Assembly: GCA_002715765.1 (NCBI GenBank)
Contig: PAZY01000022.1
Coordinates: forward strand, 5,795-64,677
Length of the DNA stretch: 58,883 bases
Origin: Rhodobiaceae bacterium
GTDB taxonomy: Bacteria > Pseudomonadota > Alphaproteobacteria > Parvibaculales > Parvibaculaceae
Direction of reading: 5' to 3'
A program made the translations under genes and the position numbers. Below the pieces are notes generated by a model. The model saw only the letters and a list, made by a program, of their open reading frames with translations. It had not been told where the DNA came from and did no database searches. Shown piece after piece: positions 1 through 58,883 of the stretch. The first letter of the stretch is position 1. Each line of letters starts with the position of its first letter.

Positions 1-905
1 CGCGCAGGAGGGAAAAACTCAGCGCGGGTAAACATGCCCGGCTTGATCGCATAGTCGCTGTTGGCAAGACCAACCCGTACCTCCGCCGAACGGGTGGAAG
101 GGTCAACCCGATCGTTGAAGATGTGAATCTCGCTTTCAAAAACCTGATCCAGCCCGTCCACATAGACCCGGGCGGCTGTACCGACGGATAATTGACCGAC
201 ATAGATTTCCGGTACATTTACAATGGCGCCGACAATGTCGATTTTCATGATTTGCACAACGCCGGAGGGGCCGCCCATGCCACCGCCGCCGCCACGTGTA
301 GACATGAATTTGCCTTCGTAAATGTCCTGACGGGTGACGACACCGTCGAAAGGCGCCAGAACCGTCGCATCGGAAAGCGCCTGGCGTGCACTGTCCAGCC
401 GGGCCCGGGCAATACCCACCCGGGCAGATGCGATATCTGCTTTTGTTTGAACATTGTCGAGTTGGCCAATGGAGGCAACACCCTTGCCTTGCAGCTCCTT
501 GATCCGGTCAAGCTCGCGTCTTGTGTTGCGGGCTTCAGCTTCCGCAAGCTTGAATTCATTCTCCAGTTCCCGAACCCGGATCCGCAGTTCAACATCTCGT
601 GTCTTGAAGAGGGGGGCGCCTTCGGCAACCTTGTCCCCCACACGGACGAAAACTTCTTCAATGATGCCATCGACAAGAGGTCCCACATCCGTTGTCTTCT
701 GTGCGGCAATAGTACCGGTCCCCGTAATTGGACTGACAAGCTCTTCCGCATTCACGGATACCGAAAAGACAGGGACAGCCTGAATACTTGACGTTGCGTC
801 TCCCGTTTTTTCGTCTGTGTCTTCACCGCACGCAGACAAGAGGAACGCTGCGACAATCACGGCGATGGGCGCGAGGTGTTTATTAGTCCGTATACGAAAG
901 AACAT
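1..905 (-). CDS. RND efflux periplasmic adaptor (HlyD/MFP family), lipoprotein, 3' end outside window
   Basis: Reading the minus strand from the ATG at 905 gives at least 301 codons that stay open to the window edge, so the C-terminus is missing. The N-terminus is a lipoprotein signal: basic start, hydrophobic stretch, then the lipobox LLSAC with the lipidated Cys near residue 26. After it come a first beta-barrel/lipoyl half (VGPLVDGIIEEVFVRVGDKV), a coiled-coil hairpin rich in Glu, Leu and Arg, the second lipoyl half (ATVLAPFDGVVTRQDIYEGK) and a Gly-rich stretch before the beta-barrel. This order is that of adaptors joining an inner-membrane RND pump to an outer-membrane channel. The pump gene would lie off the left edge. 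It diverges from a MarR gene, which probably controls it. Family is secure; substrate is unknown. Confidence 0.88.
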   Translation of the reverse strand, partial: MFFRIRTNKHLAPIAVIVAAFLLSACGEDTDEKTGDATSSIQAVPVFSVSVNAEELVSPITGTGTIAAQKTTDVGPLVDGIIEEVFVRVGDKVAEGAPLFKTRDVELRIRVRELENEFKLAEAEARNTRRELDRIKELQGKGVASIGQLDNVQTKADIASARVGIARARLDSARQALSDATVLAPFDGVVTRQDIYEGKFMSTRGGGGGMGGPSGVVQIMKIDIVGAIVNVPEIYVGQLSVGTAARVYVDGLDQVFESEIHIFNDRVDPSTRSAEVRVGLANSDYAIKPGMFTRAEFFPPA

Positions 906-977
906 GGAATGCCTGCATTTGCTTTGGGTTTTGCATTTTATGGCAAAACTCGTATTTTTATAGTTTAAAGTTGCGAC

Positions 978-1005
978 GATTATAGTAACCATGGTTAGTA
1001 TAATC
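978..1005. promoter_or_regulatory. 28-bp palindrome, probable MarR operator
   Basis: A 28-bp inverted repeat is centred between 991 and 992 with AACCATGGTT at its core. Every base pair matches except 985/998. It lies between the divergent efflux adaptor (start 905) and marR (start 1105), where an autoregulated MarR dimer would bind. The sequence symmetry is direct observation; the binding protein is inference. Confidence 0.7.
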
Positions 1006-1104
1006 CAGTTTTAGATTTCCGTTCAGAATTTGGGGCAGGCTGAGGTTTGAACGTCGGGAGAGAAGAGCCTAAAAATGGGGTCATACATTGGGACCGGGTG
1101 CTGA

Positions 1105-1653
1105 ATGGAAGACGACGGCTATCAGTTTGAGCGCACATTTGGCTGGCTTCTGCATGACACGCAGCGATTGATCCGGCGCAACTGGGAGCGAGGGCTAAAA
1201 ACGACGGGGATCGGTATATCCGAGCCTCAGGCACGCGTTCTGGCCTTTCTTTATCGGCAGGAAGGCGGGTTGACCCAAACACAGTTGGCGCTGGAATTGG
1301 GAATGGAAAAGGCCCCCTTGGGGCGTTTGCTTGACCGTATGGAGGAGGGCGCGCTTGTCGAGCGCCGTAGTGATCCGGCAGACCGCCGGGCGCGTATGGT
1401 CTTTATCACCGATCTGGGCATGGCTCATCTGCCGGTGATGAAAGAGACCACCCGCGTCGTCTTTTCCCGCGCGTTCGCCGGTGTACCGGAAGCGAAGGTC
1501 GATGTCCTTCTGGACGTGCTGGAGGCGATGCGGGCGAATCTGAGTGCGCTGGAAGCAGAACCCGCACCAGCACCCCCGTCCCGTGCAACGCCCGAACCCC
1601 GGTTAACAGCAGCAGACCCGCAAAAAAAATCTACGGAACCCCGCCAAGCGTGA
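1105..1653 (+). CDS. MarR family transcriptional regulator
   Basis: The 182-residue protein has the MarR winged-helix layout. An N-terminal dimerisation helix (about 8-30) is followed by helices ending in ISEPQARVLAFLYRQ, a recognition helix around LELGMEKAPLGRLLDRMEE (about 65-84) and a wing with the family signature SDPADRRARMVFIT (about 90-103). The C-terminal 35 residues are Pro/Ala-rich and longer than in most members. It is divergent from an RND adaptor lipoprotein with a near-perfect 28-bp palindrome between them, so it most likely represses that efflux operon and itself and is released by a small aromatic or antimicrobial ligand. Ligand is unknown. No strong Shine-Dalgarno is visible before the ATG. 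Confidence 0.88.
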   Translation: MEDDGYQFERTFGWLLHDTQRLIRRNWERGLKTTGIGISEPQARVLAFLYRQEGGLTQTQLALELGMEKAPLGRLLDRMEEGALVERRSDPADRRARMVFITDLGMAHLPVMKETTRVVFSRAFAGVPEAKVDVLLDVLEAMRANLSALEAEPAPAPPSRATPEPRLTAADPQKKSTEPRQA

Positions 1654-1864
1654 CCCTGCGTCAAAAGCAAATTACGCGGAATAGAGCCGTTTAGCGCCTT
1701 GATTCCCCTTGCCTTCCAGCTAATTGCCGCAAGAATACAAGGCGAAAGCAAACTACTAACTTTGTGCTGGGCCCCTCCCTTATTGATGACATGCGGGAGG
1801 ATGGGCTTGAGCGCGCAAATAATCTGACGGGCCATGTACCCGTAAGGATGAGACGGGAGACGAC

Positions 1865-2989
1865 ATGAACTTCGATTTCTCAGATGACCAGAAGCTCTTG
1901 AAAGAGCAGGTCCGAAAGTTCCTGAGCGACAAATGCGGGCTGGATCGTGTCCGCAAGGTTTTGGATGGTGATGAGCCTTTCGCAAAGGATGTGTGGGACG
2001 GCCTGGTGGAAATGGGCCTCACAGGGACAGCTATTCCCGAAGAATACGGGGGGCTGGGCCTTGGCGCGTTGGAGCTTTGCGTGATCGCGGAAGAACTGGG
2101 GCGCGCTGCGGCACCGGTGCCGTTTTCAAGTTCCGTTTATCTGGCATCCGAAGCGCTGATCGTTGCAGGTACCGAAGCGCAGAAACAAGCATGGCTGCCA
2201 AAGCTGGCAAGCGGCGAAGTGATCGGCACGTTCGCGATGTCCGAAGGTCCGACAGCGGCAAGCCCGCGCACGGTCCAGACGAGCCTTGCAGATGGCAAGT
2301 TGAATGGCGTCAAGATCCCTGTCCCGGACGGTGATATCGCGGACTTTGCCGTTGTGCTGGTCAATACAGGTGGCAAAGGCGACCGCGCTTTGTCTCTCGC
2401 ACTGGTGGACCTGAAGGGTGCAGGCGTAACCCGCGAGGCGATCAAAACCATCGACCCGACACGGTCCCATGCAACCATTACATTTAAGGACGCTCCGGCA
2501 GAGCTGATGGGCACCGAGGGTGAAGGTTGGTCCTATACAGGCACCGTGTTTGACTCAGCCGCCGTGTTGATGGCGTTCGAACAAGTGGGCGGGGCAGAAA
2601 CCGCGATGTGGATGGCGCGGGACTATGCGCTCGAGCGTTATGCTTTCGGTCGTCTGATTGGTTCTTATCAAGCCGTCAAACACAAGATCGCCGATATGTA
2701 TGTGAAGTTGGAATTGGCTCGGTCCAACTGCTACTTCGGTGCCATGATGCTGAACGACAAAGGGGCGGAATTGCCTGAAGCTGCGGCCGCTGCGCGCATC
2801 TCGGCAACAGAGGCCTATCGTTTTGCAGCCCAGGAAAACATCCAGGTCCATGGCGGCATTGGCTACACCTGGGAGGCGGATACCCAGTTCTATTTCCGTC
2901 GTTCCAAACTGTTGGCATTGGCTCTTGGCAGTGCGCTTGAGTGGAAAGACAAGCTGGTCGCGCGTCTTGAAGCACGCAACGCTGCCTGA
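1865..2989 (+). CDS. acyl-CoA dehydrogenase (first subunit of a pair)
   Basis: The 374-residue protein has the acyl-CoA dehydrogenase fold: N-terminal helical domain (MNFDFSDDQKLLKEQVRKFL), a middle beta domain (TFAMSEGP) and a C-terminal helical domain with the FAD-contacting segments YAFGRLIGSYQAVKHKIADM and VHGGIGYTWE. These flavoproteins introduce the alpha,beta double bond in acyl-CoA thioesters and pass electrons to ETF. A second dehydrogenase begins 41 bp downstream, so the two are one operon. Paired dehydrogenases of this size (374 plus 405 residues) can form mixed alpha2beta2 enzymes for branched or steroid side-chain acyl-CoAs; that assembly is inference. The start follows GGGAGACGAC. 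Substrate cannot be told from sequence. Confidence 0.9.
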   Translation: MNFDFSDDQKLLKEQVRKFLSDKCGLDRVRKVLDGDEPFAKDVWDGLVEMGLTGTAIPEEYGGLGLGALELCVIAEELGRAAAPVPFSSSVYLASEALIVAGTEAQKQAWLPKLASGEVIGTFAMSEGPTAASPRTVQTSLADGKLNGVKIPVPDGDIADFAVVLVNTGGKGDRALSLALVDLKGAGVTREAIKTIDPTRSHATITFKDAPAELMGTEGEGWSYTGTVFDSAAVLMAFEQVGGAETAMWMARDYALERYAFGRLIGSYQAVKHKIADMYVKLELARSNCYFGAMMLNDKGAELPEAAAAARISATEAYRFAAQENIQVHGGIGYTWEADTQFYFRRSKLLALALGSALEWKDKLVARLEARNAA

Positions 2990-3030
2990 TTTTGAAGCCT
3001 TTATACGAATTCGAACATTGGAGATGATCC

Positions 3031-4248
3031 ATGGATTTTAACGATACACCTGAAGAAGCCGCCTACCGCGCCAAAGCTCGCGAATGGTTGGACAAGAATG
3101 CCAAGCGCAAGCAGAACAGCAAGGAAGCTTTGCCTCCCATGAGCCTGGAGCAGGCACTGGAGCGCGCGCGTAAATGGCAGCGCACAAAAGCAGATGGTGG
3201 CTTTGCCTGTATCACATGGCCGAAGGAATATGGGGGGCAGGGCGGCACCTCTATCCAGAACGTGATCTATTCACAGGAAGAGTCGAAATACCTCGTGCCC
3301 GGCGGTTTCTATGCCATTGGTCTTGGCATGTGTCTGCCAACGGTTCTTGCATGGGGCACCGAAGAGCATAAAGCACGCTATGTGGAGCCTGCTGTTAAGG
3401 GCGACGAAATCTGGTGTCAGCTTTTCTCCGAGCCTGCAGGCGGGTCAGACGTTGCCGGTCTTCGCACCAAGGCGGAGAAGGATGGCGATGACTGGATCAT
3501 CAACGGTCAGAAAGTGTGGACCTCGGGCGCGCATTATTGTGACTTCGGCATTGTCGTTGTGCGCACAGACCCGACTGTGCCAAAGCACAAGGGCCTCACC
3601 ATGTTTATCATCGACATGAAGAGCCCCGGTGTTGAAGTCCGTCCGATCAAACAGATGTCTGGCGAAAGCGAGTTCAACGAAGTCTTCTTCACCAATGTGC
3701 GTATTCCGGACTCCAATCGTCTGGGGCAGCCGGGCGACGGTTGGAAAGTGGCACTCACAACGCTGATGAACGAACGCCTTGCTGTGGGCGGCGGCGGCGG
3801 TGCCGACTGGGAAGAGCTGATGGCCATGGGGCGCGAAGCCGAGATGGAGCAGATGGCGGCCATGGCAAACGGTGCCGTGCGTGAGCGTCTGGCAGACTGG
3901 TATGTGCAGACACAAGGGCTGAAATATACCCGCTTCCGCACACTGACCGCCTTGTCCAAGGGGCAGACGCCGGGGCCGGAAAGCTCGATTTCCAAAATTG
4001 TGTCGGCGGCAAAAATGCAGGATCTGGGTGCCTTCGCGATGGATCTGCAAGGACAGGCAGGCATCATTCGTGATCGCGATATCGCACCACAAGGAGCCGT
4101 GTTCCAGAACCAGTGGATCGGCGGCGCGGGATATCGCATCGCCGGTGGTACCGACGAAATCCTGCGCAAAGTTGTTGGCGAACGGGTACTCGGCCTGCCG
4201 CAGGACATTCGTGTGGACAAGACAGCGCCTTACAACGAACTCAAATAG
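3031..4248 (+). CDS. acyl-CoA dehydrogenase (second subunit of a pair)
   Basis: A 405-residue acyl-CoA dehydrogenase. Recognisable pieces are the N-terminal helical domain (DFNDTPEEAAYRAKAREWL), ITWPKEYGGQGG, the middle domain signature WCQLFSEPAGGSDVAGLRTK, WIINGQKVWTSGAHY, and the C-terminal GGAGYRIAGGTDEILRKVVGERVLGLP that contacts FAD and the partner subunit. The ATG follows TTGGAGATGATCC, a good ribosome binding site. It shares an operon with the dehydrogenase just upstream and ends in a strong rho-independent terminator 24 bp after the stop. The pairing suggests a heteromeric enzyme acting on bulky acyl-CoA; substrate is not determinable here. Confidence 0.92.
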   Translation: MDFNDTPEEAAYRAKAREWLDKNAKRKQNSKEALPPMSLEQALERARKWQRTKADGGFACITWPKEYGGQGGTSIQNVIYSQEESKYLVPGGFYAIGLGMCLPTVLAWGTEEHKARYVEPAVKGDEIWCQLFSEPAGGSDVAGLRTKAEKDGDDWIINGQKVWTSGAHYCDFGIVVVRTDPTVPKHKGLTMFIIDMKSPGVEVRPIKQMSGESEFNEVFFTNVRIPDSNRLGQPGDGWKVALTTLMNERLAVGGGGGADWEELMAMGREAEMEQMAAMANGAVRERLADWYVQTQGLKYTRFRTLTALSKGQTPGPESSISKIVSAAKMQDLGAFAMDLQGQAGIIRDRDIAPQGAVFQNQWIGGAGYRIAGGTDEILRKVVGERVLGLPQDIRVDKTAPYNELK

Positions 4249-4272
4249 TTCCTGTTATGCAAGACAGCATCA

Positions 4273-4307
4273 AGCCCGCGAGTTTGTTCTCGCGGGCTTT
4301 TATTTTG
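4273..4307 (+). terminator. rho-independent terminator of the acyl-CoA dehydrogenase pair
   Basis: A perfect 10-bp stem (AGCCCGCGAG at 4273-4282, CTCGCGGGCT at 4289-4298) with a 6-nt loop TTTGTT is followed by TTTATTTT. It overlaps the stop codon of the convergent HxlR gene (4300-4302). The stem-loop is nearly identical to the terminator at 6292-6322. Confidence 0.88.
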
Positions 4308-5259
4308 CCCCTCGTCCCGCCTTGTGTGAGAACGTCACATCGTGGCTGAAAACTTGTGCCTCACAACACGCGCATATGACCATAGGGATGAGCGGCTTGC
4401 CGCATTGTTTGTGCAAGCAGGACGGGGGTGTGCCTGCAGCATTGAGCCAGCGTTCGCCCCATGAGAGCATCAAGATACCCACCCTGAACAGGTCCTTGCC
4501 CGCCGCCGTCAAGCGATATGCGTATCGGGGGGGATGTGTCTGATAGAGAACTTTCTCAAACACTGCTTCATCGGTCAGGTGTTTCAACCGCGAAGACAAT
4601 GTGCTTCTGGCAATTGCCAGGCGAGACTGCCAGGTTTCAAAATGCTCGGCGCCTTGAAAAGCTTCCTTGAGGATCATCATCGTCCACTGGTCGCCGATGA
4701 CCGCCAGTGTGCGCGCAACTGAATCGTTTCTTGTGTCGCGCTCGAAAGCACTGGTCATCAATTGACGGCGAACTTCAAATTGCGGTGGAGGAGCCGTTGT
4801 CGCCAGAGGGCGCCATTCAAGGTCATCCAGACCAAACGGTTGTGCGCACGCGCTGCAGACAAGCTTTGGGTGCAATCTCTTTCCACAAGAACGATGAATA
4901 AGTTGGAGGCTTGGCCGTGGTTTGGAGCGGCGCCACCGGTCCCCCCAGTCTTTCATCATCAAAGTCATGCTGTAAACGTCATGACCTCTTTCGCTCAGCA
5001 GATATTCAAACCGGACAGGCCGGTCAGAATATGGCCTTTTACGGAGCACCCCTTCCTCTACCAACCAGGACAGTCGTTCGGTCAGTCGCGCGCGCGGGAT
5101 AGCCAGCGCCTGGAGGAAATCCTCAAACCGTCTAACGCCAAAAAATGCTTCGCGCAAAATGAAGAAGGTCCAACCGTCCCCGAGAATACGAAAGGCCCGA
5201 AACAGGGGGGAGGAACCCGGCTGGGTCGGCGCGTGCGATGGTGAATCTGCTTTTCTCAT
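4300..5259 (-). CDS. tandem HxlR-type winged-helix transcriptional regulator
   Basis: The 319-residue protein carries two complete HxlR domains. The first (about 15-110) has ILGDGWTFFILREAFFGVRRFEDF and LTERLSWLVEEGVLRKRPY; the second (about 185-285) has VIGDQWTMMILKEAFQGAEHFETW and STLSSRLKHLTDEAVFEKVLY. Each is followed by a short Cys-bearing tail (LVCSAC and VICACCE), which look like a degenerate zinc-binding pair. Single HxlR proteins are usually 100-160 residues and dimerise, so this is a fused pseudo-dimer. It diverges from an enoyl-CoA hydratase gene, with repeated sites between them, and probably regulates that gene and itself. ATG at 5259 follows AAAGGCC. Effector is unknown; an acyl-CoA or aromatic signal is plausible. 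Confidence 0.85.
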   Translation of the reverse strand: MRKADSPSHAPTQPGSSPLFRAFRILGDGWTFFILREAFFGVRRFEDFLQALAIPRARLTERLSWLVEEGVLRKRPYSDRPVRFEYLLSERGHDVYSMTLMMKDWGDRWRRSKPRPSLQLIHRSCGKRLHPKLVCSACAQPFGLDDLEWRPLATTAPPPQFEVRRQLMTSAFERDTRNDSVARTLAVIGDQWTMMILKEAFQGAEHFETWQSRLAIARSTLSSRLKHLTDEAVFEKVLYQTHPPRYAYRLTAAGKDLFRVGILMLSWGERWLNAAGTPPSCLHKQCGKPLIPMVICACCEAQVFSHDVTFSHKAGRGAK

Positions 5260-5293
5260 AAGGCCTTTATATCGTTGGTACGCAGATAGTCCA

Positions 5294-5349
5294 ATAACAA
5301 GATTGACTCAGTCTCATAACGAGATGTAATAAAGTCTCGTAACAAGACT
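5294..5349. promoter_or_regulatory. repeated operator sites between tandem HxlR gene and enoyl-CoA hydratase
   Basis: Three direct copies of a TAAC(A/G)AGA core occur, in AATAACAAGATTGA (5293-5306), CATAACGAGATG (5315-5326) and CGTAACAAGACT (5338-5349). The last two are also inverted repeats: TCTC-N5-GAGA at 5312-5324 and AGTCT-N7-AGACT at 5333-5349, with centres about 23 bp apart, or two helical turns. They fill the divergent promoter region and end 26 bp before the hydratase start. Probable binding array for the tandem HxlR protein. Confidence 0.6.
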
Positions 5350-5375
5350 AATGATAAATCACGGGAAGGAAGATT

Positions 5376-6266
5376 ATGAGCAAAACAGCACACGGATTTC
5401 ACCGCGCCACCGAAACGGTGCCGCAATGCGAGCATCTGATTTTTGAGGAGAAGGGGGATGTTGCCTACATCACGCTGAACAGACCGGAAGTGATCAATGC
5501 GCTGTCCATCGATCTGTCACGTGAATTTTGCGAAACACTTGAATATGTGCGCGACCAGGCGCACTTGCACATTCTTGTCATCAAAGGTGCGGGTGAAAAT
5601 TTCTGCGCAGGGGATGATTTGACGGAAATGGCATCTGGGTCCTGGGGCCATGCCAATCAGGTTATGCGCCGGGTCCGGTACTATCAGCACATGGCCAACA
5701 CACTGGAAGAACTGGACAAAATTACCATATGCGCCGTTGATGGTTATTGCGTAGGTGGGGGACTGGAAATCACGATGGCGTGCGACTTCGTCATCTGTAC
5801 CAACCGGGTAAAATGGGGGATGCCCGAAGTGGATTGGGGGATCACGCCAGGTTGGGGCGGGACGACACGCATGGCGCGGCTCATTGGTCGCCGAATGACG
5901 AAGGAAATCAATCTGCTGGGCGCGCTTCATTCTCCCTGGCGGGGCCTCGAACTGGGGTTGTTCAACCGCGTCGTGCCAGATGACGAACTGGCGGGGGAAA
6001 CGCAAGCCCTCATTGAGCTTCTGCAATGCAAGAACCACCAGGGGTTGCGGCAACTTAAATTCACGATCAACAAGAATGTGGAAGCCGATCTGTATACAGC
6101 ACAGGCTTTCGAAGCGCTGGGAGCTGCCCTGACAGTGTCCATTAACGGAGCGTGGGAAGTGCCGGACGCTGACGGGGCCCACGGGTGGGAGTCTTACCAC
6201 GCAAAAGACAAGAACAGCGCCATACGAAACCGCCGTGAAAAGGCAAAGAATTTCTGGGTTGACTAG
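5376..6266 (+). CDS. enoyl-CoA hydratase/isomerase family protein
   Basis: A 296-residue crotonase-fold enzyme. Key segments are YITLNRPEVINALS, the oxyanion-hole stretch GAGENFCAGDDL, CAVDGYCVGGGLEITMACDF and the active-site region GMPEVDWGITPGWGGTTRMARLIG. The Glu-containing PEVDWGITPG is compatible with hydratase chemistry on trans-2-enoyl-CoA, though isomerase or decarboxylase members share it. It starts 13 bp after AAGGAAG, in a promoter region shared with the divergent tandem HxlR regulator, and ends in a terminator. About 20-30 residues at each end exceed the usual 260-residue length. It would act after the acyl-CoA dehydrogenases in a beta-oxidation-like route. Confidence 0.88.
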   Translation: MSKTAHGFHRATETVPQCEHLIFEEKGDVAYITLNRPEVINALSIDLSREFCETLEYVRDQAHLHILVIKGAGENFCAGDDLTEMASGSWGHANQVMRRVRYYQHMANTLEELDKITICAVDGYCVGGGLEITMACDFVICTNRVKWGMPEVDWGITPGWGGTTRMARLIGRRMTKEINLLGALHSPWRGLELGLFNRVVPDDELAGETQALIELLQCKNHQGLRQLKFTINKNVEADLYTAQAFEALGAALTVSINGAWEVPDADGAHGWESYHAKDKNSAIRNRREKAKNFWVD

Positions 6267-6291
6267 GGAAAGCACCCCTGACGAAAAGCGC

Positions 6292-6322
6292 AGCCCGCGA
6301 GTTTGTTGTCGCGGGCTTTTTT
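6292..6322 (+). terminator. rho-independent terminator after enoyl-CoA hydratase
   Basis: A 9-bp stem (6292-6300 with 6309-6317) with loop GTTTGTTG is followed by a run of six T. Over 26 bases it differs from the terminator at 4273-4298 at only one position. Confidence 0.88.
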
Positions 6323-6376
6323 GTTACGATCCGCAAGGTAATGGGCCCGCACAAATAAGATTAAGGGAGAACGCCT

Positions 6377-7768
6377 CTGCCCACGGCACGCACCTATTCC
6401 GGTAAGCTCGGCAGGCGCATCTCGCTGCTTCCCTATGTCGTGCTTTTGCTGCTCGTGATCGTAGGACTGGGGCTCAGCTTCCGCAGCGAGACCGTACCGC
6501 TCTCCATGGACGATATCTTGAACGAAGGGCGGCTGGTCGTCGTCACGAGAAATGCACCAACCAGTTTCTACCTGGGTCGTGAGGGAGAGCCGACCGGCTT
6601 CGAAGCTGATCTCGCGCGCGGGTTTGCCAAAAGCCTGAATGTCACGGTGGATTTCATCGCGCTGGACGATATCTCGGATATTCTGGACTGGGTGCAGGCA
6701 GGGCGGGCGCACATTGCTGCCGCCGGGTTGGCCCGGACGACACTGCGTGGAGAGACATACAGGTTCTCACCCCCTTACCACAGCGTGCGCCAGATCGTGG
6801 TTTGCCGCTCCGGCGGAAAGACCCCCAAGACCCTTTCTGACATGGGCGAAGTGGATCTGGTCGTCACGGCGGAGAGCGCACATGCCGACGCGCTGCGCCA
6901 GCTGGTCAGTGCGCACGATGGACTTGAGTGGACGGAGGAGACGACGTCACCCGAAGCGTTGATGCAAGCGGTGTGGGAGGCGGAGATCGACTGCACAATT
7001 GCCGATGAACCTCTGTTTGATATTGTGCGTCATCAGCACCCTGAACTGATCGAAGCCTTCACGCTGGTGGAGGCAGAGCCGCTTGCCTGGATTGTGACAC
7101 CGGGCGCGGACGAACTGGCGGCGAAGATCGACGAATGGATGACCGCACCCAAAACCAGACAGGGGATCGAACGTCTGATTGCGGCAAATTTTGGTTTCTT
7201 CCGCAATTTCGATTATGTGGATCTGGCGCGTTTCCATCGTGACATCGAAGACGTGTTGCCTGGGTACGAACGCGACCTGCGTCTGGCGGCGCGGCGTAAC
7301 GATATTCCCTGGCGGTTGCTGGCTGCGATGGCCTATCAGGAAAGCCGTTGGGACCCGGAGGCAAAAAGCCGCACGGGGGTAAGAGGGCTGATGATGCTCA
7401 CCCAGCCTGCCGCCAGAGCGGTGGGTGTCGAAGACAGGACCGATCCCCAGGAAAGCATCTGGGGCGGTGCGCGCTATTTTGCAAACATGCTGGCGCGCGT
7501 ACCGGAAGGTGTCGTCGGCGAGGATCGGATATGGTTTGCCCTTGCCGCCTACAATATGGGGATGGGCCACGTTTATGACGCCCGTACCCTGGCTGCCCGC
7601 AGGGGGTTGAACAAAAACCACTGGGCTGATGTGAAATCTGTCTTGAAAGACCTTTCCAAACGGGAAGTTTACGCAACACTGAAGCATGGCCGTGCCCGCG
7701 GATATGAGGCCCGCCATTATGTGGAGCAGGTTCGCACCTATTGGCATGTGCTGAAACAGACGAGATAG
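6377..7768 (+). CDS. mltF: membrane-bound lytic murein transglycosylase F (MltF-like)
   Basis: Two domains are visible: a solute-binding-protein type 3 domain (about 45-275; LVVVTRNAPTSFYLGREGEP, FEADLARGF) and a C-terminal goose-lysozyme-like SLT domain with catalytic Glu in AMAYQESRWDPEAKS, then GLMMLTQPAAR, GARYF and FALAAYNMG. The family cleaves peptidoglycan glycan strands to 1,6-anhydro ends. The start is unusual: no ATG lies upstream in frame, and GTG at 6440 has no ribosome binding site, whereas AAGGGAGA at 6363-6370 sits 6 nt before CTG at 6377. Starting there gives 463 residues with a basic N-terminus ahead of the membrane segment LLPYVVLLLLVIVGLGLSF. The CTG call is inference; the family call is firm. 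It is followed directly by the truncated dusA start. Confidence 0.85.
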   Translation: MPTARTYSGKLGRRISLLPYVVLLLLVIVGLGLSFRSETVPLSMDDILNEGRLVVVTRNAPTSFYLGREGEPTGFEADLARGFAKSLNVTVDFIALDDISDILDWVQAGRAHIAAAGLARTTLRGETYRFSPPYHSVRQIVVCRSGGKTPKTLSDMGEVDLVVTAESAHADALRQLVSAHDGLEWTEETTSPEALMQAVWEAEIDCTIADEPLFDIVRHQHPELIEAFTLVEAEPLAWIVTPGADELAAKIDEWMTAPKTRQGIERLIAANFGFFRNFDYVDLARFHRDIEDVLPGYERDLRLAARRNDIPWRLLAAMAYQESRWDPEAKSRTGVRGLMMLTQPAARAVGVEDRTDPQESIWGGARYFANMLARVPEGVVGEDRIWFALAAYNMGMGHVYDARTLAARRGLNKNHWADVKSVLKDLSKREVYATLKHGRARGYEARHYVEQVRTYWHVLKQTR

Positions 7769-7868
7769 GACGGGACCATCCCGGTGCTTGCCGCGACGGC
7801 CCGGCTGGGCCATATAAGGGGCCATGAGCACTTTGCCCGAGCCTGATCGCCGCTTCTCTGTGGCCCCG

Positions 7869-7885
7869 ATGATGGAGTGGACAGA
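7869..7885 (+). other. left attachment core (attL) in dusA
   Basis: ATGATGGAGTGGACAGA encodes part of the DusA APMMEWTE segment and recurs at 45575-45591 with one G/C difference. Similarity to the right copy falls off beyond the T/A-rich island sequence on the right side. Confidence 0.82.
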
Positions 7886-7929
7886 AAGTTATTTTGTATC
7901 AATGGGTTATGGGGCCACGTGTGCAATGC

Positions 7930-7937
7930 GTGTACAC
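7930..7937. repeat. GTGTACAC box at left island end (integrase arm-type site)
   Basis: GTGTACAC lies 45 bp inside attL. The same 8-mer occurs twice, with a third shorter match, at the right end beside the integrase (45439-45502). Shared boxes flanking the core are expected of integrase arm-binding sites. Confidence 0.5.
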
Positions 7938-7997
7938 TCATAAATAGTTCGTATGAAGAATAAATGGCTATGATTGGTCCTATGATTGAAGCGCGTC

Positions 7998-8042
7998 CTC
8001 CGAAGGCAGGGGTTGTGCGTTCGAATCGCGCCGGGTCCACCA
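7998..8042 (+). pseudogene. 3' fragment of tRNA-Arg(CCG), integration scar
   Basis: From the anticodon loop onward the sequence is a proper tRNA: loop CTCCGAA with anticodon CCG, 3' anticodon stem GGCAG, variable region GGGTT, T stem GTGCG/CGCGC around TTCGAAT, acceptor strand CGGGTCC, discriminator A and encoded CCA. The 5' half is absent: no matching D arm or acceptor strand GGACCCG lies upstream, and the 5' anticodon stem does not pair. Tyrosine-integrase islands that target tRNA 3' ends leave such copies. It implies that an earlier element was integrated at tRNA-Arg before this DNA entered dusA. Confidence 0.8.
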
Positions 8043-8108
8043 ATTTTATATTGCATTTCAAATATTTATGACGACATGTGAAATTGGACGCAATTGTCTT
8101 CAATACAA

Positions 8109-8127
8109 GGTACCAAGCGGGTACCAA
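8109..8127. repeat. tandem GGTACCAA boxes beside the tRNA scar
   Basis: GGTACCAA occurs at 8109-8116 and 8120-8127, an 11-bp period. Similar tandem ACCAACA boxes (12-bp period) occur inside the two 91-bp repeats at 8287 and 13778. They resemble arm-type binding sites of tyrosine integrases that use tRNA sites. Confidence 0.45.
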
Positions 8128-8616
8128 AACAAATCTTACAACAAACCACTTGAACTAAAGCAATCAACGTCAATCTGCATCAGGCTAGAAGCTTGGGAGT
8201 AAGCTGTCCTGCAATCACGACAGCTATAGCAACAACGGACAAACGCCTAACGATCACCTCTCTCAACTGACTCCCAGCGATGCGTCGGGGGCGGCATGGA
8301 ATACCGCTTGTAAGTATATGAATTCAAACGACAATGACATTTTCAGAATCGCGCTATACCAACAAATGTACCAACACAATTTTCGTGTGGTTGGATTCCA
8401 TGCCTGACCTTCTCGTGAAAGTAAGGATCTGGTTCAACTTCTGCAATGTGCCACAAGCAGAGGTTCAATTCTCCTAGGTTTCTACTCAGAGCTCACCAAA
8501 GCGGCTCATCCCGACGTGATTTTCCATTGCATTACTTGTGGCTTCCAGAGCCAAGCATCGAATTTCAATCCTTCGCATTCTAGCGCAGCGATTGCAGCAT
8601 CCATCCTGCACCCAGA
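8128..8616. other. gene-poor stretch holding the first 91-bp degenerate repeat
   Basis: No convincing gene is present. The only structure is the repeat at 8287-8377, followed by the inverted pair CCAACAC/GTGTGGTTGG at 8371-8395. Short frames here lack ribosome binding sites and family features. The DNA looks like remnants of an integrase-proximal region. Confidence 0.5.
8287..8377 (+). repeat. 91-bp degenerate direct repeat, copy 1
   Basis: An ungapped match to 13778-13868, 65 of 91 bases identical by hand count, begins with GGGGGCGGCAT and ends with TACCAACAC. It contains two TACCAACA boxes 12 bp apart. The two copies flank the HNH, retron and RES genes. Confidence 0.65.
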
Positions 8617-9717
8617 TCACTTCCCAGCGCGTTTTCTGTATTCTTCCGCAACAGCCGAGTTGAAGTTTAGAACCCCCTTCCAAGGCTCATCATTGACGCT
8701 GACGCCTTCTGGTGCGATCGATTCAAATATCATATTTTGATACTCGTAAACTTGAGCTACGAGTTCGCCGATGGGCTGAGACTCATCCCCGGTTACAGCG
8801 TCAAACTCAATCACCTGCTCTAAATCAGGCAACGAGACGGTCTGGTTCTGAAACTGACGCAACAAGACGCCTTGAGGCTGAAAGTGTGGTGGGTAGGTGC
8901 GTGGGGCAAGATATGAGTCGACGTCCGAGTCGACACCCAAGAAGTTCTTCATGGTTTCTTGTGTTCCCATAGAAGCACCAATTCGTGCATCTACCTGCAA
9001 GATTGGTTGCACTAACTCAATAGATGCTTTGTGCATTTTCGGGTGAAGTACGGGGTGTTCGACGTTCTTCTTCATTTCGAAATCAGCCAACCTGTGAGTG
9101 CCTGCAAATTCACCTTCGCTTACATACTCACGGCGTGTTGGAAACGGAAATCCAGCGCGTTCTGAAAAAACGAAATCAGCAGAAATGTTGACTAGGAATA
9201 TACTGTTGATTTTCAACCCAAAACATACGGGCGCATTGTGGAATACAAAGCTCTCTACGCCAAACGCGTTCAGGCCGGGCTCGTCGGTTTCAATGGCGTG
9301 AACTGCAAGGTATCGATCCTTTCGACCGACCCTGTCCTTGATATGGAAATTGGGATTTATTCCCATCGGGTTTCCTTGGAGAACATGGTAGTTTAGCCAG
9401 AGCCCGACCCGAACTTTGTCCATCCAGTCCATCAGCAAAATGTAATTTTTGACTGACACACCCTCACGGTTGAGCAAAGCTCGTATGATAGGCTTTATCC
9501 GGCCTTCGAGATCGGAAAACTCGTCGTTGCAGGTTGTGCACGACGGCATCGTCAAACTGTTCCATGAGAATTCGATGGGCTTCTGATTTTTGTAGTTGAT
9601 ACCCATTTTCACTACACGTGTCGGGTCACCCGTCTCCTTCAACAACCATTGAGGCAGCACGTGTTCTTTATTTTTATTTTCTGGCCGCTTTCCACAAAAC
9701 ACGCAAAACTTCGCCAA
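8617..9717 (-). CDS. HNH-type putative nuclease, retron neighbour
   Basis: The 366-residue product has a zinc-framed HNH-like motif at its N-terminus: CVFCGK at 5-10, EHVLPQW at about 18-24 and CTTCNDEFSDLE at about 59-70. The two CxxC pairs, the EH with following P and W, and the CN pair fit broad HNH families of DNA or RNA nucleases. The remaining 290 residues show no motif I recognise. Translation apparently begins at TTG 9717, with AGGGA about 8 nt upstream. It lies 113 bp downstream of the retron reverse transcriptase on the same strand, so it may be co-transcribed and act as an accessory effector; equally, it may be an unrelated defence gene in the same cassette. Confidence 0.65.
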   Translation of the reverse strand: MAKFCVFCGKRPENKNKEHVLPQWLLKETGDPTRVVKMGINYKNQKPIEFSWNSLTMPSCTTCNDEFSDLEGRIKPIIRALLNREGVSVKNYILLMDWMDKVRVGLWLNYHVLQGNPMGINPNFHIKDRVGRKDRYLAVHAIETDEPGLNAFGVESFVFHNAPVCFGLKINSIFLVNISADFVFSERAGFPFPTRREYVSEGEFAGTHRLADFEMKKNVEHPVLHPKMHKASIELVQPILQVDARIGASMGTQETMKNFLGVDSDVDSYLAPRTYPPHFQPQGVLLRQFQNQTVSLPDLEQVIEFDAVTGDESQPIGELVAQVYEYQNMIFESIAPEGVSVNDEPWKGVLNFNSAVAEEYRKRAGK

Positions 9718-9830
9718 GAGAATGTCCCTACTTTTGCCATCCGAAAACTTATTTGCTCACTAGCCTTCGCGATCCAGTCAGAACTAACCATTCTTCTACT
9801 ATAACAAAACTGGGCATTGGTGGCATGAAG

Positions 9831-11000
9831 CTACAACGGCCAGACAACTGAATTTAATTTCGTGCGGCATGAATCGGCATAGTAAGGGTCTATTTGACTG
9901 GCGAAAGCAATCAGCCCGAGTAGGTGTTGGCGCAAGCCTTCGACGGAGGAGAAGCCTCTTTTCTTTGCGTGACTTATTGGGCCGACTTTAGGATGCGCAA
10001 TATAGTGAAGATGCATACGCAATGTACCGCGGAAGTCGCGTGAGAGTTTTGGTCGAGTTCCATCCACAAGGAGGCCAAGAACTAGCTTACGAGCGCCGGG
10101 GGGGGTGATGACTGTCTTCGCCGTATTGGGCGTGAGGCCATGTGCGCCGAGCACTCCGTAAATGCAGCCAACCAATTGAGTAGCCCTTGTTCGCCCGAAT
10201 GACTTGTTAGTGCTGGAAAACACTAGATCATCTGCGTAGCGGGTGTAACGAACGCTGAATTGTTTCGCAATTTCTGCAATCGCTTCGTCTAGTGGGCGTA
10301 CCGCAAGGTTCGCCAGCATCGGACTGGTCGGCGCGCCTTGGGGCAAACTTCCCATGTATTTTTCCCAGTACGGACCAACGTCATTTGAACGGCGCGTGTT
10401 GGCACGCCAACGGTTGCTGCGCCATCCATTGCTATCCCGATGATCATCTCGAAGGCGGGTACAGATTCGGGCGAGTTCGAGCGCAACTAGTGGTTGATAA
10501 CCCCGTTCAAGGAAAACACGGTACGCGTCCATTTCGGTGATAGATTCGAAGAAGTCACGCACATCTATTTTGACCTGCCATTTAGCTCCACAATGTCGGG
10601 CAGCGGCATCCACAAGTTTTTGGCCGGGCGCATAAGCCATACTAGCTTGATGATAAGGTGCATCGCGCAGTATTTCGTGAGCTACCCATTTCTGCACAGC
10701 CATGAGTTTTGTCTCAGGAATGGCTATAAATCGAAACCGAGGCGGTTCGCCCTGTATCGGACGCTTGCGTATGATGAACTGGCGATAGGGGTCCTCTCCG
10801 TCGCGCGCTACAAGTCCTCGCAAATACCCCACATTGATGCCGGTTTGATGAGCTAAATGCCCAAGAGTTAGAATTGGCGGTCCAGGCAATGGTTGTTGCA
10901 ATGTCCGCTCTGCAGTGTCGACAGCGTTTTTGAGGATCGTCTCGTCGATGCCTTTGCGTTTGCCCACCAGAAGAAAGCGCTGAGAGTTCCACGCGGGCAT
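9831..11000 (-). CDS. retron reverse transcriptase
   Basis: A 389-residue RT with all polymerase motifs: FRFIAIPETKLMAVQKWVAHEIL (about 89-111), catalytic Asp in VKIDVRDFFESI (D146), GSLPQGAPTSPMLANL (218-231), the active site RYTRYADDLVFSS with YADD at 255-258, and the later NTAK at 292-295. Retron-specific features are the DAAARH segment at 131-136, matching the NAxxH motif less its Asn, and KLVLGL near 305-310, where retrons usually carry VTG. No maturase or endonuclease domain is fused, which argues against a group II intron. A structured RNA of about 190 nt ends at its start codon, and an Ec73-like effector lies upstream. It would copy the msd into RT-DNA. The ATG at 11000 is inside the proposed a2 arm. 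Confidence 0.85.
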   Translation of the reverse strand: MPAWNSQRFLLVGKRKGIDETILKNAVDTAERTLQQPLPGPPILTLGHLAHQTGINVGYLRGLVARDGEDPYRQFIIRKRPIQGEPPRFRFIAIPETKLMAVQKWVAHEILRDAPYHQASMAYAPGQKLVDAAARHCGAKWQVKIDVRDFFESITEMDAYRVFLERGYQPLVALELARICTRLRDDHRDSNGWRSNRWRANTRRSNDVGPYWEKYMGSLPQGAPTSPMLANLAVRPLDEAIAEIAKQFSVRYTRYADDLVFSSTNKSFGRTRATQLVGCIYGVLGAHGLTPNTAKTVITPPGARKLVLGLLVDGTRPKLSRDFRGTLRMHLHYIAHPKVGPISHAKKRGFSSVEGLRQHLLGLIAFASQIDPYYADSCRTKLNSVVWPL

Positions 11001-11185
11001 CTACTTTGACCCCGTAAGGGTGAGCTTAGCCGGAGCGCCAGCGAGGCACGCGCTGCGACGGCCTCTTCGGCCGGGCGCTTCGGCTAAGGTTATCATCAAG
11101 CGAAGGCTTGATCGGAGACCTATCGCAATCGACGGCCCTGAGCCGTGAGGCTCATCGGTGCCAACCTCATCACGAAACGTAGATG
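10998..11185 (-). ncRNA. candidate retron msr-msd RNA
   Basis: Read on the minus strand between the effector and the RT gene. Two short hairpins come first: TGAGCC-loop-GGCTCA (11139-11154) and ATCAAGC-CTTC-GCTTGAT (11095-11112). Next is a long hairpin with arms 11081-11088 plus 11074-11079 pairing with 11025-11032 plus 11034-11039 (14 pairs, one internal position unpaired or wobble), containing inner stems CGGCC/GGCCG (11059-11073) and AGCG/CGCT (11040-11054). This is the msr hairpin pair followed by msd. The best a1/a2 match is CATCTACGTTT (11175-11185) with AAAGTAGATG (10998-11007), one bulged G. The a2 arm covers the RT start codon. The branching G was not identified. Boundaries are approximate. 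Confidence 0.72.
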
Positions 11186-11199
11186 ACAATCGACAACCA

Positions 11200-12438
11200 C
11201 TAGACGCCACGAGGAACCCTCAACGCTTTTGGAAAGTAAGGAGTATCGTTGGTCTTGGGAAGGAAATTCTGTGAAGCTGGTTTTGCGATGCCTTTCAGTA
11301 CACGTCTCCCACGCTCCGTGATTTGACGATTACCATTGATCCAGCCAAGTCTCTGAAGTTCTGCCAAGGAACCGTCTACCGTTTCTAGTGATAGACCTAG
11401 CCTGCTGGATACAGCCTCTCTAGCTTTGGGAGAGCGAGATAGAGCAGATAGCACTTGGGTTTCAATCGAAATAGGTTCAGTTTTCCGACCGGTTTTTCGC
11501 AGTATTGCTTCCAATCGCTTTTCTGTCGCGTCTGGCCCGATACCGGCGCGAAAAGGTGTATCAACATCGGATGTTACTCGAGATGGGAATAGCGGCTCCC
11601 ACCGCTTTGTCCGCTCCCAAAACAGTCTCGGCGCATTGTTAGGCATCGAATGGCTAAACCCTATCAGCGCACCTATTTGCCCAAATCCAACGGCATCTAA
11701 TTTTGATGTTTTTCTGGGGTAGCGCTTGCAAAGTTCAACCATGGCAGCGGCTTCACTTGGTCGAAACACTGTATCGAGTGTGGGACAAAGCTGAACGACG
11801 CTCAACCTGGGTTGTGACGGATGGTTCTCGACCTTGGCGATACCCTTTTGGGTACCACAGAAGGCGATCACCTCGAAAGAAAAACCCGACGTTTCTTTGC
11901 GAGACCACCAACTGCGAACAGACCTTACGCGCCACGCGGCATCCAAAAAATCACACACTCGCTTCCCCGAGCCAATAAAATCGGAAACGAGGACAAACCG
12001 ACGAACCTTGCGAGCACGTATCGTATCCGGCCCGGGGCTAAGATGGGCGTCTTGCTGTCGTTTGCTTTGGAACTGGGTAAGTACTGAGGCGACTACGCCT
12101 TCGCTTCCTACCTGTTGGTCTACCGTCCGGTCACGCGGAACGAGGGCAGGACCTTTGACGCCTTCGGCGCGAAGCACTTTGCGGCGGGGTTCTTCAAAGA
12201 GCCGATTTGGCTTTCCCTTCCAGAAACGTCGCTCTGTTTCATTGTAGAGAGCAATTGGTGTTGGTCCTGCGCAAACCCGATCAGCCAGCAGTCCGTTAAG
12301 TCCTTCACTGAATTGATCAGCCGAGACTAATTGAAGAACGCTCGCAAGTTTCGCGGCTTGGTGCCGATCCTCAGCAAGAAACTGATCCAGCCAAATTTGA
12401 GTTCTATCATGATCAAGAAATTCTGATGTCATCTGCAT
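11200..12438 (-). CDS. retron effector: PRTase-like domain plus winged helix (Ec73-like)
   Basis: About 412 residues. The middle carries a phosphoribosyltransferase-type PRPP loop, VRRFVLVSDFIGSGKRVCDF, matching the pattern hydrophobic strand, acidic residue, GSGK. The C-terminal 75 residues (ETQVLSALSRSPKAREAVSS, GLSLETVDGSLAELQRLGWI) form a winged helix. Retron Ec73 and relatives use a ribosyltransferase-like/DNA-binding effector, so the composition fits a retron toxin silenced by the RT/RT-DNA complex. It precedes the ncRNA and RT on the same strand. Start is uncertain: ATG 12438, ATG 12432 or GTG 12483; none has a clear ribosome binding site. ATG is preferred because a perfect palindrome at 12463-12476 would then sit in the promoter. 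Confidence 0.75.
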   Translation of the reverse strand: MQMTSEFLDHDRTQIWLDQFLAEDRHQAAKLASVLQLVSADQFSEGLNGLLADRVCAGPTPIALYNETERRFWKGKPNRLFEEPRRKVLRAEGVKGPALVPRDRTVDQQVGSEGVVASVLTQFQSKRQQDAHLSPGPDTIRARKVRRFVLVSDFIGSGKRVCDFLDAAWRVRSVRSWWSRKETSGFSFEVIAFCGTQKGIAKVENHPSQPRLSVVQLCPTLDTVFRPSEAAAMVELCKRYPRKTSKLDAVGFGQIGALIGFSHSMPNNAPRLFWERTKRWEPLFPSRVTSDVDTPFRAGIGPDATEKRLEAILRKTGRKTEPISIETQVLSALSRSPKAREAVSSRLGLSLETVDGSLAELQRLGWINGNRQITERGRRVLKGIAKPASQNFLPKTNDTPYFPKALRVPRGV

Positions 12439-12462
12439 ATAGTTGATTTGGTGGTCCAAAAT

Positions 12463-12476
12463 TTTCAGTACTGAAA
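12463..12476. promoter_or_regulatory. 14-bp palindrome at the retron effector start
   Basis: TTTCAGTACTGAAA is a perfect palindrome 25 bp upstream of the ATG at 12438. It may be an operator for the effector's own winged-helix domain or a promoter-proximal site of the divergent RES gene. Confidence 0.4.
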
Positions 12477-12576
12477 TACACACTAATCAAGCGAACAAGG
12501 TTAGTTGACGCGATGGGCTTCCGCATGCCAAAGATCAACTTTCCCTACGGCTTGAAGATCCCTATTTCGGACATTG

Positions 12577-13413
12577 ATGTCAATCGACGCTTGGGCTTTG
12601 CATCGGCCAATTGCAACCTTTGGACCAGAGAGAATGTTCACAGACTATCAAGCTTATACAAAATTTTCCCGAACGATCAGAAACAGCAACCGATATGCTT
12701 TGGATGTTCATAGCCAAGATTTTCTCCGCATATTTAGAGAAAACGTCCATCATCGCGAAACAACTGTGGTGGCAGGCACGACTCTTGTACGTGCCGTTCG
12801 AGACTATGACGAAATCTTGGGAGAGCATGGCGAGGTCGTGAATGTAACAGGCTCTTCAGAAGACAGGGTGCTACCAAAGAAAGCATTTTCTATTGAGGGG
12901 CGTGTCAATCCTAGTGGCGTCGTGACACTATATCTCGCCTCATCTCAAGTGACTGCGGTATCCGAAGCAAGACCTTGGGTTGGCGAAACCATCTCAATTG
13001 CTTGGCTTTCAATGACCAGAGATCTGCGTTTGGCGGACCTCTCAAAAGGACATAACAAGTCCCCTTTTTCTGAGCTATCCTTTAACGAGTTGCTTGGAGA
13101 GACTCCAATACCTGAAGAAAAAGCGAACCAGTGTGTTTGGAATGACATTGACAGCGCTTTCTCGCAACCAACAACACGAACTGATACCGGTGCGGAATAT
13201 GCGCCAACTCAAATTCTCTCAGAAATACTAAAATGCGAGGGATTCGATGGCATCGTCTACAAGAGTTCGTTTGGCGGCGAACACGGATACAATGTCGCTC
13301 TCTTCAATGTAGCAGACGCAAAAGTCATGGGCTGCAATGCTTTTTCAATCGACAAGATCGAGATCAGCTTTAGTCAAGCCGGAAACGCTTGGTATAAAGC
13401 GGACGACAATTGA
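12577..13413 (+). CDS. RES-domain protein (putative NAD+-degrading toxin)
   Basis: A 278-residue protein with RES family landmarks: GRVNPSGVVTLYLASSQ (about 109-125), TAVSEARPWVGE (about 128-139) and, near the C-terminus, GFDGIVYKSSFGGEHGYNVALF. The conserved Arg, Glu and Ser-type residues of RES NAD+ phosphorylases are present (GR, SEARP, YKSS). The family normally pairs with an Xre-type antitoxin, but none lies adjacent. The long N-terminal 100 residues place it with larger orphan RES proteins, possibly a defence effector. Start is uncertain: TTG 12574, ATG 12577 and ATG 12634 are in frame. The upstream 12513-12576 stretch reads coding-like in another frame, so a 5' frameshift is possible. 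Confidence 0.68.
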   Translation: MSIDAWALHRPIATFGPERMFTDYQAYTKFSRTIRNSNRYALDVHSQDFLRIFRENVHHRETTVVAGTTLVRAVRDYDEILGEHGEVVNVTGSSEDRVLPKKAFSIEGRVNPSGVVTLYLASSQVTAVSEARPWVGETISIAWLSMTRDLRLADLSKGHNKSPFSELSFNELLGETPIPEEKANQCVWNDIDSAFSQPTTRTDTGAEYAPTQILSEILKCEGFDGIVYKSSFGGEHGYNVALFNVADAKVMGCNAFSIDKIEISFSQAGNAWYKADDN

Positions 13414-13986
13414 TAGGGGCTTTGCAACTATTGCCGCCGACTCGATGCAGACCAATTTTGCGACAATCTCAAAGACTGGGCCGCGAAGACCACTCTGAGG
13501 TTGACCTGAGCCGCCACCTCCTCACACAGCGATGATAATGCCTGATAGTGATTGGAGCATTTTCTAGCGTTGAAACCAGGTGCCTGCATGTATGGCAATA
13601 ATTGTGGAATGCTAGGCGCTTTGATAGGAACAGACAAACTGAACACGGTTAGCTGATGCCCTGCATTGTGTCCTCGCCTACGCGCCCAAAGTGGGTAAGG
13701 GATTGTGTAAATCTTCCCCATCAAGACCGTGGGGCACTCCTGAGGCGACAAGAAATGCTGAGGAAAATGTAACCGGCGGGGGCGGCATAGAACTCTGCAT
13801 GTAAGCGTTTGATATTGAAGAATAATACAGTTTTGAAAATCGCGTGAAACCAACAAAAATACCAACACCTCGAATTTGTAAGGTGGTTCAACACCCGATC
13901 TCTGTAATTGAACCGGCGACGCAACACCGACCTCAACAAATTCTTTCTTGCAAAAACACGTCAAACTCTCGGGGTGACAACTTCAG
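13414..13986. other. gene-poor stretch holding the second 91-bp repeat
   Basis: No supported gene. It contains the repeat at 13778-13868, followed by an inverted pair around AGGTGGTT. Minus-strand frames across it look like leaders of degraded integrase regions rather than proteins. Confidence 0.5.
13778..13868 (+). repeat. 91-bp degenerate direct repeat, copy 2
   Basis: Ungapped partner of 8287-8377 (65/91 identical). It contains AACCAACA and TACCAACA boxes 12 bp apart. With copy 1 it brackets a 5.4-kb cassette of HNH, retron and RES genes. Confidence 0.65.
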
Positions 13987-14246
13987 ATGATGGATTACGC
14001 GAGTAGTGGCTTATCTACACTCGCCAACATCAATAGAACGAAGCCTGAAGGTATTTTTGAAAGCGTTTTCGACACTGTTCATGTGGACATTGAGATCAAA
14101 GGTCGCTTTGGAAATCCCTTTGTTCCACGAGAATGGTTTCTAGTTTTGTTTTTGTGATCGATAAGGCGGTAGAGAAGATCAGAGACGGAACGACTTCAAA
14201 ATACACTTATGCTTCCAAATATGGTTCATTTAAAAGCTGTGCTTGA
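13987..14246 (+). pseudogene. frameshifted C-terminal remnant of a putative GIY-YIG-type nuclease
   Basis: One frame from ATG 13987 gives FDTVHVDIEIKGRFGNPF and then VPREWFLV before a stop at 14155; the next frame continues with VIDKAVEKIRDGTTSKYTY to a stop at 14244. Joined, the two read as a single tail, REWFLV..VIDKAVEKIRDG, a pattern I associate with C-termini of GIY-YIG or T5orf172-like nucleases. The N-terminal catalytic part is missing. A frameshift lies at about 14141-14156. The family call is tentative; the broken frame is clear. Confidence 0.5.
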
Positions 14247-14294
14247 AGTGACGCACGATTGACCGCAATAAGGAGAGTTTGCTTGAGCCATTGC

Positions 14295-16769
14295 TTAGAA
14301 CGGAATTTCAATACCGACTTCATTTTCGACCGCCAGCTGTATTGGTGTATGGAGATCAACGTCAATGTTTGGAGCGCTTAGTGTCGCAACGAGGGCATAA
14401 CGTCCGGTACGGCGGCAGTTTTTTGCGGATTGTCGCCACCATCCTATAACTGGCTTAACGCAAACAATGTCGCGCGCCGCCAACGCGACTGCCGGGCCGA
14501 TCCACTCATCGCTATGAAGAGAGCCCGCGGAAACGCTATTGGGGCCAAATTTCCAACCGGAATTATCGCCACCATTCGGACCAGGACCGAGTGGGTCTTC
14601 GCGCTCCTTCGGGTTGGTGCGTTTGAGGAAATCATCTTCGCTCTCTGCGCGTCGCTTGAGATCGAACCGAAGGCCGAAAGACTGGTATCGTTGTGCATCG
14701 ATTGACGCGGATCTTCCAGGATTTGGCTCGACGAAATAGGACAACGTCAATTTGAGCCGCACGTCCTGTTCGCCCAGGCCTTCCAGTAACTCCTTCGGCC
14801 AAGGCAGCTTGTAGAAGTGACAATCGGAGAATTTCTTTTGGCCATCTTCAACCCTGAAGGGAGTAATCTCGTTTTGGGCAATTAGAGCAAGGTGGTTGTT
14901 GGCTGAAGCTATGGCCCTTGTGAAATCCGGCACTCCGTGTCCAAATCGGCGCAAAAACGGATGGCGCGCGGTCATTCCTCCGGCGTCATTCATTTCCTGA
15001 AGCATTTTGGGTGTCCATTCAGCACTGTGAACGATCAGTGCACGGATGGTTTCTGGCCACATTGCCGGATATGCGGCGCTGAGCTGTGTAGACATGCGTG
15101 CACATTGTGCTGCCGCTGCGCTCGTCGCCGCAAACGGGATTAAAGGCTGCGCATCAACGTTTTCACCTGTTGTAAGTAGCGCTAGAGAGTCAAGGCTTAG
15201 CGCTTCAGTACCTGCAGGGCTAACGGCACGGTTACCTGCTTCCATAACCACATCGGGTTTAAACGCAGTGCGGCTTTGTGGCCAAGTAACCGATGTTCGG
15301 GTGAATGGGCTGAGATCGCCAGCAGCGGCCATCGCTGTCCATCCATCGTAACCTGCATCATTGATCTCCGTTTTGTTTGTATATCCCCCGACACTCAGTG
15401 CGTTCCATGCTTGCGAAGGGTCTTCTATCGGGAGTTGATCAGCAGGAAGAATATTGTTGACGTCAATTTCGGACGGCGCATTGCCCGCAGACACGACAAA
15501 GAGCCGTGCGGGCGCGTCATCTTCATCGCCCGCCATTTTGCCGACCGCAGCTTGATCAATCGCGGAACTCCATGTCGTAGCCCGCGCGCCAGATACATTG
15601 TCGTTTGTGACTGCCAAACAGAACACGCGTTTCCGCTCAGGTTTGTTTATCTCCGCTAGCGACGTTGCGGATTGGGTTATAGAGCCGTAGGATTTCGGGT
15701 CGTTGGCAGGAAAACCATGAGGGGGCAGAATCTTTACGGATTCTACTCGATGCTGGAGGGTAATCTCACTTTGATCTTCAAGTCGCGGTGCTAGATCACC
15801 CAGCAACGCGAGACCTGCCATACCTGTACCGTGTCCTGCGTCGTCGGCAGACCCCCAATCAACGTTCACCGTCAAAAGGTCGTCGGTAGAAACAGCCGGT
15901 TCAAGGAGTATGTGCGCTCTGTTCACACCCGTATCCAGCAAGCAAACAGCCGGAGCATCACCTGCGGGCCATGTCACGCGTTCCGCAAGGTTTTCAGTCC
16001 ATTGGGTTTGATCTTCATGATCGGTCTCAAGGAAAAACACAGGACTTGCGCTTGCTCTCCTGAGTTCAGAAATGCCTGCGGTAGCAAAAAGAAGCAACTC
16101 GATAGTTACCCGCGTAGCGCGGATTGGTATGACGGTGCTCTCTGGAAACTTTAGCCAATAATGTTCTTCGGCCACGAGGCAGTTAATGTTCTGAGCGGCG
16201 TCCCGGACCTTGTTCGCCAATTCGGCATAACACCAAACTTCCCACCAAATCTCATCCTGCGGTTCCTGTGGCAGCGTATCTGGGGCGTCTGTCCAAAATG
16301 TTTCCAGCCGCGCACGTCTGATCGCCTCAATCGGCTCAACTTTGTCCTTTTTGGGTGGCTCTCCGCGTGCGTTTACATCGCCATTTAAATATTCTGCCAC
16401 GATGCTTTCCACGACAGGTCGAGCATCATCGGGAACGAACAGTGCGACCCGCACCCCGTTATCTTCAGTCGTTGAAACAGCGCCCGGTCGAACTTTATCT
16501 CGTTTACGTTCTAGGGTGTCCACGGGATTGGTGCCTCGCCGAAGGTCTACTTCTAAGAAGATGCCCTCGGGCCGTTCCAACCGATCATCCTGTGGCCGCG
16601 CTGCGTCCGCTTCTTGAAATGCTGCCTGCATTTCAGCTTGCAGCCTGGCACCGTGTTGTGCTCGAACGCGCGGCGCTGCACCGCCCCCGATGTTTTGTCT
16701 TGAGGCTTGGTAGGGGCGTATTAAAACGCGCGGAGTAATATCGATATGTGGTTTATCAAAATCTGCCAT
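14295..16769 (-). CDS. ietS: subtilisin-like serine protease, IetS-type
   Basis: An 824-residue S8 protease without signal peptide. The triad is visible: Asp279 in AVCLLDTGVNRAH, His313 in DAGHGTGMAG and Ser550 in PFAATSAAAAQ, with oxyanion Asn430 in FVVSAGN. A 270-residue N-terminal region and a 200-residue C-terminal region flank the protease. The gene begins 12 bp after a AAA ATPase gene on the same strand. This ATPase-subtilase pairing is the IetA/IetS arrangement first described as a plasmid stability and incompatibility pair in Agrobacterium and later listed among defence systems. The protease is the toxic half and is presumably held in check by the ATPase. Confidence 0.82.
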   Translation of the reverse strand: MADFDKPHIDITPRVLIRPYQASRQNIGGGAAPRVRAQHGARLQAEMQAAFQEADAARPQDDRLERPEGIFLEVDLRRGTNPVDTLERKRDKVRPGAVSTTEDNGVRVALFVPDDARPVVESIVAEYLNGDVNARGEPPKKDKVEPIEAIRRARLETFWTDAPDTLPQEPQDEIWWEVWCYAELANKVRDAAQNINCLVAEEHYWLKFPESTVIPIRATRVTIELLLFATAGISELRRASASPVFFLETDHEDQTQWTENLAERVTWPAGDAPAVCLLDTGVNRAHILLEPAVSTDDLLTVNVDWGSADDAGHGTGMAGLALLGDLAPRLEDQSEITLQHRVESVKILPPHGFPANDPKSYGSITQSATSLAEINKPERKRVFCLAVTNDNVSGARATTWSSAIDQAAVGKMAGDEDDAPARLFVVSAGNAPSEIDVNNILPADQLPIEDPSQAWNALSVGGYTNKTEINDAGYDGWTAMAAAGDLSPFTRTSVTWPQSRTAFKPDVVMEAGNRAVSPAGTEALSLDSLALLTTGENVDAQPLIPFAATSAAAAQCARMSTQLSAAYPAMWPETIRALIVHSAEWTPKMLQEMNDAGGMTARHPFLRRFGHGVPDFTRAIASANNHLALIAQNEITPFRVEDGQKKFSDCHFYKLPWPKELLEGLGEQDVRLKLTLSYFVEPNPGRSASIDAQRYQSFGLRFDLKRRAESEDDFLKRTNPKEREDPLGPGPNGGDNSGWKFGPNSVSAGSLHSDEWIGPAVALAARDIVCVKPVIGWWRQSAKNCRRTGRYALVATLSAPNIDVDLHTPIQLAVENEVGIEIPF

Positions 16770-16781
16770 GGGTTAGGCGCA

Positions 16782-17780
16782 TTATCTCTCCACCTTTGAG
16801 AAAGCTTCTCGCATCTCTCTCCGGTCATTTAGACGCCTAAGGACATCGTCTGTTCTAATCGTGTCACGTTCATCGAGAATGGCGGTTTTTACTGCATCCT
16901 CTGAAGCCCGCGCGATCTCGGATTGACTGAGGCCTGCCGCCGCTTCGATAATCTTTTTCCATGCCAGCCGTGGTCGCTTCAGAGGTCTGAGGTATTTTTC
17001 AATCAGTGCTCTTATCTGCTCGTCAGAGGGAGATTCGAATTCGATTACAGCATCGAAACGTCGAAGTAGAGCGCGGTCGAGGAGTTCAGGGTGGTTTGTC
17101 GCTCCCAATAGGACACTGTCGGTCGCATTGGGCTGTTCGATGAGCTGTAAGAACGAGTTCAGCACTCGGCGCATTTCTGCAACATCATTGGTTGCTTTTC
17201 GGTGGCTGCCGATTGCATCAAATTCATCGAATAAATAGACGCCGCGACGCTTGAGTGTTTCATCAAAAACCAAACGCAACTTTGAGGCAGTCTCTCCCAT
17301 GAACCTTGTGATCAAGGATTCTAACCTGATCACAAACAAGGGTAGATGCAACTCACCCGCAAGCGCCTCTGCTGTCATCGTTTTGCCAGAGCCCGGCGGT
17401 CCTACAAACAGCACGCATCGGTTTGGCGTTTTACCATGTTCACGGAGCCAATCACGCTTTACTTGCTGGCGGATCAGATCTTCTAGCTTTTCGTTGACTG
17501 ATTCATGTAGAACAACATCTTTTATGCGCAGTTTCGGCTCTTTGAGGTCAATAAGAGATTCAAGATCGCCGCGCGGCCGCGCAAACGGAATAGCAACACC
17601 TACGCCTCGCAATTTTGCTGCTCTCGCTTCATCAACGGCGGTGCGCAGATCTTCCGCCGTGGAACGGTGACCACGCCTTGCTTCGGTGGCGGCAATCTGG
17701 AGCGCGATTGAATAAAATTGCTCGTCGTCTCCTGACACTCGACTCTTGAGCATTGCCAATATCTGCTTTGTGTTTGACAT
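16782..17780 (-). CDS. ietA: AAA ATPase, IetA-type
   Basis: A 332-residue AAA protein: Walker A GPPGSGKT (127-134), Walker B VYLFDEFDA (181-189), sensor 1 LLGATNHPE and the arginine-finger region DRALLRRFDAVIEF. The N-terminal 120 residues are helical and basic. It is the first gene of the ietA-ietS operon. In the described system the ATPase neutralises the partner subtilase. The ATG at 17780 lacks an obvious ribosome binding site. Confidence 0.82.
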   Translation of the reverse strand: MSNTKQILAMLKSRVSGDDEQFYSIALQIAATEARRGHRSTAEDLRTAVDEARAAKLRGVGVAIPFARPRGDLESLIDLKEPKLRIKDVVLHESVNEKLEDLIRQQVKRDWLREHGKTPNRCVLFVGPPGSGKTMTAEALAGELHLPLFVIRLESLITRFMGETASKLRLVFDETLKRRGVYLFDEFDAIGSHRKATNDVAEMRRVLNSFLQLIEQPNATDSVLLGATNHPELLDRALLRRFDAVIEFESPSDEQIRALIEKYLRPLKRPRLAWKKIIEAAAGLSQSEIARASEDAVKTAILDERDTIRTDDVLRRLNDRREMREAFSKVER

Positions 17781-18221
17781 ATCAGACTTGCCTGTCTCAG
17801 ACTTTTGCCGGCGTTCTTTTCACCTCGTTGAGCATATAGTACCTAGAGCCTTGCTGGTATTGATTTTTTCAACTCGGCATTCGGATCCGTCAGCTACGTC
17901 TCACATCAGTGAGAATGGATGGTGCGCACCCGCCAAGTAAGACAGTCTCTCAAAATATCTCCGACTTGGCTGATGGGCTGAGAGCGTGGCCGGACTAGGC
18001 TCTCGGGGACCGAGTCACTGAGCCGTCTCGGTCATTCGGATCTGATCCGTTGTGCGTCCACAGAAAGCCTTCAGGGGCAGGCACCTTTTGTACTTTTTGA
18101 GATCTGGCAGCCCCGTCCTCTGTCAACGTCACACCCTTCGTTTTCGCAGCGCGCAACGGCTGGCACCCATCCATTTTTGATTTCGCAGGGTTGACTGTGC
18201 GTGGCGATGAAAGAATGTAAC
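17781..18221. other. intergenic stretch with a 7-bp inverted repeat, no confident gene
   Basis: The only structure is GACCGAG (18008-18014) and CTCGGTC (18027-18033), preceded by GAGAGC/GCTCTC around 17983. A minus-strand frame at 17995-18330 overlaps the lipoprotein gene in another frame, lacks a ribosome binding site and is not called. Confidence 0.4.
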
Positions 18222-18641
18222 CTAGTTCAACCCCGTCCCCACACCTGGTCGGCGACCGACCGTCCAGACCCGGGTCGAAGCATCGGCAATGGCAGGACAC
18301 GCTTTGTACCCATAGCCGATGGACTCGCACGGCTCATTGGAGAGCGGTTGTATGGATTGGAATGTTCGACAGTGCTCCCGCGCGGTAGATGTGCCGCCAG
18401 CGAGGTTACCGGCCTTCAGGTGATTAAGATAGGTGCGCATCGCCTGCGGACTATCGCAGCCTTCCAGATCACCTCCGCCAAGGGATGCGCCGCCCCCTGA
18501 ACTGCTACCACCCATGACCCCGGTCATCACTTGTCCCGCTACTGCTCCGGCGGTCGCGGTTCCCAGCGTTCTCAATACAGAGCTGTTACAGCCAGCGAGA
18601 AGTACTCCGATGATAGTGAGTATCAGAACGTGTTTTAACAT
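18222..18641 (-). CDS. small putative lipoprotein
   Basis: 139 residues. The N-terminus MLKHVLILTIIGVLLAGC is a signal peptide with lipobox LAGC (Cys18). Next is a Gly/Ser-rich, weakly hydrophobic stretch (about 25-55), then a Cys-containing region with four cysteines. AAGGAAC precedes the ATG. It is third in a minus-strand trio (19425 to 18222) with another lipoprotein and a membrane protein. Function is unknown; a cell-envelope role is the most that can be said. Confidence 0.6.
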   Translation of the reverse strand: MLKHVLILTIIGVLLAGCNSSVLRTLGTATAGAVAGQVMTGVMGGSSSGGGASLGGGDLEGCDSPQAMRTYLNHLKAGNLAGGTSTAREHCRTFQSIQPLSNEPCESIGYGYKACPAIADASTRVWTVGRRPGVGTGLN

Positions 18642-18676
18642 TGGGTATGTTCCTTGCGATTCAACAAGAGCGCTCG

Positions 18677-19045
18677 TCAGTTGTTACAATGAGGCGGTGT
18701 TCGATACAGGTTGCCCATGTCATTACCGCGCGCCTGGCTCTGCACCCATCGACGCCACTGCGCACGTGCTGCTGGATCACAGGGTGCAGTATTCAACAGT
18801 CTTTGCTGAGACTGATCTGCGATTCGATCCACATAGCTACCGTCGGAGTTTGTGTAGACTGGCGGCGAGTGGGGCGCATTTGCATTTTGGTTGGGTGGTG
18901 GCATGTATCCGGTGGGATATTGACCCGCTGTCTGACCAATGCCCTGAGCGATACCTACCGCAAGAGCCTCGAAATCACCTGACTGGCACGCAGATAGCAA
19001 CGTACTGATTGCAAGAACGGGGACGATCAAAAATATTCTCTTCAT
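18677..19045 (-). CDS. small putative lipoprotein
   Basis: 122 residues beginning MKRIFLIVPVLAISTLLSAC, a signal peptide with lipobox LSAC (Cys20). The mature part is Gln/Asn/Pro-rich (GYMPPPNQNANAPHSPP) and ends in a His-Cys-Asn-Asn tail. GGAG lies 8 nt before the ATG. It sits between a membrane protein and a second lipoprotein on the same strand. No family is recognised. Confidence 0.6.
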   Translation of the reverse strand: MKRIFLIVPVLAISTLLSACQSGDFEALAVGIAQGIGQTAGQYPTGYMPPPNQNANAPHSPPVYTNSDGSYVDRIADQSQQRLLNTAPCDPAARAQWRRWVQSQARGNDMGNLYRTPPHCNN

Positions 19046-19086
19046 CTTTTTTGCTCCATGAGTTTGGGTTTCTTTTTGACTGATCT

Positions 19087-19425
19087 CTAGCTACCGGTTT
19101 TTCCAAGCGCAAATCTTCCCGTCGCGTTTAAGCCCATCGCGACCAGAGGCAAGGCGGGTGATAGAAAAATAGCTAAATAGACGGCAACGACCGACAACTC
19201 CTGCACATTCAAAGCAGCCGTCAGGGTGGCCAGAAATGCCGGGCTAAGGAAAATGAGGCTTGTTGCAGCAAGAAGGGCCGAGATCGTCGCGAAGACACGG
19301 TCACCTGCCAGTGCGGCGATTGAGGCAAGCAACATGGCAATTGCTGTGGTGAATGCACCCAATACAGGAATGAAGATTGAGACAACCGTGAGAATGACGG
19401 CAGTGATTCCAAAACCTTGTGACAT
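19087..19425 (-). CDS. small inner-membrane protein
   Basis: 112 residues, strongly hydrophobic, with three likely membrane segments: GITAVILTVVSIFIPVLGAF, VFATISALLAATSLIFLSP and LSVVAVYLAIFLSPALPLVA. GGAGGG lies 5 nt before the ATG. It is the first gene of the minus-strand trio with two lipoproteins. No family is recognised. Confidence 0.6.
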   Translation of the reverse strand: MSQGFGITAVILTVVSIFIPVLGAFTTAIAMLLASIAALAGDRVFATISALLAATSLIFLSPAFLATLTAALNVQELSVVAVYLAIFLSPALPLVAMGLNATGRFALGKTGS

Positions 19426-19789
19426 TTCTGCCCTCCATCTTCGGCTGCAGTCTGCAAGTAAAACTGCATGGCCTCATGAATACGAAGAGCGAAACGCTTA
19501 ACTTACTTGAACAGTTTTGATAATATTGATCACTAGGTCGATTTCTCTTTGTAAAAAGGGATTTATTATTGATTGAAGGGTGAGTTTGATTTAGAAAAAT
19601 GGAGAGTAGAGCAAACGGAAACGGCGGCCTGACGGTCGTTTGGGCGAATTGAACAGAATTATCAATTGCGTTCAGTTAGTTAGCTACTTCCCACCAGTCC
19701 TCTCCGAAGAGTCAAATCTGGCGTTATCAGCCCGCTGAGCGGGCCTGGCTCTCATCACTTGCCCAATTTTATCCGCTAAGGAACTCACT
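19426..19789. other. intergenic region with a GC-rich hairpin
   Basis: An A/T-rich stretch with no gene, ending in GCCCGCTGAGCGGGC (19730-19744), a perfect hairpin 45 bp before the recombinase ATG. It is the leader of the tyrosine recombinase gene and could be an attenuator or recombinase target. Confidence 0.45.
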
Positions 19790-20377
19790 ATGCTTCACCA
19801 AGCTGGCTTGGGGATGAGCCTCTACACGCGTGTGGGTGCGCGTAAATACCTCAATGCAGACGAGAGGGATCGGTTCTTGGCTGTTGCCCAGGACCAGGCT
19901 CCCTTGACCCGCTCATTCTGCCTAACGCTTGCATACACTGGATGCCGCATCTCCGAAGCGCTCGCATTGCGGCCTCGTGACGTGCAACTCCATTCAAATG
20001 TCATCTCTATACGTACCCTCAAAAAGAGAGGAAAGCTGATGGTGCGCGAAATACCCGTCCCGGAATCTCTTTGCGCTGTTCTCGAGGAGACACACGACAT
20101 CACCGGATACACATCCGACCACGATTTTCCTTTATGGACCTGGGGAAGAACGACCGCCTGGGCGCAGGTCAAACAAGTCATGCATAAAGCTGAAGTTGTT
20201 GGGCCACATGGAACCCCGAAAGGCCTGCGCCACGGGTTTGGCATCCATGCCGTGCAATCAGGTATCCCACTCAACCTAATTCAGCGATGGCTCGGTCATG
20301 CGGCCATGTCTACGACCGCGATCTGCGTGGATGCAGCGGGCCCCGAAGAGCGTGCCATCGCCCAGCGTATGTGGTGA
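19790..20377 (+). CDS. short tyrosine recombinase with catalytic Tyr replaced by Cys
   Basis: 195 residues, the catalytic half of a lambda-integrase-type recombinase. Visible active-site elements are Arg53 in AYTGCRISEAL, Lys80 in TLKKRGK, Arg147 in PKGLRHGFG and His170 in WLGHAA. The nucleophile position reads STTAICVDA (Cys179) where the family normally has STTAIYxxA; the codon TGC is one transition from TAC. The enzyme is therefore expected to lack strand cleavage. AAGGAA precedes the ATG. This compact family is common on alphaproteobacterial plasmids and islands. The reading frame is otherwise intact, so inactivation is recent or the protein has a binding role. Confidence 0.8.
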   Translation: MLHQAGLGMSLYTRVGARKYLNADERDRFLAVAQDQAPLTRSFCLTLAYTGCRISEALALRPRDVQLHSNVISIRTLKKRGKLMVREIPVPESLCAVLEETHDITGYTSDHDFPLWTWGRTTAWAQVKQVMHKAEVVGPHGTPKGLRHGFGIHAVQSGIPLNLIQRWLGHAAMSTTAICVDAAGPEERAIAQRMW

Positions 20378-20394
20378 CAGATGGCCATGCTCAA

Positions 20395-20468
20395 AAGCCT
20401 GCTCTCCTTCGTCACTCGATTTGAAAAGTGACTTTCGGAGGCAGGCTTATGAGCACTATCGCGATAGT
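20395..20468. other. inverted repeats between convergent recombinase and RuvC-like genes
   Basis: AAGCCTGC(T)CTCC at 20395-20407 pairs with GGAGGCAGGCTT at 20437-20448 (one extra base), enclosing GTCACT/AGTGAC. Just beyond is the perfect 14-bp palindrome ACTATCGCGATAGT at 20455-20468. The first may be a bidirectional terminator, although no T-run follows; the second looks like a protein site. Confidence 0.45.
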
Positions 20469-20480
20469 TGTAAAGCTGGT

Positions 20481-20993
20481 CTAACTTTCTGGCTGTTGCC
20501 GTTCCGTTTTGTAGAACGTGACGATCAGCGACAGAGCATCGAAGAGGAGCATGCTGTGTTGTTCGCCATCCCCTGTATTGCGAGGGGAGGGCACACAACG
20601 GGCAAACTCTGGGATGATCTTACCAACGGCTTCAGCTATCTCTTCCTTGGTTGCGGCGTCATGGGTTGAGAAGTAGGCGCGGATATCTTCCCGAGTGAAC
20701 CTGACCACTTCAATCTGTGACTTCTCGGCAGTTTCAGCGATCCGGTCTACCATCTCATGCACGTTTCTCGGGAGCCGAGAATGCCGCGTATCCGTTGCTG
20801 GCAATATAAGGACGGATGGGAAATCCATTCCCAGCAACGTGCGCGCTTCATCAAAACCCTCGCCATCACTCTCGAACTTCCGGATACCCCACTCGATAGG
20901 CTCATGCATGCCCTCAAAGAGAGCAAAGCCAATGCGGCGGTTCTGAAGCGCCATAGCCATCACCCTTGGCTCAGCAAAATTTTGTACTTTCAT
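20481..20993 (-). CDS. putative RuvC/RNase H-fold protein
   Basis: 170 residues. The N-terminal strand pair RVMAMALQNRRIGFALFEG followed by WGIRKFE resembles the first beta-hairpin of RuvC-like resolvases, though the first-strand acidic residue is missing here (ALQNRR). The C-terminus SMLLFDALSLIV could supply a late Asp. The family call is weak and catalytic competence is doubtful. It lies 9 bp downstream of an XRE-type regulator and is probably co-transcribed. It belongs to the same accessory block as the serine recombinase. Confidence 0.4.
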   Translation of the reverse strand: MKVQNFAEPRVMAMALQNRRIGFALFEGMHEPIEWGIRKFESDGEGFDEARTLLGMDFPSVLILPATDTRHSRLPRNVHEMVDRIAETAEKSQIEVVRFTREDIRAYFSTHDAATKEEIAEAVGKIIPEFARCVPSPRNTGDGEQHSMLLFDALSLIVTFYKTERQQPES

Positions 20994-21002
20994 ATGTAGT
21001 TG

Positions 21003-21374
21003 TCATGCGCGTCCAATCCGCCTCTCCATTGCGGCAAGGGTTTTTCTCTTGTATCTGTTCTTCTTGCTGTCGGCTTCCCTTTCCAACTTTTGGATGAGCA
21101 CCTGAACGCGCGTTAAGGCTAATTGTTCGACCTTTAGGTGCAAACTTGAATAGAGCTCCTGTACCGACACATCGAATATGATCTGCAACGCGAGTAGTTG
21201 CTCGAGCGCCATTCCCTGACCTGTCCGTTCGGAACGGGATACCGCCTTGCGATTTGATAGACCAAGCAAAAATGCGACTTCTTCCTGTGTAAGGCCGGAG
21301 CGCATTCTAAAGGTGCGTAGGTAGTTTGGTTTATCTCTGCTCATAATTTGTGTCCGCACATGGGCATCTCCCAA
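21003..21374 (-). CDS. XRE-type helix-turn-helix regulator
   Basis: Up to 123 residues. A Cro/C1-type HTH is clear: YLRTFRMRSGLTQEEVAFLL, then LSNRKAVSRSERTGQGMALEQLLAL. After it comes a Lys/Arg-rich helical tail (LIQKLEREADSKKNRYKRKT). Starts at TTG 21374 and ATG 21344 are both possible; ATG 21344 gives MSRDKPNYLRTF directly before the HTH. It heads an operon with the RuvC-like gene. It likely regulates genes of this mobile block. Confidence 0.75.
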   Translation of the reverse strand: MGDAHVRTQIMSRDKPNYLRTFRMRSGLTQEEVAFLLGLSNRKAVSRSERTGQGMALEQLLALQIIFDVSVQELYSSLHLKVEQLALTRVQVLIQKLEREADSKKNRYKRKTLAAMERRIGRA

Positions 21375-21479
21375 GTGTGCCGGAGTATCGTAACTAATTG
21401 AGCCACAAATCGTAGGCGTGCAAATGTGCCTCTGAGGTCATTTTACCACCCGTGAGATTTCTCTATGGTTGGGTGTGTA

Positions 21480-22520
21480 CTACTGGTCTCCCAATCTTGC
21501 TTGAACCATCTTGGTAACGAACTGGCAGAGATGCTTCCGTTCACTCTCATCTTCTATGATCGAGAAAAGCGGAATGAGAATCTGGCTTTCGCGGTATGAG
21601 AACTTAGAACCGGAGAGCCTCTGGAGGGGTGCAAATTGCCCATAGGTTGTCAGCCGGTACGCGAGCAGTTTGTTGCGAAGTGCCAGTGCTTCCGCGCTGT
21701 ACGTGGCTGGAAGGTTGATGGGAACATCGTCACGAAGCCTCTTCCTTTTGGAAAGGAGTGTCAGAAAGCGGCTTTCAAGCGCTGCATCGGCGTAGTCGCC
21801 ACGCATGGCAATGACCTTGGGGCCGAATACCTGGAACACCCGAGGATTGAAGTCTCGATCCCGCGTTGCCTGTGCCCTGAGCACCGGCATACCCCGAACG
21901 TTCCCATTGTTGAAAATCTTTGCAATTTCCGCCGTCTCGTCCGAGAAACGAAAGTCGGCCTCATCAACAATGAGCGTCCCACCAAACGTGTCGAGCATAT
22001 GAAAAATCGGTGAGATGGTGGACGCGCCATTGGCGAATATCGGACGGTAGCAGACCGATCCCACAATCTGGAGGAAGCGTGTCTTTCCAGTCCCAAAATC
22101 CCCCTTGATGCGCAGGTATGGCAACTCGTTGAAGTGATCGAACACCCAGGTGAAAAGGATGTAGTAGGCGATGAGCCGCTCGCATCCTTCCTCTAGGTCT
22201 ACATAGCGATGTATGTAGGCAGCCAGATCGTCGATAAGGGTTGCTTGAGACCCGTAGTCCTCAGGCGCGCTCGGGAATAGCACAACGCCATGCTGGAGCA
22301 TGTTGTTGTCGGCAGAGAGCGGCACCAGGGTGTGATGCCGATCTTCGATTGATTTAACAATCCGCCAGGCTTTTCCCTTCCTCATCACGAGAGCGGTTGT
22401 GTGTGCGTCACGGTCGTAGATCAGTTCAACATGTTCGCCTGTTTCAAGTTCTGCAGAGACAATCGATTTTACTAGCGACCCGTGATCCTTCTTTCTTTTG
22501 GTCGCAACAAGTTTTCCCAT
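21480..22520 (-). CDS. P-loop ATPase, mobile-element helicase-like
   Basis: 346 residues with Walker A GDFGTGKT (140-147), Walker B GTLIVDEAD (181-189) and an Arg-rich segment GMPVLRAQATRDRDF about 40 residues later. The layout resembles P-loop ATPases of DNA mobility or replication that handle single-stranded DNA. No primase, helicase or DnaA domain is recognised. It is divergent from the serine recombinase operon across a region of large inverted repeats, which could be its target. Confidence 0.6.
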   Translation of the reverse strand: MGKLVATKRKKDHGSLVKSIVSAELETGEHVELIYDRDAHTTALVMRKGKAWRIVKSIEDRHHTLVPLSADNNMLQHGVVLFPSAPEDYGSQATLIDDLAAYIHRYVDLEEGCERLIAYYILFTWVFDHFNELPYLRIKGDFGTGKTRFLQIVGSVCYRPIFANGASTISPIFHMLDTFGGTLIVDEADFRFSDETAEIAKIFNNGNVRGMPVLRAQATRDRDFNPRVFQVFGPKVIAMRGDYADAALESRFLTLLSKRKRLRDDVPINLPATYSAEALALRNKLLAYRLTTYGQFAPLQRLSGSKFSYRESQILIPLFSIIEDESERKHLCQFVTKMVQARLGDQ

Positions 22521-22540
22521 CAGGCAATTGTATCGCGCCT

Positions 22541-22648
22541 CATGAGTGTCATCACGGGTGGTGAATTGTGTCTAGAGGGCACAATCTCCCGCCTACACTC
22601 ATGGCGCATTTCCCGCTACCCTGTAGCAGTCTTGCACAGGGTAGCGGG
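22541..22648. repeat. two large inverted repeats in the divergent region upstream of the serine recombinase
   Basis: The first is CATGAGTGT (22541-22549) with ACACTCATG (22595-22603), enclosing ATTGTG (22565-22570) with CACAAT (22580-22585). The second is a perfect 13-bp pair, CCCGCTACCCTGT (22612-22624) with ACAGGGTAGCGGG (22636-22648), separated by 11 bases. There is no T-run, so it is not a simple terminator. It may be an operator array, a transfer or replication origin, or a recombinase site. Confidence 0.6.
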
Positions 22649-22679
22649 GTCGCCACTTCTCTGACATTGACGCCATCCC

Positions 22680-22877
22680 ATGATCAGCCTTGATGAACTA
22701 CGACACCTTGAACCAACACTCGCAGATATGAACGATGAAGATCTCTTAGAGATACGCTCTCAGCTCTATGCCCTTGGACAGCTCGCGTTTGACGTGTGGC
22801 AGAGAGAGCAAACCGGTTCCAATTGTCCCCAGGGGGTTGTGACTCCCGACCCATCAAATTCTACTATTGATATATGA
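22680..22877 (+). CDS. small protein upstream of serine recombinase
   Basis: 65 residues, acidic N-terminal half (DELRHLEPTLADMNDEDLLE). Its stop overlaps the recombinase start in ATGA (22874-22877), which indicates translational coupling. No family is recognised. A role as regulator or directionality partner of the recombinase is possible from position alone. Confidence 0.55.
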   Translation: MISLDELRHLEPTLADMNDEDLLEIRSQLYALGQLAFDVWQREQTGSNCPQGVVTPDPSNSTIDI

Positions 22878-24445
22878 ACGCTCAGAAGAGCAAAAAGGCC
22901 ATCATCTATTGCCGCGTGTCGTCTGCGGAGCAAGTTGATGGTACCAGCCTCTCCATGCAACAGCAGGCATGTGAAGCATATTGTGAAAAACTCGGGCTCC
23001 GTGTCGCCCGTGTGTTTGTTGAGAAGGGAGAGTCAGCAAAAACAGCACAACGCACCGAGTTCATCAAAGCAATTGACTATTGCAAGATGAAACAACACGC
23101 CATCGGCCATTTTGTGGTGTGGAAGATAGATCGGTTCGCACGCAACACTTCCGACCATTTTAGCGTGAAAAGCATCCTCACCAAGCATGGTGTCTCCATC
23201 CGTTCAGTGACAGAGGTTATCACCGAAGACCCACAAGGTTTGCTTATGGAAACAATCCTGGCAGGGTTTTCTCAGTTCGACAATGACATCCGTGCCATGC
23301 GAACCCGCAACGGCATGCGAGAACGACTGAGACAAGGCGTCTGGGTCTGGAATACGCCCTTCGGGTATCAACGGACACAAAAAGGAGCAAATCTTTCTAT
23401 CAATCCCAAGACGGCTCCCACCATCAAGCTCATCTTCGAGACCTATGCCACTGGCATGTATACCTACGAGGAGGTGGCTGAGAAAATCCATGCGCTGGGG
23501 CATCAAACGGCCAAGGGCAAGAAACCCTGCGCTCAGCAGATTGATAGAATAGTCAAAAACCCAATCTATTGTGGTTTGTTCCGAGTGTGGGGTGAGGAGC
23601 ACAAAGCGGCCTTCACGCCCATCATTGATGAGCATCTCTTCAATCAATGTCAGGATGGATATCAGGAGCGCATGAAAAACGCGACGCGCATCCCAAAGAA
23701 CCCCAACTTCCCGCTTCGTCGCCTTGTATCGTGCACCGCATGCAGCCAGCCCCTTACCGCAAGCACATCGACTGGGCGTCACGGGAAGAAATACTCCTAC
23801 TATCATCATCAGAAACAGGATTGCGATAAGGCAAGTTTCGTTGCCACTAGTGACATGGAAGAGAAGTTTGTTGCCTATTTGCAGCGTATTTCACCAACAC
23901 TCGCATTTGAGAATGCGTTCAAGGCTGTCGTAACAGACATATGGAAGAACAACACAAAAGTGTTAGTTGAAGCACAGCGACGTGAGCAACGAGAAAAAGC
24001 AGCACTTGAAGATGAACGACAACGTATCTTTGAAGCGCACCGCGCAGGCGTCTATTCCAATGAAGAGTTCCTTGAGCAAAAGGATGTCATCAATCGACGC
24101 TTGAGCCGGTTGCCCGTTGCGAAAGGAAGCCGAACGTCAGACAAGAGCTTCGATATAGAGGCGGCGTTGGATCATTTCTTTGATCTGATGCGTGATGCGG
24201 CAGCGACTTGGCAAAGGATGGACTTTTCAGAAAAGCTGCGGTTCCAAAAACTGCTCTTTGGCAACGGAAATGTCCCGTTTGACGGAGAGACATTTGGAAC
24301 CGCTGATCTGTCGCCAATCTTCGCGCTTTCAGAGGGCTATGCGGGTGATAAATCCGCTTTGGTGACCCAAGTGGGAGCAGGATGGAAACAAGTCGTCAGC
24401 AATTTAGTTGATAACAAATTTATTCAACAGTTGGTAGAATGGTGA
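22874..24445 (+). CDS. large serine recombinase
   Basis: 523 residues. The resolvase domain (about 8-150) has YCRVSSAEQ with catalytic Ser16 and KIDRFARNTSD. The recombinase domain follows (about 170-275; TPFGYQRTQKG, NPIYCGLF), then a zinc ribbon (LVSCTACSQPL with a distal Cys in KQDCDKA) and a Glu/Arg-rich coiled coil (about 365-405; RREQREKAALEDERQRIFE). This is the full architecture of phiC31-type integrases that join attP and attB without host factors. It is coupled to a 65-residue protein upstream, and a nuclease-like gene starts 1 bp after its stop. It is probably the integrase of a nested element that includes the ATPase genes at 21480 and 29824-34206. Confidence 0.9.
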   Translation: MNAQKSKKAIIYCRVSSAEQVDGTSLSMQQQACEAYCEKLGLRVARVFVEKGESAKTAQRTEFIKAIDYCKMKQHAIGHFVVWKIDRFARNTSDHFSVKSILTKHGVSIRSVTEVITEDPQGLLMETILAGFSQFDNDIRAMRTRNGMRERLRQGVWVWNTPFGYQRTQKGANLSINPKTAPTIKLIFETYATGMYTYEEVAEKIHALGHQTAKGKKPCAQQIDRIVKNPIYCGLFRVWGEEHKAAFTPIIDEHLFNQCQDGYQERMKNATRIPKNPNFPLRRLVSCTACSQPLTASTSTGRHGKKYSYYHHQKQDCDKASFVATSDMEEKFVAYLQRISPTLAFENAFKAVVTDIWKNNTKVLVEAQRREQREKAALEDERQRIFEAHRAGVYSNEEFLEQKDVINRRLSRLPVAKGSRTSDKSFDIEAALDHFFDLMRDAAATWQRMDFSEKLRFQKLLFGNGNVPFDGETFGTADLSPIFALSEGYAGDKSALVTQVGAGWKQVVSNLVDNKFIQQLVEW

Positions 24446-24446
24446 A

Positions 24447-25313
24447 ATGAGCAACATCAGATTATCTCGAGGGTTATGCGCAGTGGTGGGAGAAACCCTA
24501 GTTGGTTCGCATGCGACCCTTGACGCACTCTTCCAATCATCAGGAGCTCCAGGAGACCCACCTGATCTTTCACATGGTGCAAAATGGAAAGAATGGCTCT
24601 TTCGAGCTGGCCAAGACGAAAGTGTAGATAGCCTTTCTGTTCTCGGGAACGTTCTCGAGGAGTTTATGGATGTTGTTCCTTCCGACGAGGAAGATCGACA
24701 AGTATGGGAAAACAGTCGAGAGCGCGTCGTTAAAATTCTGGAGGAGAATGGCTTTCGATACTTTCAAGGCGGACGGGTCCTTCCTAACGGAACTTTGCCT
24801 GAAGAAACCATAATCTCTCCTGCTAACTTACAATCCACCTTAAAGCCAGATTCCATCGAAGATCTTCTGAAGATCTTGGTCAACGGATTACGACGGGCAA
24901 TGTATCCACTCGAACACCGGCGTAAGGGATCAATATCGCTTTCCTTCTTATCTGAGTATGACATTCAAGACCTTTTGCACGCACTTCTGAGACCCTGGGT
25001 GTTGGATATTAGGCCAGAAGAGTTCACCCCTAGCTACGCAAGCTTGAGCACTCGGATGGATTTTCTCTTGCCAAAGTATTCACTCGTCATTGAAACGAAA
25101 TTGGTCAGAGACAGAGCGCATGGGAAAAAGATCGGGGACGAACTGATTATCGATATCGACCATTATCGAGTGCACCCTGATTGCTCAAGCTTATGGTGCG
25201 TGATTTATGATCCCAATCACTACATTGAAAACTCAGGCGGTTTGATTGGAGACCTTGAGGGCGAAAGCAAGAATAAAAAGGGTTCAGTGAATTCGAAAGT
25301 CTTCGTCATTTAG
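24447..25313 (+). CDS. PD-(D/E)XK nuclease-domain protein, DpnII/MboI-like
   Basis: 288 residues. The C-terminal domain reads STRMDFLLPKYSLVIETKLV followed by GDELIIDIDHYRVHPDC and WCVIYDPNHYIEN. The RMDFLL Asp plus VIETK (E-x-K) are the PD-(D/E)XK catalytic elements in the arrangement I associate with REase_DpnII-MboI. The N-terminal 180 residues are helical and unassigned. No methyltransferase partner is adjacent, so it is not a classic restriction pair; such domains also occur in stand-alone defence proteins. It begins 1 bp after the serine recombinase stop. Its stop overlaps that of the convergent UvrD remnant. Confidence 0.65.
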   Translation: MSNIRLSRGLCAVVGETLVGSHATLDALFQSSGAPGDPPDLSHGAKWKEWLFRAGQDESVDSLSVLGNVLEEFMDVVPSDEEDRQVWENSRERVVKILEENGFRYFQGGRVLPNGTLPEETIISPANLQSTLKPDSIEDLLKILVNGLRRAMYPLEHRRKGSISLSFLSEYDIQDLLHALLRPWVLDIRPEEFTPSYASLSTRMDFLLPKYSLVIETKLVRDRAHGKKIGDELIIDIDHYRVHPDCSSLWCVIYDPNHYIENSGGLIGDLEGESKNKKGSVNSKVFVI

Positions 25314-25666
25314 CCTAACAACGTTTCCCCTCGTACTGCAGCCGGGGCGTTCTGACCTAGATCGGCCAAATATCTACTGGCTGAAACTCGACGAGATGCA
25401 CCATCTTTCGATGGAATTCCCATCCGTCGCGCTGCCTGAACAAGCAACTCCAAGAACGAACTAATAAGAAACCTCCCAGGAAATTCCTCTGCGGCCTTAC
25501 ACCTTGTGATTGCAACATAGAATAGTCTCCGTTGCTCCTGGATATTAGATTCAGAGAAGTCATTGCCTGGAATAAGCTCCTCCACCTGACTGCAAACAAT
25601 TACAAACTTCGCACTCAGTCCTTTTGAGGCTTGAAGGCTCATCACACGAACATGATTTCGTTTGGC
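25310..25666 (-). pseudogene. 3' remnant of a UvrD/PcrA-type helicase
   Basis: The fragment reads VRVMSLQASKGLSAKFVIVC then EEQRRLFYVAITR-like (IQEQRRLFYVAITRCKAAE), which are helicase motifs V and VI of superfamily 1 proteins. An in-frame stop at 25667-25669 ends the open frame on the N-terminal side, so motifs I-IV are gone. Upstream begins the symporter region. It is probably all that remains of a helicase partner, perhaps of the neighbouring nuclease gene. Confidence 0.7.
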
Positions 25667-25718
25667 TTAGGCAAACACTGATTGCGATTTTACTTCCATG
25701 GACATTGATCGCGAGCAC

Positions 25719-27179
25719 TTATAATATTCCATCTCTCCTTGGTTTTCCTCGCTTCCTCTCTGCACCGCCCAGGCGGGAAATAGTCCAGTTCACGGACAAA
25801 CTTACAGCGATCCCAATTCCAGCTTCGTTAAAATCCAAACTAAGACCGATGTATTCCCACACAATCGCGGCACCGATTCCGGCCGAAATTGCAAGAATAA
25901 GAGACGTAGAAGTATGTTTCCAACGTAGAGTTTTCACAATGACGGGACCGGCTATCCCGGCGCCTATCTTTGATACTGCTCCGATAGCGATACTAAACAC
26001 GTTACCCGGAACGATGAACGACAGGCCTATCGTTATTATCCCTATAGCCAGAATCACTAAAAATGGGGTGTGTCTCTTTTCTTCAACCGGGGGTGCAAAT
26101 ACCGTAAGTATGTCTCTGTATGCGGACTGAGCGACCGAAACAACGATGCTGTTGGCGGTAGACGCAATAATCGCAAAAACATAAGCAAATGTGAGACCCA
26201 CCAAAATTGGGCTCATGTTTTCCTTAAAGAAAACACTCAGTCCAGTTTCAGCATCTTGAATATCAGGCATAATTCCTCGAAGCATGACACCAAAAAGTGT
26301 CATGCTAATCCAGGTGAACTGCAAGAATCCCATATAGATCCATCGCGCAGCACGAGTTTCTTCTGGGCTGCTTCCGGCGAAATAGCGCGTCACGACTTGC
26401 GGTTGTCCCAAACCAAAACCAAGAGATGCTGATGCGAACCCAGCAAAGAAACCCAGCACACCTAAGAATGATGCACTTGGAGATGGATCTAGAAATTCTG
26501 GACCCGCACCTCGAATATTTTCGACAAAGCTCGACATATCAGCCATCGCAAGCCAAGCGACAGAGCCAATAGCGGCACACGTTCCCACGATGCTTACAAC
26601 CGCTTGAAGCGTATCGGCGTATACTGATCCGCGGAAACCGCCAAGAGCAGAATAGGCAATAATTGTACAGGAGAAGAAGATCAGTGCTGGAAGGTCTGAA
26701 AATTCAAACGCTGTTGACAGGAACTTTTGACCCGCCAGCCATTGTGCCGAAGTATAGAGAGACAGAAAAATAACGAGGACTAGGGCGACCAGGACTTTGA
26801 GTAGCTTTGCAGACGATCCATTTAGGCCGTAAGCCAAAAGTTCAGAAAGTGTCGTGGCGCGGGCGGTTCTTCCTAGTTTATTCAGGCGAGATGGGAACGC
26901 CGACCAAAAGATGAGGTCACCCAGAAACCAAGCTAAGGGCAACATCAGCCACTGGATTCCGCCAATATAGCCGAGACCAACTGCTCCAGTGACAATGAAA
27001 CCGCTGTTGCCCGTTGCCGCAGCGCTTAGGCCCACGAACCATTTATTCAGACTACGTCCTGCTAGATCGCGATCTATTAGGTCCCTTGCACTAAGAACAC
27101 GGCCCACAGCTGCCAGGAAAAGCGTCGCGAGTAGCGATATGCCAAACACGACTCCAATGATGTTTGTTTCAATGTTCAT
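25719..27179 (-). CDS. sodium:solute symporter family (SSS/PutP-like) permease
   Basis: 486 residues with 12-13 hydrophobic segments. Family markers are FVGLSAAATGNSGFIVTGAVGLGY in the first part (GNSGF, Gly/Ser/Ala-rich helix), SALGGFRGSVYADTLQ in the middle and GFGLGQPQVVTRYFAGSS, a signature of PutP-like proteins. These transport proline, pantothenate, betaines and similar solutes with Na+. It lies 148 bp downstream of an EgtD-like methyltransferase on the same strand and probably forms a unit with it. A substrate methylated by the partner, such as a betaine or histidine-betaine-like molecule, is one reading; a sensor or signalling role in this defence-rich island is another. GAGGAG precedes the ATG. 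Confidence 0.85.
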   Translation of the reverse strand: MNIETNIIGVVFGISLLATLFLAAVGRVLSARDLIDRDLAGRSLNKWFVGLSAAATGNSGFIVTGAVGLGYIGGIQWLMLPLAWFLGDLIFWSAFPSRLNKLGRTARATTLSELLAYGLNGSSAKLLKVLVALVLVIFLSLYTSAQWLAGQKFLSTAFEFSDLPALIFFSCTIIAYSALGGFRGSVYADTLQAVVSIVGTCAAIGSVAWLAMADMSSFVENIRGAGPEFLDPSPSASFLGVLGFFAGFASASLGFGLGQPQVVTRYFAGSSPEETRAARWIYMGFLQFTWISMTLFGVMLRGIMPDIQDAETGLSVFFKENMSPILVGLTFAYVFAIIASTANSIVVSVAQSAYRDILTVFAPPVEEKRHTPFLVILAIGIITIGLSFIVPGNVFSIAIGAVSKIGAGIAGPVIVKTLRWKHTSTSLILAISAGIGAAIVWEYIGLSLDFNEAGIGIAVSLSVNWTISRLGGAERKRGKPRRDGIL

Positions 27180-27327
27180 CTTCCATCTCCTCTACCTAGG
27201 ACAACCATCATAGCTTGGGCCGTTCTGTGGCACAGAGAAACGGCATTGATTGGAAACGGCCGCCAGCGTTCGGAAAAAAATGGAAGATAAAGTGGCGCAC
27301 AAACCGCTTTTCGCCATTGAAGAAGCA

Positions 27328-28662
27328 CTACACTCTCTTGAAGACCATTTGCTGATGTAGCGATTGGTTTCGATGCGGCACTGGTTCGAGAACCGGCTCG
27401 AATTCTCGATCTTTAAGAAATTTGTACAATTCAGTTTTTTTGTACCGTTTTGACAATGAAAGCGCGAGAACCTGTTCACGAACTTGTAAACTTAGTTCGA
27501 CTGCGATGGTGCCGGGTATTACCGATGGAACCTGACCACCTACAGTAATTCGTGGAACCAATAGATCACGGCGATGCTCAAAATCAGGAGATACATCGTC
27601 GCTATCTAGGAGACTCCTCACTGGCCCTAAAACAAGATCCTTCACAGCCGCCGCGCTGTAGCTGGCGAGAAGTTTTCTTTGGAATTCCTCGACGTTCTCT
27701 TCATCAATTAGTTCAACATTCAGGACCAATAGGTCGCCAGGCTTAGAAACACCTAGAACCGCAAGAATAAGGTCAGCCTCGTCATTGTTTCCGAAAGTTC
27801 CGCCAAGAACAAAAAATATCCGACGACTATTTTCTTCGCTGGAAAGTATCCAGTGCTTGGCACTCTTCAAATTCTTAAAATCTGCGTGGATTGTGTGGAC
27901 CTCAACACTGTTTGTCAGTTTTTTGCTGCGTAGATAGTTGCGGATCTGGTCGTGGCTTTCGATAAGCATGTAGAAGCTACCGTCGACTAAAACGATGTTG
28001 GGTTTTCTTTGACCGCTTTTTCCTTGCTGCTTTTGTATCGCAGCCATCACTAGAATTTCCTTTTTGGGTGTTCCCGCCCCCAAGAACACCACATCGCAAT
28101 GTTCTTCAGAATCCAACATCGACAGCCATTCTGATGAGTCTAAGAGCTGCTCTAAGGTTTCATGGCAGTAGGAAAATCCCCTGTATTCTGGGTCTTCAAT
28201 TACGTGCTTCCATTGTTGAACCGCATCAATATTCAGGTACATGTAACGCTGATCGACCCGTCCGACTCGCAGCCAATCCTCTTCTTTATCATGGAGGTTT
28301 GGAGCAGGAATGCGGATCACAAGATGCTCGTTGCCTCGCGATTTGGCGCGCTTATGTCGCCCCAGCAATTTTTGTTTATCGGATGGAAGCGCTTCTATAA
28401 ATTCCCCAAAGGAACACTCAATTAGACGCGTACCATTGAAGTTCGTACAATTCAGTGCCTCCACAACTGTATCAAAGAAATTCCTAGCTTCAGGCGTCTT
28501 AGGCTCGCTCCTATGCCACTTCCTAAAATTGTCAGAGAAGTCTTCTCTCTTGGACCTAGCGCTGGCGGGAATGACTTTTTCGTACAAAGCTGCGGGTGTA
28601 GCCGCATTGAACAATGTTTTGAATGCGTCGTACTTCTTGCTCCAATCCTTAACTCCAGTCAT
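27328..28662 (-). CDS. EgtD-like SAM-dependent methyltransferase-domain protein
   Basis: 444 residues. The C-terminal half (about 185-420) carries SAM-methyltransferase motif I as DVVFLGAGTPKKE (190-202), an acidic post-I strand NIVLVDGSFYML (222-233) and FFVLGGTFGN (283-292), the arrangement of the histidine-specific methyltransferase (EgtD) family, which trimethylates His to hercynine. The first 180 residues are extra and unassigned. Genuine EgtD is about 320 residues and neighbours EgtB; no EgtB is here. Placed upstream of an SSS symporter in a defence island, its substrate may be a small amine or a nucleotide-derived signal. An inverted repeat and three CCGGAAA boxes lie upstream. Confidence 0.6.
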   Translation of the reverse strand: MTGVKDWSKKYDAFKTLFNAATPAALYEKVIPASARSKREDFSDNFRKWHRSEPKTPEARNFFDTVVEALNCTNFNGTRLIECSFGEFIEALPSDKQKLLGRHKRAKSRGNEHLVIRIPAPNLHDKEEDWLRVGRVDQRYMYLNIDAVQQWKHVIEDPEYRGFSYCHETLEQLLDSSEWLSMLDSEEHCDVVFLGAGTPKKEILVMAAIQKQQGKSGQRKPNIVLVDGSFYMLIESHDQIRNYLRSKKLTNSVEVHTIHADFKNLKSAKHWILSSEENSRRIFFVLGGTFGNNDEADLILAVLGVSKPGDLLVLNVELIDEENVEEFQRKLLASYSAAAVKDLVLGPVRSLLDSDDVSPDFEHRRDLLVPRITVGGQVPSVIPGTIAVELSLQVREQVLALSLSKRYKKTELYKFLKDREFEPVLEPVPHRNQSLHQQMVFKRV

Positions 28663-28707
28663 CGCATTTTTCCGTAATCAGTTGCCACAGAGCGACAATA
28701 TCATAAA

Positions 28708-28776
28708 CTCTACATATCAATTTGTAGAGGTTTGGAAAGTTTCGGACCGGAAAAAAGTCCGGAAAGAACCGGAAAG
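28708..28776. promoter_or_regulatory. inverted repeat and CCGGAAA triplet upstream of the EgtD-like gene
   Basis: CTCTACA (28708-28714) pairs with TGTAGAG (28723-28729). Three CCGGAAA copies follow, at 28747, 28759 and 28769. They lie 46-114 bp from the methyltransferase start and between it and the small membrane gene on the other strand. Probable control region. Confidence 0.45.
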
Positions 28777-28918
28777 CTCCGATGAGAATGACCAAAGTCC
28801 AATGTGACACTACTTCAAGATCTTCCAGATGACGCCAATTCGGGCCGAACTAGTGGACCTTTTTGCCTATACCATGGCATCAGTTTCCCTTGAACGCTTG
28901 TCAGTTGGAGGAACGGCC

Positions 28919-29191
28919 ATGAATGAAGTATTTTGGTGCGGTGTCGCACTAGTCGGTCTTGTTGGATTTCTCACGCTTGCTGCCGCCGGAAGAAATTTGC
29001 TCGCCGCTCTGTTAGCTGCGATATTTGGTAATGCAATACTACAATGGTTTCAAAACTACCTGCCCGGTGACATTTCTGGAAAAATACCGAACATGTTCAC
29101 CGATTCCGGCTCAATGTCGGGTGATTTTGTATTTGGTCTGGCTTTCGGATTATTCATGCTAACGACGTTGTTCTGGGCAAGCCGCCGCTAA
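28919..29191 (+). CDS. small membrane protein
   Basis: 90 residues from ATG 28919, chosen because GGAGG (28907-28911) lies 7 nt upstream; a longer frame from 28829 has no such site. Two or three hydrophobic segments: FWCGVALVGLVGFLTLAAAG, LLAALLAAIFGNAI and FVFGLAFGLFMLTTLFW. It is divergent from the EgtD-like gene. Family unknown. Small membrane proteins are often effectors or anchors in defence modules, but nothing here proves that. Confidence 0.55.
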   Translation: MNEVFWCGVALVGLVGFLTLAAAGRNLLAALLAAIFGNAILQWFQNYLPGDISGKIPNMFTDSGSMSGDFVFGLAFGLFMLTTLFWASRR

Positions 29192-29248
29192 CTTATGTTG
29201 TCGAAATCAAGCACGGAAAAAGATGGGTAATTCAATGCCAAAAAGGAA

Positions 29249-29268
29249 GCCCCGCAAATTTGCGGGGC
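29249..29268 (-). terminator. terminator of the DUF3768 gene
   Basis: A perfect 20-bp palindrome, GCCCCGCAAATTTGCGGGGC, 16 bp after the DUF3768 stop is followed on the minus strand by TTCCTTTTT. It may also serve the membrane gene on the plus strand, where only AAAGGG follows. Confidence 0.7.
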
Positions 29269-29284
29269 AAAGGGCGATTGCGGG

Positions 29285-29629
29285 TCAATAGTCCGACGGC
29301 AGCATGACTGTAAGGACGCGCTGAGTTTCTTCTAGGTTTCCAGGATCGCACGATTGGTATTTTTCGGATGAATCATAACAGTCAATCTTCCAGAAAACTT
29401 GCTGCCCTAGAATAGTTAGGGAGCCAAAATCATGTTCCTGATGGAGATCATCACATTCTGCGAAAGCATTGTATGCTCTGACAGCACCGAGCACTTGCTC
29501 AACAAATTCTGATCCAAAAGCTTGAACGCTAGAGGTTATGTAGACCGTGCCGCCGTTGAATGATTTCCTGAATTTGTCATTCAGTAGGGCAATCGTCTGG
29601 GCGGAATTCCTTTTTGGTGAATCGCTCAT
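29285..29629 (-). CDS. DUF3768 domain protein
   Basis: 114 residues matching the DUF3768 pattern seen on alphaproteobacterial plasmids and islands: LNDKFRKSFNGGTVYIT, a HEHDFG-like EHDFGSLTI, FWKIDCYD and RVLTVMLPSDY at the end. Function of the family is unknown. Its start codon follows a long hairpin whose 3' arm contains the ribosome binding site, suggesting translational control, and it ends in a strong terminator. Confidence 0.82.
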   Translation of the reverse strand: MSDSPKRNSAQTIALLNDKFRKSFNGGTVYITSSVQAFGSEFVEQVLGAVRAYNAFAECDDLHQEHDFGSLTILGQQVFWKIDCYDSSEKYQSCDPGNLEETQRVLTVMLPSDY

Positions 29630-29635
29630 TTCTTC

Positions 29636-29690
29636 TCTCCGAAGTGCTGTGCCAAGGCTGACTATTCAGCCCTGGGGTACACTTCGGAGA
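29636..29690 (-). promoter_or_regulatory. leader hairpin masking the DUF3768 ribosome binding site
   Basis: On the minus strand an 11-bp perfect stem (TCTCCGAAGTG at 29690-29680, CACTTCGGAGA at 29646-29636) encloses a second stem of about 9 bp including GGCTG/CAGCC with a 6-nt loop. The 3' arm supplies the GGAGA of the Shine-Dalgarno sequence GGAGAGAAG, which ends just before the ATG at 29629. Folding would block initiation. It could instead be an operator in DNA. Confidence 0.55.
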
Positions 29691-29823
29691 TGTGAGAGAT
29701 GATGCTGAAATGTGCCTATGCAAAGGCTACCACAAATTACAAAAATTGAAAGGTGAGTGAACGCACCTCAGCGGCACAGAAACGTCCCTTTGTTTTGAGT
29801 CACGGCCAGGCACAATATGCTGC

Positions 29824-31005
29824 GTGCCAACTGACAATCATCGCGTCTCATATTTTGCGCGTACCAACCATCGCGATCCGGTTCAAACTTTCGGTCTCAA
29901 ACAACGAGACCGGCTCTCGCACCTGTACGTAATCGGCAAAACGGGCGCCGGTAAGACGACGCTTCTGGAAACGCTCTTCACCCAGGACATGGCAGCAGGC
30001 CGCGGTTGCACCCTCATTGATCCTCATGGAGATTTTGTGGAACGGGTTGCCGCCAAAATTCCCGAAGATCGTCAATCGGACGTCATATATTTGGATGTTC
30101 CCAATTCTTCTCAACCATATGGATACAATCCCTTTGCGCATGTTCGCGCAGAACTCCGGCCTCTTGTTGCGTCGGGCATTCTCGATGTTTTCAAGAAGAT
30201 GTGGGACGATGCCTGGGGAGCGCGCATGGAGCATATTTTGCGCAATGCGATCCTGGCGCTCCTTGATCAACCTTCCGCCGCCATGCCTGATATTTTACTC
30301 ATGCTTACGAGCAAGGAATTCAGATACCAGGCGATCCGCAATATCGAAAACGAGCAAGTGAAAAGCTTCTGGCGCGCTGAGTTCCCCAAATATTCCTCCC
30401 GGTATCAGGCTGACGGTATTGCGCCCATTCAGAACAAGGTAGGGGCCTTTTTGGCTGACCCGACGCTTCGCTACATACTGACGCGTGAGGATGGTCAGCT
30501 GCGCATGCGATCAATCATGGATGAGGGGAAGGTCCTGCTAGTGAATCTCTCAAAGGGGAAACTCGGTGAGGACAGTTCCTCTCTGTTGGGCGGTCTTCTC
30601 GTTACTTCACTTGGACTGGCCGCCTTCAGCCGAGCAAACGTTGCCGAAGAATCCCGCAGGCCCTTCTACGTCTATGTTGATGAGTTTCAGAACTTCACTA
30701 CCCAGGCGATAGCCAACATGCTTTCGGAGCTCCGGAAATTTGGTGTCGGCGCCACTCTCGCGAACCAGTACCTGCATCAACTTGATCCGGATATCCGACA
30801 TGCGGTTCTGGGCAACGCAGGTACCCTCATATCATTTCGCCTGGGAGCAGAAGATGCCGACTTCATGGCCCGAGAGTTTGAGCCGGTTTTTGGCCGGATC
30901 GACCTCCTCAACCTCCCCAATCATGACATCTGTCTGAAGTTGATGATTGATGGCACACCCTCAAGACCCTTTAGTGCGACCACTATTCCCCCAGAACAGC
31001 TGTAA
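29824..31005 (+). CDS. VirD4/TraG-like P-loop ATPase
   Basis: 393 residues. Walker A VIGKTGAGKTT (36-46), TLIDPHGDFVERV right after, Walker B FYVYVDEFQNF (about 278-288), and ANQYLHQLDPDIRHAVLGN with TLISFRLG as later motifs. This is the HerA/TraG/VirD4 DNA-pumping ATPase core without N-terminal membrane helices, so it is cytoplasmic. It starts at GTG 29824. It is followed by a small protein and a second, larger ATPase of the same superfamily. No relaxase or type IV pore gene is visible, so it may move DNA with the recombinase or act in defence. Confidence 0.75.
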   Translation: MPTDNHRVSYFARTNHRDPVQTFGLKQRDRLSHLYVIGKTGAGKTTLLETLFTQDMAAGRGCTLIDPHGDFVERVAAKIPEDRQSDVIYLDVPNSSQPYGYNPFAHVRAELRPLVASGILDVFKKMWDDAWGARMEHILRNAILALLDQPSAAMPDILLMLTSKEFRYQAIRNIENEQVKSFWRAEFPKYSSRYQADGIAPIQNKVGAFLADPTLRYILTREDGQLRMRSIMDEGKVLLVNLSKGKLGEDSSSLLGGLLVTSLGLAAFSRANVAEESRRPFYVYVDEFQNFTTQAIANMLSELRKFGVGATLANQYLHQLDPDIRHAVLGNAGTLISFRLGAEDADFMAREFEPVFGRIDLLNLPNHDICLKLMIDGTPSRPFSATTIPPEQL

Positions 31006-31105
31006 TTTTGACGTTCACCGTGTCTCCAAAGCTCAGGTTTCTGCCGTTTTGTCCTTTTCCACACTGAATGTTTCGTATTAGCATGAAGGAGGTCGGCGAA
31101 CGCTC

Positions 31106-31549
31106 ATGAGGGGTACCAAAATGCAGTTGAGACTAAAGCGAGACCAGAAAGCTGGCATGACCGGCAATGTGACCTTCAAGCTCTACTTCATCGTTGATCT
31201 TGATCCGGAAGAGGCGGCAGCTCTCCAGAAATACAAGTTTGGCAAAGACATTGTCTATGAGACCCCAACAGGGGCTGCAGCGTCGGCTGGGCTCCGAGGA
31301 GCAGAAGGTGTTGGCAATATAGGCCGAGGGCTTGTTGCAACCCTTGCCGCCAAAGCGCTCAATCAAATTCTCACCGTGAACGATATGGTCAATGGCAAAG
31401 AGATTGCTTGTAAAGACATTGGCGAGATGATCGCAGCAGAAGAGCAGATCAAAGAGGCCTGCAACGGCCTCTCTCGCATACTCTATGCCTGCCGCCATTT
31501 TGAAGGCGAAGAGATCATTGACGTCGTACCGTTTCAATCTGAGGCATGA
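31106..31549 (+). CDS. hypothetical protein between two ATPases
   Basis: 147 residues from ATG 31106, or 142 from ATG 31121, which has GAGGGG 7 nt upstream; AAGGAGG lies 14 nt before the first. The N-terminal part (TGNVTFKLYFIVDLDPEEAA) looks like a small beta domain, the rest helical. Its stop overlaps the ATG of the next gene (ATGA at 31546), so the pair is translationally coupled. No family is recognised. Confidence 0.6.
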   Translation: MRGTKMQLRLKRDQKAGMTGNVTFKLYFIVDLDPEEAAALQKYKFGKDIVYETPTGAAASAGLRGAEGVGNIGRGLVATLAAKALNQILTVNDMVNGKEIACKDIGEMIAAEEQIKEACNGLSRILYACRHFEGEEIIDVVPFQSEA

Positions 31550-34206
31550 GCGATAATCCTTTTGCAGATCTGTTGGGATCGTTCAAACGGGGTTGGGAAA
31601 ACGCGGGTAAGGTAGAACACCTTTCAACCACACGCGTAAAATCACGCCCATCGTTCTGGAACCCGTTTCTCACCTGGCGTGATGAAGAAGAACGGGAGCT
31701 CTCTGAGCTCTACGAAACCGTCAAAAAGACCTTCGAAGCGTCCCCATTTGCAAGCGAGGAATTCCTCAACGAGACCACAAGCGCAATCGTTGTGGCAACA
31801 TTCACCGAGATCAATTGCGTGCCGTCAAATGACGTCCTCTCAGCAACATCCAATGCAGTCTTGAACCTCCTGAATGATGAGTTCTTTTCTTTTGTCAGCT
31901 TTGAAGGCCAAAATCGACATCAAAACCTGGAAGTTGGTGAAGCTCAAAAGCTGAAACGTGCCCTTGAGCGCAAGCGCCGTTTTCTGAACAATTCTGACCG
32001 ACAGTTTGAAATTGGCTGTCAGACGATCAGAGCCATCCTTTCCGCTCTTCTTGAGTTTTTGCCAGAGAGTTTTCGACGAAGAGAGAATAGCGACGACGAT
32101 ACATCTCTCTTTCAGCTTCATGTTGATCTCATCGACGCTATGGATCGCCCGAGTATCGCTGTGGAAGGCACGCTCATGGAGTTTTTTGGAGGTGAGCTTT
32201 ATGACAATGGCTTGTTTGAGGACTTGCAGGCGCAGTTTGAGCACAATCTCCTCGTTGCTTCCGGACTTGATCCTGAGAACAAAGATGTCCCGCCAAAGCA
32301 AATCATCATGCCAACAGCAGCGAAAGAAAAAACACCTTCAGAACTCGCAAGTACCTACCTCAAAGACACACCGTTTGAAGACTTTTTCGTTCGTCCACTT
32401 CCCCTGACCATTCCAGATCAGGCCCGCTTTGAGCACTGCCACATTTTGGGCGGCACGGGACACGGCAAAACCCAATGCGTGCAACTCTTACTCATTCAAG
32501 ACTTGGCACGCGCTCTTTCTGAACCAATCTCTGTCGTGGTCATCGACAGCCAGGGCGACCTCATCCGCAAGGTCTCATCCAGCATTCTTTTTGACCCAGA
32601 AGACGACGCTTCCCTAGCAGAGCGCTTTATCCTCATCGACCCATCAGACATAGACCATCCCCCAGCACTCAATCTGTTCGATGCAGGGCTCGAGCGGATG
32701 GAGAATTATACCCCTCATCAGCGAGAATTGGCGTTCAATTCCCTTGTCGACATATATGGCCGGTTTTTCGGGGCGCTGCTTGGCGCTGAGCTCACGGCTC
32801 GACAAAGTACGCTCTTCAGGTACCTCGCCCGCCTTATGCTGACAGTGGAGGGGGCGACCATCCACACGTTGATTGAGCTCATGGATGATGTCTCCCCCTT
32901 CAAAGAGCATATCCAGAAACTCGATCCGACAGCTCGGCGCTTCTTTGAGAATGAATTCTCCCGCAAGGGCTTTCATGCAACACGCCAGCAGATCAAGCAG
33001 CGGCTCTATGCGGTTCTTTCCATCCCGACGTTTGATCGATTGTTTTCGGCCCCAAAGTCCAAGATCAGCTTTTTCGACGCCTTCAACAGCGGCAAAATCA
33101 TACTGATCAACACCGCGAAAGATCTGCTCAAAAGTGACGGTACGGCCATCTTTGGACGCTTCATTCTTGCTCTCATTGAGCACGCGGTGATGGAACGCGC
33201 CAATTTAGTGGAGGAGAAGCGCAATCCGGTCTTTCTCTACATGGATGAAGCTCAAGACTATTTCGATGAGACCGTCGAAACATTGCTGGTACAGAGCAGG
33301 AAGTATAATTTTGGCCTCACGCTGGCTCATCAGAACCTCGCTCAGCTCTCTCCTCGTCTTAAAGCCATATTCATGGGCAACACGACGATAAAGATCGCAG
33401 GCGGCGTCTCAGACGCCGATGCGCGTGCCTTGGCGCCCGATATGCACACCGCACCTGACTTCCTCCTCTCTATGAAGAAGCGTCGGCACGTTTCTGACTT
33501 TGCCCTCTCCATTCGCAATCTCACGACGCATGCCGTCAAGGTGGATGTTCCTCTTGGTTTTTTGGAGGATACGGAATCCTTGGAGCCTCAGCAGTATGAG
33601 GCGCTCCTAGCTCTCAATCGGGATCGGGTGGGATACACTCCACAGACCACTGAGCCTGTCCAGGATGCTTCTCCAGCCATGCAATCTGCGTCTAGCCCTC
33701 CGGAGGCCAGAACAGAACATCGAGAGCTGCAAAAACGCATCAAAGTGGCAGCCCAAGAGCGTGGCTTCTCCGCCGTAATCGAGAAGCAGGTTCTCGACGG
33801 GAGGGGCCGTGTGGATGTGGCGTTGGAACGAGATGGGCTTAGAATTGCTTGCGAAGTGTCTGTGACGACAAAAATCGAACATGAGCGTCATAACATCGAA
33901 AAATGCCTGGCTGCCGGTTTCACCCACGTGTGGGTGACTTCGCCCGACAGAGCTCAACTTCAGAAACTAAGAGCGAGCCTACAACTGACACTAGTGCCAG
34001 AAGCCTTGGAACGCGTGTCGTTCCTCTCTGAAGAAGAGCTCATTGCTGAGTTGGATGCGTTCCCCATTAGCACGTCGAGAAGCCAGTCAAAGGTACGTGG
34101 CTATAGCGTGCAGACGATCCAAATCAAACTCAGTGCAGGGAGGTCACAAGACCGCCGTGACCGTCTCACCACAGTGCTTTCCAGTCTCTCCGAAACCGAA
34201 GTGTGA
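31546..34206 (+). CDS. large VirD4-like ATPase with C-terminal PD-(D/E)XK-like domain
   Basis: 886 residues. A 290-residue helical N-terminal region precedes the P-loop core: Walker A GGTGHGKT (302-309), VVVIDSQGDLIRKV, Walker B FLYMDEAQDYFDE and GLTLAHQNLAQL. After a Ser/Pro linker near 700, a C-terminal domain reads RVDVALERDGLRIACEVS with NIEKCLAAGFTHVWV. This is a restriction-nuclease-like fold seen at the end of some conjugative ATPases; the Lys of E-x-K is Ser here, so cleavage is uncertain. It is coupled to the upstream small gene and followed 12 bp later by a headless serine recombinase. The gene set suggests DNA movement by a recombinase element. Confidence 0.7.
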   Translation: MSDNPFADLLGSFKRGWENAGKVEHLSTTRVKSRPSFWNPFLTWRDEEERELSELYETVKKTFEASPFASEEFLNETTSAIVVATFTEINCVPSNDVLSATSNAVLNLLNDEFFSFVSFEGQNRHQNLEVGEAQKLKRALERKRRFLNNSDRQFEIGCQTIRAILSALLEFLPESFRRRENSDDDTSLFQLHVDLIDAMDRPSIAVEGTLMEFFGGELYDNGLFEDLQAQFEHNLLVASGLDPENKDVPPKQIIMPTAAKEKTPSELASTYLKDTPFEDFFVRPLPLTIPDQARFEHCHILGGTGHGKTQCVQLLLIQDLARALSEPISVVVIDSQGDLIRKVSSSILFDPEDDASLAERFILIDPSDIDHPPALNLFDAGLERMENYTPHQRELAFNSLVDIYGRFFGALLGAELTARQSTLFRYLARLMLTVEGATIHTLIELMDDVSPFKEHIQKLDPTARRFFENEFSRKGFHATRQQIKQRLYAVLSIPTFDRLFSAPKSKISFFDAFNSGKIILINTAKDLLKSDGTAIFGRFILALIEHAVMERANLVEEKRNPVFLYMDEAQDYFDETVETLLVQSRKYNFGLTLAHQNLAQLSPRLKAIFMGNTTIKIAGGVSDADARALAPDMHTAPDFLLSMKKRRHVSDFALSIRNLTTHAVKVDVPLGFLEDTESLEPQQYEALLALNRDRVGYTPQTTEPVQDASPAMQSASSPPEARTEHRELQKRIKVAAQERGFSAVIEKQVLDGRGRVDVALERDGLRIACEVSVTTKIEHERHNIEKCLAAGFTHVWVTSPDRAQLQKLRASLQLTLVPEALERVSFLSEEELIAELDAFPISTSRSQSKVRGYSVQTIQIKLSAGRSQDRRDRLTTVLSSLSETEV

Positions 34207-34218
34207 GGAAGGGAACTC

Positions 34219-34860
34219 ATGTCCAAACCAAAGACCGGCCCCACAAGTTTCGGATATCAGCGAAAGGGCGGCATACTCGTCAAAGACCCGCTCGAAGCGC
34301 CCATACGCCACCGGATATTTGAACTTTTCGCCAAACATCAACGGAAGAAGACAGTAGCTGAGATATTGAATGCAGAAGGAGCCAGAACCCGAAATGGTGC
34401 TCACTTCACGGGGCAAACAATCAGTCGCCTACTTCAAGACGAGCAGGTGGTAGGTATCCCAGGCGAAATCGAGGAGCTTGTGCCAAAAGAGCTCTTCGAA
34501 CTCTGCCAGACAATCCTGACAGCTCAGAGTAGAGATGGTGGCGCCAAGCGAAAAGTCGTGCATTTGTTCGCGGGTCTCACCTTTTGCGCCTGCGGTCAGA
34601 AGATGTATGTGCCTTCAAATGCTGAGAAATACATCTGCACTGATTGTCGAACCAAGATACCGACAGATGATTTGGAAGCGATATTCTGGTCCCAATTCTC
34701 GACCTATAAACTACCCGAAACTGAAAAAAACATACACGGCAACACGGAACGAGACTGGACAAAACTTCCTTTTCCAACCAAGAGAGAAATCATTGAATGC
34801 GTGACACAACGCATCGAAATCGGCGACAAATCGATAACATGTTCGCTAGTTATTCTTTAG
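34219..34860 (+). CDS. serine recombinase-like protein lacking the catalytic domain
   Basis: 213 residues corresponding only to the middle of a large serine recombinase: recombinase domain (FGYQRKGGILVKDPLEAP, then KTVAEILNAEGARTRNG, ISRLLQDEQVVGIPGE) and zinc ribbon (GLTFCACGQKMYVPSNAEKY, then ICTDCR). There is no resolvase domain with catalytic Ser, and the preceding DNA is the ATPase gene, so this is a stand-alone DNA-binding protein rather than a fresh truncation. AGGAAGGGAA precedes its ATG. It could assist the full recombinase at 22874 as a directionality factor or competitor. Confidence 0.75.
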   Translation: MSKPKTGPTSFGYQRKGGILVKDPLEAPIRHRIFELFAKHQRKKTVAEILNAEGARTRNGAHFTGQTISRLLQDEQVVGIPGEIEELVPKELFELCQTILTAQSRDGGAKRKVVHLFAGLTFCACGQKMYVPSNAEKYICTDCRTKIPTDDLEAIFWSQFSTYKLPETEKNIHGNTERDWTKLPFPTKREIIECVTQRIEIGDKSITCSLVIL

Positions 34861-34958
34861 GAAAAGGCAGCAAATAGGGGTCATGTTTCCTCAAGTAGGA
34901 TGACCTAAGTCCCACTAGCGCCTACACAAAATCATCCCACCCCTCCGAAGCTATCGTG

Positions 34959-34987
34959 TTCCCAAACAATTGGGAAACCCGTTTCCC
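34959..34987. promoter_or_regulatory. overlapping inverted repeats upstream of the HTH gene
   Basis: TTCCCAA-ACAA-TTGGGAA (34959-34976) overlaps GGGAAAC-CC-GTTTCCC (34972-34987), sharing one half-site. They lie 74 bp before the ATG at 35061. Two adjacent dimer sites for a regulator of the AlpA-like gene are the simplest reading. Confidence 0.5.
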
Positions 34988-35060
34988 TGTGGTTCTGGAT
35001 TCACGTGGATTTTGTCTCCACGGTCGCAGACATCAGCGATGTCTCATCAGGAGAAAGACG

Positions 35061-35297
35061 ATGACAACCGACCAAAAAGATACGTCTGTAGCGCCGCCTC
35101 AGGGGCTGCAAAGAAGCATCCTCACCACAACTGAGGCGGCGGCCTATCTGGGCCTTGCCATCTCAACTTTGAACAAGTGGCGCTGCTATGGTGACGGGCC
35201 GCAGTTCGTCAAGCTCGGCCGGGCTGTTCGGTATAAGCGAGACGATTTGGATTGTTTCGTCGAAATCGGAATGCGTCGATCTACTGAAAATGTATGA
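35061..35297 (+). CDS. AlpA/MerR-like excisionase-type HTH protein
   Basis: 78 residues from ATG 35061, chosen because AGGAG lies about 8 nt upstream. LTTTEAAAYLGLAISTLNKWRCYGDGPQFVKLGRAVRYKRDDLDCFV is the standard small winged helix of AlpA-like excisionases and phage regulators. Such proteins control integrase expression or excision. It lies at the end of the recombinase-ATPase block. Confidence 0.82.
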   Translation: MTTDQKDTSVAPPQGLQRSILTTTEAAAYLGLAISTLNKWRCYGDGPQFVKLGRAVRYKRDDLDCFVEIGMRRSTENV

Positions 35298-35364
35298 GGT
35301 GATGTTCGTTATCCCGCTCAAGGGGGTAAACAGTTTCATTGTCATTATGTGAGGTAGATGTAAG

Positions 35365-35598
35365 TCAATGAATATGGTGCTTGAGTACCAAGCATCCGAA
35401 AGACCGGGATAGATCGCCCAGAATCGAGAGACGTTGAGTGTATTCTCGAGAGCTCCTCATTGCTTTCCTGGAGCTCTCGCCCAGCTGCAGTAAATGAGCG
35501 AAAGGCTGGACGCGGTTGAATGCTGAGGTCCTGACCAGAGCCTTAGGCAGCTTTGTTGGCCCTATCTTACTGGCCATTAAGTGGAAACCAGCCTTCAT
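35365..35598 (-). CDS. possible small protein coupled to the STAND NTPase gene
   Basis: A 77-residue frame whose ATG overlaps the stop of the 2026-residue gene in ATGA. The overlap is typical of coupled genes, but the product (basic, no motif) has no recognised family and an inverted repeat lies inside it. Treat as a weak call. Confidence 0.25.
   Translation of the reverse strand: MKAGFHLMASKIGPTKLPKALVRTSAFNRVQPFAHLLQLGESSRKAMRSSREYTQRLSILGDLSRSFGCLVLKHHIH
35447..35479. repeat. 10-bp perfect inverted repeat downstream of the STAND gene
   Basis: CGAGAGCTCC (35447-35456) and GGAGCTCTCG (35470-35479) with a 13-base spacer. No T-run follows on either strand. Apart from this and the weak small frame, 35298-35594 shows nothing else. 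Confidence 0.5.
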
Positions 35599-38500
35599 TT
35601 CTGGGCCGTTTCAACTGGTGAGCCAGTTACGCTAGAAGACGCGACAGAACGCGAACTAGATCTGTTCGGGTCGTCGCGCTGCTCGACATGCCTCCAAGCT
35701 TCATAGACTAAGTTGATGGTCCCATAGGCTGCCTCAAATTCGCGGTGCCCTGTTGCTGAAAGAACGACCTGTTGTCCTTCTCCAAACTTCGAATTTTCGC
35801 CGACAGGCTGAATGAGACCATCTCTCCAAATGATCGTTCGTGCCATCTCCTCACCTTGACCGTTGCAATAGATATGCAATTCAGAAGGGTCTTGGATCCA
35901 ACCTAGCTCTGCAGCTGTAAGCGGGCAAAATACTATAAGCTTGTCGATCGGTGCATACATGTGATGGGGATCAAATACTGCTATCCGCGATGGATTTATG
36001 TTTTCTGCATCATATAGCTCCACCATTCCCTGAATGAAGATGACCCTTGGCAAGTTAGCGATCAGCTCATCGAGGTTTGACGCGGAGTTTCTCCGATTTC
36101 CAGTTGCGCCAAATCGTTCCGCAACTATCGAAGATCTTAGGTCTTTTGACGTTACACTGTACCATTCAGCAAAAACGAACTGATCGACTTCTGTCTCTGA
36201 AATTGTCAAATCGTCGGATACTGATTCAAGCCAGACTTCCTCAGCTTCACCCCAGAGCATATTGGGAGCCTCTGGCAAGGTGAGGTTAGTTGGGCGTTGT
36301 TGAAACGGTGGCAGACCTATAATTCTTGGGTTGGCATGAAGTTCGAAAAGAATGAACGGAATGTCTCTGATCGAAAGATGGCTGGCGTGCCAAAGCTCGC
36401 CCACTATATGCCGCATGGCCCGCAGAACAACCTCAGCCTGTGGCCGTCGGTATGTCAACTTGAGATCGATGCGAGATAGAGCTTGTTCTAAGCGTTTCGA
36501 TGCGGGGTGCCCGAACGCCTCAATGCCGCCCCAAGTCTGCACGAGCTGGCCAACACGGAAACGGATATGACGCTCTGAAAACCCCGACCACTTCGCGATC
36601 CACTTTATCGGTTCTCTCCACCCTTCAGTCCACGCTAGCAGATCGTCGACAATAAGGCCTCGAGTCTGTTGGTCCGATAGAGTGTGGCCGGAAGGGGCCT
36701 CGTCAGATGGGAAGTGGAGATCGTAGAATGGGGGTAAGTCGAGCCATTTTATCGAGACACGCACTTGCCAGACCGATGCCAGAAATATGGCGGCAGCAAT
36801 CACTCCAGCATCTGGATGTCCTGCCAAATTTTGAAGGTGTTGGGAAAACTGCTCACGGATATTATCGTCGTTGTGTGCCTCGATAAGTAGATCCATAGCG
36901 ACCAAAGCGTTCTCATCTTCATCGTCCAGTAGTTGCCATACGACATCCCTAAATAGGGCATCGCTGTCCTGGGTACGAAGTTCGTGCAAGCCAAGGACTG
37001 CTTGATCCAGAATGACTGGAACCCCAAGCGAAATCGCCCATATGTATATCTTGGCCAACAGGTTTCCGTCCGCAGGAACCTCATTGAGATCGGTGACTTC
37101 TCGTCCGACTTGAAAGTCGTGCATAGTTCGAATGTGAGTCTCGAGACAATTCCATAAATCGACCCAATTGATCTTTTCGAACAGAAGCGGGAAAATTGTG
37201 TCAAGTTCCCAGATTATTGATCTCACCCCATAGCGTACTGTTGCAAGTTGTTCGAAAAAATCTCGTCGAGCATCCTCATAGGCATTATCCATCTCCAGCA
37301 GATGTCGAAGCTCGTGCTTTTTCTTAGTACCGTAGCCGGAGGCCCATTCCCATCCCTCTTCGTCGGCTTCCAAGTAAGGTGCAGCAAGGGCGAGGGCGGT
37401 ATCCCGCTCTCCTGCCTTCAGTGCGACGCAAATCATGGCCTTTATCGCGTCGAAGTTTTCTGTGAGTTCTGGTTCGTCTTTGGCGAATATCTTGACCTCT
37501 TCCCACGGCGAGTTTGCCAGAACACGAGAAAGCGCCCGTTCGAGTCCCCAAGTGATGCCGGATGTTCGATAAGTCTTCTCGTCTTTCTTTGCAAAGTAGG
37601 CGCGCTCGTCGGCTATTGCGCCCTGAACGTCGGATAGTTTTGTCAATCGGTGATAGGATTTGTTGTCTGGAATTGTTTCTGATTCAATAAGGCTGATGTC
37701 ACTCCACCGTAGCTTTTCTTCTCGTGCACGCTGTCCATGATCCTTGGCGGATGCCGCTTCCTCCAAAACTCCGAGGAGAGAAAGACGGACTTCCGGGCGT
37801 GATCGTTCTGCTATCGCAGTAGCCGCTGCAGCTTCAAGCGCCTCTACTTCTGAGGGTTTCGCTGACGCAATTAGATCTGTAAGGAACTGCGCAGTAGATC
37901 CTGTGCTGTTGTAAGGTTCGGTGTACCAGGGCAGACATAGATGCGACCAAGTTGTGAGGATTGAACTCAAGGGTATCGTTTTCCGAACAATTAATCCCCG
38001 GAGCGCAGAGTCAACGATGCCATCCCAACTTGTTACACCTGTAGACGCGGCCCAAGCTCCGCTGTTCCAGGTAGAATTGGCGTCACATGCTGCCACCTCG
38101 AACAGTACTTGGCGCACAATTCTCAGGCCCATGTCAGACCCTTCGGAGTTTTGGAGCCCGTCAATCAACTTAAGAACTACGTTAGCGCGCTCGACACGGT
38201 GGTTAGGGTCTTGATTGTTTGCTTTGCCTAGAAGTGCATTCCAGATTTCATACTGTCCGTCTTTTTTAGCGGGCAGATAGACGGCTAGTGCCTCACGCCG
38301 TAAGTCATTCAGAATTTGACCGGCTCGGGCTGTATCACCAATCTGAGCGAATGCTATAGCAATTGATGTAGCTTGTTCTGCTCGTTCCCTTGGGTCACTC
38401 GCATCGAGCGCTTCGCATGCATCTTCCAGCCTTTTGCGAGCGTCAGAAACGTCGCCGTCTAAGGCGAATGTTCTGAGCGAAACTTGTGTTCGGAAATGTG

Positions 38501-41500
38501 GCCACCAACGAAACCGTGCTTGATCACGCGCAATCAAGCCATCTGTAATTTCAGCAACGAAGTTTGATTCGACGCTGGTAATACCTACAAGCGTAAATAT
38601 AACGTCCAGAATGACGGATGAGAGCGAATTGAGATGGTAGTCACTGAAATGATCTTCACCATCGATTGTCCGTTCCGTCGCGAGGAAATTAATTGCTGCA
38701 TGTATGACGCGTTCGACAGTATCTTTGGTTGGAGGATTGTTCTTGCGTGCTTCTCCGATCTCTCTAGCAATCGCGACCAGATGGTGCTGGACTCCTTTCA
38801 AGAGTCGCTTCTTTGGCAAGCCGAGATCGGGGATTGGTTCGTCGAGAGCGACGCATAGAGCCACGCCTTTTGCCAGATGTTCACAAGCAGAACTAAGGAC
38901 TTCATTGTCATAGTCCCGATCAATGGCACCTAGACCTTGTGGACGTGAGTAACTCAGGAATTTCTGCGCGAGATCTTTGTGTCCCGCTCGCAATGCACGA
39001 CGCGCGGCGTCGAGCAGCCACGAAATATGTAACTTGCCGACGGACGGGTGATCGGCGGATTTTTTGAGAAGACTGAGCGCGCGATTGTTGTCGCCGGTTG
39101 TGGAAAATGCTGCTTCAAGCAGGATGAGTGGCTCTTGGTCGTAGGCTACGCCCCACGTCTTGATGAGTTCCCACAGATCACTAGAAGGGTCTGCAGAAGC
39201 GTATGCTCGCGCAATTTGAAACTTGAGCCTTTCGGCAACATCTTCGGGCTCAGGATCAAGTTCTGATCTGGAGGACGGAAGATTGGAAAAGACCTCGGAA
39301 ACAAGGCGCTTAAGCTGAGCCTCGTCCATAAATATTATCGCTCGCTCTGCCCAAGGAAGTGAAGCTTGTCGTATTGCATCCCTTACGGAGACGCCATATT
39401 CGTTTGAGGGAAGAAAAGGGCTGTGATTCTCGAAGACTCTGCGTGCTTCCTCAACCTTGCCATCGTCGAGAAGCGCATCGACCACTATCCATTGCCGTCC
39501 CTCCTCGTAACTGTCTGAAAGGGTATCCGATGCGCCTTGCAGATCTCCGATTGCTACATAAGCATCGGGAAGAGATGGGGCGCCTTCCATAATGTCGCTG
39601 CGTCGATCTACTTCGTCGCGAGCTAGAAGCAAGTCGAAGAGCTTTGTGGGCTCAGGGTTGATGCTCAGTGCGTGGAAGGCATCGTTGATATCGCCGCAAA
39701 CGGCGCTGACGGACCGGCCTGTGCAATACTGCTCCACAAAATACTCGCGGTTGCCGAGCTGCAGTGCTTCCTCGTAAGCTTCAGCTTTGTAAAGGTAGCG
39801 AAATTCGAGCCAACGCTGCGGACTGAACTCCGAAGCTTCGCGCGTTAGGCTGGAAAGTCGTCTGTAGGTGATATCGGGCGAATAGTCTGGATCGACCATT
39901 CCGAATTTGTCTACCGGCTTAGTTTGAATGAAGAGGCGGAAGCTATTGTGAAACGTTGTCCAGCCAATATCGGTGATGCTCAACAGATGAGAGACCTTCG
40001 CCAAGGTTCTTTCTACGGCTTCATCCGATGTTGCCGATGCAAGAAGTCGCGGCTCTATTGGCCCTTCAGCATACCCTACGAGAGCAAGAACCCTTTTGAC
40101 CTTACCGCTATCCAAGAGGTTTTCTATCTCTCGCCAAGCTGCCGTATAGATATCTTCTAAGTCTCCATCAAACCCATATTGTCCGCTCAACAAATCGTCG
40201 CGCATTTGTCTATCGGAGGAAATTAGTCTTTGGATCAGGTACCGGGTAACCAGGGGATGGCCATCGGTGACAGAGTAAACCTGTGAAGGAGCAATATCGT
40301 TTGGTAGCCCAAATTGTACGGCAACTCTTGCGACCGCTTCTTCAGAAAGTGGCGTGATTGCTACCTGGCGGTCTGGTTTTGCCGCTTCTTCGCGGACTGA
40401 TGGTGGTAGACCATCGAGATCCAGGCGCTGTGTTCCCAGAACAAAAAGGATGCCTTCTGGGATTGATTGGGGAAGTGGTAAAACACCTAGCATTGACCGA
40501 CTGGGTCGTTCTTCCCGCGGAATGTGATCAAGGCCGTCAACTACGATTATGTAGCGCGTCCCATCATTCGTGTAGTGTTGCGCAGCTTGCGAGAGAAGAT
40601 CTGCAAAAATTTGTTGCAGACCATGCAGCGTTCGATCCTTTATCCGAAGTGGTTCGATACCGGTTGCTGCGAGCCCCGCATTGATGTCTTCATAAAAACT
40701 CTCAGCTTCACCTCGTCCCTGTCCTTGAGTGTTTCCCGGCACGAAAGCGAGGTATCGAATTATTCTGGTATTTGGCCCGTCGCGAAATACGGTTTGTAGA
40801 AGAGTTGACTTACCTGTACCGGGTGATCCAACTAGGCTTAAGTACCCGGAGGTATGTGTCTTTATTGCATTGCTAAGCTTAGATTCGGTGATGTCGTTCT
40901 TCTGGACGTACTCGCCAACGGGAAAAGTGTGAGAGAATCTCATTGTGAACGGATCTCGCCAGCCAAGCGCTGTGAGCAATTCCAATCTTGACCAACGGTC
41001 TTGCTCTGGAGTGTCAACGATTAGTGCAGGGATGGCTCTCGCAACTTCCTCGATTTCATCATCGAGTTTGGCGTCTTCTGGAGTGGAGAATGTAGATGAC
41101 GCCTCTTCCCCCAGAATCAGATCGAAATTTTTCCAAAAGGTTTCGAAAGCATGATCAGTCAGACCTGTTGCTAACACGAGCTGATTGATAACTGGAGCCC
41201 ACTTCGTTGAGCGCCACTCTGCCAACGTGCGGTTTCGATTTATCTGTTTCTCATCGATAAATGCTTTAGTTGTCGAAAGGGTGGAACCCTTAATCAAGCG
41301 GTCGTTAATAGACGGTGGATCTACAGATAGAAATCGAATGACGATTGGAGACCCAGGGAATTGCATCTGAAGAGTCATAAAAGACTGCGCTAAGTCTGCG
41401 ATGTATGATGCTTTCCCAAGTAGCGATCCAATAAGCCCGATTGGTTCCGGAGTTGCTGAATTCTTGAACTGATGCCCGACGATTGTGCCCTCTAGACCTA

Positions 41501-41675
41501 GAACGAGGTCATCCGCTACTCCTGCCTTGCGGTCTGCAAGGCCCACCCATCTTAGACTACGGTTTCTCAGAGCTTCGTGGAGTAAATGTGCGGAGGCGCG
41601 ATCTTGAAAAACGTAGCCTAGCCGTGCTGACCTTTCACCTTCTGCAGGAGGGCGGTGTTGGTGTCCATTGGACAT
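35595..41675 (-). CDS. giant STAND NTPase with Cap4/DUF4297-like nuclease head (Avs-like)
   Basis: 2026 residues. The head (about 15-125; RLGYVFQDRASAHLLHEAL, GVADDLVLGLEGTIVGHQFK) has an Asp pair at 55-56 and Q-x-K at 69-71, the arrangement of Cap4/DUF4297 PD-(D/E)XK domains. The STAND core has Walker A GSPGTGKS (283-290) and Walker B YIIVVDGLDHI (375-385), with GHPLVTRYLIQRL as the winged-helix region near 475. The remaining 1500 residues are helical repeat-like (many Ala/Leu/Asp helices), suited to a ligand sensor. Avs proteins bind conserved phage proteins and trigger DNA cleavage. No close subtype (Avs2 versus Avs3) can be fixed by eye. It is transcribed alone from the promoter region at 41676-42035. 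Confidence 0.75.
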   Translation of the reverse strand: MSNGHQHRPPAEGERSARLGYVFQDRASAHLLHEALRNRSLRWVGLADRKAGVADDLVLGLEGTIVGHQFKNSATPEPIGLIGSLLGKASYIADLAQSFMTLQMQFPGSPIVIRFLSVDPPSINDRLIKGSTLSTTKAFIDEKQINRNRTLAEWRSTKWAPVINQLVLATGLTDHAFETFWKNFDLILGEEASSTFSTPEDAKLDDEIEEVARAIPALIVDTPEQDRWSRLELLTALGWRDPFTMRFSHTFPVGEYVQKNDITESKLSNAIKTHTSGYLSLVGSPGTGKSTLLQTVFRDGPNTRIIRYLAFVPGNTQGQGRGEAESFYEDINAGLAATGIEPLRIKDRTLHGLQQIFADLLSQAAQHYTNDGTRYIIVVDGLDHIPREERPSRSMLGVLPLPQSIPEGILFVLGTQRLDLDGLPPSVREEAAKPDRQVAITPLSEEAVARVAVQFGLPNDIAPSQVYSVTDGHPLVTRYLIQRLISSDRQMRDDLLSGQYGFDGDLEDIYTAAWREIENLLDSGKVKRVLALVGYAEGPIEPRLLASATSDEAVERTLAKVSHLLSITDIGWTTFHNSFRLFIQTKPVDKFGMVDPDYSPDITYRRLSSLTREASEFSPQRWLEFRYLYKAEAYEEALQLGNREYFVEQYCTGRSVSAVCGDINDAFHALSINPEPTKLFDLLLARDEVDRRSDIMEGAPSLPDAYVAIGDLQGASDTLSDSYEEGRQWIVVDALLDDGKVEEARRVFENHSPFLPSNEYGVSVRDAIRQASLPWAERAIIFMDEAQLKRLVSEVFSNLPSSRSELDPEPEDVAERLKFQIARAYASADPSSDLWELIKTWGVAYDQEPLILLEAAFSTTGDNNRALSLLKKSADHPSVGKLHISWLLDAARRALRAGHKDLAQKFLSYSRPQGLGAIDRDYDNEVLSSACEHLAKGVALCVALDEPIPDLGLPKKRLLKGVQHHLVAIAREIGEARKNNPPTKDTVERVIHAAINFLATERTIDGEDHFSDYHLNSLSSVILDVIFTLVGITSVESNFVAEITDGLIARDQARFRWWPHFRTQVSLRTFALDGDVSDARKRLEDACEALDASDPRERAEQATSIAIAFAQIGDTARAGQILNDLRREALAVYLPAKKDGQYEIWNALLGKANNQDPNHRVERANVVLKLIDGLQNSEGSDMGLRIVRQVLFEVAACDANSTWNSGAWAASTGVTSWDGIVDSALRGLIVRKTIPLSSILTTWSHLCLPWYTEPYNSTGSTAQFLTDLIASAKPSEVEALEAAAATAIAERSRPEVRLSLLGVLEEAASAKDHGQRAREEKLRWSDISLIESETIPDNKSYHRLTKLSDVQGAIADERAYFAKKDEKTYRTSGITWGLERALSRVLANSPWEEVKIFAKDEPELTENFDAIKAMICVALKAGERDTALALAAPYLEADEEGWEWASGYGTKKKHELRHLLEMDNAYEDARRDFFEQLATVRYGVRSIIWELDTIFPLLFEKINWVDLWNCLETHIRTMHDFQVGREVTDLNEVPADGNLLAKIYIWAISLGVPVILDQAVLGLHELRTQDSDALFRDVVWQLLDDEDENALVAMDLLIEAHNDDNIREQFSQHLQNLAGHPDAGVIAAAIFLASVWQVRVSIKWLDLPPFYDLHFPSDEAPSGHTLSDQQTRGLIVDDLLAWTEGWREPIKWIAKWSGFSERHIRFRVGQLVQTWGGIEAFGHPASKRLEQALSRIDLKLTYRRPQAEVVLRAMRHIVGELWHASHLSIRDIPFILFELHANPRIIGLPPFQQRPTNLTLPEAPNMLWGEAEEVWLESVSDDLTISETEVDQFVFAEWYSVTSKDLRSSIVAERFGATGNRRNSASNLDELIANLPRVIFIQGMVELYDAENINPSRIAVFDPHHMYAPIDKLIVFCPLTAAELGWIQDPSELHIYCNGQGEEMARTIIWRDGLIQPVGENSKFGEGQQVVLSATGHREFEAAYGTINLVYEAWRHVEQRDDPNRSSSRSVASSSVTGSPVETAQK

Positions 41676-42035
41676 AGGCGGTTCGTTCCATTTAATGAAT
41701 CAGATTTGCTATCTCGAGATAGATTACCAGGTTGAACTTCTAGTTTCAGGGAAAGTTAATTCGTCCAACAAGTAGGTCGAGTATAGATTTTCGCTGGACA
41801 GAGGCGAGCTTGATGATCAGCCTTAAACGCCGAATTGGGCTTACTGCAAACGAGCACGTTGTCTCGCTTCGTATTGTCCATTAATGGAGCCGGTTGGTTG
41901 TGATCGGTTTTGGCGCTGCGCTTAATCGCTTTCCCGGAGAAACTCCGCTTTTCTCGGGTGGCGATAAATGCCGTGGGGCTGACCAGTCCTTAAATAAGCC
42001 GTGTCTTGTAACATGCATGATGATATTTTCATTAC
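41676..42035. other. divergent intergenic region between STAND and PIN genes
   Basis: No gene. It contains the palindrome TCCATTAATGGA (41877-41888) and the near-repeat CCCGGAGAA/TTCTCGGG around 41933-41960. It must carry promoters for both flanking genes. Confidence 0.45.
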
Positions 42036-42890
42036 ATGTTAGATCGACCTTTCATTGATTCGTCCATGCTGGCCAATCTCCGCGTGTTTCTGAAAACTTA
42101 CCCGGAACTCCAGCAGATGACGGGTGAGGTGGCCAGATTTTGTGTGGTGTTGGACGCCAATGCCGCCGTCAGCGATTTGCTACATAAGCATAGTAAACCC
42201 CACCTTCCCCAGACGGCTCTGGAGGAGTGCATTAAGTCCAGTGTGATAGAAGTGTACGCTCCAACCTGGCTTGACCGTGAAATGACTGAGAGCGCCATTC
42301 CTCAGGTTGCTAAACAGAAGAACATTCCGGAGGCTGTGCTGCAAAGGTCGTGGGACGATTATAAGAAAGGGATCGTCTGGGATGAGCGGTTTGCAGCACC
42401 TGAGGCGACTTCAGAAGGTGCTGTCGATCCTAAGGATGTTCCTTATGTCGCCCTAGCAGAGTGCATTTCTGCCGATGGAATTCTGACCAGCGACAAAGAT
42501 ATCGACCGACTCGGTGGGAACACTTTGACATTGCGCTTTGTTATTTCGGCTAGGTCATATGCAAGAGCGAGCAGCTATCACGTTACCATCCAGGTCGGGG
42601 GAACTGTCATAGGCGTACTGACCCTCTCTGCGATGTATCAACTCGTCACTACTATCTACTCGCTTGCTTCCAGACTGCCGGGTTGGGCGCGGTTCGCTCT
42701 ATTCGTTGCAGCCGTGGTCGTTGCTGTGCACCCGACATCGAGAGAAAAAGTATTGAGTTTCCTGCTAAGCTGGGGTTCTGCCTTGGCCAGTATGGTGCCG
42801 GAAATCGAGAAACTCATCGTGCTTGCCTCTGAGAAACAAGTGGAGGCTCAAGAGGCCATGTGCGAGATCAAGCAATGGGCTGAATCTTAG
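42036..42890 (+). CDS. membrane-anchored PIN-domain protein
   Basis: 284 residues. The N-terminal domain has PIN-fold landmarks: CVVLDANAAVSDLL (Asp40), an acidic middle (PTWLDREMTESA) and DPKDVPYVALAECISADGILTSDKDI, with the late Asp pair. PIN domains are RNases, the toxic half of VapBC pairs. The C-terminal half has two membrane segments, VGGTVIGVLTLSAMYQLVTT and WARFALFVAAVVVAVH, unlike VapC. It lies beside the STAND gene, reading away from it. No antitoxin is adjacent. An anti-phage or abortive RNase held at the membrane is a reasonable guess. The ATG at 42036 has no ribosome binding site; ATG 42066 is an alternative. Confidence 0.6.
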   Translation: MLDRPFIDSSMLANLRVFLKTYPELQQMTGEVARFCVVLDANAAVSDLLHKHSKPHLPQTALEECIKSSVIEVYAPTWLDREMTESAIPQVAKQKNIPEAVLQRSWDDYKKGIVWDERFAAPEATSEGAVDPKDVPYVALAECISADGILTSDKDIDRLGGNTLTLRFVISARSYARASSYHVTIQVGGTVIGVLTLSAMYQLVTTIYSLASRLPGWARFALFVAAVVVAVHPTSREKVLSFLLSWGSALASMVPEIEKLIVLASEKQVEAQEAMCEIKQWAES

Positions 42891-42949
42891 AAGCCTTCTC
42901 GCCTCCGTCCTTGTCGACTGACATCTGACGCGGAACAGTTACCTCTCTG

Positions 42950-42961
42950 AGCACCGGTGCT
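42950..42961. promoter_or_regulatory. 12-bp palindrome upstream of the coiled-coil HTH gene
   Basis: AGCACCGGTGCT is a perfect palindrome 50 bp before the ATG at 43012. Confidence 0.35.
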
Positions 42962-43011
42962 TGTAGTTGGCATTGTTGCTCCCCATCCTTTGACGAAAGG
43001 AGGGTCATGCA

Positions 43012-44199
43012 ATGACGCGCCGATTTACCAGAAAAGAACTCTACGACTTGGTCTGGTCTGAGCCCATGAAGACCCTAGCCACCAAGTTTGAACTCTCAGA
43101 CGTCGGGCTTGCGAAAGCGTGTCGACGGTACAACATCCCGAGACCACCTCGGGGGTATTGGGCGAAGCTTCGAGTGGGGAAAACGGTTGAGCTGCTTCCA
43201 TTGCCTGCCCGTGGCTTGGGAATGCTTGATGACATCGAAATTGGTGGCGACCGTGGTTACTACAGTAGGCCGTTGCTGAGTGAGGAAGAAATTCTTGTGG
43301 CAGAAATCTCTCCGCCTGTCTTCGAAAGAGGTATAGATGAACTTGAACAAGAGGTGCGGAGCCAGGTAGGGCGCGTATCGATTCCGCGTTCCCTGCAGAA
43401 GCCCCACAGATTCATTAGGCGCTTGCTTGATGCTGATGAAGCGCGGGCCGCGAAAATAGCCAACGAGCGGTTTGCGTTTTCGTGGGATCAACCAAAGTTC
43501 GAAGCGCCCTTCGAAAAGAGGCGTCTGCGTGTGATCAACGGTCTCTACAGTGCATTGGAGCGCCTCGGAGCGAAGCCCCATGCACCCAATAAATATGGTC
43601 GAGGTTTGTCAGTGCGGGTTAACAACCAACTGATTTCCTTGTGGGTGGACGACGCTGCAAGAAAGGTTAAAGCGGATGTTTGGCAGCATGACCCCATCCT
43701 GAATCCTTCGGGTCATTTGAAGATTGCGCTCCCTGACTGGCGAGCGGATGGTGGCGCACGCAAAGTGTGGGAAGACACCAAGGATTGTAAAGTCGAGAAC
43801 CTCGCTGCAGATATCGTCGCTGAGGTTCTTCTGGACGCTGAAATCCAATACCGTGAAGCATGTGAAGACCACATCACAAGGCTCTCTGAACGAAAGACGG
43901 AAGTCATTGAGCGCCGCCGCCTGGAAAAAGAAGAAGCCGAGAGAAGCGAACGAGCGCGGCTGGAACAATTGGAGCAAGATCGCATCGATAGCTTGCTAGC
44001 CGATGCAACGGCACTTCAACAGGCTGATACGATCCGCCGGTATGTGAAAGAAGTGGAAAAGCGGGCCGCTGGTGATGCCAACACAGTCCCTCATGCACTT
44101 ATCAAACAGTGGGCCGCATGGGCGCTCGCGCAAGCTGACAGAATTGATCCCATTATTTCAGATAAGTACCTAGAATTCATGACTACCGAGCGGGAGTAA
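43012..44199 (+). CDS. HTH and coiled-coil protein of unknown function, integrase neighbour
   Basis: 395 residues. The N-terminus RFTRKELYDLVWSEPMKTLA followed by LSDVGLAKACRRYNIPRPPRGYW is a conserved HTH-like block that I recognise from hypothetical proteins carried near integrases. A long charged coiled coil runs from about 285 to 345 (RRRLEKEEAERSERARLEQLEQ). AGGAGG precedes the ATG. Function is unknown; a DNA-binding structural role is likely. Confidence 0.7.
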   Translation: MTRRFTRKELYDLVWSEPMKTLATKFELSDVGLAKACRRYNIPRPPRGYWAKLRVGKTVELLPLPARGLGMLDDIEIGGDRGYYSRPLLSEEEILVAEISPPVFERGIDELEQEVRSQVGRVSIPRSLQKPHRFIRRLLDADEARAAKIANERFAFSWDQPKFEAPFEKRRLRVINGLYSALERLGAKPHAPNKYGRGLSVRVNNQLISLWVDDAARKVKADVWQHDPILNPSGHLKIALPDWRADGGARKVWEDTKDCKVENLAADIVAEVLLDAEIQYREACEDHITRLSERKTEVIERRRLEKEEAERSERARLEQLEQDRIDSLLADATALQQADTIRRYVKEVEKRAAGDANTVPHALIKQWAAWALAQADRIDPIISDKYLEFMTTERE

Positions 44200-44356
44200 A
44201 AACGCCAGTAAACCTCAACAGGCTTTGTCACAAACAGGGGCACTTTGAAGAAATACATCGGTTAGCATGATCCAATAAAATTGATCACCTATCGCAATCT
44301 CCACTTCCTGCCTTCTATCGTTCAGTGAGCTGCTTGAATATATGTCCGTTTCAACC

Positions 44357-45424
44357 TCAGCTTGCGTTGTGTGTTGGCAAAACGCTGTCGCTAAAAAGAA
44401 GCTCCGGCTTCAAATGCGTATAGCGCCGCAGCATTTTCCAGTCTTTGTGACCTGTCACTAATGCGACCCGTTCAATGGGCAGACCAGCTTCAAATAGACG
44501 GCTCGTGGCCTCGTGGCGCAAGTCGTGGAAATGTAGGTCTTCAATTCCAAGTGACTTACAGGTACGCCGGAACGCGGTGCCGACTGAACGTTCATTGTAC
44601 GGAAAGATGAGCTTGATCTTCGGGTAAGCAATTTTCTGTTCTTGGAGAATGGCCCAGGCATCAAAGCCGGTTAGATCGATCAATGGCACGCGTTGATGAT
44701 TACCATCCTTCTTGCGGGGGTCTTTTCTGTCGCGCACGATGACCGTCCGACGGTCCTCGTCAATATCAGCCCAGCGCAGACGGCAAATCTCAGCTTGGCG
44801 CATGCCCGTCGCAACAGCGAAGCGCACAATTCGATCAACGGGAATTTGCTGCCGGGAGTTGTTCTCTAGACACTTGATGATCTTGTCCAATTCAGATTGC
44901 GTTGGACGCCGGTCCCGCTCAACACCACGACCGATAAGCCCCAATCTGCGCAGCGCAACGCGGGCGAGATCAACTTGCTCTTTTGATACGGTGATCCCGT
45001 GAACTGCCGCCGCATGGGTGATAATTGTATTGATATAGGAGAGTTCGGAGCTCAAGGTCACTGGCCTGGCGCCTTCGCGTGCCCGCTGCCGACCATAGTC
45101 GATTAGTTCTTCCCTATTTACCGTTTCAAAGGCCGTTTTTCCAAGCCGCTCTTTGAGTTTCTGTAGCGTATATGCCTTTGAACGCCGTAGAGGCTTTTTA
45201 ACCTCGTGCATATCTCGAATGTGGAGGTCGATTAAATCGCCGAATGTCTTTATATGTGTCGGACGATTTACCGAAACGCTTTCACGGCGGTCAACGCGAC
45301 GCTCTGTTTCCAGGGCCCACAATTCGGCATCGTGACGTCGACGGAAGCTCTCAGATGCATATTTGCCTTTGCGCCGGATGAGGGCGCGCCAATTGCCTGA
45401 TGGGAGTTTCTGAAATGTAGCCAT
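44357..45424 (-). CDS. int: tyrosine integrase of the dusA island
   Basis: 355 residues from ATG 45424 (MATFQKLPSGNW), preferred to an upstream frame extending to 45478. An AP2-like arm-binding N-terminus (about 1-50) and core-binding domain (about 55-150) precede the catalytic domain with Arg209 (ATGMRQAEICRL), His300-Arg303 (FHDLRH), His326 (VTGHKDWK) and Tyr335 (LRRYTHL), all intact. It reads away from dusA, with its start 151 bp from attR, where GTGTACAC boxes lie. The position and boxes make it the enzyme that inserted this island into dusA. Confidence 0.9.
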   Translation of the reverse strand: MATFQKLPSGNWRALIRRKGKYASESFRRRHDAELWALETERRVDRRESVSVNRPTHIKTFGDLIDLHIRDMHEVKKPLRRSKAYTLQKLKERLGKTAFETVNREELIDYGRQRAREGARPVTLSSELSYINTIITHAAAVHGITVSKEQVDLARVALRRLGLIGRGVERDRRPTQSELDKIIKCLENNSRQQIPVDRIVRFAVATGMRQAEICRLRWADIDEDRRTVIVRDRKDPRKKDGNHQRVPLIDLTGFDAWAILQEQKIAYPKIKLIFPYNERSVGTAFRRTCKSLGIEDLHFHDLRHEATSRLFEAGLPIERVALVTGHKDWKMLRRYTHLKPELLFSDSVLPTHNAS

Positions 45425-45438
45425 TCCGTGTGCGCTCC

Positions 45439-45502
45439 GTGTACACCAAGAGATCAAACAGCGTACAAACGTGTACAATTTGGGCTAACTTGAGGTGTAC
45501 AC
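45439..45502. repeat. GTGTACAC boxes at right island end
   Basis: GTGTACAC at 45439-45446 and 45495-45502, and CGTGTACA at 45470-45477 preceded by CGTACA at 45462. The same 8-mer occurs at 7930-7937 at the left end. Probable integrase arm sites overlapping the integrase promoter. Confidence 0.5.
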
Positions 45503-45535
45503 GTTCGCCGTTAGTTCCTTGATAATGCAGGAAAA

Positions 45536-46525
45536 ATGCAACAATATCAATCACATAGATTTTCTATTGCGCCCATGATGGACTGGACAGACCGGCACGA
45601 CCGGTTTTTCCTGCGTCTCATCTCGCGCCATGCGTTGCTCTATACGGAAATGGTAACCGCGCCCGCTATCATTCACGGGGACAGGGGGTATCTGTTGGGC
45701 TTCAGTGATGAGGAACATCCCGTCGCGGTACAACTGGGCGGCAGTGTCGCTGAAGAACTTGTTCAGGCCGCAAAGATTGCCGAAGATTATGGCTACGACG
45801 AGATCAACCTCAATGTCGGTTGCCCGTCAGACCGGGTGCAATCCGGGCGGTTCGGCGCCTGCCTGATGCTGGAGCCGGACCTTGTCGCCGAATGTGTGGC
45901 AGCGATGCAAAATGCCGTCCATGTGCCGGTTACGGTCAAATGTCGTATCGGTGTGGATGAGCAGGACCCCCGTGAAGCTCTCCCAACCCTGATTGAGAAA
46001 GTCAGTGCCACGGGGTGCCGGAATTTTACCGTGCATGCGCGCAAGGCCTGGTTGCAGGGCCTGTCTCCGAAGGAAAACCGCACCGTTCCGCCGCTCGATA
46101 ATCCGTTGGTCTACGAGATGAAGCGCATGTTTCCTGCGCTCGAAATCTGCATCAATGGCGGTATCGCAACACTGGACGAGACGGAAGAGCATCTTGCGCA
46201 TGTAGATGGTGTGATGATGGGTCGCGCGGCTTATGAAAACCCCTATGTGCTGGCTGACGTGGATCAGCGCTTCTTTGGTGCGACGCTGGCACCCTTGTCG
46301 CGGCACGAGGTGATTGAGGCATTCTTACCCTATATCGCAGCGCGGCTTGCCGAAGGAGTGACGCCCACTGCGATGACGCGCCACATTCTGGGTCTTTTCC
46401 AGCACATGCCCGGCGCTCGTGCCTTCCGCCGTCACTTGAGTGAGAATGCGCACAAGCCCGGCGCCGGTTTGGATGTCGTGCGCGACGCCGCGGCGAAAGT
46501 CCGCGAGCCTGTGTTTGCTGAATAA
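45536..46525 (+). CDS. dusA: tRNA-dihydrouridine(20/20a) synthase DusA with island-supplied N-terminus
   Basis: 329 residues, full length for DusA. Motifs: FSIAPMMDWTDRHDRFFLR, LYTEMVTAPAI, AVQLGGS, INLNVGCPSDRVQSGRFG (catalytic Cys96), VTVKCRIGVD and FTVHARKAWLQGLSP. It reduces U20/U20a in the tRNA D-loop using FMN and NADPH. The first seven or so residues (MQQYQSH) and the upstream ribosome binding site (CAGGAA) come from the island, replacing those stranded at 7824. The two N-termini agree again from RFS(V/I)APMM onward. Island insertion therefore preserves function but changes the promoter. Confidence 0.95.
   Translation: MQQYQSHRFSIAPMMDWTDRHDRFFLRLISRHALLYTEMVTAPAIIHGDRGYLLGFSDEEHPVAVQLGGSVAEELVQAAKIAEDYGYDEINLNVGCPSDRVQSGRFGACLMLEPDLVAECVAAMQNAVHVPVTVKCRIGVDEQDPREALPTLIEKVSATGCRNFTVHARKAWLQGLSPKENRTVPPLDNPLVYEMKRMFPALEICINGGIATLDETEEHLAHVDGVMMGRAAYENPYVLADVDQRFFGATLAPLSRHEVIEAFLPYIAARLAEGVTPTAMTRHILGLFQHMPGARAFRRHLSENAHKPGAGLDVVRDAAAKVREPVFAE
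45575..45591 (+). other. right attachment core (attR) in dusA
   Basis: ATGATGGACTGGACAGA, one base different from attL at 7869-7885. It codes for MMDWTD in the active dusA. Confidence 0.82.
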
Positions 46526-46617
46526 CGGTCAAAGTACACCTTGCACGTCGTCATTGCCGAACCTGGTTACCGGGTATCCATTTTGCCTTTGCGTTTTACG
46601 CCGGTGACATCTGATTG

Positions 46618-47781
46618 TCACTGCCGGTCAAGCAGCGCGCCGGAAATGTCGCGTGTCGTCGTGACACCGGTGAGCGCCATGGAAACCCGCATCTCGCCTT
46701 TGAGCGTGCCGAGATAGTTTTCAAGACCCGCCTGTCCTTGTGCCGCAACTGCATAGACCCAGGGCCGGCCAATCAGCGTACCTTTGGCCCCGAGTGCCAG
46801 CGCCTTCACCACGTCCTGCCCGCTGCGAATGCCGCCATCGACAAGTATGTCAGCACGCCCCCCAAGTGCGTCAACAACACGCGGTAGCATGGCGATGGAA
46901 GAAGACACGCCGTCAAGTTGCCGCCCCCCATGGTTGGAGACGATCACACCATTCGCGCCCGTATCTGTCGCGGCAACAGCGTCTTCCGGGCTCAACACGC
47001 CCTTGATGATGAGGTCGCCATCCCAGATGGAGCGGAGCCACTCAATGTCTTTCCACGTAACAGACGCATCAAGCTGCGATCCGATCCAGGCGGCAAAGTC
47101 TGCAGGTGTCGTCGCCTTGGGAACATATTCGGTCAGATTGCCAAACGTGTGTGGCTGTCCGCGCAGACCCACATCCATCACCCATCTGGGATGCGCGAGA
47201 TAGGTATCAATCGCCGCCCGCAGTTTGCCGACCGGGCTCAATGTGCCGCTCATGCCATTGCGCACATCGCGGTAGCGGGCGCCAACAACGGCAAGGTCAA
47301 CTGTAAAGACAAGCGTCTTGACGCCGACACCCTTCGCCCGCTGCAGAAGCTCCTCAACTGCGCCCCTGTCTTTGAGCATGTAGAGTTGAAACCAGAAAGG
47401 AACGTCGGAGATCGCAGCCACTTCCTCAAGGGAGCAAATCCCCACGGTTGAGAGCGTATAGGGAATGCCAAACGCATCTGCCGCACGCTTGGCTTGTGTT
47501 TCGCCGCGCCGGGCCATCATGCCGGCAAGCCCGACGGGGGCCAGGGCGACGGGGATAGACCAATCTCTCCCAAAAAGTGTTGTTGACGTCGTCAGAGCGG
47601 AGACATCCCGCATCACCCGTTGCTTGAGCTGTAAATCTTCGAAATCTGTGACATTCGCCGCGAGTGTCCGTTCCTGATAGGCCCCGCCATCCAGATAATC
47701 GAAAAGGAAACGCGGCAGGCGTTTTTCTGCAAGCAACCGATAATCTTCAGTCGAAGCAGGGGCGAGGTTCAGTGACGGCAT
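46618..47781 (-). CDS. lldD: FMN-dependent alpha-hydroxy acid dehydrogenase (L-lactate dehydrogenase LldD-like)
   Basis: 387 residues from ATG 47781, chosen because AAAGGAGA lies just upstream. Motifs: RLPRFLFDYLDGGAYQE at the N-terminus, VALAPVGLAGMMARRGE, WFQLYMLKDRG, LVFTVDLAVVGARYRD, LIIKGVLSPEDA and the active-site block VIVSNHGGRQLDG followed by ILVDGGIRSGQDVVKALALGA. The family oxidises L-lactate, glycolate or mandelate and gives electrons to quinone. Lactate is the default; other 2-hydroxy acids are possible. The gene is convergent with dusA; GTGACA/TGTCAC near the stop is a weak hairpin. Confidence 0.9.
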   Translation of the reverse strand: MPSLNLAPASTEDYRLLAEKRLPRFLFDYLDGGAYQERTLAANVTDFEDLQLKQRVMRDVSALTTSTTLFGRDWSIPVALAPVGLAGMMARRGETQAKRAADAFGIPYTLSTVGICSLEEVAAISDVPFWFQLYMLKDRGAVEELLQRAKGVGVKTLVFTVDLAVVGARYRDVRNGMSGTLSPVGKLRAAIDTYLAHPRWVMDVGLRGQPHTFGNLTEYVPKATTPADFAAWIGSQLDASVTWKDIEWLRSIWDGDLIIKGVLSPEDAVAATDTGANGVIVSNHGGRQLDGVSSSIAMLPRVVDALGGRADILVDGGIRSGQDVVKALALGAKGTLIGRPWVYAVAAQGQAGLENYLGTLKGEMRVSMALTGVTTTRDISGALLDRQ

Positions 47782-47939
47782 TTTGAGTCTCCTTTCCCCG
47801 AAATTATCAGGGATAGAAGGACAAGACGAGGCCAACCCTGTCTCATCCGTCACAATATTGGCAATTTGGCGCAAGATCGGCTACCTGAAAGGCTCGTCAG
47901 GCAAAGCATCGCCAGAGCAAAAGTTTGGAGAGAGTGACA

Positions 47940-48779
47940 ATGGAATTTATGGGACTGGGCCTTACAGAGCTTCTCACATTTGCACTCGCACTTCTGGCAA
48001 CCGGCCTGTTTGCGGGGGTGCTGGCCGGTCTGCTGGGCGTGGGTGGGGGAATTGTCATCGTACCCGTGCTTTTTCACCTCTTTACGCTTTTGGGCATTGA
48101 TGAGGCGGTGCGAATGCATATGGCCGTTGGCACATCGCTTGGGACCATCATTCCAACCTCCATCCGGTCCCTTCGTGCGCACCACAAAAAGGGGGCCGTC
48201 GATTTTGATCTTTTGAAACGCTGGGCCTTCCCCATGTTGCTGGGCGTTATGGCGGGCACAGTTCTCGCCGCCTACGTCAAAGGGCCTGTTCTGACCGGCG
48301 TTTTTGCGTCAGTTGCGCTGCTTGTGGCGTTCAACATGGCATTCGGCAAGGAAGAATGGCGGTTGGGCGAGACGCTCCCCGGTCGTGGAGGGCAGAGCCT
48401 CATTGCGTCAGTCATTGGTGGAATTTCATCGATGATGGGGATCGGCGGAGGGACTTTCGGCGTGACTGTCATGACCCTTTACGGCCGCCCGATCCACCAG
48501 GCGGTTGCGACATCCGCAGGGCTGGGGCTTCTTATTTCCGTGCCGGGTGCGATCGGCTTTGTCCTGTCCGGGATGGGCGTCGATGCCCGCCCGCCCTTAA
48601 GTCTGGGTTATGTCAATCTGGTGGGACTGGTGCTGATCGTACCGGCAACCATTCTTGTTGCACCCTGGGGGGCAAGTCTGGCGCATGCTGTCAGCCGGAA
48701 GACGTTGGCAAGGGCTTTCGCCTTTTTCCTCGCGCTCACGTCACTGCGGATGTTTTACGGTCTGCTGAACGGCGGATGA
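47940..48779 (+). CDS. TauE/SafE family membrane permease
   Basis: 279 residues from ATG 47940 (GGAGAG 7 nt upstream), rather than an in-frame TTG at 47925. Eight likely membrane segments. The two family repeats are visible: AGVLAGLLGVGGGIVIVPVL and SSMMGIGGGTFGVTVM, both with the Gly-rich turn. Members export sulfite, taurine-derived sulfonates or other anions. It is divergent from lldD. Substrate unknown. Confidence 0.88.
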   Translation: MEFMGLGLTELLTFALALLATGLFAGVLAGLLGVGGGIVIVPVLFHLFTLLGIDEAVRMHMAVGTSLGTIIPTSIRSLRAHHKKGAVDFDLLKRWAFPMLLGVMAGTVLAAYVKGPVLTGVFASVALLVAFNMAFGKEEWRLGETLPGRGGQSLIASVIGGISSMMGIGGGTFGVTVMTLYGRPIHQAVATSAGLGLLISVPGAIGFVLSGMGVDARPPLSLGYVNLVGLVLIVPATILVAPWGASLAHAVSRKTLARAFAFFLALTSLRMFYGLLNGG

Positions 48780-48816
48780 AGCACACAGGCAGCAATCGTC
48801 AGCAATATATCGCTGA

Positions 48817-50316
48817 CTAGATTTTCTGGTCATACGCGCCGACATCCGGCTCCTCGCAGAGCATGGCGTCCAGTGCGTCAAACATTGCTTTCTTGTTTGC
48901 GTCCGAAACCGGGCTTTCCACCACGACAACAAGTCCGGGCTTGTTGGATGATGCACGAATGAGGCCCCATGTGCCGTCCTCAACCGTCACGCGGACACCG
49001 TTCACCGTCACGACGTCCCGGATCGGTTGATCAATCAAGTGCCCCCCATCGGCCGCCATCTTCTCGATACGGGCAATGATGCGGTCTACAACGCCGTATT
49101 TTTTATCGTCCGGGCAGTGTGGCGACATGGTGGGCGACCCCCATGTTTTTGGCAGGTCATTTTTAAGGTTTGCCATGCTCATGGTCGGGTTGCGGTCAAG
49201 CATGTCGCAAATTGCAATGGCAGAGACAAGTCCGTCATCATATCCGCGACCAATTGGCGGGTTGAAAAAGTAATGCCCGCTTTTTTCAAAGCCGACCAGC
49301 GCATCAAGTTCGTGTGCTCGACGTTTGATGTAGGAATGGCCGGTTTTCCAATAGTCGGTCTTCGCACCATTCCCAATCAGAACCGGGTCGGTAAGAAAGA
49401 GACCGGTGGATTTCACATCAACCACAAATTGTGCATTGTCGTGTTTGGCAGAAAGATCCCGCGCGAGCATAACCCCCACCTTGTCGGCGAAAATTTCTTC
49501 GCCTTCATTGTCCACAACGCCGCAGCGGTCACCATCCCCATCAAAGGCAAGGCCGACATCAGCGCCCGTCTCCAGCACCTTGTCGCGGAGCGCATGTAGC
49601 ATTTCCATGTCTTCCGGGTTCGGATTATATCGTGGAAATGTATGGTCAAGTTCACAGTCGAGCGGGATTACCTCCGCGCCGATACCTTCCAGCACAGCAG
49701 GGGCGAAAATACCAGCTGTGCCATTGCCGCAGGCGGCAACGACTTTGAGCTTGCGCTTGAGCTTGGGGCGATCTGTGAGATCAGCAATATAACGGGCGCG
49801 CATATCCGGTACGAACGTGTAGCTTCCGCCGGCGCGCGCCTCAAACTTTCCTTCAAGCACAATCTCGCGCAAGGCGCTCATCTCGTCCGGGCCGAAGGTA
49901 AGAGGGCGCGCTGCCCCCATTTTGACGCCCGTCCAGCCATTTTCATTATGGCTAGCGGTCACCATGGCGACAGCAGGCACATCAAGTGCGAACTGTGAAA
50001 AATATGCAGTGGGGGAAAGCGCTAACCCAATGTCGTGAACCTCTGCACCGGCAGCGACAAGTCCGTTCATCAACGCCTGCTGGATTGAGCCGGAATAGGC
50101 GCGATAGTCATGCCCAACCGCAATGCGCGGGTCCACACCAAGTTTGAACAGTAATGTTCCAAGGCCAAGGCCAAGGGCCTGAATGCCCCGCAGGTTGATT
50201 TCATCAGGAAACAGCCAACGTGCGTCATACTCGCGAAATCCCTGCGGCGCGACCATTGGTTCTGTTTCAAAAGCTTCGCTATTGGCAGGGATCGACGGGC
50301 GTGGCTTGGGAAGCAT
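48817..50316 (-). CDS. phosphomannomutase/phosphoglucomutase
   Basis: 499 residues from ATG 50316. The alpha-D-phosphohexomutase signatures are complete: catalytic Ser122 in VTASHNENGWTGVKMG, metal-binding DGDGDR (259-264), sugar-binding GFEKSGHYF and the phosphate-binding RASSNKPGL near the C-terminus. It interconverts hexose 6- and 1-phosphates for polysaccharide or LPS precursors. Length and the initial GFREYDARWLFPDEIN match bifunctional AlgC-type enzymes. Upstream AGGA is about 9 nt from the start. Confidence 0.92.
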   Translation of the reverse strand: MLPKPRPSIPANSEAFETEPMVAPQGFREYDARWLFPDEINLRGIQALGLGLGTLLFKLGVDPRIAVGHDYRAYSGSIQQALMNGLVAAGAEVHDIGLALSPTAYFSQFALDVPAVAMVTASHNENGWTGVKMGAARPLTFGPDEMSALREIVLEGKFEARAGGSYTFVPDMRARYIADLTDRPKLKRKLKVVAACGNGTAGIFAPAVLEGIGAEVIPLDCELDHTFPRYNPNPEDMEMLHALRDKVLETGADVGLAFDGDGDRCGVVDNEGEEIFADKVGVMLARDLSAKHDNAQFVVDVKSTGLFLTDPVLIGNGAKTDYWKTGHSYIKRRAHELDALVGFEKSGHYFFNPPIGRGYDDGLVSAIAICDMLDRNPTMSMANLKNDLPKTWGSPTMSPHCPDDKKYGVVDRIIARIEKMAADGGHLIDQPIRDVVTVNGVRVTVEDGTWGLIRASSNKPGLVVVVESPVSDANKKAMFDALDAMLCEEPDVGAYDQKI

Positions 50317-50384
50317 TGAAACGGTCCTGTATTTGAAATCCGGAAACTGGCGGTTCTTATAACGCAATTGGCAAGGCAGGAACA

Positions 50385-50753
50385 CTATTCAGAATGGAGT
50401 GGAACGCCGCATTTGAGACAGTGCTGTGTGCTGAGTTCTATGCGCCATCGACCAGCCACCACGCGTCGGATCTGGGTTTTGTTGCAGACAGGGCAGCGGG
50501 CTGTGTGAATGCCCAATCCAAAGAATGAGAACGCGACGACCATACCACCAAAGATAATGAGACCCGCCGCTTTCTCGCCCGCTTCTTCGGCAAAGCCGAC
50601 GCCAAGAAAGAAAGCGCCAAATGCAATGAGTGGGCCCAAAAGAATGAGCCAACGGGCACGCCGCTTGCGCGTCGCATATTCGCGAATAATGTCGTTAGGG
50701 CTGAGCCGCTGCATATGGCCCTGGCGCCGTGCCGCGTCATTCAGCCTATTCAC
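50385..50753 (-). CDS. membrane protein with C-terminal zinc ribbon
   Basis: 122 residues from GTG 50753, or 109 from ATG 50714, which has AGGG 6 nt upstream. Two membrane segments (WLILLGPLIAFGAFFLGVGF, AAGLIIFGGMVVAFSFFGLG) are followed by a zinc ribbon with CPVC and CLKC. The GTG overlaps the end of the aspartic protease gene, so the two are coupled if it is used. No function is known. Confidence 0.7.
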   Translation of the reverse strand: MNRLNDAARRQGHMQRLSPNDIIREYATRKRRARWLILLGPLIAFGAFFLGVGFAEEAGEKAAGLIIFGGMVVAFSFFGLGIHTARCPVCNKTQIRRVVAGRWRIELSTQHCLKCGVPLHSE

Positions 50754-51441
50754 GCAGGATCAACCGATCTCCGGCAATCTCCAGCGCCGAAAGCTCTCCC
50801 AGAAAACTCATACCCAGCAGCGATTGGCCAAGCCCCTCCTGAGACACAGCACCACGCACATTCTCCACCCGTATGGAGCCAATGGAAATCTCGTCAATCA
50901 TGATCGGCGCAGAGTAGGCAATACCGTTCGCCGTTTGGTAGGGGATGCGATAGTCGAGTGTGTCGGGATCAAATCCCAGCCGTTGCGCATCAAACGCGGT
51001 AAGCGCCACATGGCTCGCACCTGTGTCCACCAGAAAGCGAACATGCGTGCCGTTTACCTTGGCGTCAGCCAGAAAGTGCCCGGACCCGTCACCGCCAAGG
51101 CTCACCACCCCTCGGGAGATTTCCTGCGCGCGCGTCGGCATCAGCTCACCCTGCGTGCGAACCATCAGGCCCTGAAATTCTTCGCGGTACCCGTAAATAA
51201 TGACGAGGGCGAGCGCGATGGCGGTCCAGCTGAGCGCCTGCTTGAGGGCTAGTCCCGCATTCCGCCGGAAGCCCAGTACGGCGCTTGAGCCGACGAGTGC
51301 CAGAAGGCCGACCCCGTAAACCAGACGCATTTGAGCGTCCTGCTGGTCCAGCGCACCGGGAAATGTCCGGATCAGCAGAAAAAGAAGGGCGGTAAAGCCG
51401 AGTGCCGCCAGCGCGACCCATGTCCATGTATTGTTCTTCAT
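50746..51441 (-). CDS. membrane-anchored retropepsin-like aspartic protease (clan AA)
   Basis: 231 residues. Two or three membrane helices in the first 85 residues, then one retropepsin domain: GHFLADAKVNGTHVRFLVDTGASHVALT with catalytic Asp139 in VDTGAS, and QSLLGMSFLGEL in the flap-following region. Single-domain members dimerise. The arrangement matches a family (TIGR02281) widespread in Alphaproteobacteria, with the protease domain expected in the periplasm. Physiological substrate is unknown. Confidence 0.85.
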   Translation of the reverse strand: MKNNTWTWVALAALGFTALLFLLIRTFPGALDQQDAQMRLVYGVGLLALVGSSAVLGFRRNAGLALKQALSWTAIALALVIIYGYREEFQGLMVRTQGELMPTRAQEISRGVVSLGGDGSGHFLADAKVNGTHVRFLVDTGASHVALTAFDAQRLGFDPDTLDYRIPYQTANGIAYSAPIMIDEISIGSIRVENVRGAVSQEGLGQSLLGMSFLGELSALEIAGDRLILRE

Positions 51442-51575
51442 GCGTCTAATATAGGGTCGGAAAGTGGAGGGGGGATAAATCTATTTGATCAAAATCAGCC
51501 TTGAATTTTGGTCAGACGTCAATTAATTACGATAAATAAATGGGTTTTCAAATAAATACCATGTAGGATTGTGAA

Positions 51576-52472
51576 ATGAGTAGCGACAGCAAAGTCATTA
51601 ACCTGGCGCAAGGCAGCGAACCCCACACCCGTACGGTGAGCGGGTTTCCGGGCCTGCCTGTCTTCGAGCCAGGCTGGGTTTGGCTGGTTGGTGCAGGGCC
51701 GGGGGATCCGGGTTTGCTCACGCTGCATGCCGTCAATGCTCTCCAGCAAGCTGATGTAATTGTTCACGACGCACTCGTGAGTGAAAACATTCTTGGTATG
51801 GCGGCTCCCGAGACTGAAATCATTTATTCCGGCAAGCGCGGTGGCAAGCCGAGCGCGAAACAGCGTGATATTTCGGCAAAGCTTGTTGAACTGGCGCGTG
51901 CGGGCAAACGCGTTTTGCGCTTGAAAGGCGGGGACCCGTTTGTCTTCGGGCGCGGCGGGGAAGAGGCTTTGGCACTCGTCGAGGCTGGTATTCACTTCCG
52001 CATTGTGCCGGGCATTACAGCAGGCATTGGGGGGTTGGCCTATGCAGGTATTCCTGCAACCCATCGCGATACCAATCATGCAGTGACCTTCATCACCGGC
52101 CACATGGCAGGTGGCGATGTGCCCGAAAATTTGGATTGGACTGCCATCGCCAAAGGCTCGCCCGCCATCGTGCTCCACATGGCACTGTCGCATTTGGATG
52201 CCATCACCAAGATCATGATCGAGGCAGGGCGTTCGCCGTCAGAACCCATGGCACTTGTGCGCAACGCTACGCTTCCCGATCAATTGGTGCTCGAAACGAC
52301 ACTTGGGCGTGCGGCAGTAGATGTCGCAAGAACCGGCTTTTCTGGCCCGGCCATCATCGCCATCGGGGAAATTGTGCGGATGCGTGACAGTCTCGACTGG
52401 CTGGGTGCGATGAGTGGTAAAACCTTGAGAACAGACCCGCTCGGCACCAGAGGCGCCCTCAATGCTGGCTGA
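51576..52472 (+). CDS. cobA: uroporphyrinogen-III C-methyltransferase (SUMT)
   Basis: 298 residues. Motifs of precorrin methyltransferases: VWLVGAGPGDPGLLTLHAV (P-loop-like GAGPGD), DALVSENIL, YSGKRGGKPSAKQRDI, VLRLKGGDPFVFGRGGEEA and VPGITAGIGGLAYAGIPATHR. It transfers two methyl groups from SAM to uroporphyrinogen III, giving precorrin-2 for cobalamin or sirohaem. About 25 residues precede the conserved start, more than usual; AGGA lies before ATG 51576. The nearby cobT supports a cobalamin role. Confidence 0.93.
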   Translation: MSSDSKVINLAQGSEPHTRTVSGFPGLPVFEPGWVWLVGAGPGDPGLLTLHAVNALQQADVIVHDALVSENILGMAAPETEIIYSGKRGGKPSAKQRDISAKLVELARAGKRVLRLKGGDPFVFGRGGEEALALVEAGIHFRIVPGITAGIGGLAYAGIPATHRDTNHAVTFITGHMAGGDVPENLDWTAIAKGSPAIVLHMALSHLDAITKIMIEAGRSPSEPMALVRNATLPDQLVLETTLGRAAVDVARTGFSGPAIIAIGEIVRMRDSLDWLGAMSGKTLRTDPLGTRGALNAG

Positions 52473-52488
52473 TCAGAAAGCTGGCTGA

Positions 52489-52683
52489 TCAGGCCGGTTG
52501 TTCGACACCGGCCGCGATAAACCGGTCTCCAAGCTCGTCCATAATCAGATCACGCTCTTCATGACTATAGCGGCTCCAACCGCCAATTTCTTTCAGTGTC
52601 CGTCCGCACCCGCGGCAGAAGCCAAGGCGACCGTCAACGGCGCACAGGCGTTTGCAGGGGCTTTTGATCGGTTCGGTCGACAA
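52489..52683 (-). CDS. DUF1289 small protein
   Basis: 64 residues with the four-Cys DUF1289 pattern KSPCKRLCAVDGRLGFCRGCGRTLKEIGGW, the ordering C-x3-C-x8-C-x2-C, and the trailing W and D. It is a putative small metal-binding protein of unknown role, very common in Alphaproteobacteria and Pseudomonadota. Convergent with cobA. Confidence 0.88.
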   Translation of the reverse strand: MSTEPIKSPCKRLCAVDGRLGFCRGCGRTLKEIGGWSRYSHEERDLIMDELGDRFIAAGVEQPA

Positions 52684-52843
52684 TGGGGCGTCCTCACATC
52701 CAGATTGAAGGCCAGACCATAAGGGCCGTTCAGCGCTTTGGCCAGTTTTTCAGGCCCTTACTCAAGAGAACTTGAGTGACAGGCCAGGGGCCGGTATAGC
52801 CATCCAGCACCTGAACCCGGTATTTGGATCTTGGAGACAACAT

Positions 52844-53815
52844 ATGGCCCGCGCTGCCACCGGCCTTCCGTTTGATGATATTCGCCGCCTGATCGACGGC
52901 CCGCCACTGCCTGATATCGAGGCCGGTGACGCGGTGCATGCGGCCACAGCGGGGCTTGGGCATTTGGGTGAGGTCGCGGAATGGCTGGCCGCCTGGCAGG
53001 GGAAGACTGCGCCGGCCATCACACAGCCGCTCGTCGCCGTCTTCGCCGCCAACCACAAGATCGTCGAGCGCGGCGTGACCGTCGAGCCCATGAGCGCCAC
53101 CCAGGACATCGTGGAACTGGTGGCTGCGGGCGGTAAACCGGTCTCGCGCGCTGCCATGCAAAGCAATGTTGGTCTCAAAGTCTTCGATCTGGCACTGGAC
53201 CTTCCCACTCCCGACATCGCCGCGGCAGATGCGCTCGACGAAGCCGCCTGTGCCGCCACTATGGCCTTTGGGATGGAGGCGATTGCCGGCGGCGCCGACC
53301 TTCTCTGCGTCACAGATATCGGGGTGGGCAACAGAACAGTCGCCGCAGCGCTCTCCATGGCCCTTTTCGGGGGGGATGTGTCTGACTGGCTGCCGGACGG
53401 GCAGGAAAATTCACAATTCGTCCAACAGCGTGAAGCCGTTGAATTGGCAATTGCGCGACTGGGTCCCCCCCAGCACAAGCAGTTGCGCGATCCGCTGGAA
53501 ATCCTGCGCCGGGTGGGCGGCAGAGAGTTTGCGGCCATCGCCGGAGCGATTCTCGCTGCACGTTATCAGAAGATCCCGGTTCTGCTGGATGGCATGGTTG
53601 CCGTTACGGCAGCCGCCGTTTTACACAGTCTCGCTCCTCAGACTATCGCCCATTGCCGTGTGGCCGATTGCGGGGCGGACAAAGGTTTTTCCAAGCTCTT
53701 GACCGAGCTTAAAATGAAGCCACTTCTAACAATGAGCCTGGGAGAAAACCACGGATTGGGTGGTGTTATGGCAACCGACCTGTGCAGAACTGCAGCCATC
53801 GCTGTTCAGCCCTAA
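52844..53815 (+). CDS. cobT: nicotinate-nucleotide--dimethylbenzimidazole phosphoribosyltransferase
   Basis: 323 residues from ATG 52844 (TTGGAGACAA upstream). Motifs: DIRRLIDGPPLPD, GLGHLGEVAEWLAAWQG, VFAANHKIVERGV, MAFGMEAIAGGADLLCVTDIGVGN and, at the end, the catalytic region MSLGENHGLGGVMA with Glu. The usual GEG context is GEN here. It makes alpha-ribazole 5'-phosphate for the lower ligand of cobalamin. It starts a separate transcript from cobA. No cobalamin riboswitch was found upstream. Confidence 0.9.
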   Translation: MARAATGLPFDDIRRLIDGPPLPDIEAGDAVHAATAGLGHLGEVAEWLAAWQGKTAPAITQPLVAVFAANHKIVERGVTVEPMSATQDIVELVAAGGKPVSRAAMQSNVGLKVFDLALDLPTPDIAAADALDEAACAATMAFGMEAIAGGADLLCVTDIGVGNRTVAAALSMALFGGDVSDWLPDGQENSQFVQQREAVELAIARLGPPQHKQLRDPLEILRRVGGREFAAIAGAILAARYQKIPVLLDGMVAVTAAAVLHSLAPQTIAHCRVADCGADKGFSKLLTELKMKPLLTMSLGENHGLGGVMATDLCRTAAIAVQP

Positions 53816-53911
53816 CGTCAACTGGGTCTTGCCCCGTGACACTTTGTCAGTAAACTCCCGGCAAAACAAAAAGCCAGGGTGCCCCCACCCGGCATGGAAG
53901 GAGATTTTCCA

Positions 53912-55105
53912 ATGGATATGAGTTTCTCACCTGAGGACATCGCATTTCGCGAAGAAGTGCGGACCTTCATTGCAGACAATTACCCGCGCGATGTGATCAA
54001 TGGTCGTTCGCGTGGTGACATGTCCCGCGACGATATTTTGGCGTGGCACAAAATCCTCGCCAAAAAAGGGTGGGTCGCACCGCACTGGCCAACAGAAATT
54101 GGCGGAACGGATTGGACCATCTCGCAGCGTTACATCTGGAACGAAGAATGTGCCCGCGCTGAAACCACGCCGCTTCTGCCGTTCGGCCTCTCTATGGTGG
54201 GCCCGGTTATTTATACATACGGCAATGAAGAGCAGAAGAAGCGCTTCCTGCCCGGCATCTACAACGGCACGGAATGGTGGTGTCAGGGCTATTCGGAGCC
54301 AGGCGCAGGTTCAGATCTTGCCTCGCTCAAGACCAAAGCGGTGCGCGAAGGTGACCATTACATCGTGAACGGTCAGAAAACCTGGACAACGCTTGCCCAG
54401 TTTGCCGATTGGATCTTCTGTCTTTGCCGGACAGACCCGGATGCGAAAATCCAGGAAGGTATTTCCTTCCTGCTGATCGACATGAAGTCTCCAGGCATCG
54501 AAGTGCGCCCGATCATCACAATGGACGGTGCCCATGAGGTAAACGAAGTCTATCTCGACAATGTGAAGGTTCCTGTTGAAAACCGGATCGGCGAAGAAAA
54601 CAAAGGCTGGACCTATGCCAAGTTCCTTTTGGGGAACGAGCGGTCCGGGATCGCAGGTGTTGCGCGTTCCAAAAAGGCTATTGAACGTCTGCGCAAGATT
54701 GCCGCGAGCGAGCTGGTGGACGGCAAACCGTTGATCAGCGATGACGAATTTGTCCGCAAAATTTCCGAAGTGGAAATTGACCTGTCTGCGTTGGAAGTAA
54801 CAGAACTTCGCACACTGGCGGCAGAGAGCCGTGGCCAGGGGCCAGGGCCGGAAAGCTCGATTCTCAAGGTGAAAGGAACCGAAATCCAGCAACGGATTAC
54901 GGAGCTCACCATGGAAGCCGTCGGGCACTATGCCTTCGTATACGCCCCGCACGGGGAAGCTGAAGGTGGCAACTCATTCGTACCCGGGCCGGAATATGCC
55001 AAGGGGGCGTCTCAGAACTACTTCAACATGCGCAAGACGTCGATTTACGGCGGCTCGAACGAAATTCAACATAACATTATTGCCAAAATGGTGTTGGGCC
55101 TCTAA
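53912..55105 (+). CDS. acyl-CoA dehydrogenase (first of second pair)
   Basis: 397 residues from ATG 53912 (AAGGAG 8 nt upstream). Motifs: MSFSPEDIAFREEVRTFIADN, PHWPTEIGGTDW, WWCQGYSEPGAGSDLASLKTK, HYIVNGQKTWTT, LGNERSGIAGVARSK and the C-terminal KTSIYGGSNEIQHNIIAKMVLGL, which includes the FAD and partner contacts. It is a FadE-like flavoenzyme of beta-oxidation. The next dehydrogenase starts 78 bp later in the same orientation. The paired layout mirrors 1865-4248. Confidence 0.92.
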   Translation: MDMSFSPEDIAFREEVRTFIADNYPRDVINGRSRGDMSRDDILAWHKILAKKGWVAPHWPTEIGGTDWTISQRYIWNEECARAETTPLLPFGLSMVGPVIYTYGNEEQKKRFLPGIYNGTEWWCQGYSEPGAGSDLASLKTKAVREGDHYIVNGQKTWTTLAQFADWIFCLCRTDPDAKIQEGISFLLIDMKSPGIEVRPIITMDGAHEVNEVYLDNVKVPVENRIGEENKGWTYAKFLLGNERSGIAGVARSKKAIERLRKIAASELVDGKPLISDDEFVRKISEVEIDLSALEVTELRTLAAESRGQGPGPESSILKVKGTEIQQRITELTMEAVGHYAFVYAPHGEAEGGNSFVPGPEYAKGASQNYFNMRKTSIYGGSNEIQHNIIAKMVLGL

Positions 55106-55147
55106 CACAGAGGCCAACCGGGGTCTTCTCCGCGCCCGCGGGCGCGG
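55097..55147. promoter_or_regulatory. two hairpins between paired acyl-CoA dehydrogenase genes
   Basis: GGCCTCT-AACAC-AGAGGCC (55097-55115) covers the upstream stop codon, and the perfect palindrome CCGCGCCCGCGGGCGCGG lies at 55130-55147. No T-run follows, so they may modulate mRNA stability or subunit ratio rather than terminate. Confidence 0.45.
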
Positions 55148-55183
55148 TGAGGGCAACAAAAACACCGCAGGGAAGGGACCAAG

Positions 55184-56314
55184 ATGGACTTTTCATTCAG
55201 CGAGGAACAAACACTGCTCCGGAATACGGTGCAGAGCTTCCTTCAGGATAAGTACGACTTCGACACACGCAGCAAAATCGCCAAAAGCGCAGACGGCTGG
55301 AGCCGTGAGATCTGGACACAGTTCGCAGAACTGGGCCTGCTCGCAGCCCCATTCGCTGAAGAGCTGGGTGGTCTTGGCGGCGGCGCCATTGAAACCATGA
55401 TCGTTATGGAAGAGTTTGGCCGTAACCTCGTGATTGAACCGTTCGTGGAAACGGTCGTTCTGGCAGGCGGTTTCCTTCAGGAAGCGGGGACGGACGCGCA
55501 GAAAGAAGCGCACATTCCAGGTCTTATCGGCGGCGAAACCGTTTGGACTTTCGCTTATGCGGAACCGCAGGGCCGCTATAATCTCGCCGACCTCGTCACC
55601 ACGGCGAAGAAGGATGGCGATGGCTACGTGATCAACGGCTACAAGTGCGTTGTTCTGGGGGCTCCATGGGCAGACAAGCTCATCGTTTCGGCACGCACAA
55701 GCGGTGGCCAGCGTGACGCAGACGGCGTGTCGCTCTTCATCGTGGACAAGAACGCTGCCGGGGTATCAACTCGCGATTACCCGACAGTTGACGGTCGTCG
55801 CGCTTCTGAAGTGACGCTCGAAAACGTTAAGGTCGGAGCAGATGCTGTCATCGGTGAAATTGGTAAGGCATTGCCATTGATCGAAAAGATCACCGATCGC
55901 GCAATCGCCTCTCTGTCTGCTGAAGCCATCGGCGGCATGAAAATGCTCAACGATGCAACGGTTGAGTATTGTAAGACCCGTAAGCAGTTCGGTGTGCCGA
56001 TCGGCAAGTTCCAGGTTCTGCAGCACCGCATGGTCGATATGTTCATGGCTTATGAGCAGTCGGTTTCCATGACCTACATGGTGACGCTTAAACTTGACGA
56101 AGATGACGCGGAGCGTTGCAAGGCAGCATCCGGCGCCAAAGTACAGATCGGCAAAGCTGGTCGTTACGTTGGTCAGCAGGCCGTTCAGTTGCACGGCGGT
56201 ATGGGCATGACAGACGAATTGAATGTCGGTCACTACTTCAAACGCCTGACGATGATCGACACCCAGTTCGGTAATGTTGACCATCATCTGAGCCGTTATT
56301 CAAACGCTGCCTGA
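55184..56314 (+). CDS. acyl-CoA dehydrogenase (second of second pair)
   Basis: 376 residues. Motifs: MDFSFSEEQTLLRNTVQSFL, LGGLGGGAIETMIVMEEFGR, TFAYAEPQGRYNL, YCKTRKQFGVPIGKFQVLQHRMVDM and VQLHGGMGMTDELNVGHYFKRL. It is the smaller partner of the preceding 397-residue enzyme. Ends in a strong terminator. Two such pairs in one window suggest specialised acyl chains rather than general fatty acid turnover. Confidence 0.92.
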   Translation: MDFSFSEEQTLLRNTVQSFLQDKYDFDTRSKIAKSADGWSREIWTQFAELGLLAAPFAEELGGLGGGAIETMIVMEEFGRNLVIEPFVETVVLAGGFLQEAGTDAQKEAHIPGLIGGETVWTFAYAEPQGRYNLADLVTTAKKDGDGYVINGYKCVVLGAPWADKLIVSARTSGGQRDADGVSLFIVDKNAAGVSTRDYPTVDGRRASEVTLENVKVGADAVIGEIGKALPLIEKITDRAIASLSAEAIGGMKMLNDATVEYCKTRKQFGVPIGKFQVLQHRMVDMFMAYEQSVSMTYMVTLKLDEDDAERCKAASGAKVQIGKAGRYVGQQAVQLHGGMGMTDELNVGHYFKRLTMIDTQFGNVDHHLSRYSNAA

Positions 56315-56339
56315 TAAGGCGCTTTGTGGCGAACAGACA

Positions 56340-56370
56340 AACCGCGATGCTCCGGCATCGCGGTTTTTTT
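56340..56370 (+). terminator. rho-independent terminator of the second acyl-CoA dehydrogenase pair
   Basis: AACCGCGATGC (56340-56350), loop TCCG, GCATCGCGGTT (56355-56365), then a T-run to 56370. Confidence 0.92.
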
Positions 56371-56405
56371 ATGCTTGGGATTTTAGCAAGCAGCCGGGAT
56401 AATTT

Positions 56406-57869
56406 TTAGGGGTAGGCGACTGAGGTCCGTCTGATACCGTGGCCCGCCTCAGGGATCGTCAGCAACCGTCCGGTCGGAAAAACGGCCCGAACAAGAGTGC
56501 CGCGTCCCACTTCGCTCTCAAGTTCAAAATGGCCGCCATGCGCTTCCAGGAGCCCCCGCACGATGGCAAGTCCCAGACCCGTGCCTGACCCCGGACGGGC
56601 TTTACCTTCCTTGCCTTGCCCGAACGACGAAAGAACCGTCTCGAACTCTTCTTCCGGTATGCCGGGGCCTTCATCTTCCACCCCGAAATAGAACCGCCCG
56701 TCAGGCAGATAATCGATAATCATGGTGACACGGCTGCCAGGAGGGGCAAATTTAACGGCGTTGGTCAGCAGGTTAAGCCATATCTGCCGCACACCGCGCT
56801 GATCGGCTCTAAGCTCCGGCAGAGGCTGAATAAATCGCTTCTTGATCTCAATATTGACGGCATGTGCCCGCAGATTGACCAGTCGCAGGCAATCATCTGC
56901 AATAATGGACAGATCCACCGCTTCCTCGAAGATCGTGTATTGCCCCGCCTCAATCTTGGACAGGTCCAGCACGTCATTGATCAGCGCGAGCAGATGTTGA
57001 CCGCTGGAATGGATGTCGTCGGAATATTGCAGGTACTTGTCGTTCGTCATGGGGCCGAACACCTGCTTGTTCATGACCTCGGAGAAACCGATGATGGCGT
57101 TGAGCGGGGTCCGCAGCTCGTGGCTCATATTGGCCAGAAACTGTGACTTGGCCCGGTTGGCTTCTTCCGCCCGCATACGCGCGGCGTCAGATTCTTTCTT
57201 GGATTTGGAAAGGGCGGTGATCAGCTCGTTTTTTTCGACGGACAGGGCCGCAGATTGTCGCGTCGTTTCTGAGAGCTGAAGGCAGTGACCGGCAATAACG
57301 ATCATGTAGGCGATGTACGACCCGGCAACCACGGTGAGCATGGAAAATGCGTGCCATGCAAGCGCGCCCAGAAAGAACCCCGCCAACGTTATGGCGGCAA
57401 TCAGAAAATTGCTGGGAAGGGGGCGGTTCAGAATGAGATTGGGAGAAACGGAGACGGCGGCAATAGCCAGAAGAAAAACATTGTTCCCGAATTTGTCGGG
57501 CATCCAGAAAAGGAAAAGCGCGGAAGACCAGATAGACAAATAGAGGAATGTATAGAGCCCGAAGGATACGAGCCAGCGTCGCAGGGCATCAGGCCTGAGC
57601 TGCTTTTGCTGGTCGGTCACTTCAAGGTAAGTCGCGGCATGTCGTGCACTGAGATACAAGGACGCTGTGTTGGCGGCAAACCATATGGCGACAACTTGCC
57701 ATTCCACCCATGTTGAACAGGCGATAGCGACAGCCACAACCATAAGCCAGTCGAACTTGTGTGAGAGGACATGAGCAAGCGCCAGGTCACGCAGACGCTG
57801 TTGAAACACAGCGTTGCTTCGACCTCCCATCGGAACGATGGCACTCAAAAGGCGCGCCCAATTTGACAT
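56406..57869 (-). CDS. membrane sensor histidine kinase
   Basis: 487 residues. Six or so hydrophobic segments in the first 195 residues, a coiled linker (about 205-245), then HisKA with His250 in [22 protein letters not shown], and HATPase_c with [13 protein letters not shown] (N box), [11 protein letters not shown] (G1) and [20 protein letters not shown] (G2). It has no receiver domain, and no response regulator is adjacent. This architecture resembles PleC/DivJ-like alphaproteobacterial kinases. Signal unknown. A hairpin lies in its leader. Confidence 0.9.
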
Positions 57870-57895
57870 CTAAACAAGTTCCCCAACCAGCAGCG

Positions 57896-57920
57896 ACAAC
57901 GGCAGCTCGGCCGCCGTTGT
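57896..57920 (-). promoter_or_regulatory. leader hairpin of the histidine kinase gene
   Basis: ACAACGGC (57896-57903) and GCCGTTGT (57913-57920) form an 8-bp perfect stem with a 9-nt loop, 26 bp upstream of the kinase start on the minus strand. Confidence 0.4.
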
Positions 57921-58076
57921 TGCGATGGGGAGCCTCGCTCAAAAGTGTTAACAAGCGCTTCGGGAAACTGGTTAACAAACACTGGAAGTTTCACCGAAAA
58001 TCGCTGGATTACTGGGGATATTCATGCTCAGTTATGGTCGGGCGGCGCGCTAAGTCCTTGATGTAACCACTAAAAA

Positions 58077-58107
58077 TGGCAAGTTTATATTGTCATTTGA
58101 CTTGCCA
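58077..58107. promoter_or_regulatory. inverted repeat upstream of enoyl-CoA hydratase gene
   Basis: TGGCAAGT (58077-58084) and ACTTGCCA (58100-58107) form a perfect 8-bp pair with a 15-base spacer, 18 bp before the ATG at 58126. Likely repressor site for the hydratase gene. Confidence 0.5.
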
Positions 58108-58125
58108 GAACGAGCGGAGACGGAA

Positions 58126-58883
58126 ATGTCAGATCCTTTGATTTTCGAAAAAAACGGTCATGTCGTGACACTGACCATCAACCGGCCGGATAGCCGGAAC
58201 CCATTGGGCGAAGCGGAGGATGCGGATAATTTCACGAATGCGGCAGCGCGTATCAACGAGGACATGGATGTTCGGTGTGTGATTCTGACTGGCGCCGGTT
58301 CGGCGTTCTCGGCGGGGGGTAATATCAAAGCCATGCGCGAAAAGGGGGGCGGCTTTGGTGGCCCCGGCGTGCAGATTGCAGATCGCTATCGGAACGGGAT
58401 CCATCGGATTGTGAAATCTGTCTGGGGTATACAGGTGCCAGTTATCGCCGCGGTGAACGGCCCGGCTATTGGCCTGGGAAATGATGTTGCATGCATGTGC
58501 GATACGCGGATCGCCTCTGACAAAGCAAAATTCGGGGTGACCTTTCTGAAAATTGGCCTCATCCCCGGTGATGGCGGCGCGTGGTTGTTGCCGAAAATTA
58601 TCGGGATGGCCCGTGCCGCGGAGCTTTTCTATACAGGGGATGTGATTGAACCGCAGAAGGCGAAAGAATGGGGACTGGTTTCAGAAGTCGTGCCTCATGA
58701 TGACCTGATGGCTCATGCCAACGCTCTGGCGCAGAAAATCTGCCAGCAATCCCCCAATGTTTTGCGTATGACCAAACGTCTGATGCGCGAAGGGATGATG
58801 AATTCCTATGACACGGTGATGGAAATGTCGGCCAATATGCAGGCACTGGCCCATCACACGGACGATCATATGGAGGCGTTGGA
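58126..58883 (+). CDS. enoyl-CoA hydratase/isomerase, 3' end outside window
   Basis: 252 codons from ATG 58126 remain open at the window edge, nearly full length for the family. Motifs: VVTLTINRPDSRNPLG, GAGSAFSAGGNIKAM (oxyanion hole), VPVIAAVNGPAIGLGNDVACMCD, FGVTFLKIGLIPGDGGAWLLP and the typical tail SPNVLRMTKRLMREGM. The active-site position following GVTFLKIGLIPGDGG has Gly-Asp rather than a clear second Glu, so hydratase versus isomerase is undecided. GGAGACGGAA precedes the start, with an inverted repeat upstream. Confidence 0.88.
   Translation, partial: MSDPLIFEKNGHVVTLTINRPDSRNPLGEAEDADNFTNAAARINEDMDVRCVILTGAGSAFSAGGNIKAMREKGGGFGGPGVQIADRYRNGIHRIVKSVWGIQVPVIAAVNGPAIGLGNDVACMCDTRIASDKAKFGVTFLKIGLIPGDGGAWLLPKIIGMARAAELFYTGDVIEPQKAKEWGLVSEVVPHDDLMAHANALAQKICQQSPNVLRMTKRLMREGMMNSYDTVMEMSANMQALAHHTDDHMEAL

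Follow-up and report, generated by a model that had tools for sequence, protein, structure and literature searches.

A divergent EgtD-type methyltransferase gene next to a divergent sodium/solute symporter gene in a defence-rich dusA island: a possible amino-acid betaine module

Introduction

The characterised bacterial members of the EgtD methyltransferase family (PF10017; PDB 4pim and 7scf) act on histidine. In the Mycobacterium tuberculosis enzyme, Tyr56, Tyr206 and Ser284 contact the carboxylate of histidine and Asn166 contacts its α-amine, with Glu282 located in the side-chain (imidazole) site (PMC8593015). The sodium/solute symporter (SSS) family comprises PutP, for which D55 is crucial (PMC7918813), as well as the EctI importers of ectoine gene clusters, which take up hydroxyectoine, glycine betaine and proline betaine (PMC13342039). 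Genomic islands specific for dusA have an integrase beside dusA, sit at the 5' end of this gene, are bordered by imperfect direct repeats and bring in variable cargo (PMC4482086).

Here, we analyse a stretch of 58,883 nucleotides from a Rhodobiaceae bacterium (assembly GCA_002715765.1, contig PAZY01000022.1, positions 5,795 to 64,677 of the forward strand; hereafter, the window), in which a gene for an EgtD-like methyltransferase (MT) adjoins a gene for a symporter (SSS). Each protein is a divergent representative of a known family, and their combination is undescribed in the libraries and papers searched; no literature precedent for a symporter-EgtD pair was found. An earlier note on the same DNA knew of no defence or transport system with such a pair.

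Results

Both genes are real, intact long ORFs on the minus strand, as seen from the ORF listing. MT (27328-28662, minus strand) encodes a divergent EgtD-type, SAM-dependent methyltransferase of 444 residues, and SSS (25719-27179, minus strand), which lies downstream of it across a gap of 148 bp, encodes a divergent Na+/solute symporter of 486 residues. The adjacency of a symporter and a 444-residue methyltransferase on one strand, from which the earlier note had started, is therefore borne out by both ORFs and by their Pfam domains, whose matches are well above what chance would give. MT and SSS may be co-transcribed; no strong terminator was found between them, and their GC3 values are similar. 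A possible sigma-70-like promoter (TCTACA-17-TATGAT) lies upstream of MT at 28700-28728 on the minus strand, which by itself is no evidence, since the region holds seven such sites against 4.7 expected by chance.

The family assignment of MT rests on several comparisons. Methyltransf_33 (PF10017) matches residues 149-322 (E = 7.3e-8) with 32.3 bits, above the Pfam cut-off of 23. An hhalign comparison with an EgtD profile built from eight EgtD-family proteins aligned residues 139-427 to nearly the whole of EgtD (E = 4.7e-5, probability 68%), and weak single-sequence matches to canonical EgtDs, independent of the profile comparison, cover residues 278-427. MT is about 20% identical to EgtD and shares with it a Rossmann-type SAM-binding core, a VD-S motif and a GxTxGN motif with the amine-binding Asn. 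The profile and family alignments thus place the EgtD-like part (residues 139-427) at 27382-28248 on the minus strand. The earlier description of an EgtD-type half stands on the Pfam match and the hhalign homology, whereas the accompanying 180-residue N-terminus of no known family has to be shortened to about 138 residues because the EgtD homology already starts at residue 139.

This extra N-terminal region (residues 1-138; 28249-28662, minus strand), by which MT differs from EgtD, had no match in Pfam, PADLOC, NCBIfam, PHROGs or the PDB and is possibly mostly helical. AlphaFold without homologues gave a model of MT with a pLDDT of 35, and Foldseek matches of such models are meaningless; a single-sequence model of residues 1-149 was likewise too poor for use (pLDDT 48.8).

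We then compared the substrate pocket of EgtD with MT, mapping residues through PDB chain alignments and family alignments. All four contacts to the amino-acid backbone, Tyr56, Asn166, Tyr206 and Ser284, align with identical residues in MT (Y160, N292, Y335 and S404), the alignment being weak towards the C-terminus, and Tyr39 corresponds to Y142, a further candidate pocket residue. The imidazole contact Glu282 is not conserved and aligns, again in a weak stretch, with Ser402. Given the weak C-terminal alignment (probability 68%), the assignments are tentative, above all those of Y335, S402 and S404; the mapping is firmer in its N-terminal part and tentative beyond residue 323. The engineered EgtD in 4pip_A, which we take to be the M252V/E282A mutant that accepts tryptophan, differs from the wild type at this same Glu282 and at Met252. 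MT thus appears to keep the EgtD contacts to the amino-acid backbone, with a candidate carboxylate-binding Tyr/Tyr/Ser set, and would be an amino-acid α-N-methyltransferase with altered side-chain specificity. The pocket comparison predicts that it accepts an amino acid other than histidine.

The N-terminal region without library matches could also be a targeting domain. MT would in that case modify a peptide, a protein N-terminus or another macromolecule recognised by this region, and SSS would be incidental. We consider such a role very unlikely, as the retention of the EgtD backbone contacts argues for a free amino acid as substrate.

Another alternative is that the genome has in MT a second EgtD, which forms hercynine in the ordinary way and feeds ergothioneine synthesis. 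It belongs to a Pfam family of histidine-specific methyltransferases, and egtB is present in the genome: on another contig (C42), egtB (577 bits) immediately precedes a canonical egtD (392 bits). Against the NCBIfam EgtD equivalog TIGR03438, however, MT scores 26.2 bits, far under the cut-off of 290.9, and it lacks Glu282. Moreover, it is the canonical EgtD that adjoins EgtB, so that histidine methylation is covered and MT is not needed for ergothioneine. Taken together, a hercynine-forming MT is extremely improbable. The earlier note had reached a similar view on the grounds that EgtB is absent. This is true within the window, where MT is not beside egtB, but not genome-wide; ergothioneine synthesis by MT is indeed unlikely, for a different reason, namely the separate egtB-egtD pair and the non-conserved Glu282.

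Judged by its length and hydropathy, SSS is a complete protein, with about 11 hydrophobic segments in a simple hydropathy scan, and the SSF domain (PF00474) matches nearly at full length (residues 39-424, 120 bits, E = 1.6e-34). Its description as PutP-like holds for the family, while the kinship to PutP itself is loose: SSS is 21.6% identical to E. coli PutP, compared with 25-28% to another SSS clade, and scores 126.7 bits against the PutP model TIGR02121, under its cut-off of 515.5. Equivalents of PutP A53, S57, G58, S340 and T341 are kept, the last two as S340 and T341 in TM8. In contrast, PutP D55 is replaced by Gly57, W59 by Phe61, W244 by Phe and Y248 by Phe255. In PutP, A53, S340 and T341 are part of the Na2 site, S340 and T341 being its hydroxyl residues in TM8, and the conserved residues suggest that SSS is Na+-coupled.

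In a maximum-likelihood tree that was built without a genuine EctI from Hyphomonas, SSS joined an alphaproteobacterial clade with the TM1 motif GLSAVATNNSG (support 84/81, which is moderate) on an extremely long branch of 9.97 changes per site. One clade member (L089), 31% identical to SSS, is encoded directly after ectA-ectB-ectC-ectD and an aspartate kinase gene in an EctI-like operon of an alphaproteobacterium (L089:2621-9378). SSS resembles EctI-type transporters in its family, in this near relative behind ectABCD-ask and in a similar TM1 motif (GLSAxATxNSG), and differs from them by its very long branch, by an identity of only 25-32% and by having no adjacent ect genes. Searches over 61 relatives and 308 alphaproteobacterial genomes yielded no relative more than about 32% identical, and no homologue was found in viral contigs. 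The relative in the ectoine operon and the substrates of EctI make a zwitterionic, betaine-like substrate of SSS plausible and no more than that, as the long branch and the moderate support render a transfer of substrate from the relatives unsafe.

MT and SSS are located in an island of about 37.7 kb (about 7854-45591) that is integrated at dusA (45536-46525, plus strand; Dus, E = 4.1e-83), the gene for a tRNA-dihydrouridine synthase. Its left end is a fragment of the dusA 5' end (7854-7885, plus strand), an att-like repeat that matches the dusA 5' region of congeners, and its right end is a second such repeat at the 5' end of dusA (45560-45591, plus strand); the two repeats are identical at 26 of 32 bases. 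A tyrosine integrase gene adjoining dusA (44357-45478, minus strand; Phage_integrase, E = 9.1e-29) is likely dusA-specific. In 6/6 congeners, the flanks (1865-7768 and 45536-52193) are collinear and enclose 7-14 kb in place of the ~38 kb seen here. The mean GC content of the island is 50.5% compared with 56% in the flanks, with 46% for MT and 48.5% for SSS. The locus thus shares with described dusA-specific islands the neighbouring integrase, the position at the dusA 5' end, the imperfect repeats and the variable cargo; it differs in that its cargo is unusually defence-rich.

The designation of this region as a defence island, made in the earlier note, is well founded on its named cargo. The protein genes of a type III-A retron, a reverse transcriptase and a PRTase effector, are found at 9831-12483 on the minus strand (PADLOC RT_III-A, E = 4e-168; PRTase_III-A, E = 2.6e-114). 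No retron RNA was matched by Rfam anywhere in the window. IetAS, an AAA+ ATPase with a subtilisin-like protease (subtilase), follows at 14295-17780 on the minus strand (IetA, E = 5.4e-72; IetS, E = 1.6e-35). A DpnII/MboI-type nuclease-domain protein is encoded at 24447-25313 on the plus strand (PF18742, E = 5.4e-39; PADLOC Aga_Helical-REase, E = 8.4e-26), and an Avs1-like STAND NTPase of 2026 aa at 35595-41675 on the minus strand (PADLOC Avs1b, E = 9.7e-18, with AAA/NACHT-type matches). A RES-domain protein next to the retron (12574-13413, plus strand) and a PIN-domain protein are further cargo.

Some further details of the cargo are recorded here as side observations. The retron effector is a PRTase-CE with a winged helix. 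RES-domain proteins frequently serve as the toxin in Xre-RES toxin-antitoxin pairs. The weak Avs1b similarity of the STAND NTPase is limited to its ATPase region and leaves its long remainder unassigned. Genes for two VirD4/HerA-like ATPases, separated by a small unassigned gene (31106-31549), occupy 29824-34206; a truncated serine recombinase gene follows (34219-34860).

The surroundings raise the possibility that MT and SSS form an anti-phage module, in which a methylated small molecule, made by MT on infection or sensed by its N-terminal region, would act together with SSS as a membrane effector or substrate supplier; as an effector, SSS would let in solute or Na+. The neighbouring systems, of established or candidate defence function (retron III-A, IetAS, Avs1-like STAND, DpnII/MboI-type nuclease), and the fact that each of the six congeners has 7-14 kb at this site in place of the ~38-kb stretch are consistent with such a function, and the extreme divergence of SSS might fit a changed one. 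However, none of the defence models of PADLOC, Pfam and NCBIfam matched MT or SSS, no precedent was found in the literature, and dusA islands carry metabolic and transport cargo too (PMC4482086). We therefore regard an anti-phage role as unlikely. The more specific version, a new type of anti-phage module with SSS as a membrane effector that is fed or gated by a methylated amino-acid product of the EgtD-derived MT, is decidedly so. For the earlier idea of an ion flux coupled to a modified small-molecule signal, the island context is the one argument. If phage defence were true, immunity would work through a small molecule or an ion flux, for which the models searched offer no precedent.

Next, we asked whether the pair recurs. 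Sensitive whole-genome searches for MT, which covered about 785 proteobacterial genomes in partly overlapping sets of 385 alphaproteobacteria, 369 gammaproteobacteria and 40 members of the same order, recovered only MT and, with weak similarity, canonical EgtDs; tblastn found no homologue in plasmids and phages. Pattern scanning, applied to 85,000 genomes and to viral contigs, found none either; such scans need a nearly exact short peptide and so exclude only close relatives, and the choice of pattern was in some scans steered by artificial variant alignments that have no evolutionary meaning. The weak PF10017 matches inspected lay outside the MT family; judged by their sequences, they were lone EgtD-like genes or MidA-like and other methyltransferases. 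No EgtD-like gene occurred near five of the best SSS matches whose neighbourhoods were read. Lack of conservation, which the earlier note had named as a refutation of the pair, is thus what these searches indicate within their reach: the genomes, plasmids, phages and viral contigs searched yielded no further MT-SSS pair, so that the case for functional coupling is the adjacency seen in a single genome. As no MT homologue was found at all, this result does not disprove conservation of the pair.

These results lend some weight to the view that MT and SSS are unrelated cargo brought next to each other by recombination within the island, MT acting on a metabolite of its own and SSS being a scavenging transporter. 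Besides the lack of a conserved pairing in any searched set and of an MT gene near the five SSS relatives, this view is favoured by the immediate surroundings. Downstream of SSS, a 5'-truncated remnant of a UvrD-like helicase gene (25310-25645, minus strand; UvrD_C, E = 4.3e-9, residues 2-51) suggests that most of a helicase gene has been lost; together with the 148-bp gap, it shows that this spot has been rearranged. The shared strand, the similar base composition and the lack of a strong terminator between the genes speak against mere coincidence, and in the absence of MT homologues the missing pairing is not really a test. We rate independent cargo almost level with, and just behind, the cargo module preferred below, and ahead of the anti-phage module. 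As a side observation, the helicase remnant ends beside the gene for the DpnII/MboI-type nuclease.

Discussion

The explanation that we prefer, with a probability of about 0.36, is that MT and SSS constitute a metabolic or stress cargo module made up of a non-histidine amino-acid α-N-methyltransferase and a Na+-coupled importer. In this model, MT would use SAM to α-N-methylate a free amino acid, or an amino-acid-like metabolite, other than histidine, giving an N-methylated amino acid or a betaine. SSS would import that amino acid or a betaine-type compatible solute with Na+, and the two would together serve as stress or metabolic cargo of the defence-rich dusA island by supplying an osmolyte or a protective betaine. 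Both the functional coupling of MT and SSS and the identity of the solute are put forward here as what the gene order and the family relationships suggest.

This model draws on the EgtD homology of MT, which is significant in the catalytic half and extends weakly through the substrate lobe. The earlier idea of import and methylation of a betaine-type osmolyte receives indirect support from the backbone pocket, which appears to be kept, and from the SSS relative in an ectoine operon. On the other hand, the 148-bp gap and the truncated helicase gene show that genes have been gained and lost here, and in such regions genes often become neighbours by chance. If the pair does cooperate, it would represent a module for synthesis and uptake of amino-acid betaines carried as mobile cargo, and MT would add to the EgtD family a branch with a new substrate.

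A small gene on the other side of MT (28829-29191, plus strand), oriented divergently from it, encodes a protein with three predicted hydrophobic segments, which could be a member of the same module or unrelated.

What the first reader, a model, noticed from the sequence alone, without database searches (positions are those of the whole stretch)
35595..41675. 2026-residue STAND NTPase with Cap4/DUF4297-like nuclease head
The head motif (DD at 55-56, Q-x-K at 69-71), Walker A/B and 1500-residue helical sensor match the Avs plan, but the sensor is not assignable by eye to a known Avs subtype. A new sensor could recognise a different phage protein.
Basis: partly seen in the sequence, partly recalled or inferred. 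Interest (0 to 1): 0.6.

Follow-up and report, generated by a model that had tools for sequence, protein, structure and literature searches.

The report
Unnamed Avs3/Avs1-like phage-sensing nuclease
A very large bacterial protein that probably recognises a phage protein inside the infected cell and then cuts DNA; it belongs to a widespread but unnamed family that bridges two known anti-phage sensor types (Avs1 and Avs3), so its likely trigger is the phage DNA-packaging enzyme rather than something new.

Summary
The ORF is real: ATG to stop, 2026 aa, on the minus strand (41675 to 35595), in a 37.7-kb defence island integrated in dusA. It defines a family: 73 further full-length homologs (19-44% identical to it) were retrieved from several phyla. 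In all of them the head keeps D55, D56 and K71 (Q69 in 97%), together with the STAND motifs. No defence library tested names the family. Its members hit only the NTPase of Avs1b, far below that model's cut-off. Predicted structures (pLDDT 91 and 88) and profile-profile alignments nevertheless place it. Head, NTPase, solenoid and beta-rich C-terminal domain run collinear with SeAvs3 from end to end at about 12% identity, while the NTPase is nearer to Avs1b. Avs3 and Avs1 themselves match each other only in the NTPase, so this family bridges them. It lacks avs3b, avs1a, avs1c and the Avs1b protease. Most likely it is a one-gene Avs-type receptor: phage protein binding, assembly, nuclease activation, abortive infection. 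Because Avs1 and Avs3 sense the large terminase subunit, that is the predicted trigger (inferred, not shown). New variant of a known kind.

The parts
35595..41675 (-). Whole gene, 2026-aa nuclease-STAND-sensor protein
   Evidence: Open frame ATG to stop; full-length homologs
40890..41675 (-). Residues 1-262: Cap4/DUF4297-type PD-(D/E)xK nuclease head
   Evidence: AF2 model, VIA Z 13.0 to Cap4 7yib over 200 residues and inclusion in the 8dgc match; PADLOC Cap4 (SAVED_PDDEXK) hits in 10 of 61 members, Pfam Cap4_nuclease in 2 of 61
41463..41636 (-). Nuclease active-site span: E14, D55-D56, Q69, K71
   Evidence: 97-100% conserved in 74 sequences; QFK aligns with QLK of Avs3a
39816..40913 (-). Residues 255-620: STAND NTPase and winged helix
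   Evidence: Pfam AAA_22 above cut-off; Avs1b NTPase match; structure matches Apaf-1, NLRs, MalT, Avs3
40803..40829 (-). Walker A GSPGTGKST (283-291)
   Evidence: Conserved 99-100% at G286, G288, K289, S290, T291
40518..40553 (-). Walker B YIIVVDGLDHIP (375-386)
   Evidence: D380-H384 invariant
40251..40262 (-). GHPL (472-475), GxP-type STAND motif
   Evidence: 97-100% conserved; identical GHPL in Avs1b
39936..39950 (-). HNSFR (576-580), candidate MHD-like histidine motif of the winged helix
   Evidence: 96-100% conserved; aligns with HSSF of Avs1b; function by analogy with NLRs
36186..39818 (-). Residues 620-1830: alpha-solenoid sensor
   Evidence: AF2 model of residues 900-2000, pLDDT 88.3; collinear match to SeAvs3. 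Residues 621-899 were not modelled
35676..36179 (-). Residues about 1833-2000: beta-rich C-terminal domain
   Evidence: Secondary structure of the model; lies inside the end-to-end alignment to 8dgc up to residue 2049; not aligned to Avs1b
35365..35598 (-). 77-aa ORF overlapping the stop codon; not regarded as part of the system
   Evidence: Not conserved downstream of homologs and unlike Avs1c
44357..45478 (-). Tyrosine integrase of the island that carries the gene
   Evidence: Pfam Phage_integrase 9e-29; next to dusA, whose 5' end is duplicated at 7869-7885 and 45575-45591

Best explanation
A single-gene AVAST-type anti-phage receptor. At rest it is an inactive protein held by its STAND NTPase. 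During infection the C-terminal solenoid plus beta-rich domain binds a phage protein, most likely the large terminase subunit (TerL). The NTPase then switches to its ATP state and the protein assembles (a tetramer in SeAvs3), bringing the N-terminal Cap4-type PD-(D/E)xK heads together. The active nuclease degrades host and phage DNA and aborts the infection. Shown here: domain order, conserved active sites, full-length collinearity with Avs3, closeness of the NTPase to Avs1b, absence of partner genes, location in a defence island. Inferred: oligomerisation, DNA cleavage, abortive infection and TerL as the trigger.
For: Head: E14, D55, D56, K71 100% and Q69 97% in 74 sequences; fold match to Cap4 7yib Z 13.0. 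Residues 8-620 model (pLDDT 90.9): best PDB hit SeAvs3 8dgc, E 5.5e-18, Z 17.6 over 454 residues. Residues 900-2000 model (pLDDT 88.3): only PDB hits below 1e-3 are the 8dgc chains, Z 16.6 over 840 residues, next 9.6. Profile-profile to Avs3a: residues 7-2008 against 3-2070, probability 99.9; sensor alone 97.9; reversed decoys 0.1. To Avs1b: 262-1742, probability 100; sensor alone 86.6. Avs1-3 sense TerL and Avs4 portal (PMC12724215; PMC12931631); SeAvs3 tetramerises and activates its nuclease dimers (PMC11291478). Defence context: retron III-A, IetAS; Gabija, AbiE, type I MTase and others beside homologs.
Against: No functional data. Identity to Avs3 is only about 12%, and a shared fold does not prove a shared ligand; even within Avs2 a second activator, Ksap1, is reported (PMC12724215). 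No Avs3b or Avs1c partner is present, so assembly could differ. Residues 621-899 were not modelled, and no complex with TerL could be predicted here.
Confidence: 0.6

Rival explanations
1. Same machine, different trigger: the sensor has diverged so that it binds another conserved phage protein (portal, capsid, early protein) rather than TerL.
For: About 12% identity to Avs3; the sensor is the least conserved part of the family (per-50-residue conservation 0.25-0.49 over most of it, against 0.47-0.64 in the NTPase); Avs4 and Avs5 sense other proteins.
Against: The sensor including its C-terminal domain aligns end to end with Avs3 and partly with Avs1b, both TerL sensors; Avs2 profiles share only the P-loop region.
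Confidence: 0.3
2. It is simply a divergent Avs3 (or Avs1) that should be filed in that type (a rival on classification, compatible with the main mechanism).
For: Full-length collinearity with Avs3a; all 24 members scanned hit the Avs1b NTPase model.
Against: No match to Avs3a HMMs, although the Avs3a model finds real Avs3a proteins; NTPase tree separates it from Avs3a at 100/100; no avs3b, avs1a, avs1c or protease head; NCBIfam Avs1b score 56.6 against cut-off 1500.
Confidence: 0.25
3. A STAND regulator or plasmid/mobile-element conflict protein rather than a phage receptor.
For: STAND folds include MalT, the top VIA match of the NTPase part; many homologs lie on plasmids and islands.
Against: Invariant nuclease head, no DNA-binding transcription domain, defence neighbours.
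Confidence: 0.07
4. A decayed, inactive gene.
For: Some relatives are broken (V. cholerae pW6G gene in two frames).
Against: 2026-aa frame intact here with all conserved catalytic residues.
Confidence: 0.03

Closest known systems
SeAvs3 / Avs3a (AVAST type 3; PDB 8DGC)
   Same: Cap4-type PD-(D/E)xK head, STAND NTPase, solenoid and C-terminal domain, collinear over the whole length; similar length (2092 aa in 8DGC)
   Different: About 12% identity; not matched by Avs3a models; NTPase nearer to Avs1b; no avs3b gene downstream
Avs1b (AVAST type 1)
   Same: Closest NTPase by sequence, shared GHPL and HNSF-type motifs, sensor homologous over residues 262-1742
   Different: Avs1b has a trypsin-like protease head with separate Avs1a nuclease and Avs1c genes; the C-terminal beta-rich domain does not align
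Cap4 (CBASS effector) and DUF4297-HerA nuclease
   Same: Nuclease fold and E...DD...QxK site; SeAvs3 and Cap4 are also the top structural hits of DUF4297
   Different: Cap4 is fused to a SAVED domain and activated by cyclic oligonucleotides (own knowledge); DUF4297 works with HerA; here the head is fused to a STAND receptor
Unnamed 1450-1922-aa Cap4-STAND proteins (loci L098, L100, L101, L102)
   Same: Cap4-like head and Avs1b-like NTPase
   Different: Sensors shorter or not alignable over their length; L098, L101 and L102 have a second gene directly downstream

Membership tests
STAND NTPase superfamily | Walker A, Walker B, GxP-type motif and winged-helix histidine in an NB-ARC/NACHT-like fold | tested here: met
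   Motifs 97-100% conserved; fold matches MalT, Apaf-1, NLRs and Avs3, Z 17-20
Cap4/DUF4297-type PD-(D/E)xK nuclease | Fold plus E, D, QxK catalytic residues | tested here: met
   activity itself not testable here
Avs3 (AVAST type 3) | Cap4-type head, STAND and homologous C-terminal sensor | tested here: met
   Structure Z 17.6 and 16.6; profile-profile probability 99.9, sensor alone 97.9, decoys 0.1
Avs3 (AVAST type 3) | Match to curated Avs3a model | tested here: not met
   No hit for P0001 or any of 24 members at E up to 1 in PADLOC; none in NCBIfam at 0.01. PDLC02167 = Avs3a works as positive control (L131 matches 8dgc at 4.9e-132)
Avs3 (AVAST type 3) | avs3b gene overlapping the 3' end | tested here: not met
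   Only an unconserved 77-aa ORF here; no conserved downstream ORF in homologs; no conserved neighbour; true Avs3a loci have it
Avs3 / Avs1 | Activation by the phage large terminase subunit | not testable with these tools
   Needs an experiment
Avs1 (AVAST type 1) | Trypsin-like protease head on Avs1b | tested here: not met
   Head has no match in Avs1b (probability 0.1) and is a nuclease fold
Avs1 (AVAST type 1) | avs1a and avs1c partner genes | tested here: not met
   No conserved neighbour beside this gene and homologs; present beside Avs1b
Avs1 (AVAST type 1) | NCBIfam Avs1b equivalog cut-off | tested here: not met
   56.6 bits against 1500
Avs2 | Match to Avs2 models or Avs2-like sensor | tested here: not met
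   No model hit; profile alignment reaches only the P-loop region
Avs4 | Match to Avs4 model or Avs4-like sensor | tested here: inconclusive
   No PADLOC Avs4 hit; EcAvs4 8dgf matches the N-terminal model more weakly (E 2.6e-8) and is not listed for the sensor model
Avs5 | SIR2 effector head | tested here: not met
   Head is PD-(D/E)xK

The most novel reading that the evidence does not exclude
The family is a separate AVAST type, neither Avs1 nor Avs3, whose diverged sensor recognises a phage protein other than the large terminase subunit.
Probability: 0.3. Interest if true: 0.7.

Novelty: new variant of a known kind. Interest (0 to 1): 0.5.

Why it matters
It points to a widespread bacterial immune receptor family that current annotation calls only 'ATP-binding protein'. 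It links two Avs types whose sensors looked unrelated by sequence, giving a testable prediction of its trigger and a model of how Avs receptors exchange their effector heads (nuclease in this family and Avs3, protease plus separate nuclease in Avs1). A natural E. coli member makes the test easy.

Tried and rejected
Single-sequence searches under-report the family: phmmer on the PDB gave only noise, Pfam found no nuclease in this protein, and peptide-pattern scans with the single protein found nothing in 84,980 genomes or in viral contigs. Searching 146 related and 385 same-class genomes with the protein gave only itself and one trivial match, so the gene is not a lineage trait. No match in phage records. 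A conserved partner gene was sought and not found. PDB profile searches of the sensor gave only designed PPR and other repeat proteins, taken as a repeat-composition effect. Structural search of viral proteins gave nothing below 1e-3. EcAvs4 is not listed among the sensor's structural matches, which does not exclude it. Idea that Avs1b arose from inside this family by head replacement: the NTPase tree draws it so, but monophyly of the family is not rejected (AU p 0.49) and long branches are involved, so it is left open. The primary Avs3 paper is not in the library.

Full report
Observation. The frame is real and intact: ATG at 41675, stop ending at 35595, minus strand, 2026 aa.

A family, not a singleton. 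tblastn on plasmids found full-length relatives in Sphingobium (41%), enterobacterial plasmids (31%), rhizobia, Nitrosococcus and Vibrio, and a further relative in Rhodococcus. A profile search of one genome per species found 177 stretches that encode a relative; the best 80 were fetched, plus 4 from viral contigs. Of the loci in hand, 73 hold an intact frame over 1850 aa. Identity to the window protein runs from 44% down to 19%. Members come from Alpha-, Beta- and Gammaproteobacteria, Magnetococcales, Actinomycetota, Bacteroidota, Planctomycetota and Chloroflexota. The length filter removes truncated genes, so conservation of the head is measured only among full-length members.

What is conserved. 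E14, D55, D56, K71 100%, Q69 97%; Walker A and B, GHPL (472-475) and HNSFR (576-580) near-invariant; scattered invariant residues in the sensor (for example W1145, W1815). The head is present in every full-length member sampled, although the search patterns came from the NTPase region (DGLDH, HNSFR), so heads were not selected for.

What the head is. Member by member, 10 of 61 heads match a PADLOC Cap4-type nuclease profile (best 6e-7) and 2 match Pfam Cap4_nuclease. The AF2 model of residues 8-620 (pLDDT 90.9) shows helix, strand, strand with DD, strand with QxK, and matches crystal Cap4 (7yib, Z 13.0) and the nuclease-plus-NTPase half of SeAvs3 (8dgc; Foldseek E 5.5e-18; VIA Z 17.6 over 454 residues).

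What the sensor is. The AF2 model of residues 900-2000 (pLDDT 88.3) is a long alpha-solenoid closed by a beta-rich domain (about 1833-2000). Against the whole PDB only the two 8dgc chains score below 1e-3 (3e-10 and 9e-10). VIA aligns 840 of 1101 residues to SeAvs3 912-2049 at Z 16.6 (rmsd 7.1 A), whereas the next chain has Z 9.6 with a meaningless rmsd. For helical repeats a Z near 13 can be fortuitous; the gap to the next hit, the collinearity and the inclusion of the beta-rich domain argue against that.

Independent sequence test. Avs3a proteins were collected by running the PADLOC Avs3a model over genomes and from plasmid records, two of them annotated avs3a; Avs1b proteins came from annotated avs1 operons and from the PADLOC Avs1b model. 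hhalign of the family profile gave: Avs3a, 7-2008 against 3-2070, probability 99.9, E 1.8e-35, sensor alone 97.9; Avs1b, 262-1742 against 206-1699, probability 100, E 8e-43, sensor alone 86.6, C-terminal domain and head not aligned; Avs2, P-loop region only; reversed decoys 0.0-0.3. Avs3a against Avs1b directly: NTPase only, probability 79. The family therefore connects the two. In the NTPase tree it groups with Avs1b and away from Avs3a at 100/100; whether Avs1b lies inside or beside the family is not resolved.

Membership. By curated models it is none of Avs1-5: the only defence-library signal of weight is the Avs1b NTPase, in 24 of 24 members, far below the curated cut-off for the window protein. 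It lacks avs3b, avs1a, avs1c and the protease. It is best described as an unnamed AVAST-type family, Avs3-like in layout and Avs1-like in its NTPase. What it works like (an Avs receptor) is better supported than what it should be called.

Mechanism. From literature on relatives: Avs1-3 are activated by the large terminase subunit and Avs4 by portal (PMC12724215; PMC12931631); SeAvs3 tetramerises on ligand binding, which pairs and activates its nuclease heads (PMC11291478). Transferred to this protein this gives a single-gene abortive-infection receptor with TerL as likeliest trigger. The transfer of the ligand is inference.

Context. The gene lies in a 37.7-kb island of lower GC (50.4% against 56%) bounded by duplicated dusA 5' sequence at 7869-7885 and 45575-45591, with a tyrosine integrase next to dusA. 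The island also holds a type III-A retron pair, IetAS and a helical-REase-like protein. Neighbours of homologs include Gabija GajB, AbiE, type I methyltransferases, PD-T7-1 and SoFic, and AbiE, Dsr1 and Lit in annotated plasmids; no background rate was measured. In E. coli an almost identical member occurs in 11 of 5,426 genomes, in the two chromosomes examined between hipA and ydeT beside integrases.

Verdict. Architecture confirmed; assignment refined from 'unassignable' to 'Avs3/Avs1-bridging family'; trigger predicted, not shown.

Noticed in passing
window 7869-7885 and 45575-45591: Duplicated dusA 5' end (ATGATGGA[G/C]TGGACAGA) bounding a 37.7-kb island of 50.4% GC in 56% GC flanks; integrase at 44357-45478.
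   Followed up: yes
window 9831-12483: Type III-A retron pair: reverse transcriptase (PADLOC 4e-168) and phosphoribosyltransferase (3e-114); the non-coding RNA was not located (no Rfam hit in the window).
   Followed up: partly
window 8283-8377 and 13774-13868: 95-nt direct repeats, 72% identical, flanking the retron module; possible recombination scars or RNA elements.
   Followed up: no
window 14295-17780: IetAS-like pair: S8 subtilase (IetS 2e-35) and AAA ATPase (IetA 5e-72).
   Followed up: no
window 24447-25313: Helical-REase-like protein of the argonaute-associated kind (PADLOC Aga_Helical-REase 8e-26) directly after a large serine recombinase; no argonaute gene was noticed beside it.
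   Followed up: no
window 29824-34206: Two VirD4/HerA-like ATPases (393 and 886 aa) near a truncated serine recombinase.
   Followed up: no
window 42036-42890: Divergent neighbour of the STAND gene: PIN-domain protein with hydrophobic C-terminal stretches.
   Followed up: no
L098 5269-11132, L102 5185-11051, L101 5215-10955: A second unnamed group: 1450-1474-aa Cap4-like STAND proteins with a gene of about 460-480 aa directly downstream, looking like a two-gene system.
   Followed up: partly
L091, L092, L093: Three contigs classed as viral in IMG/VR carry full-length members; they may be prophage or mobile-element borne copies.
   Followed up: no
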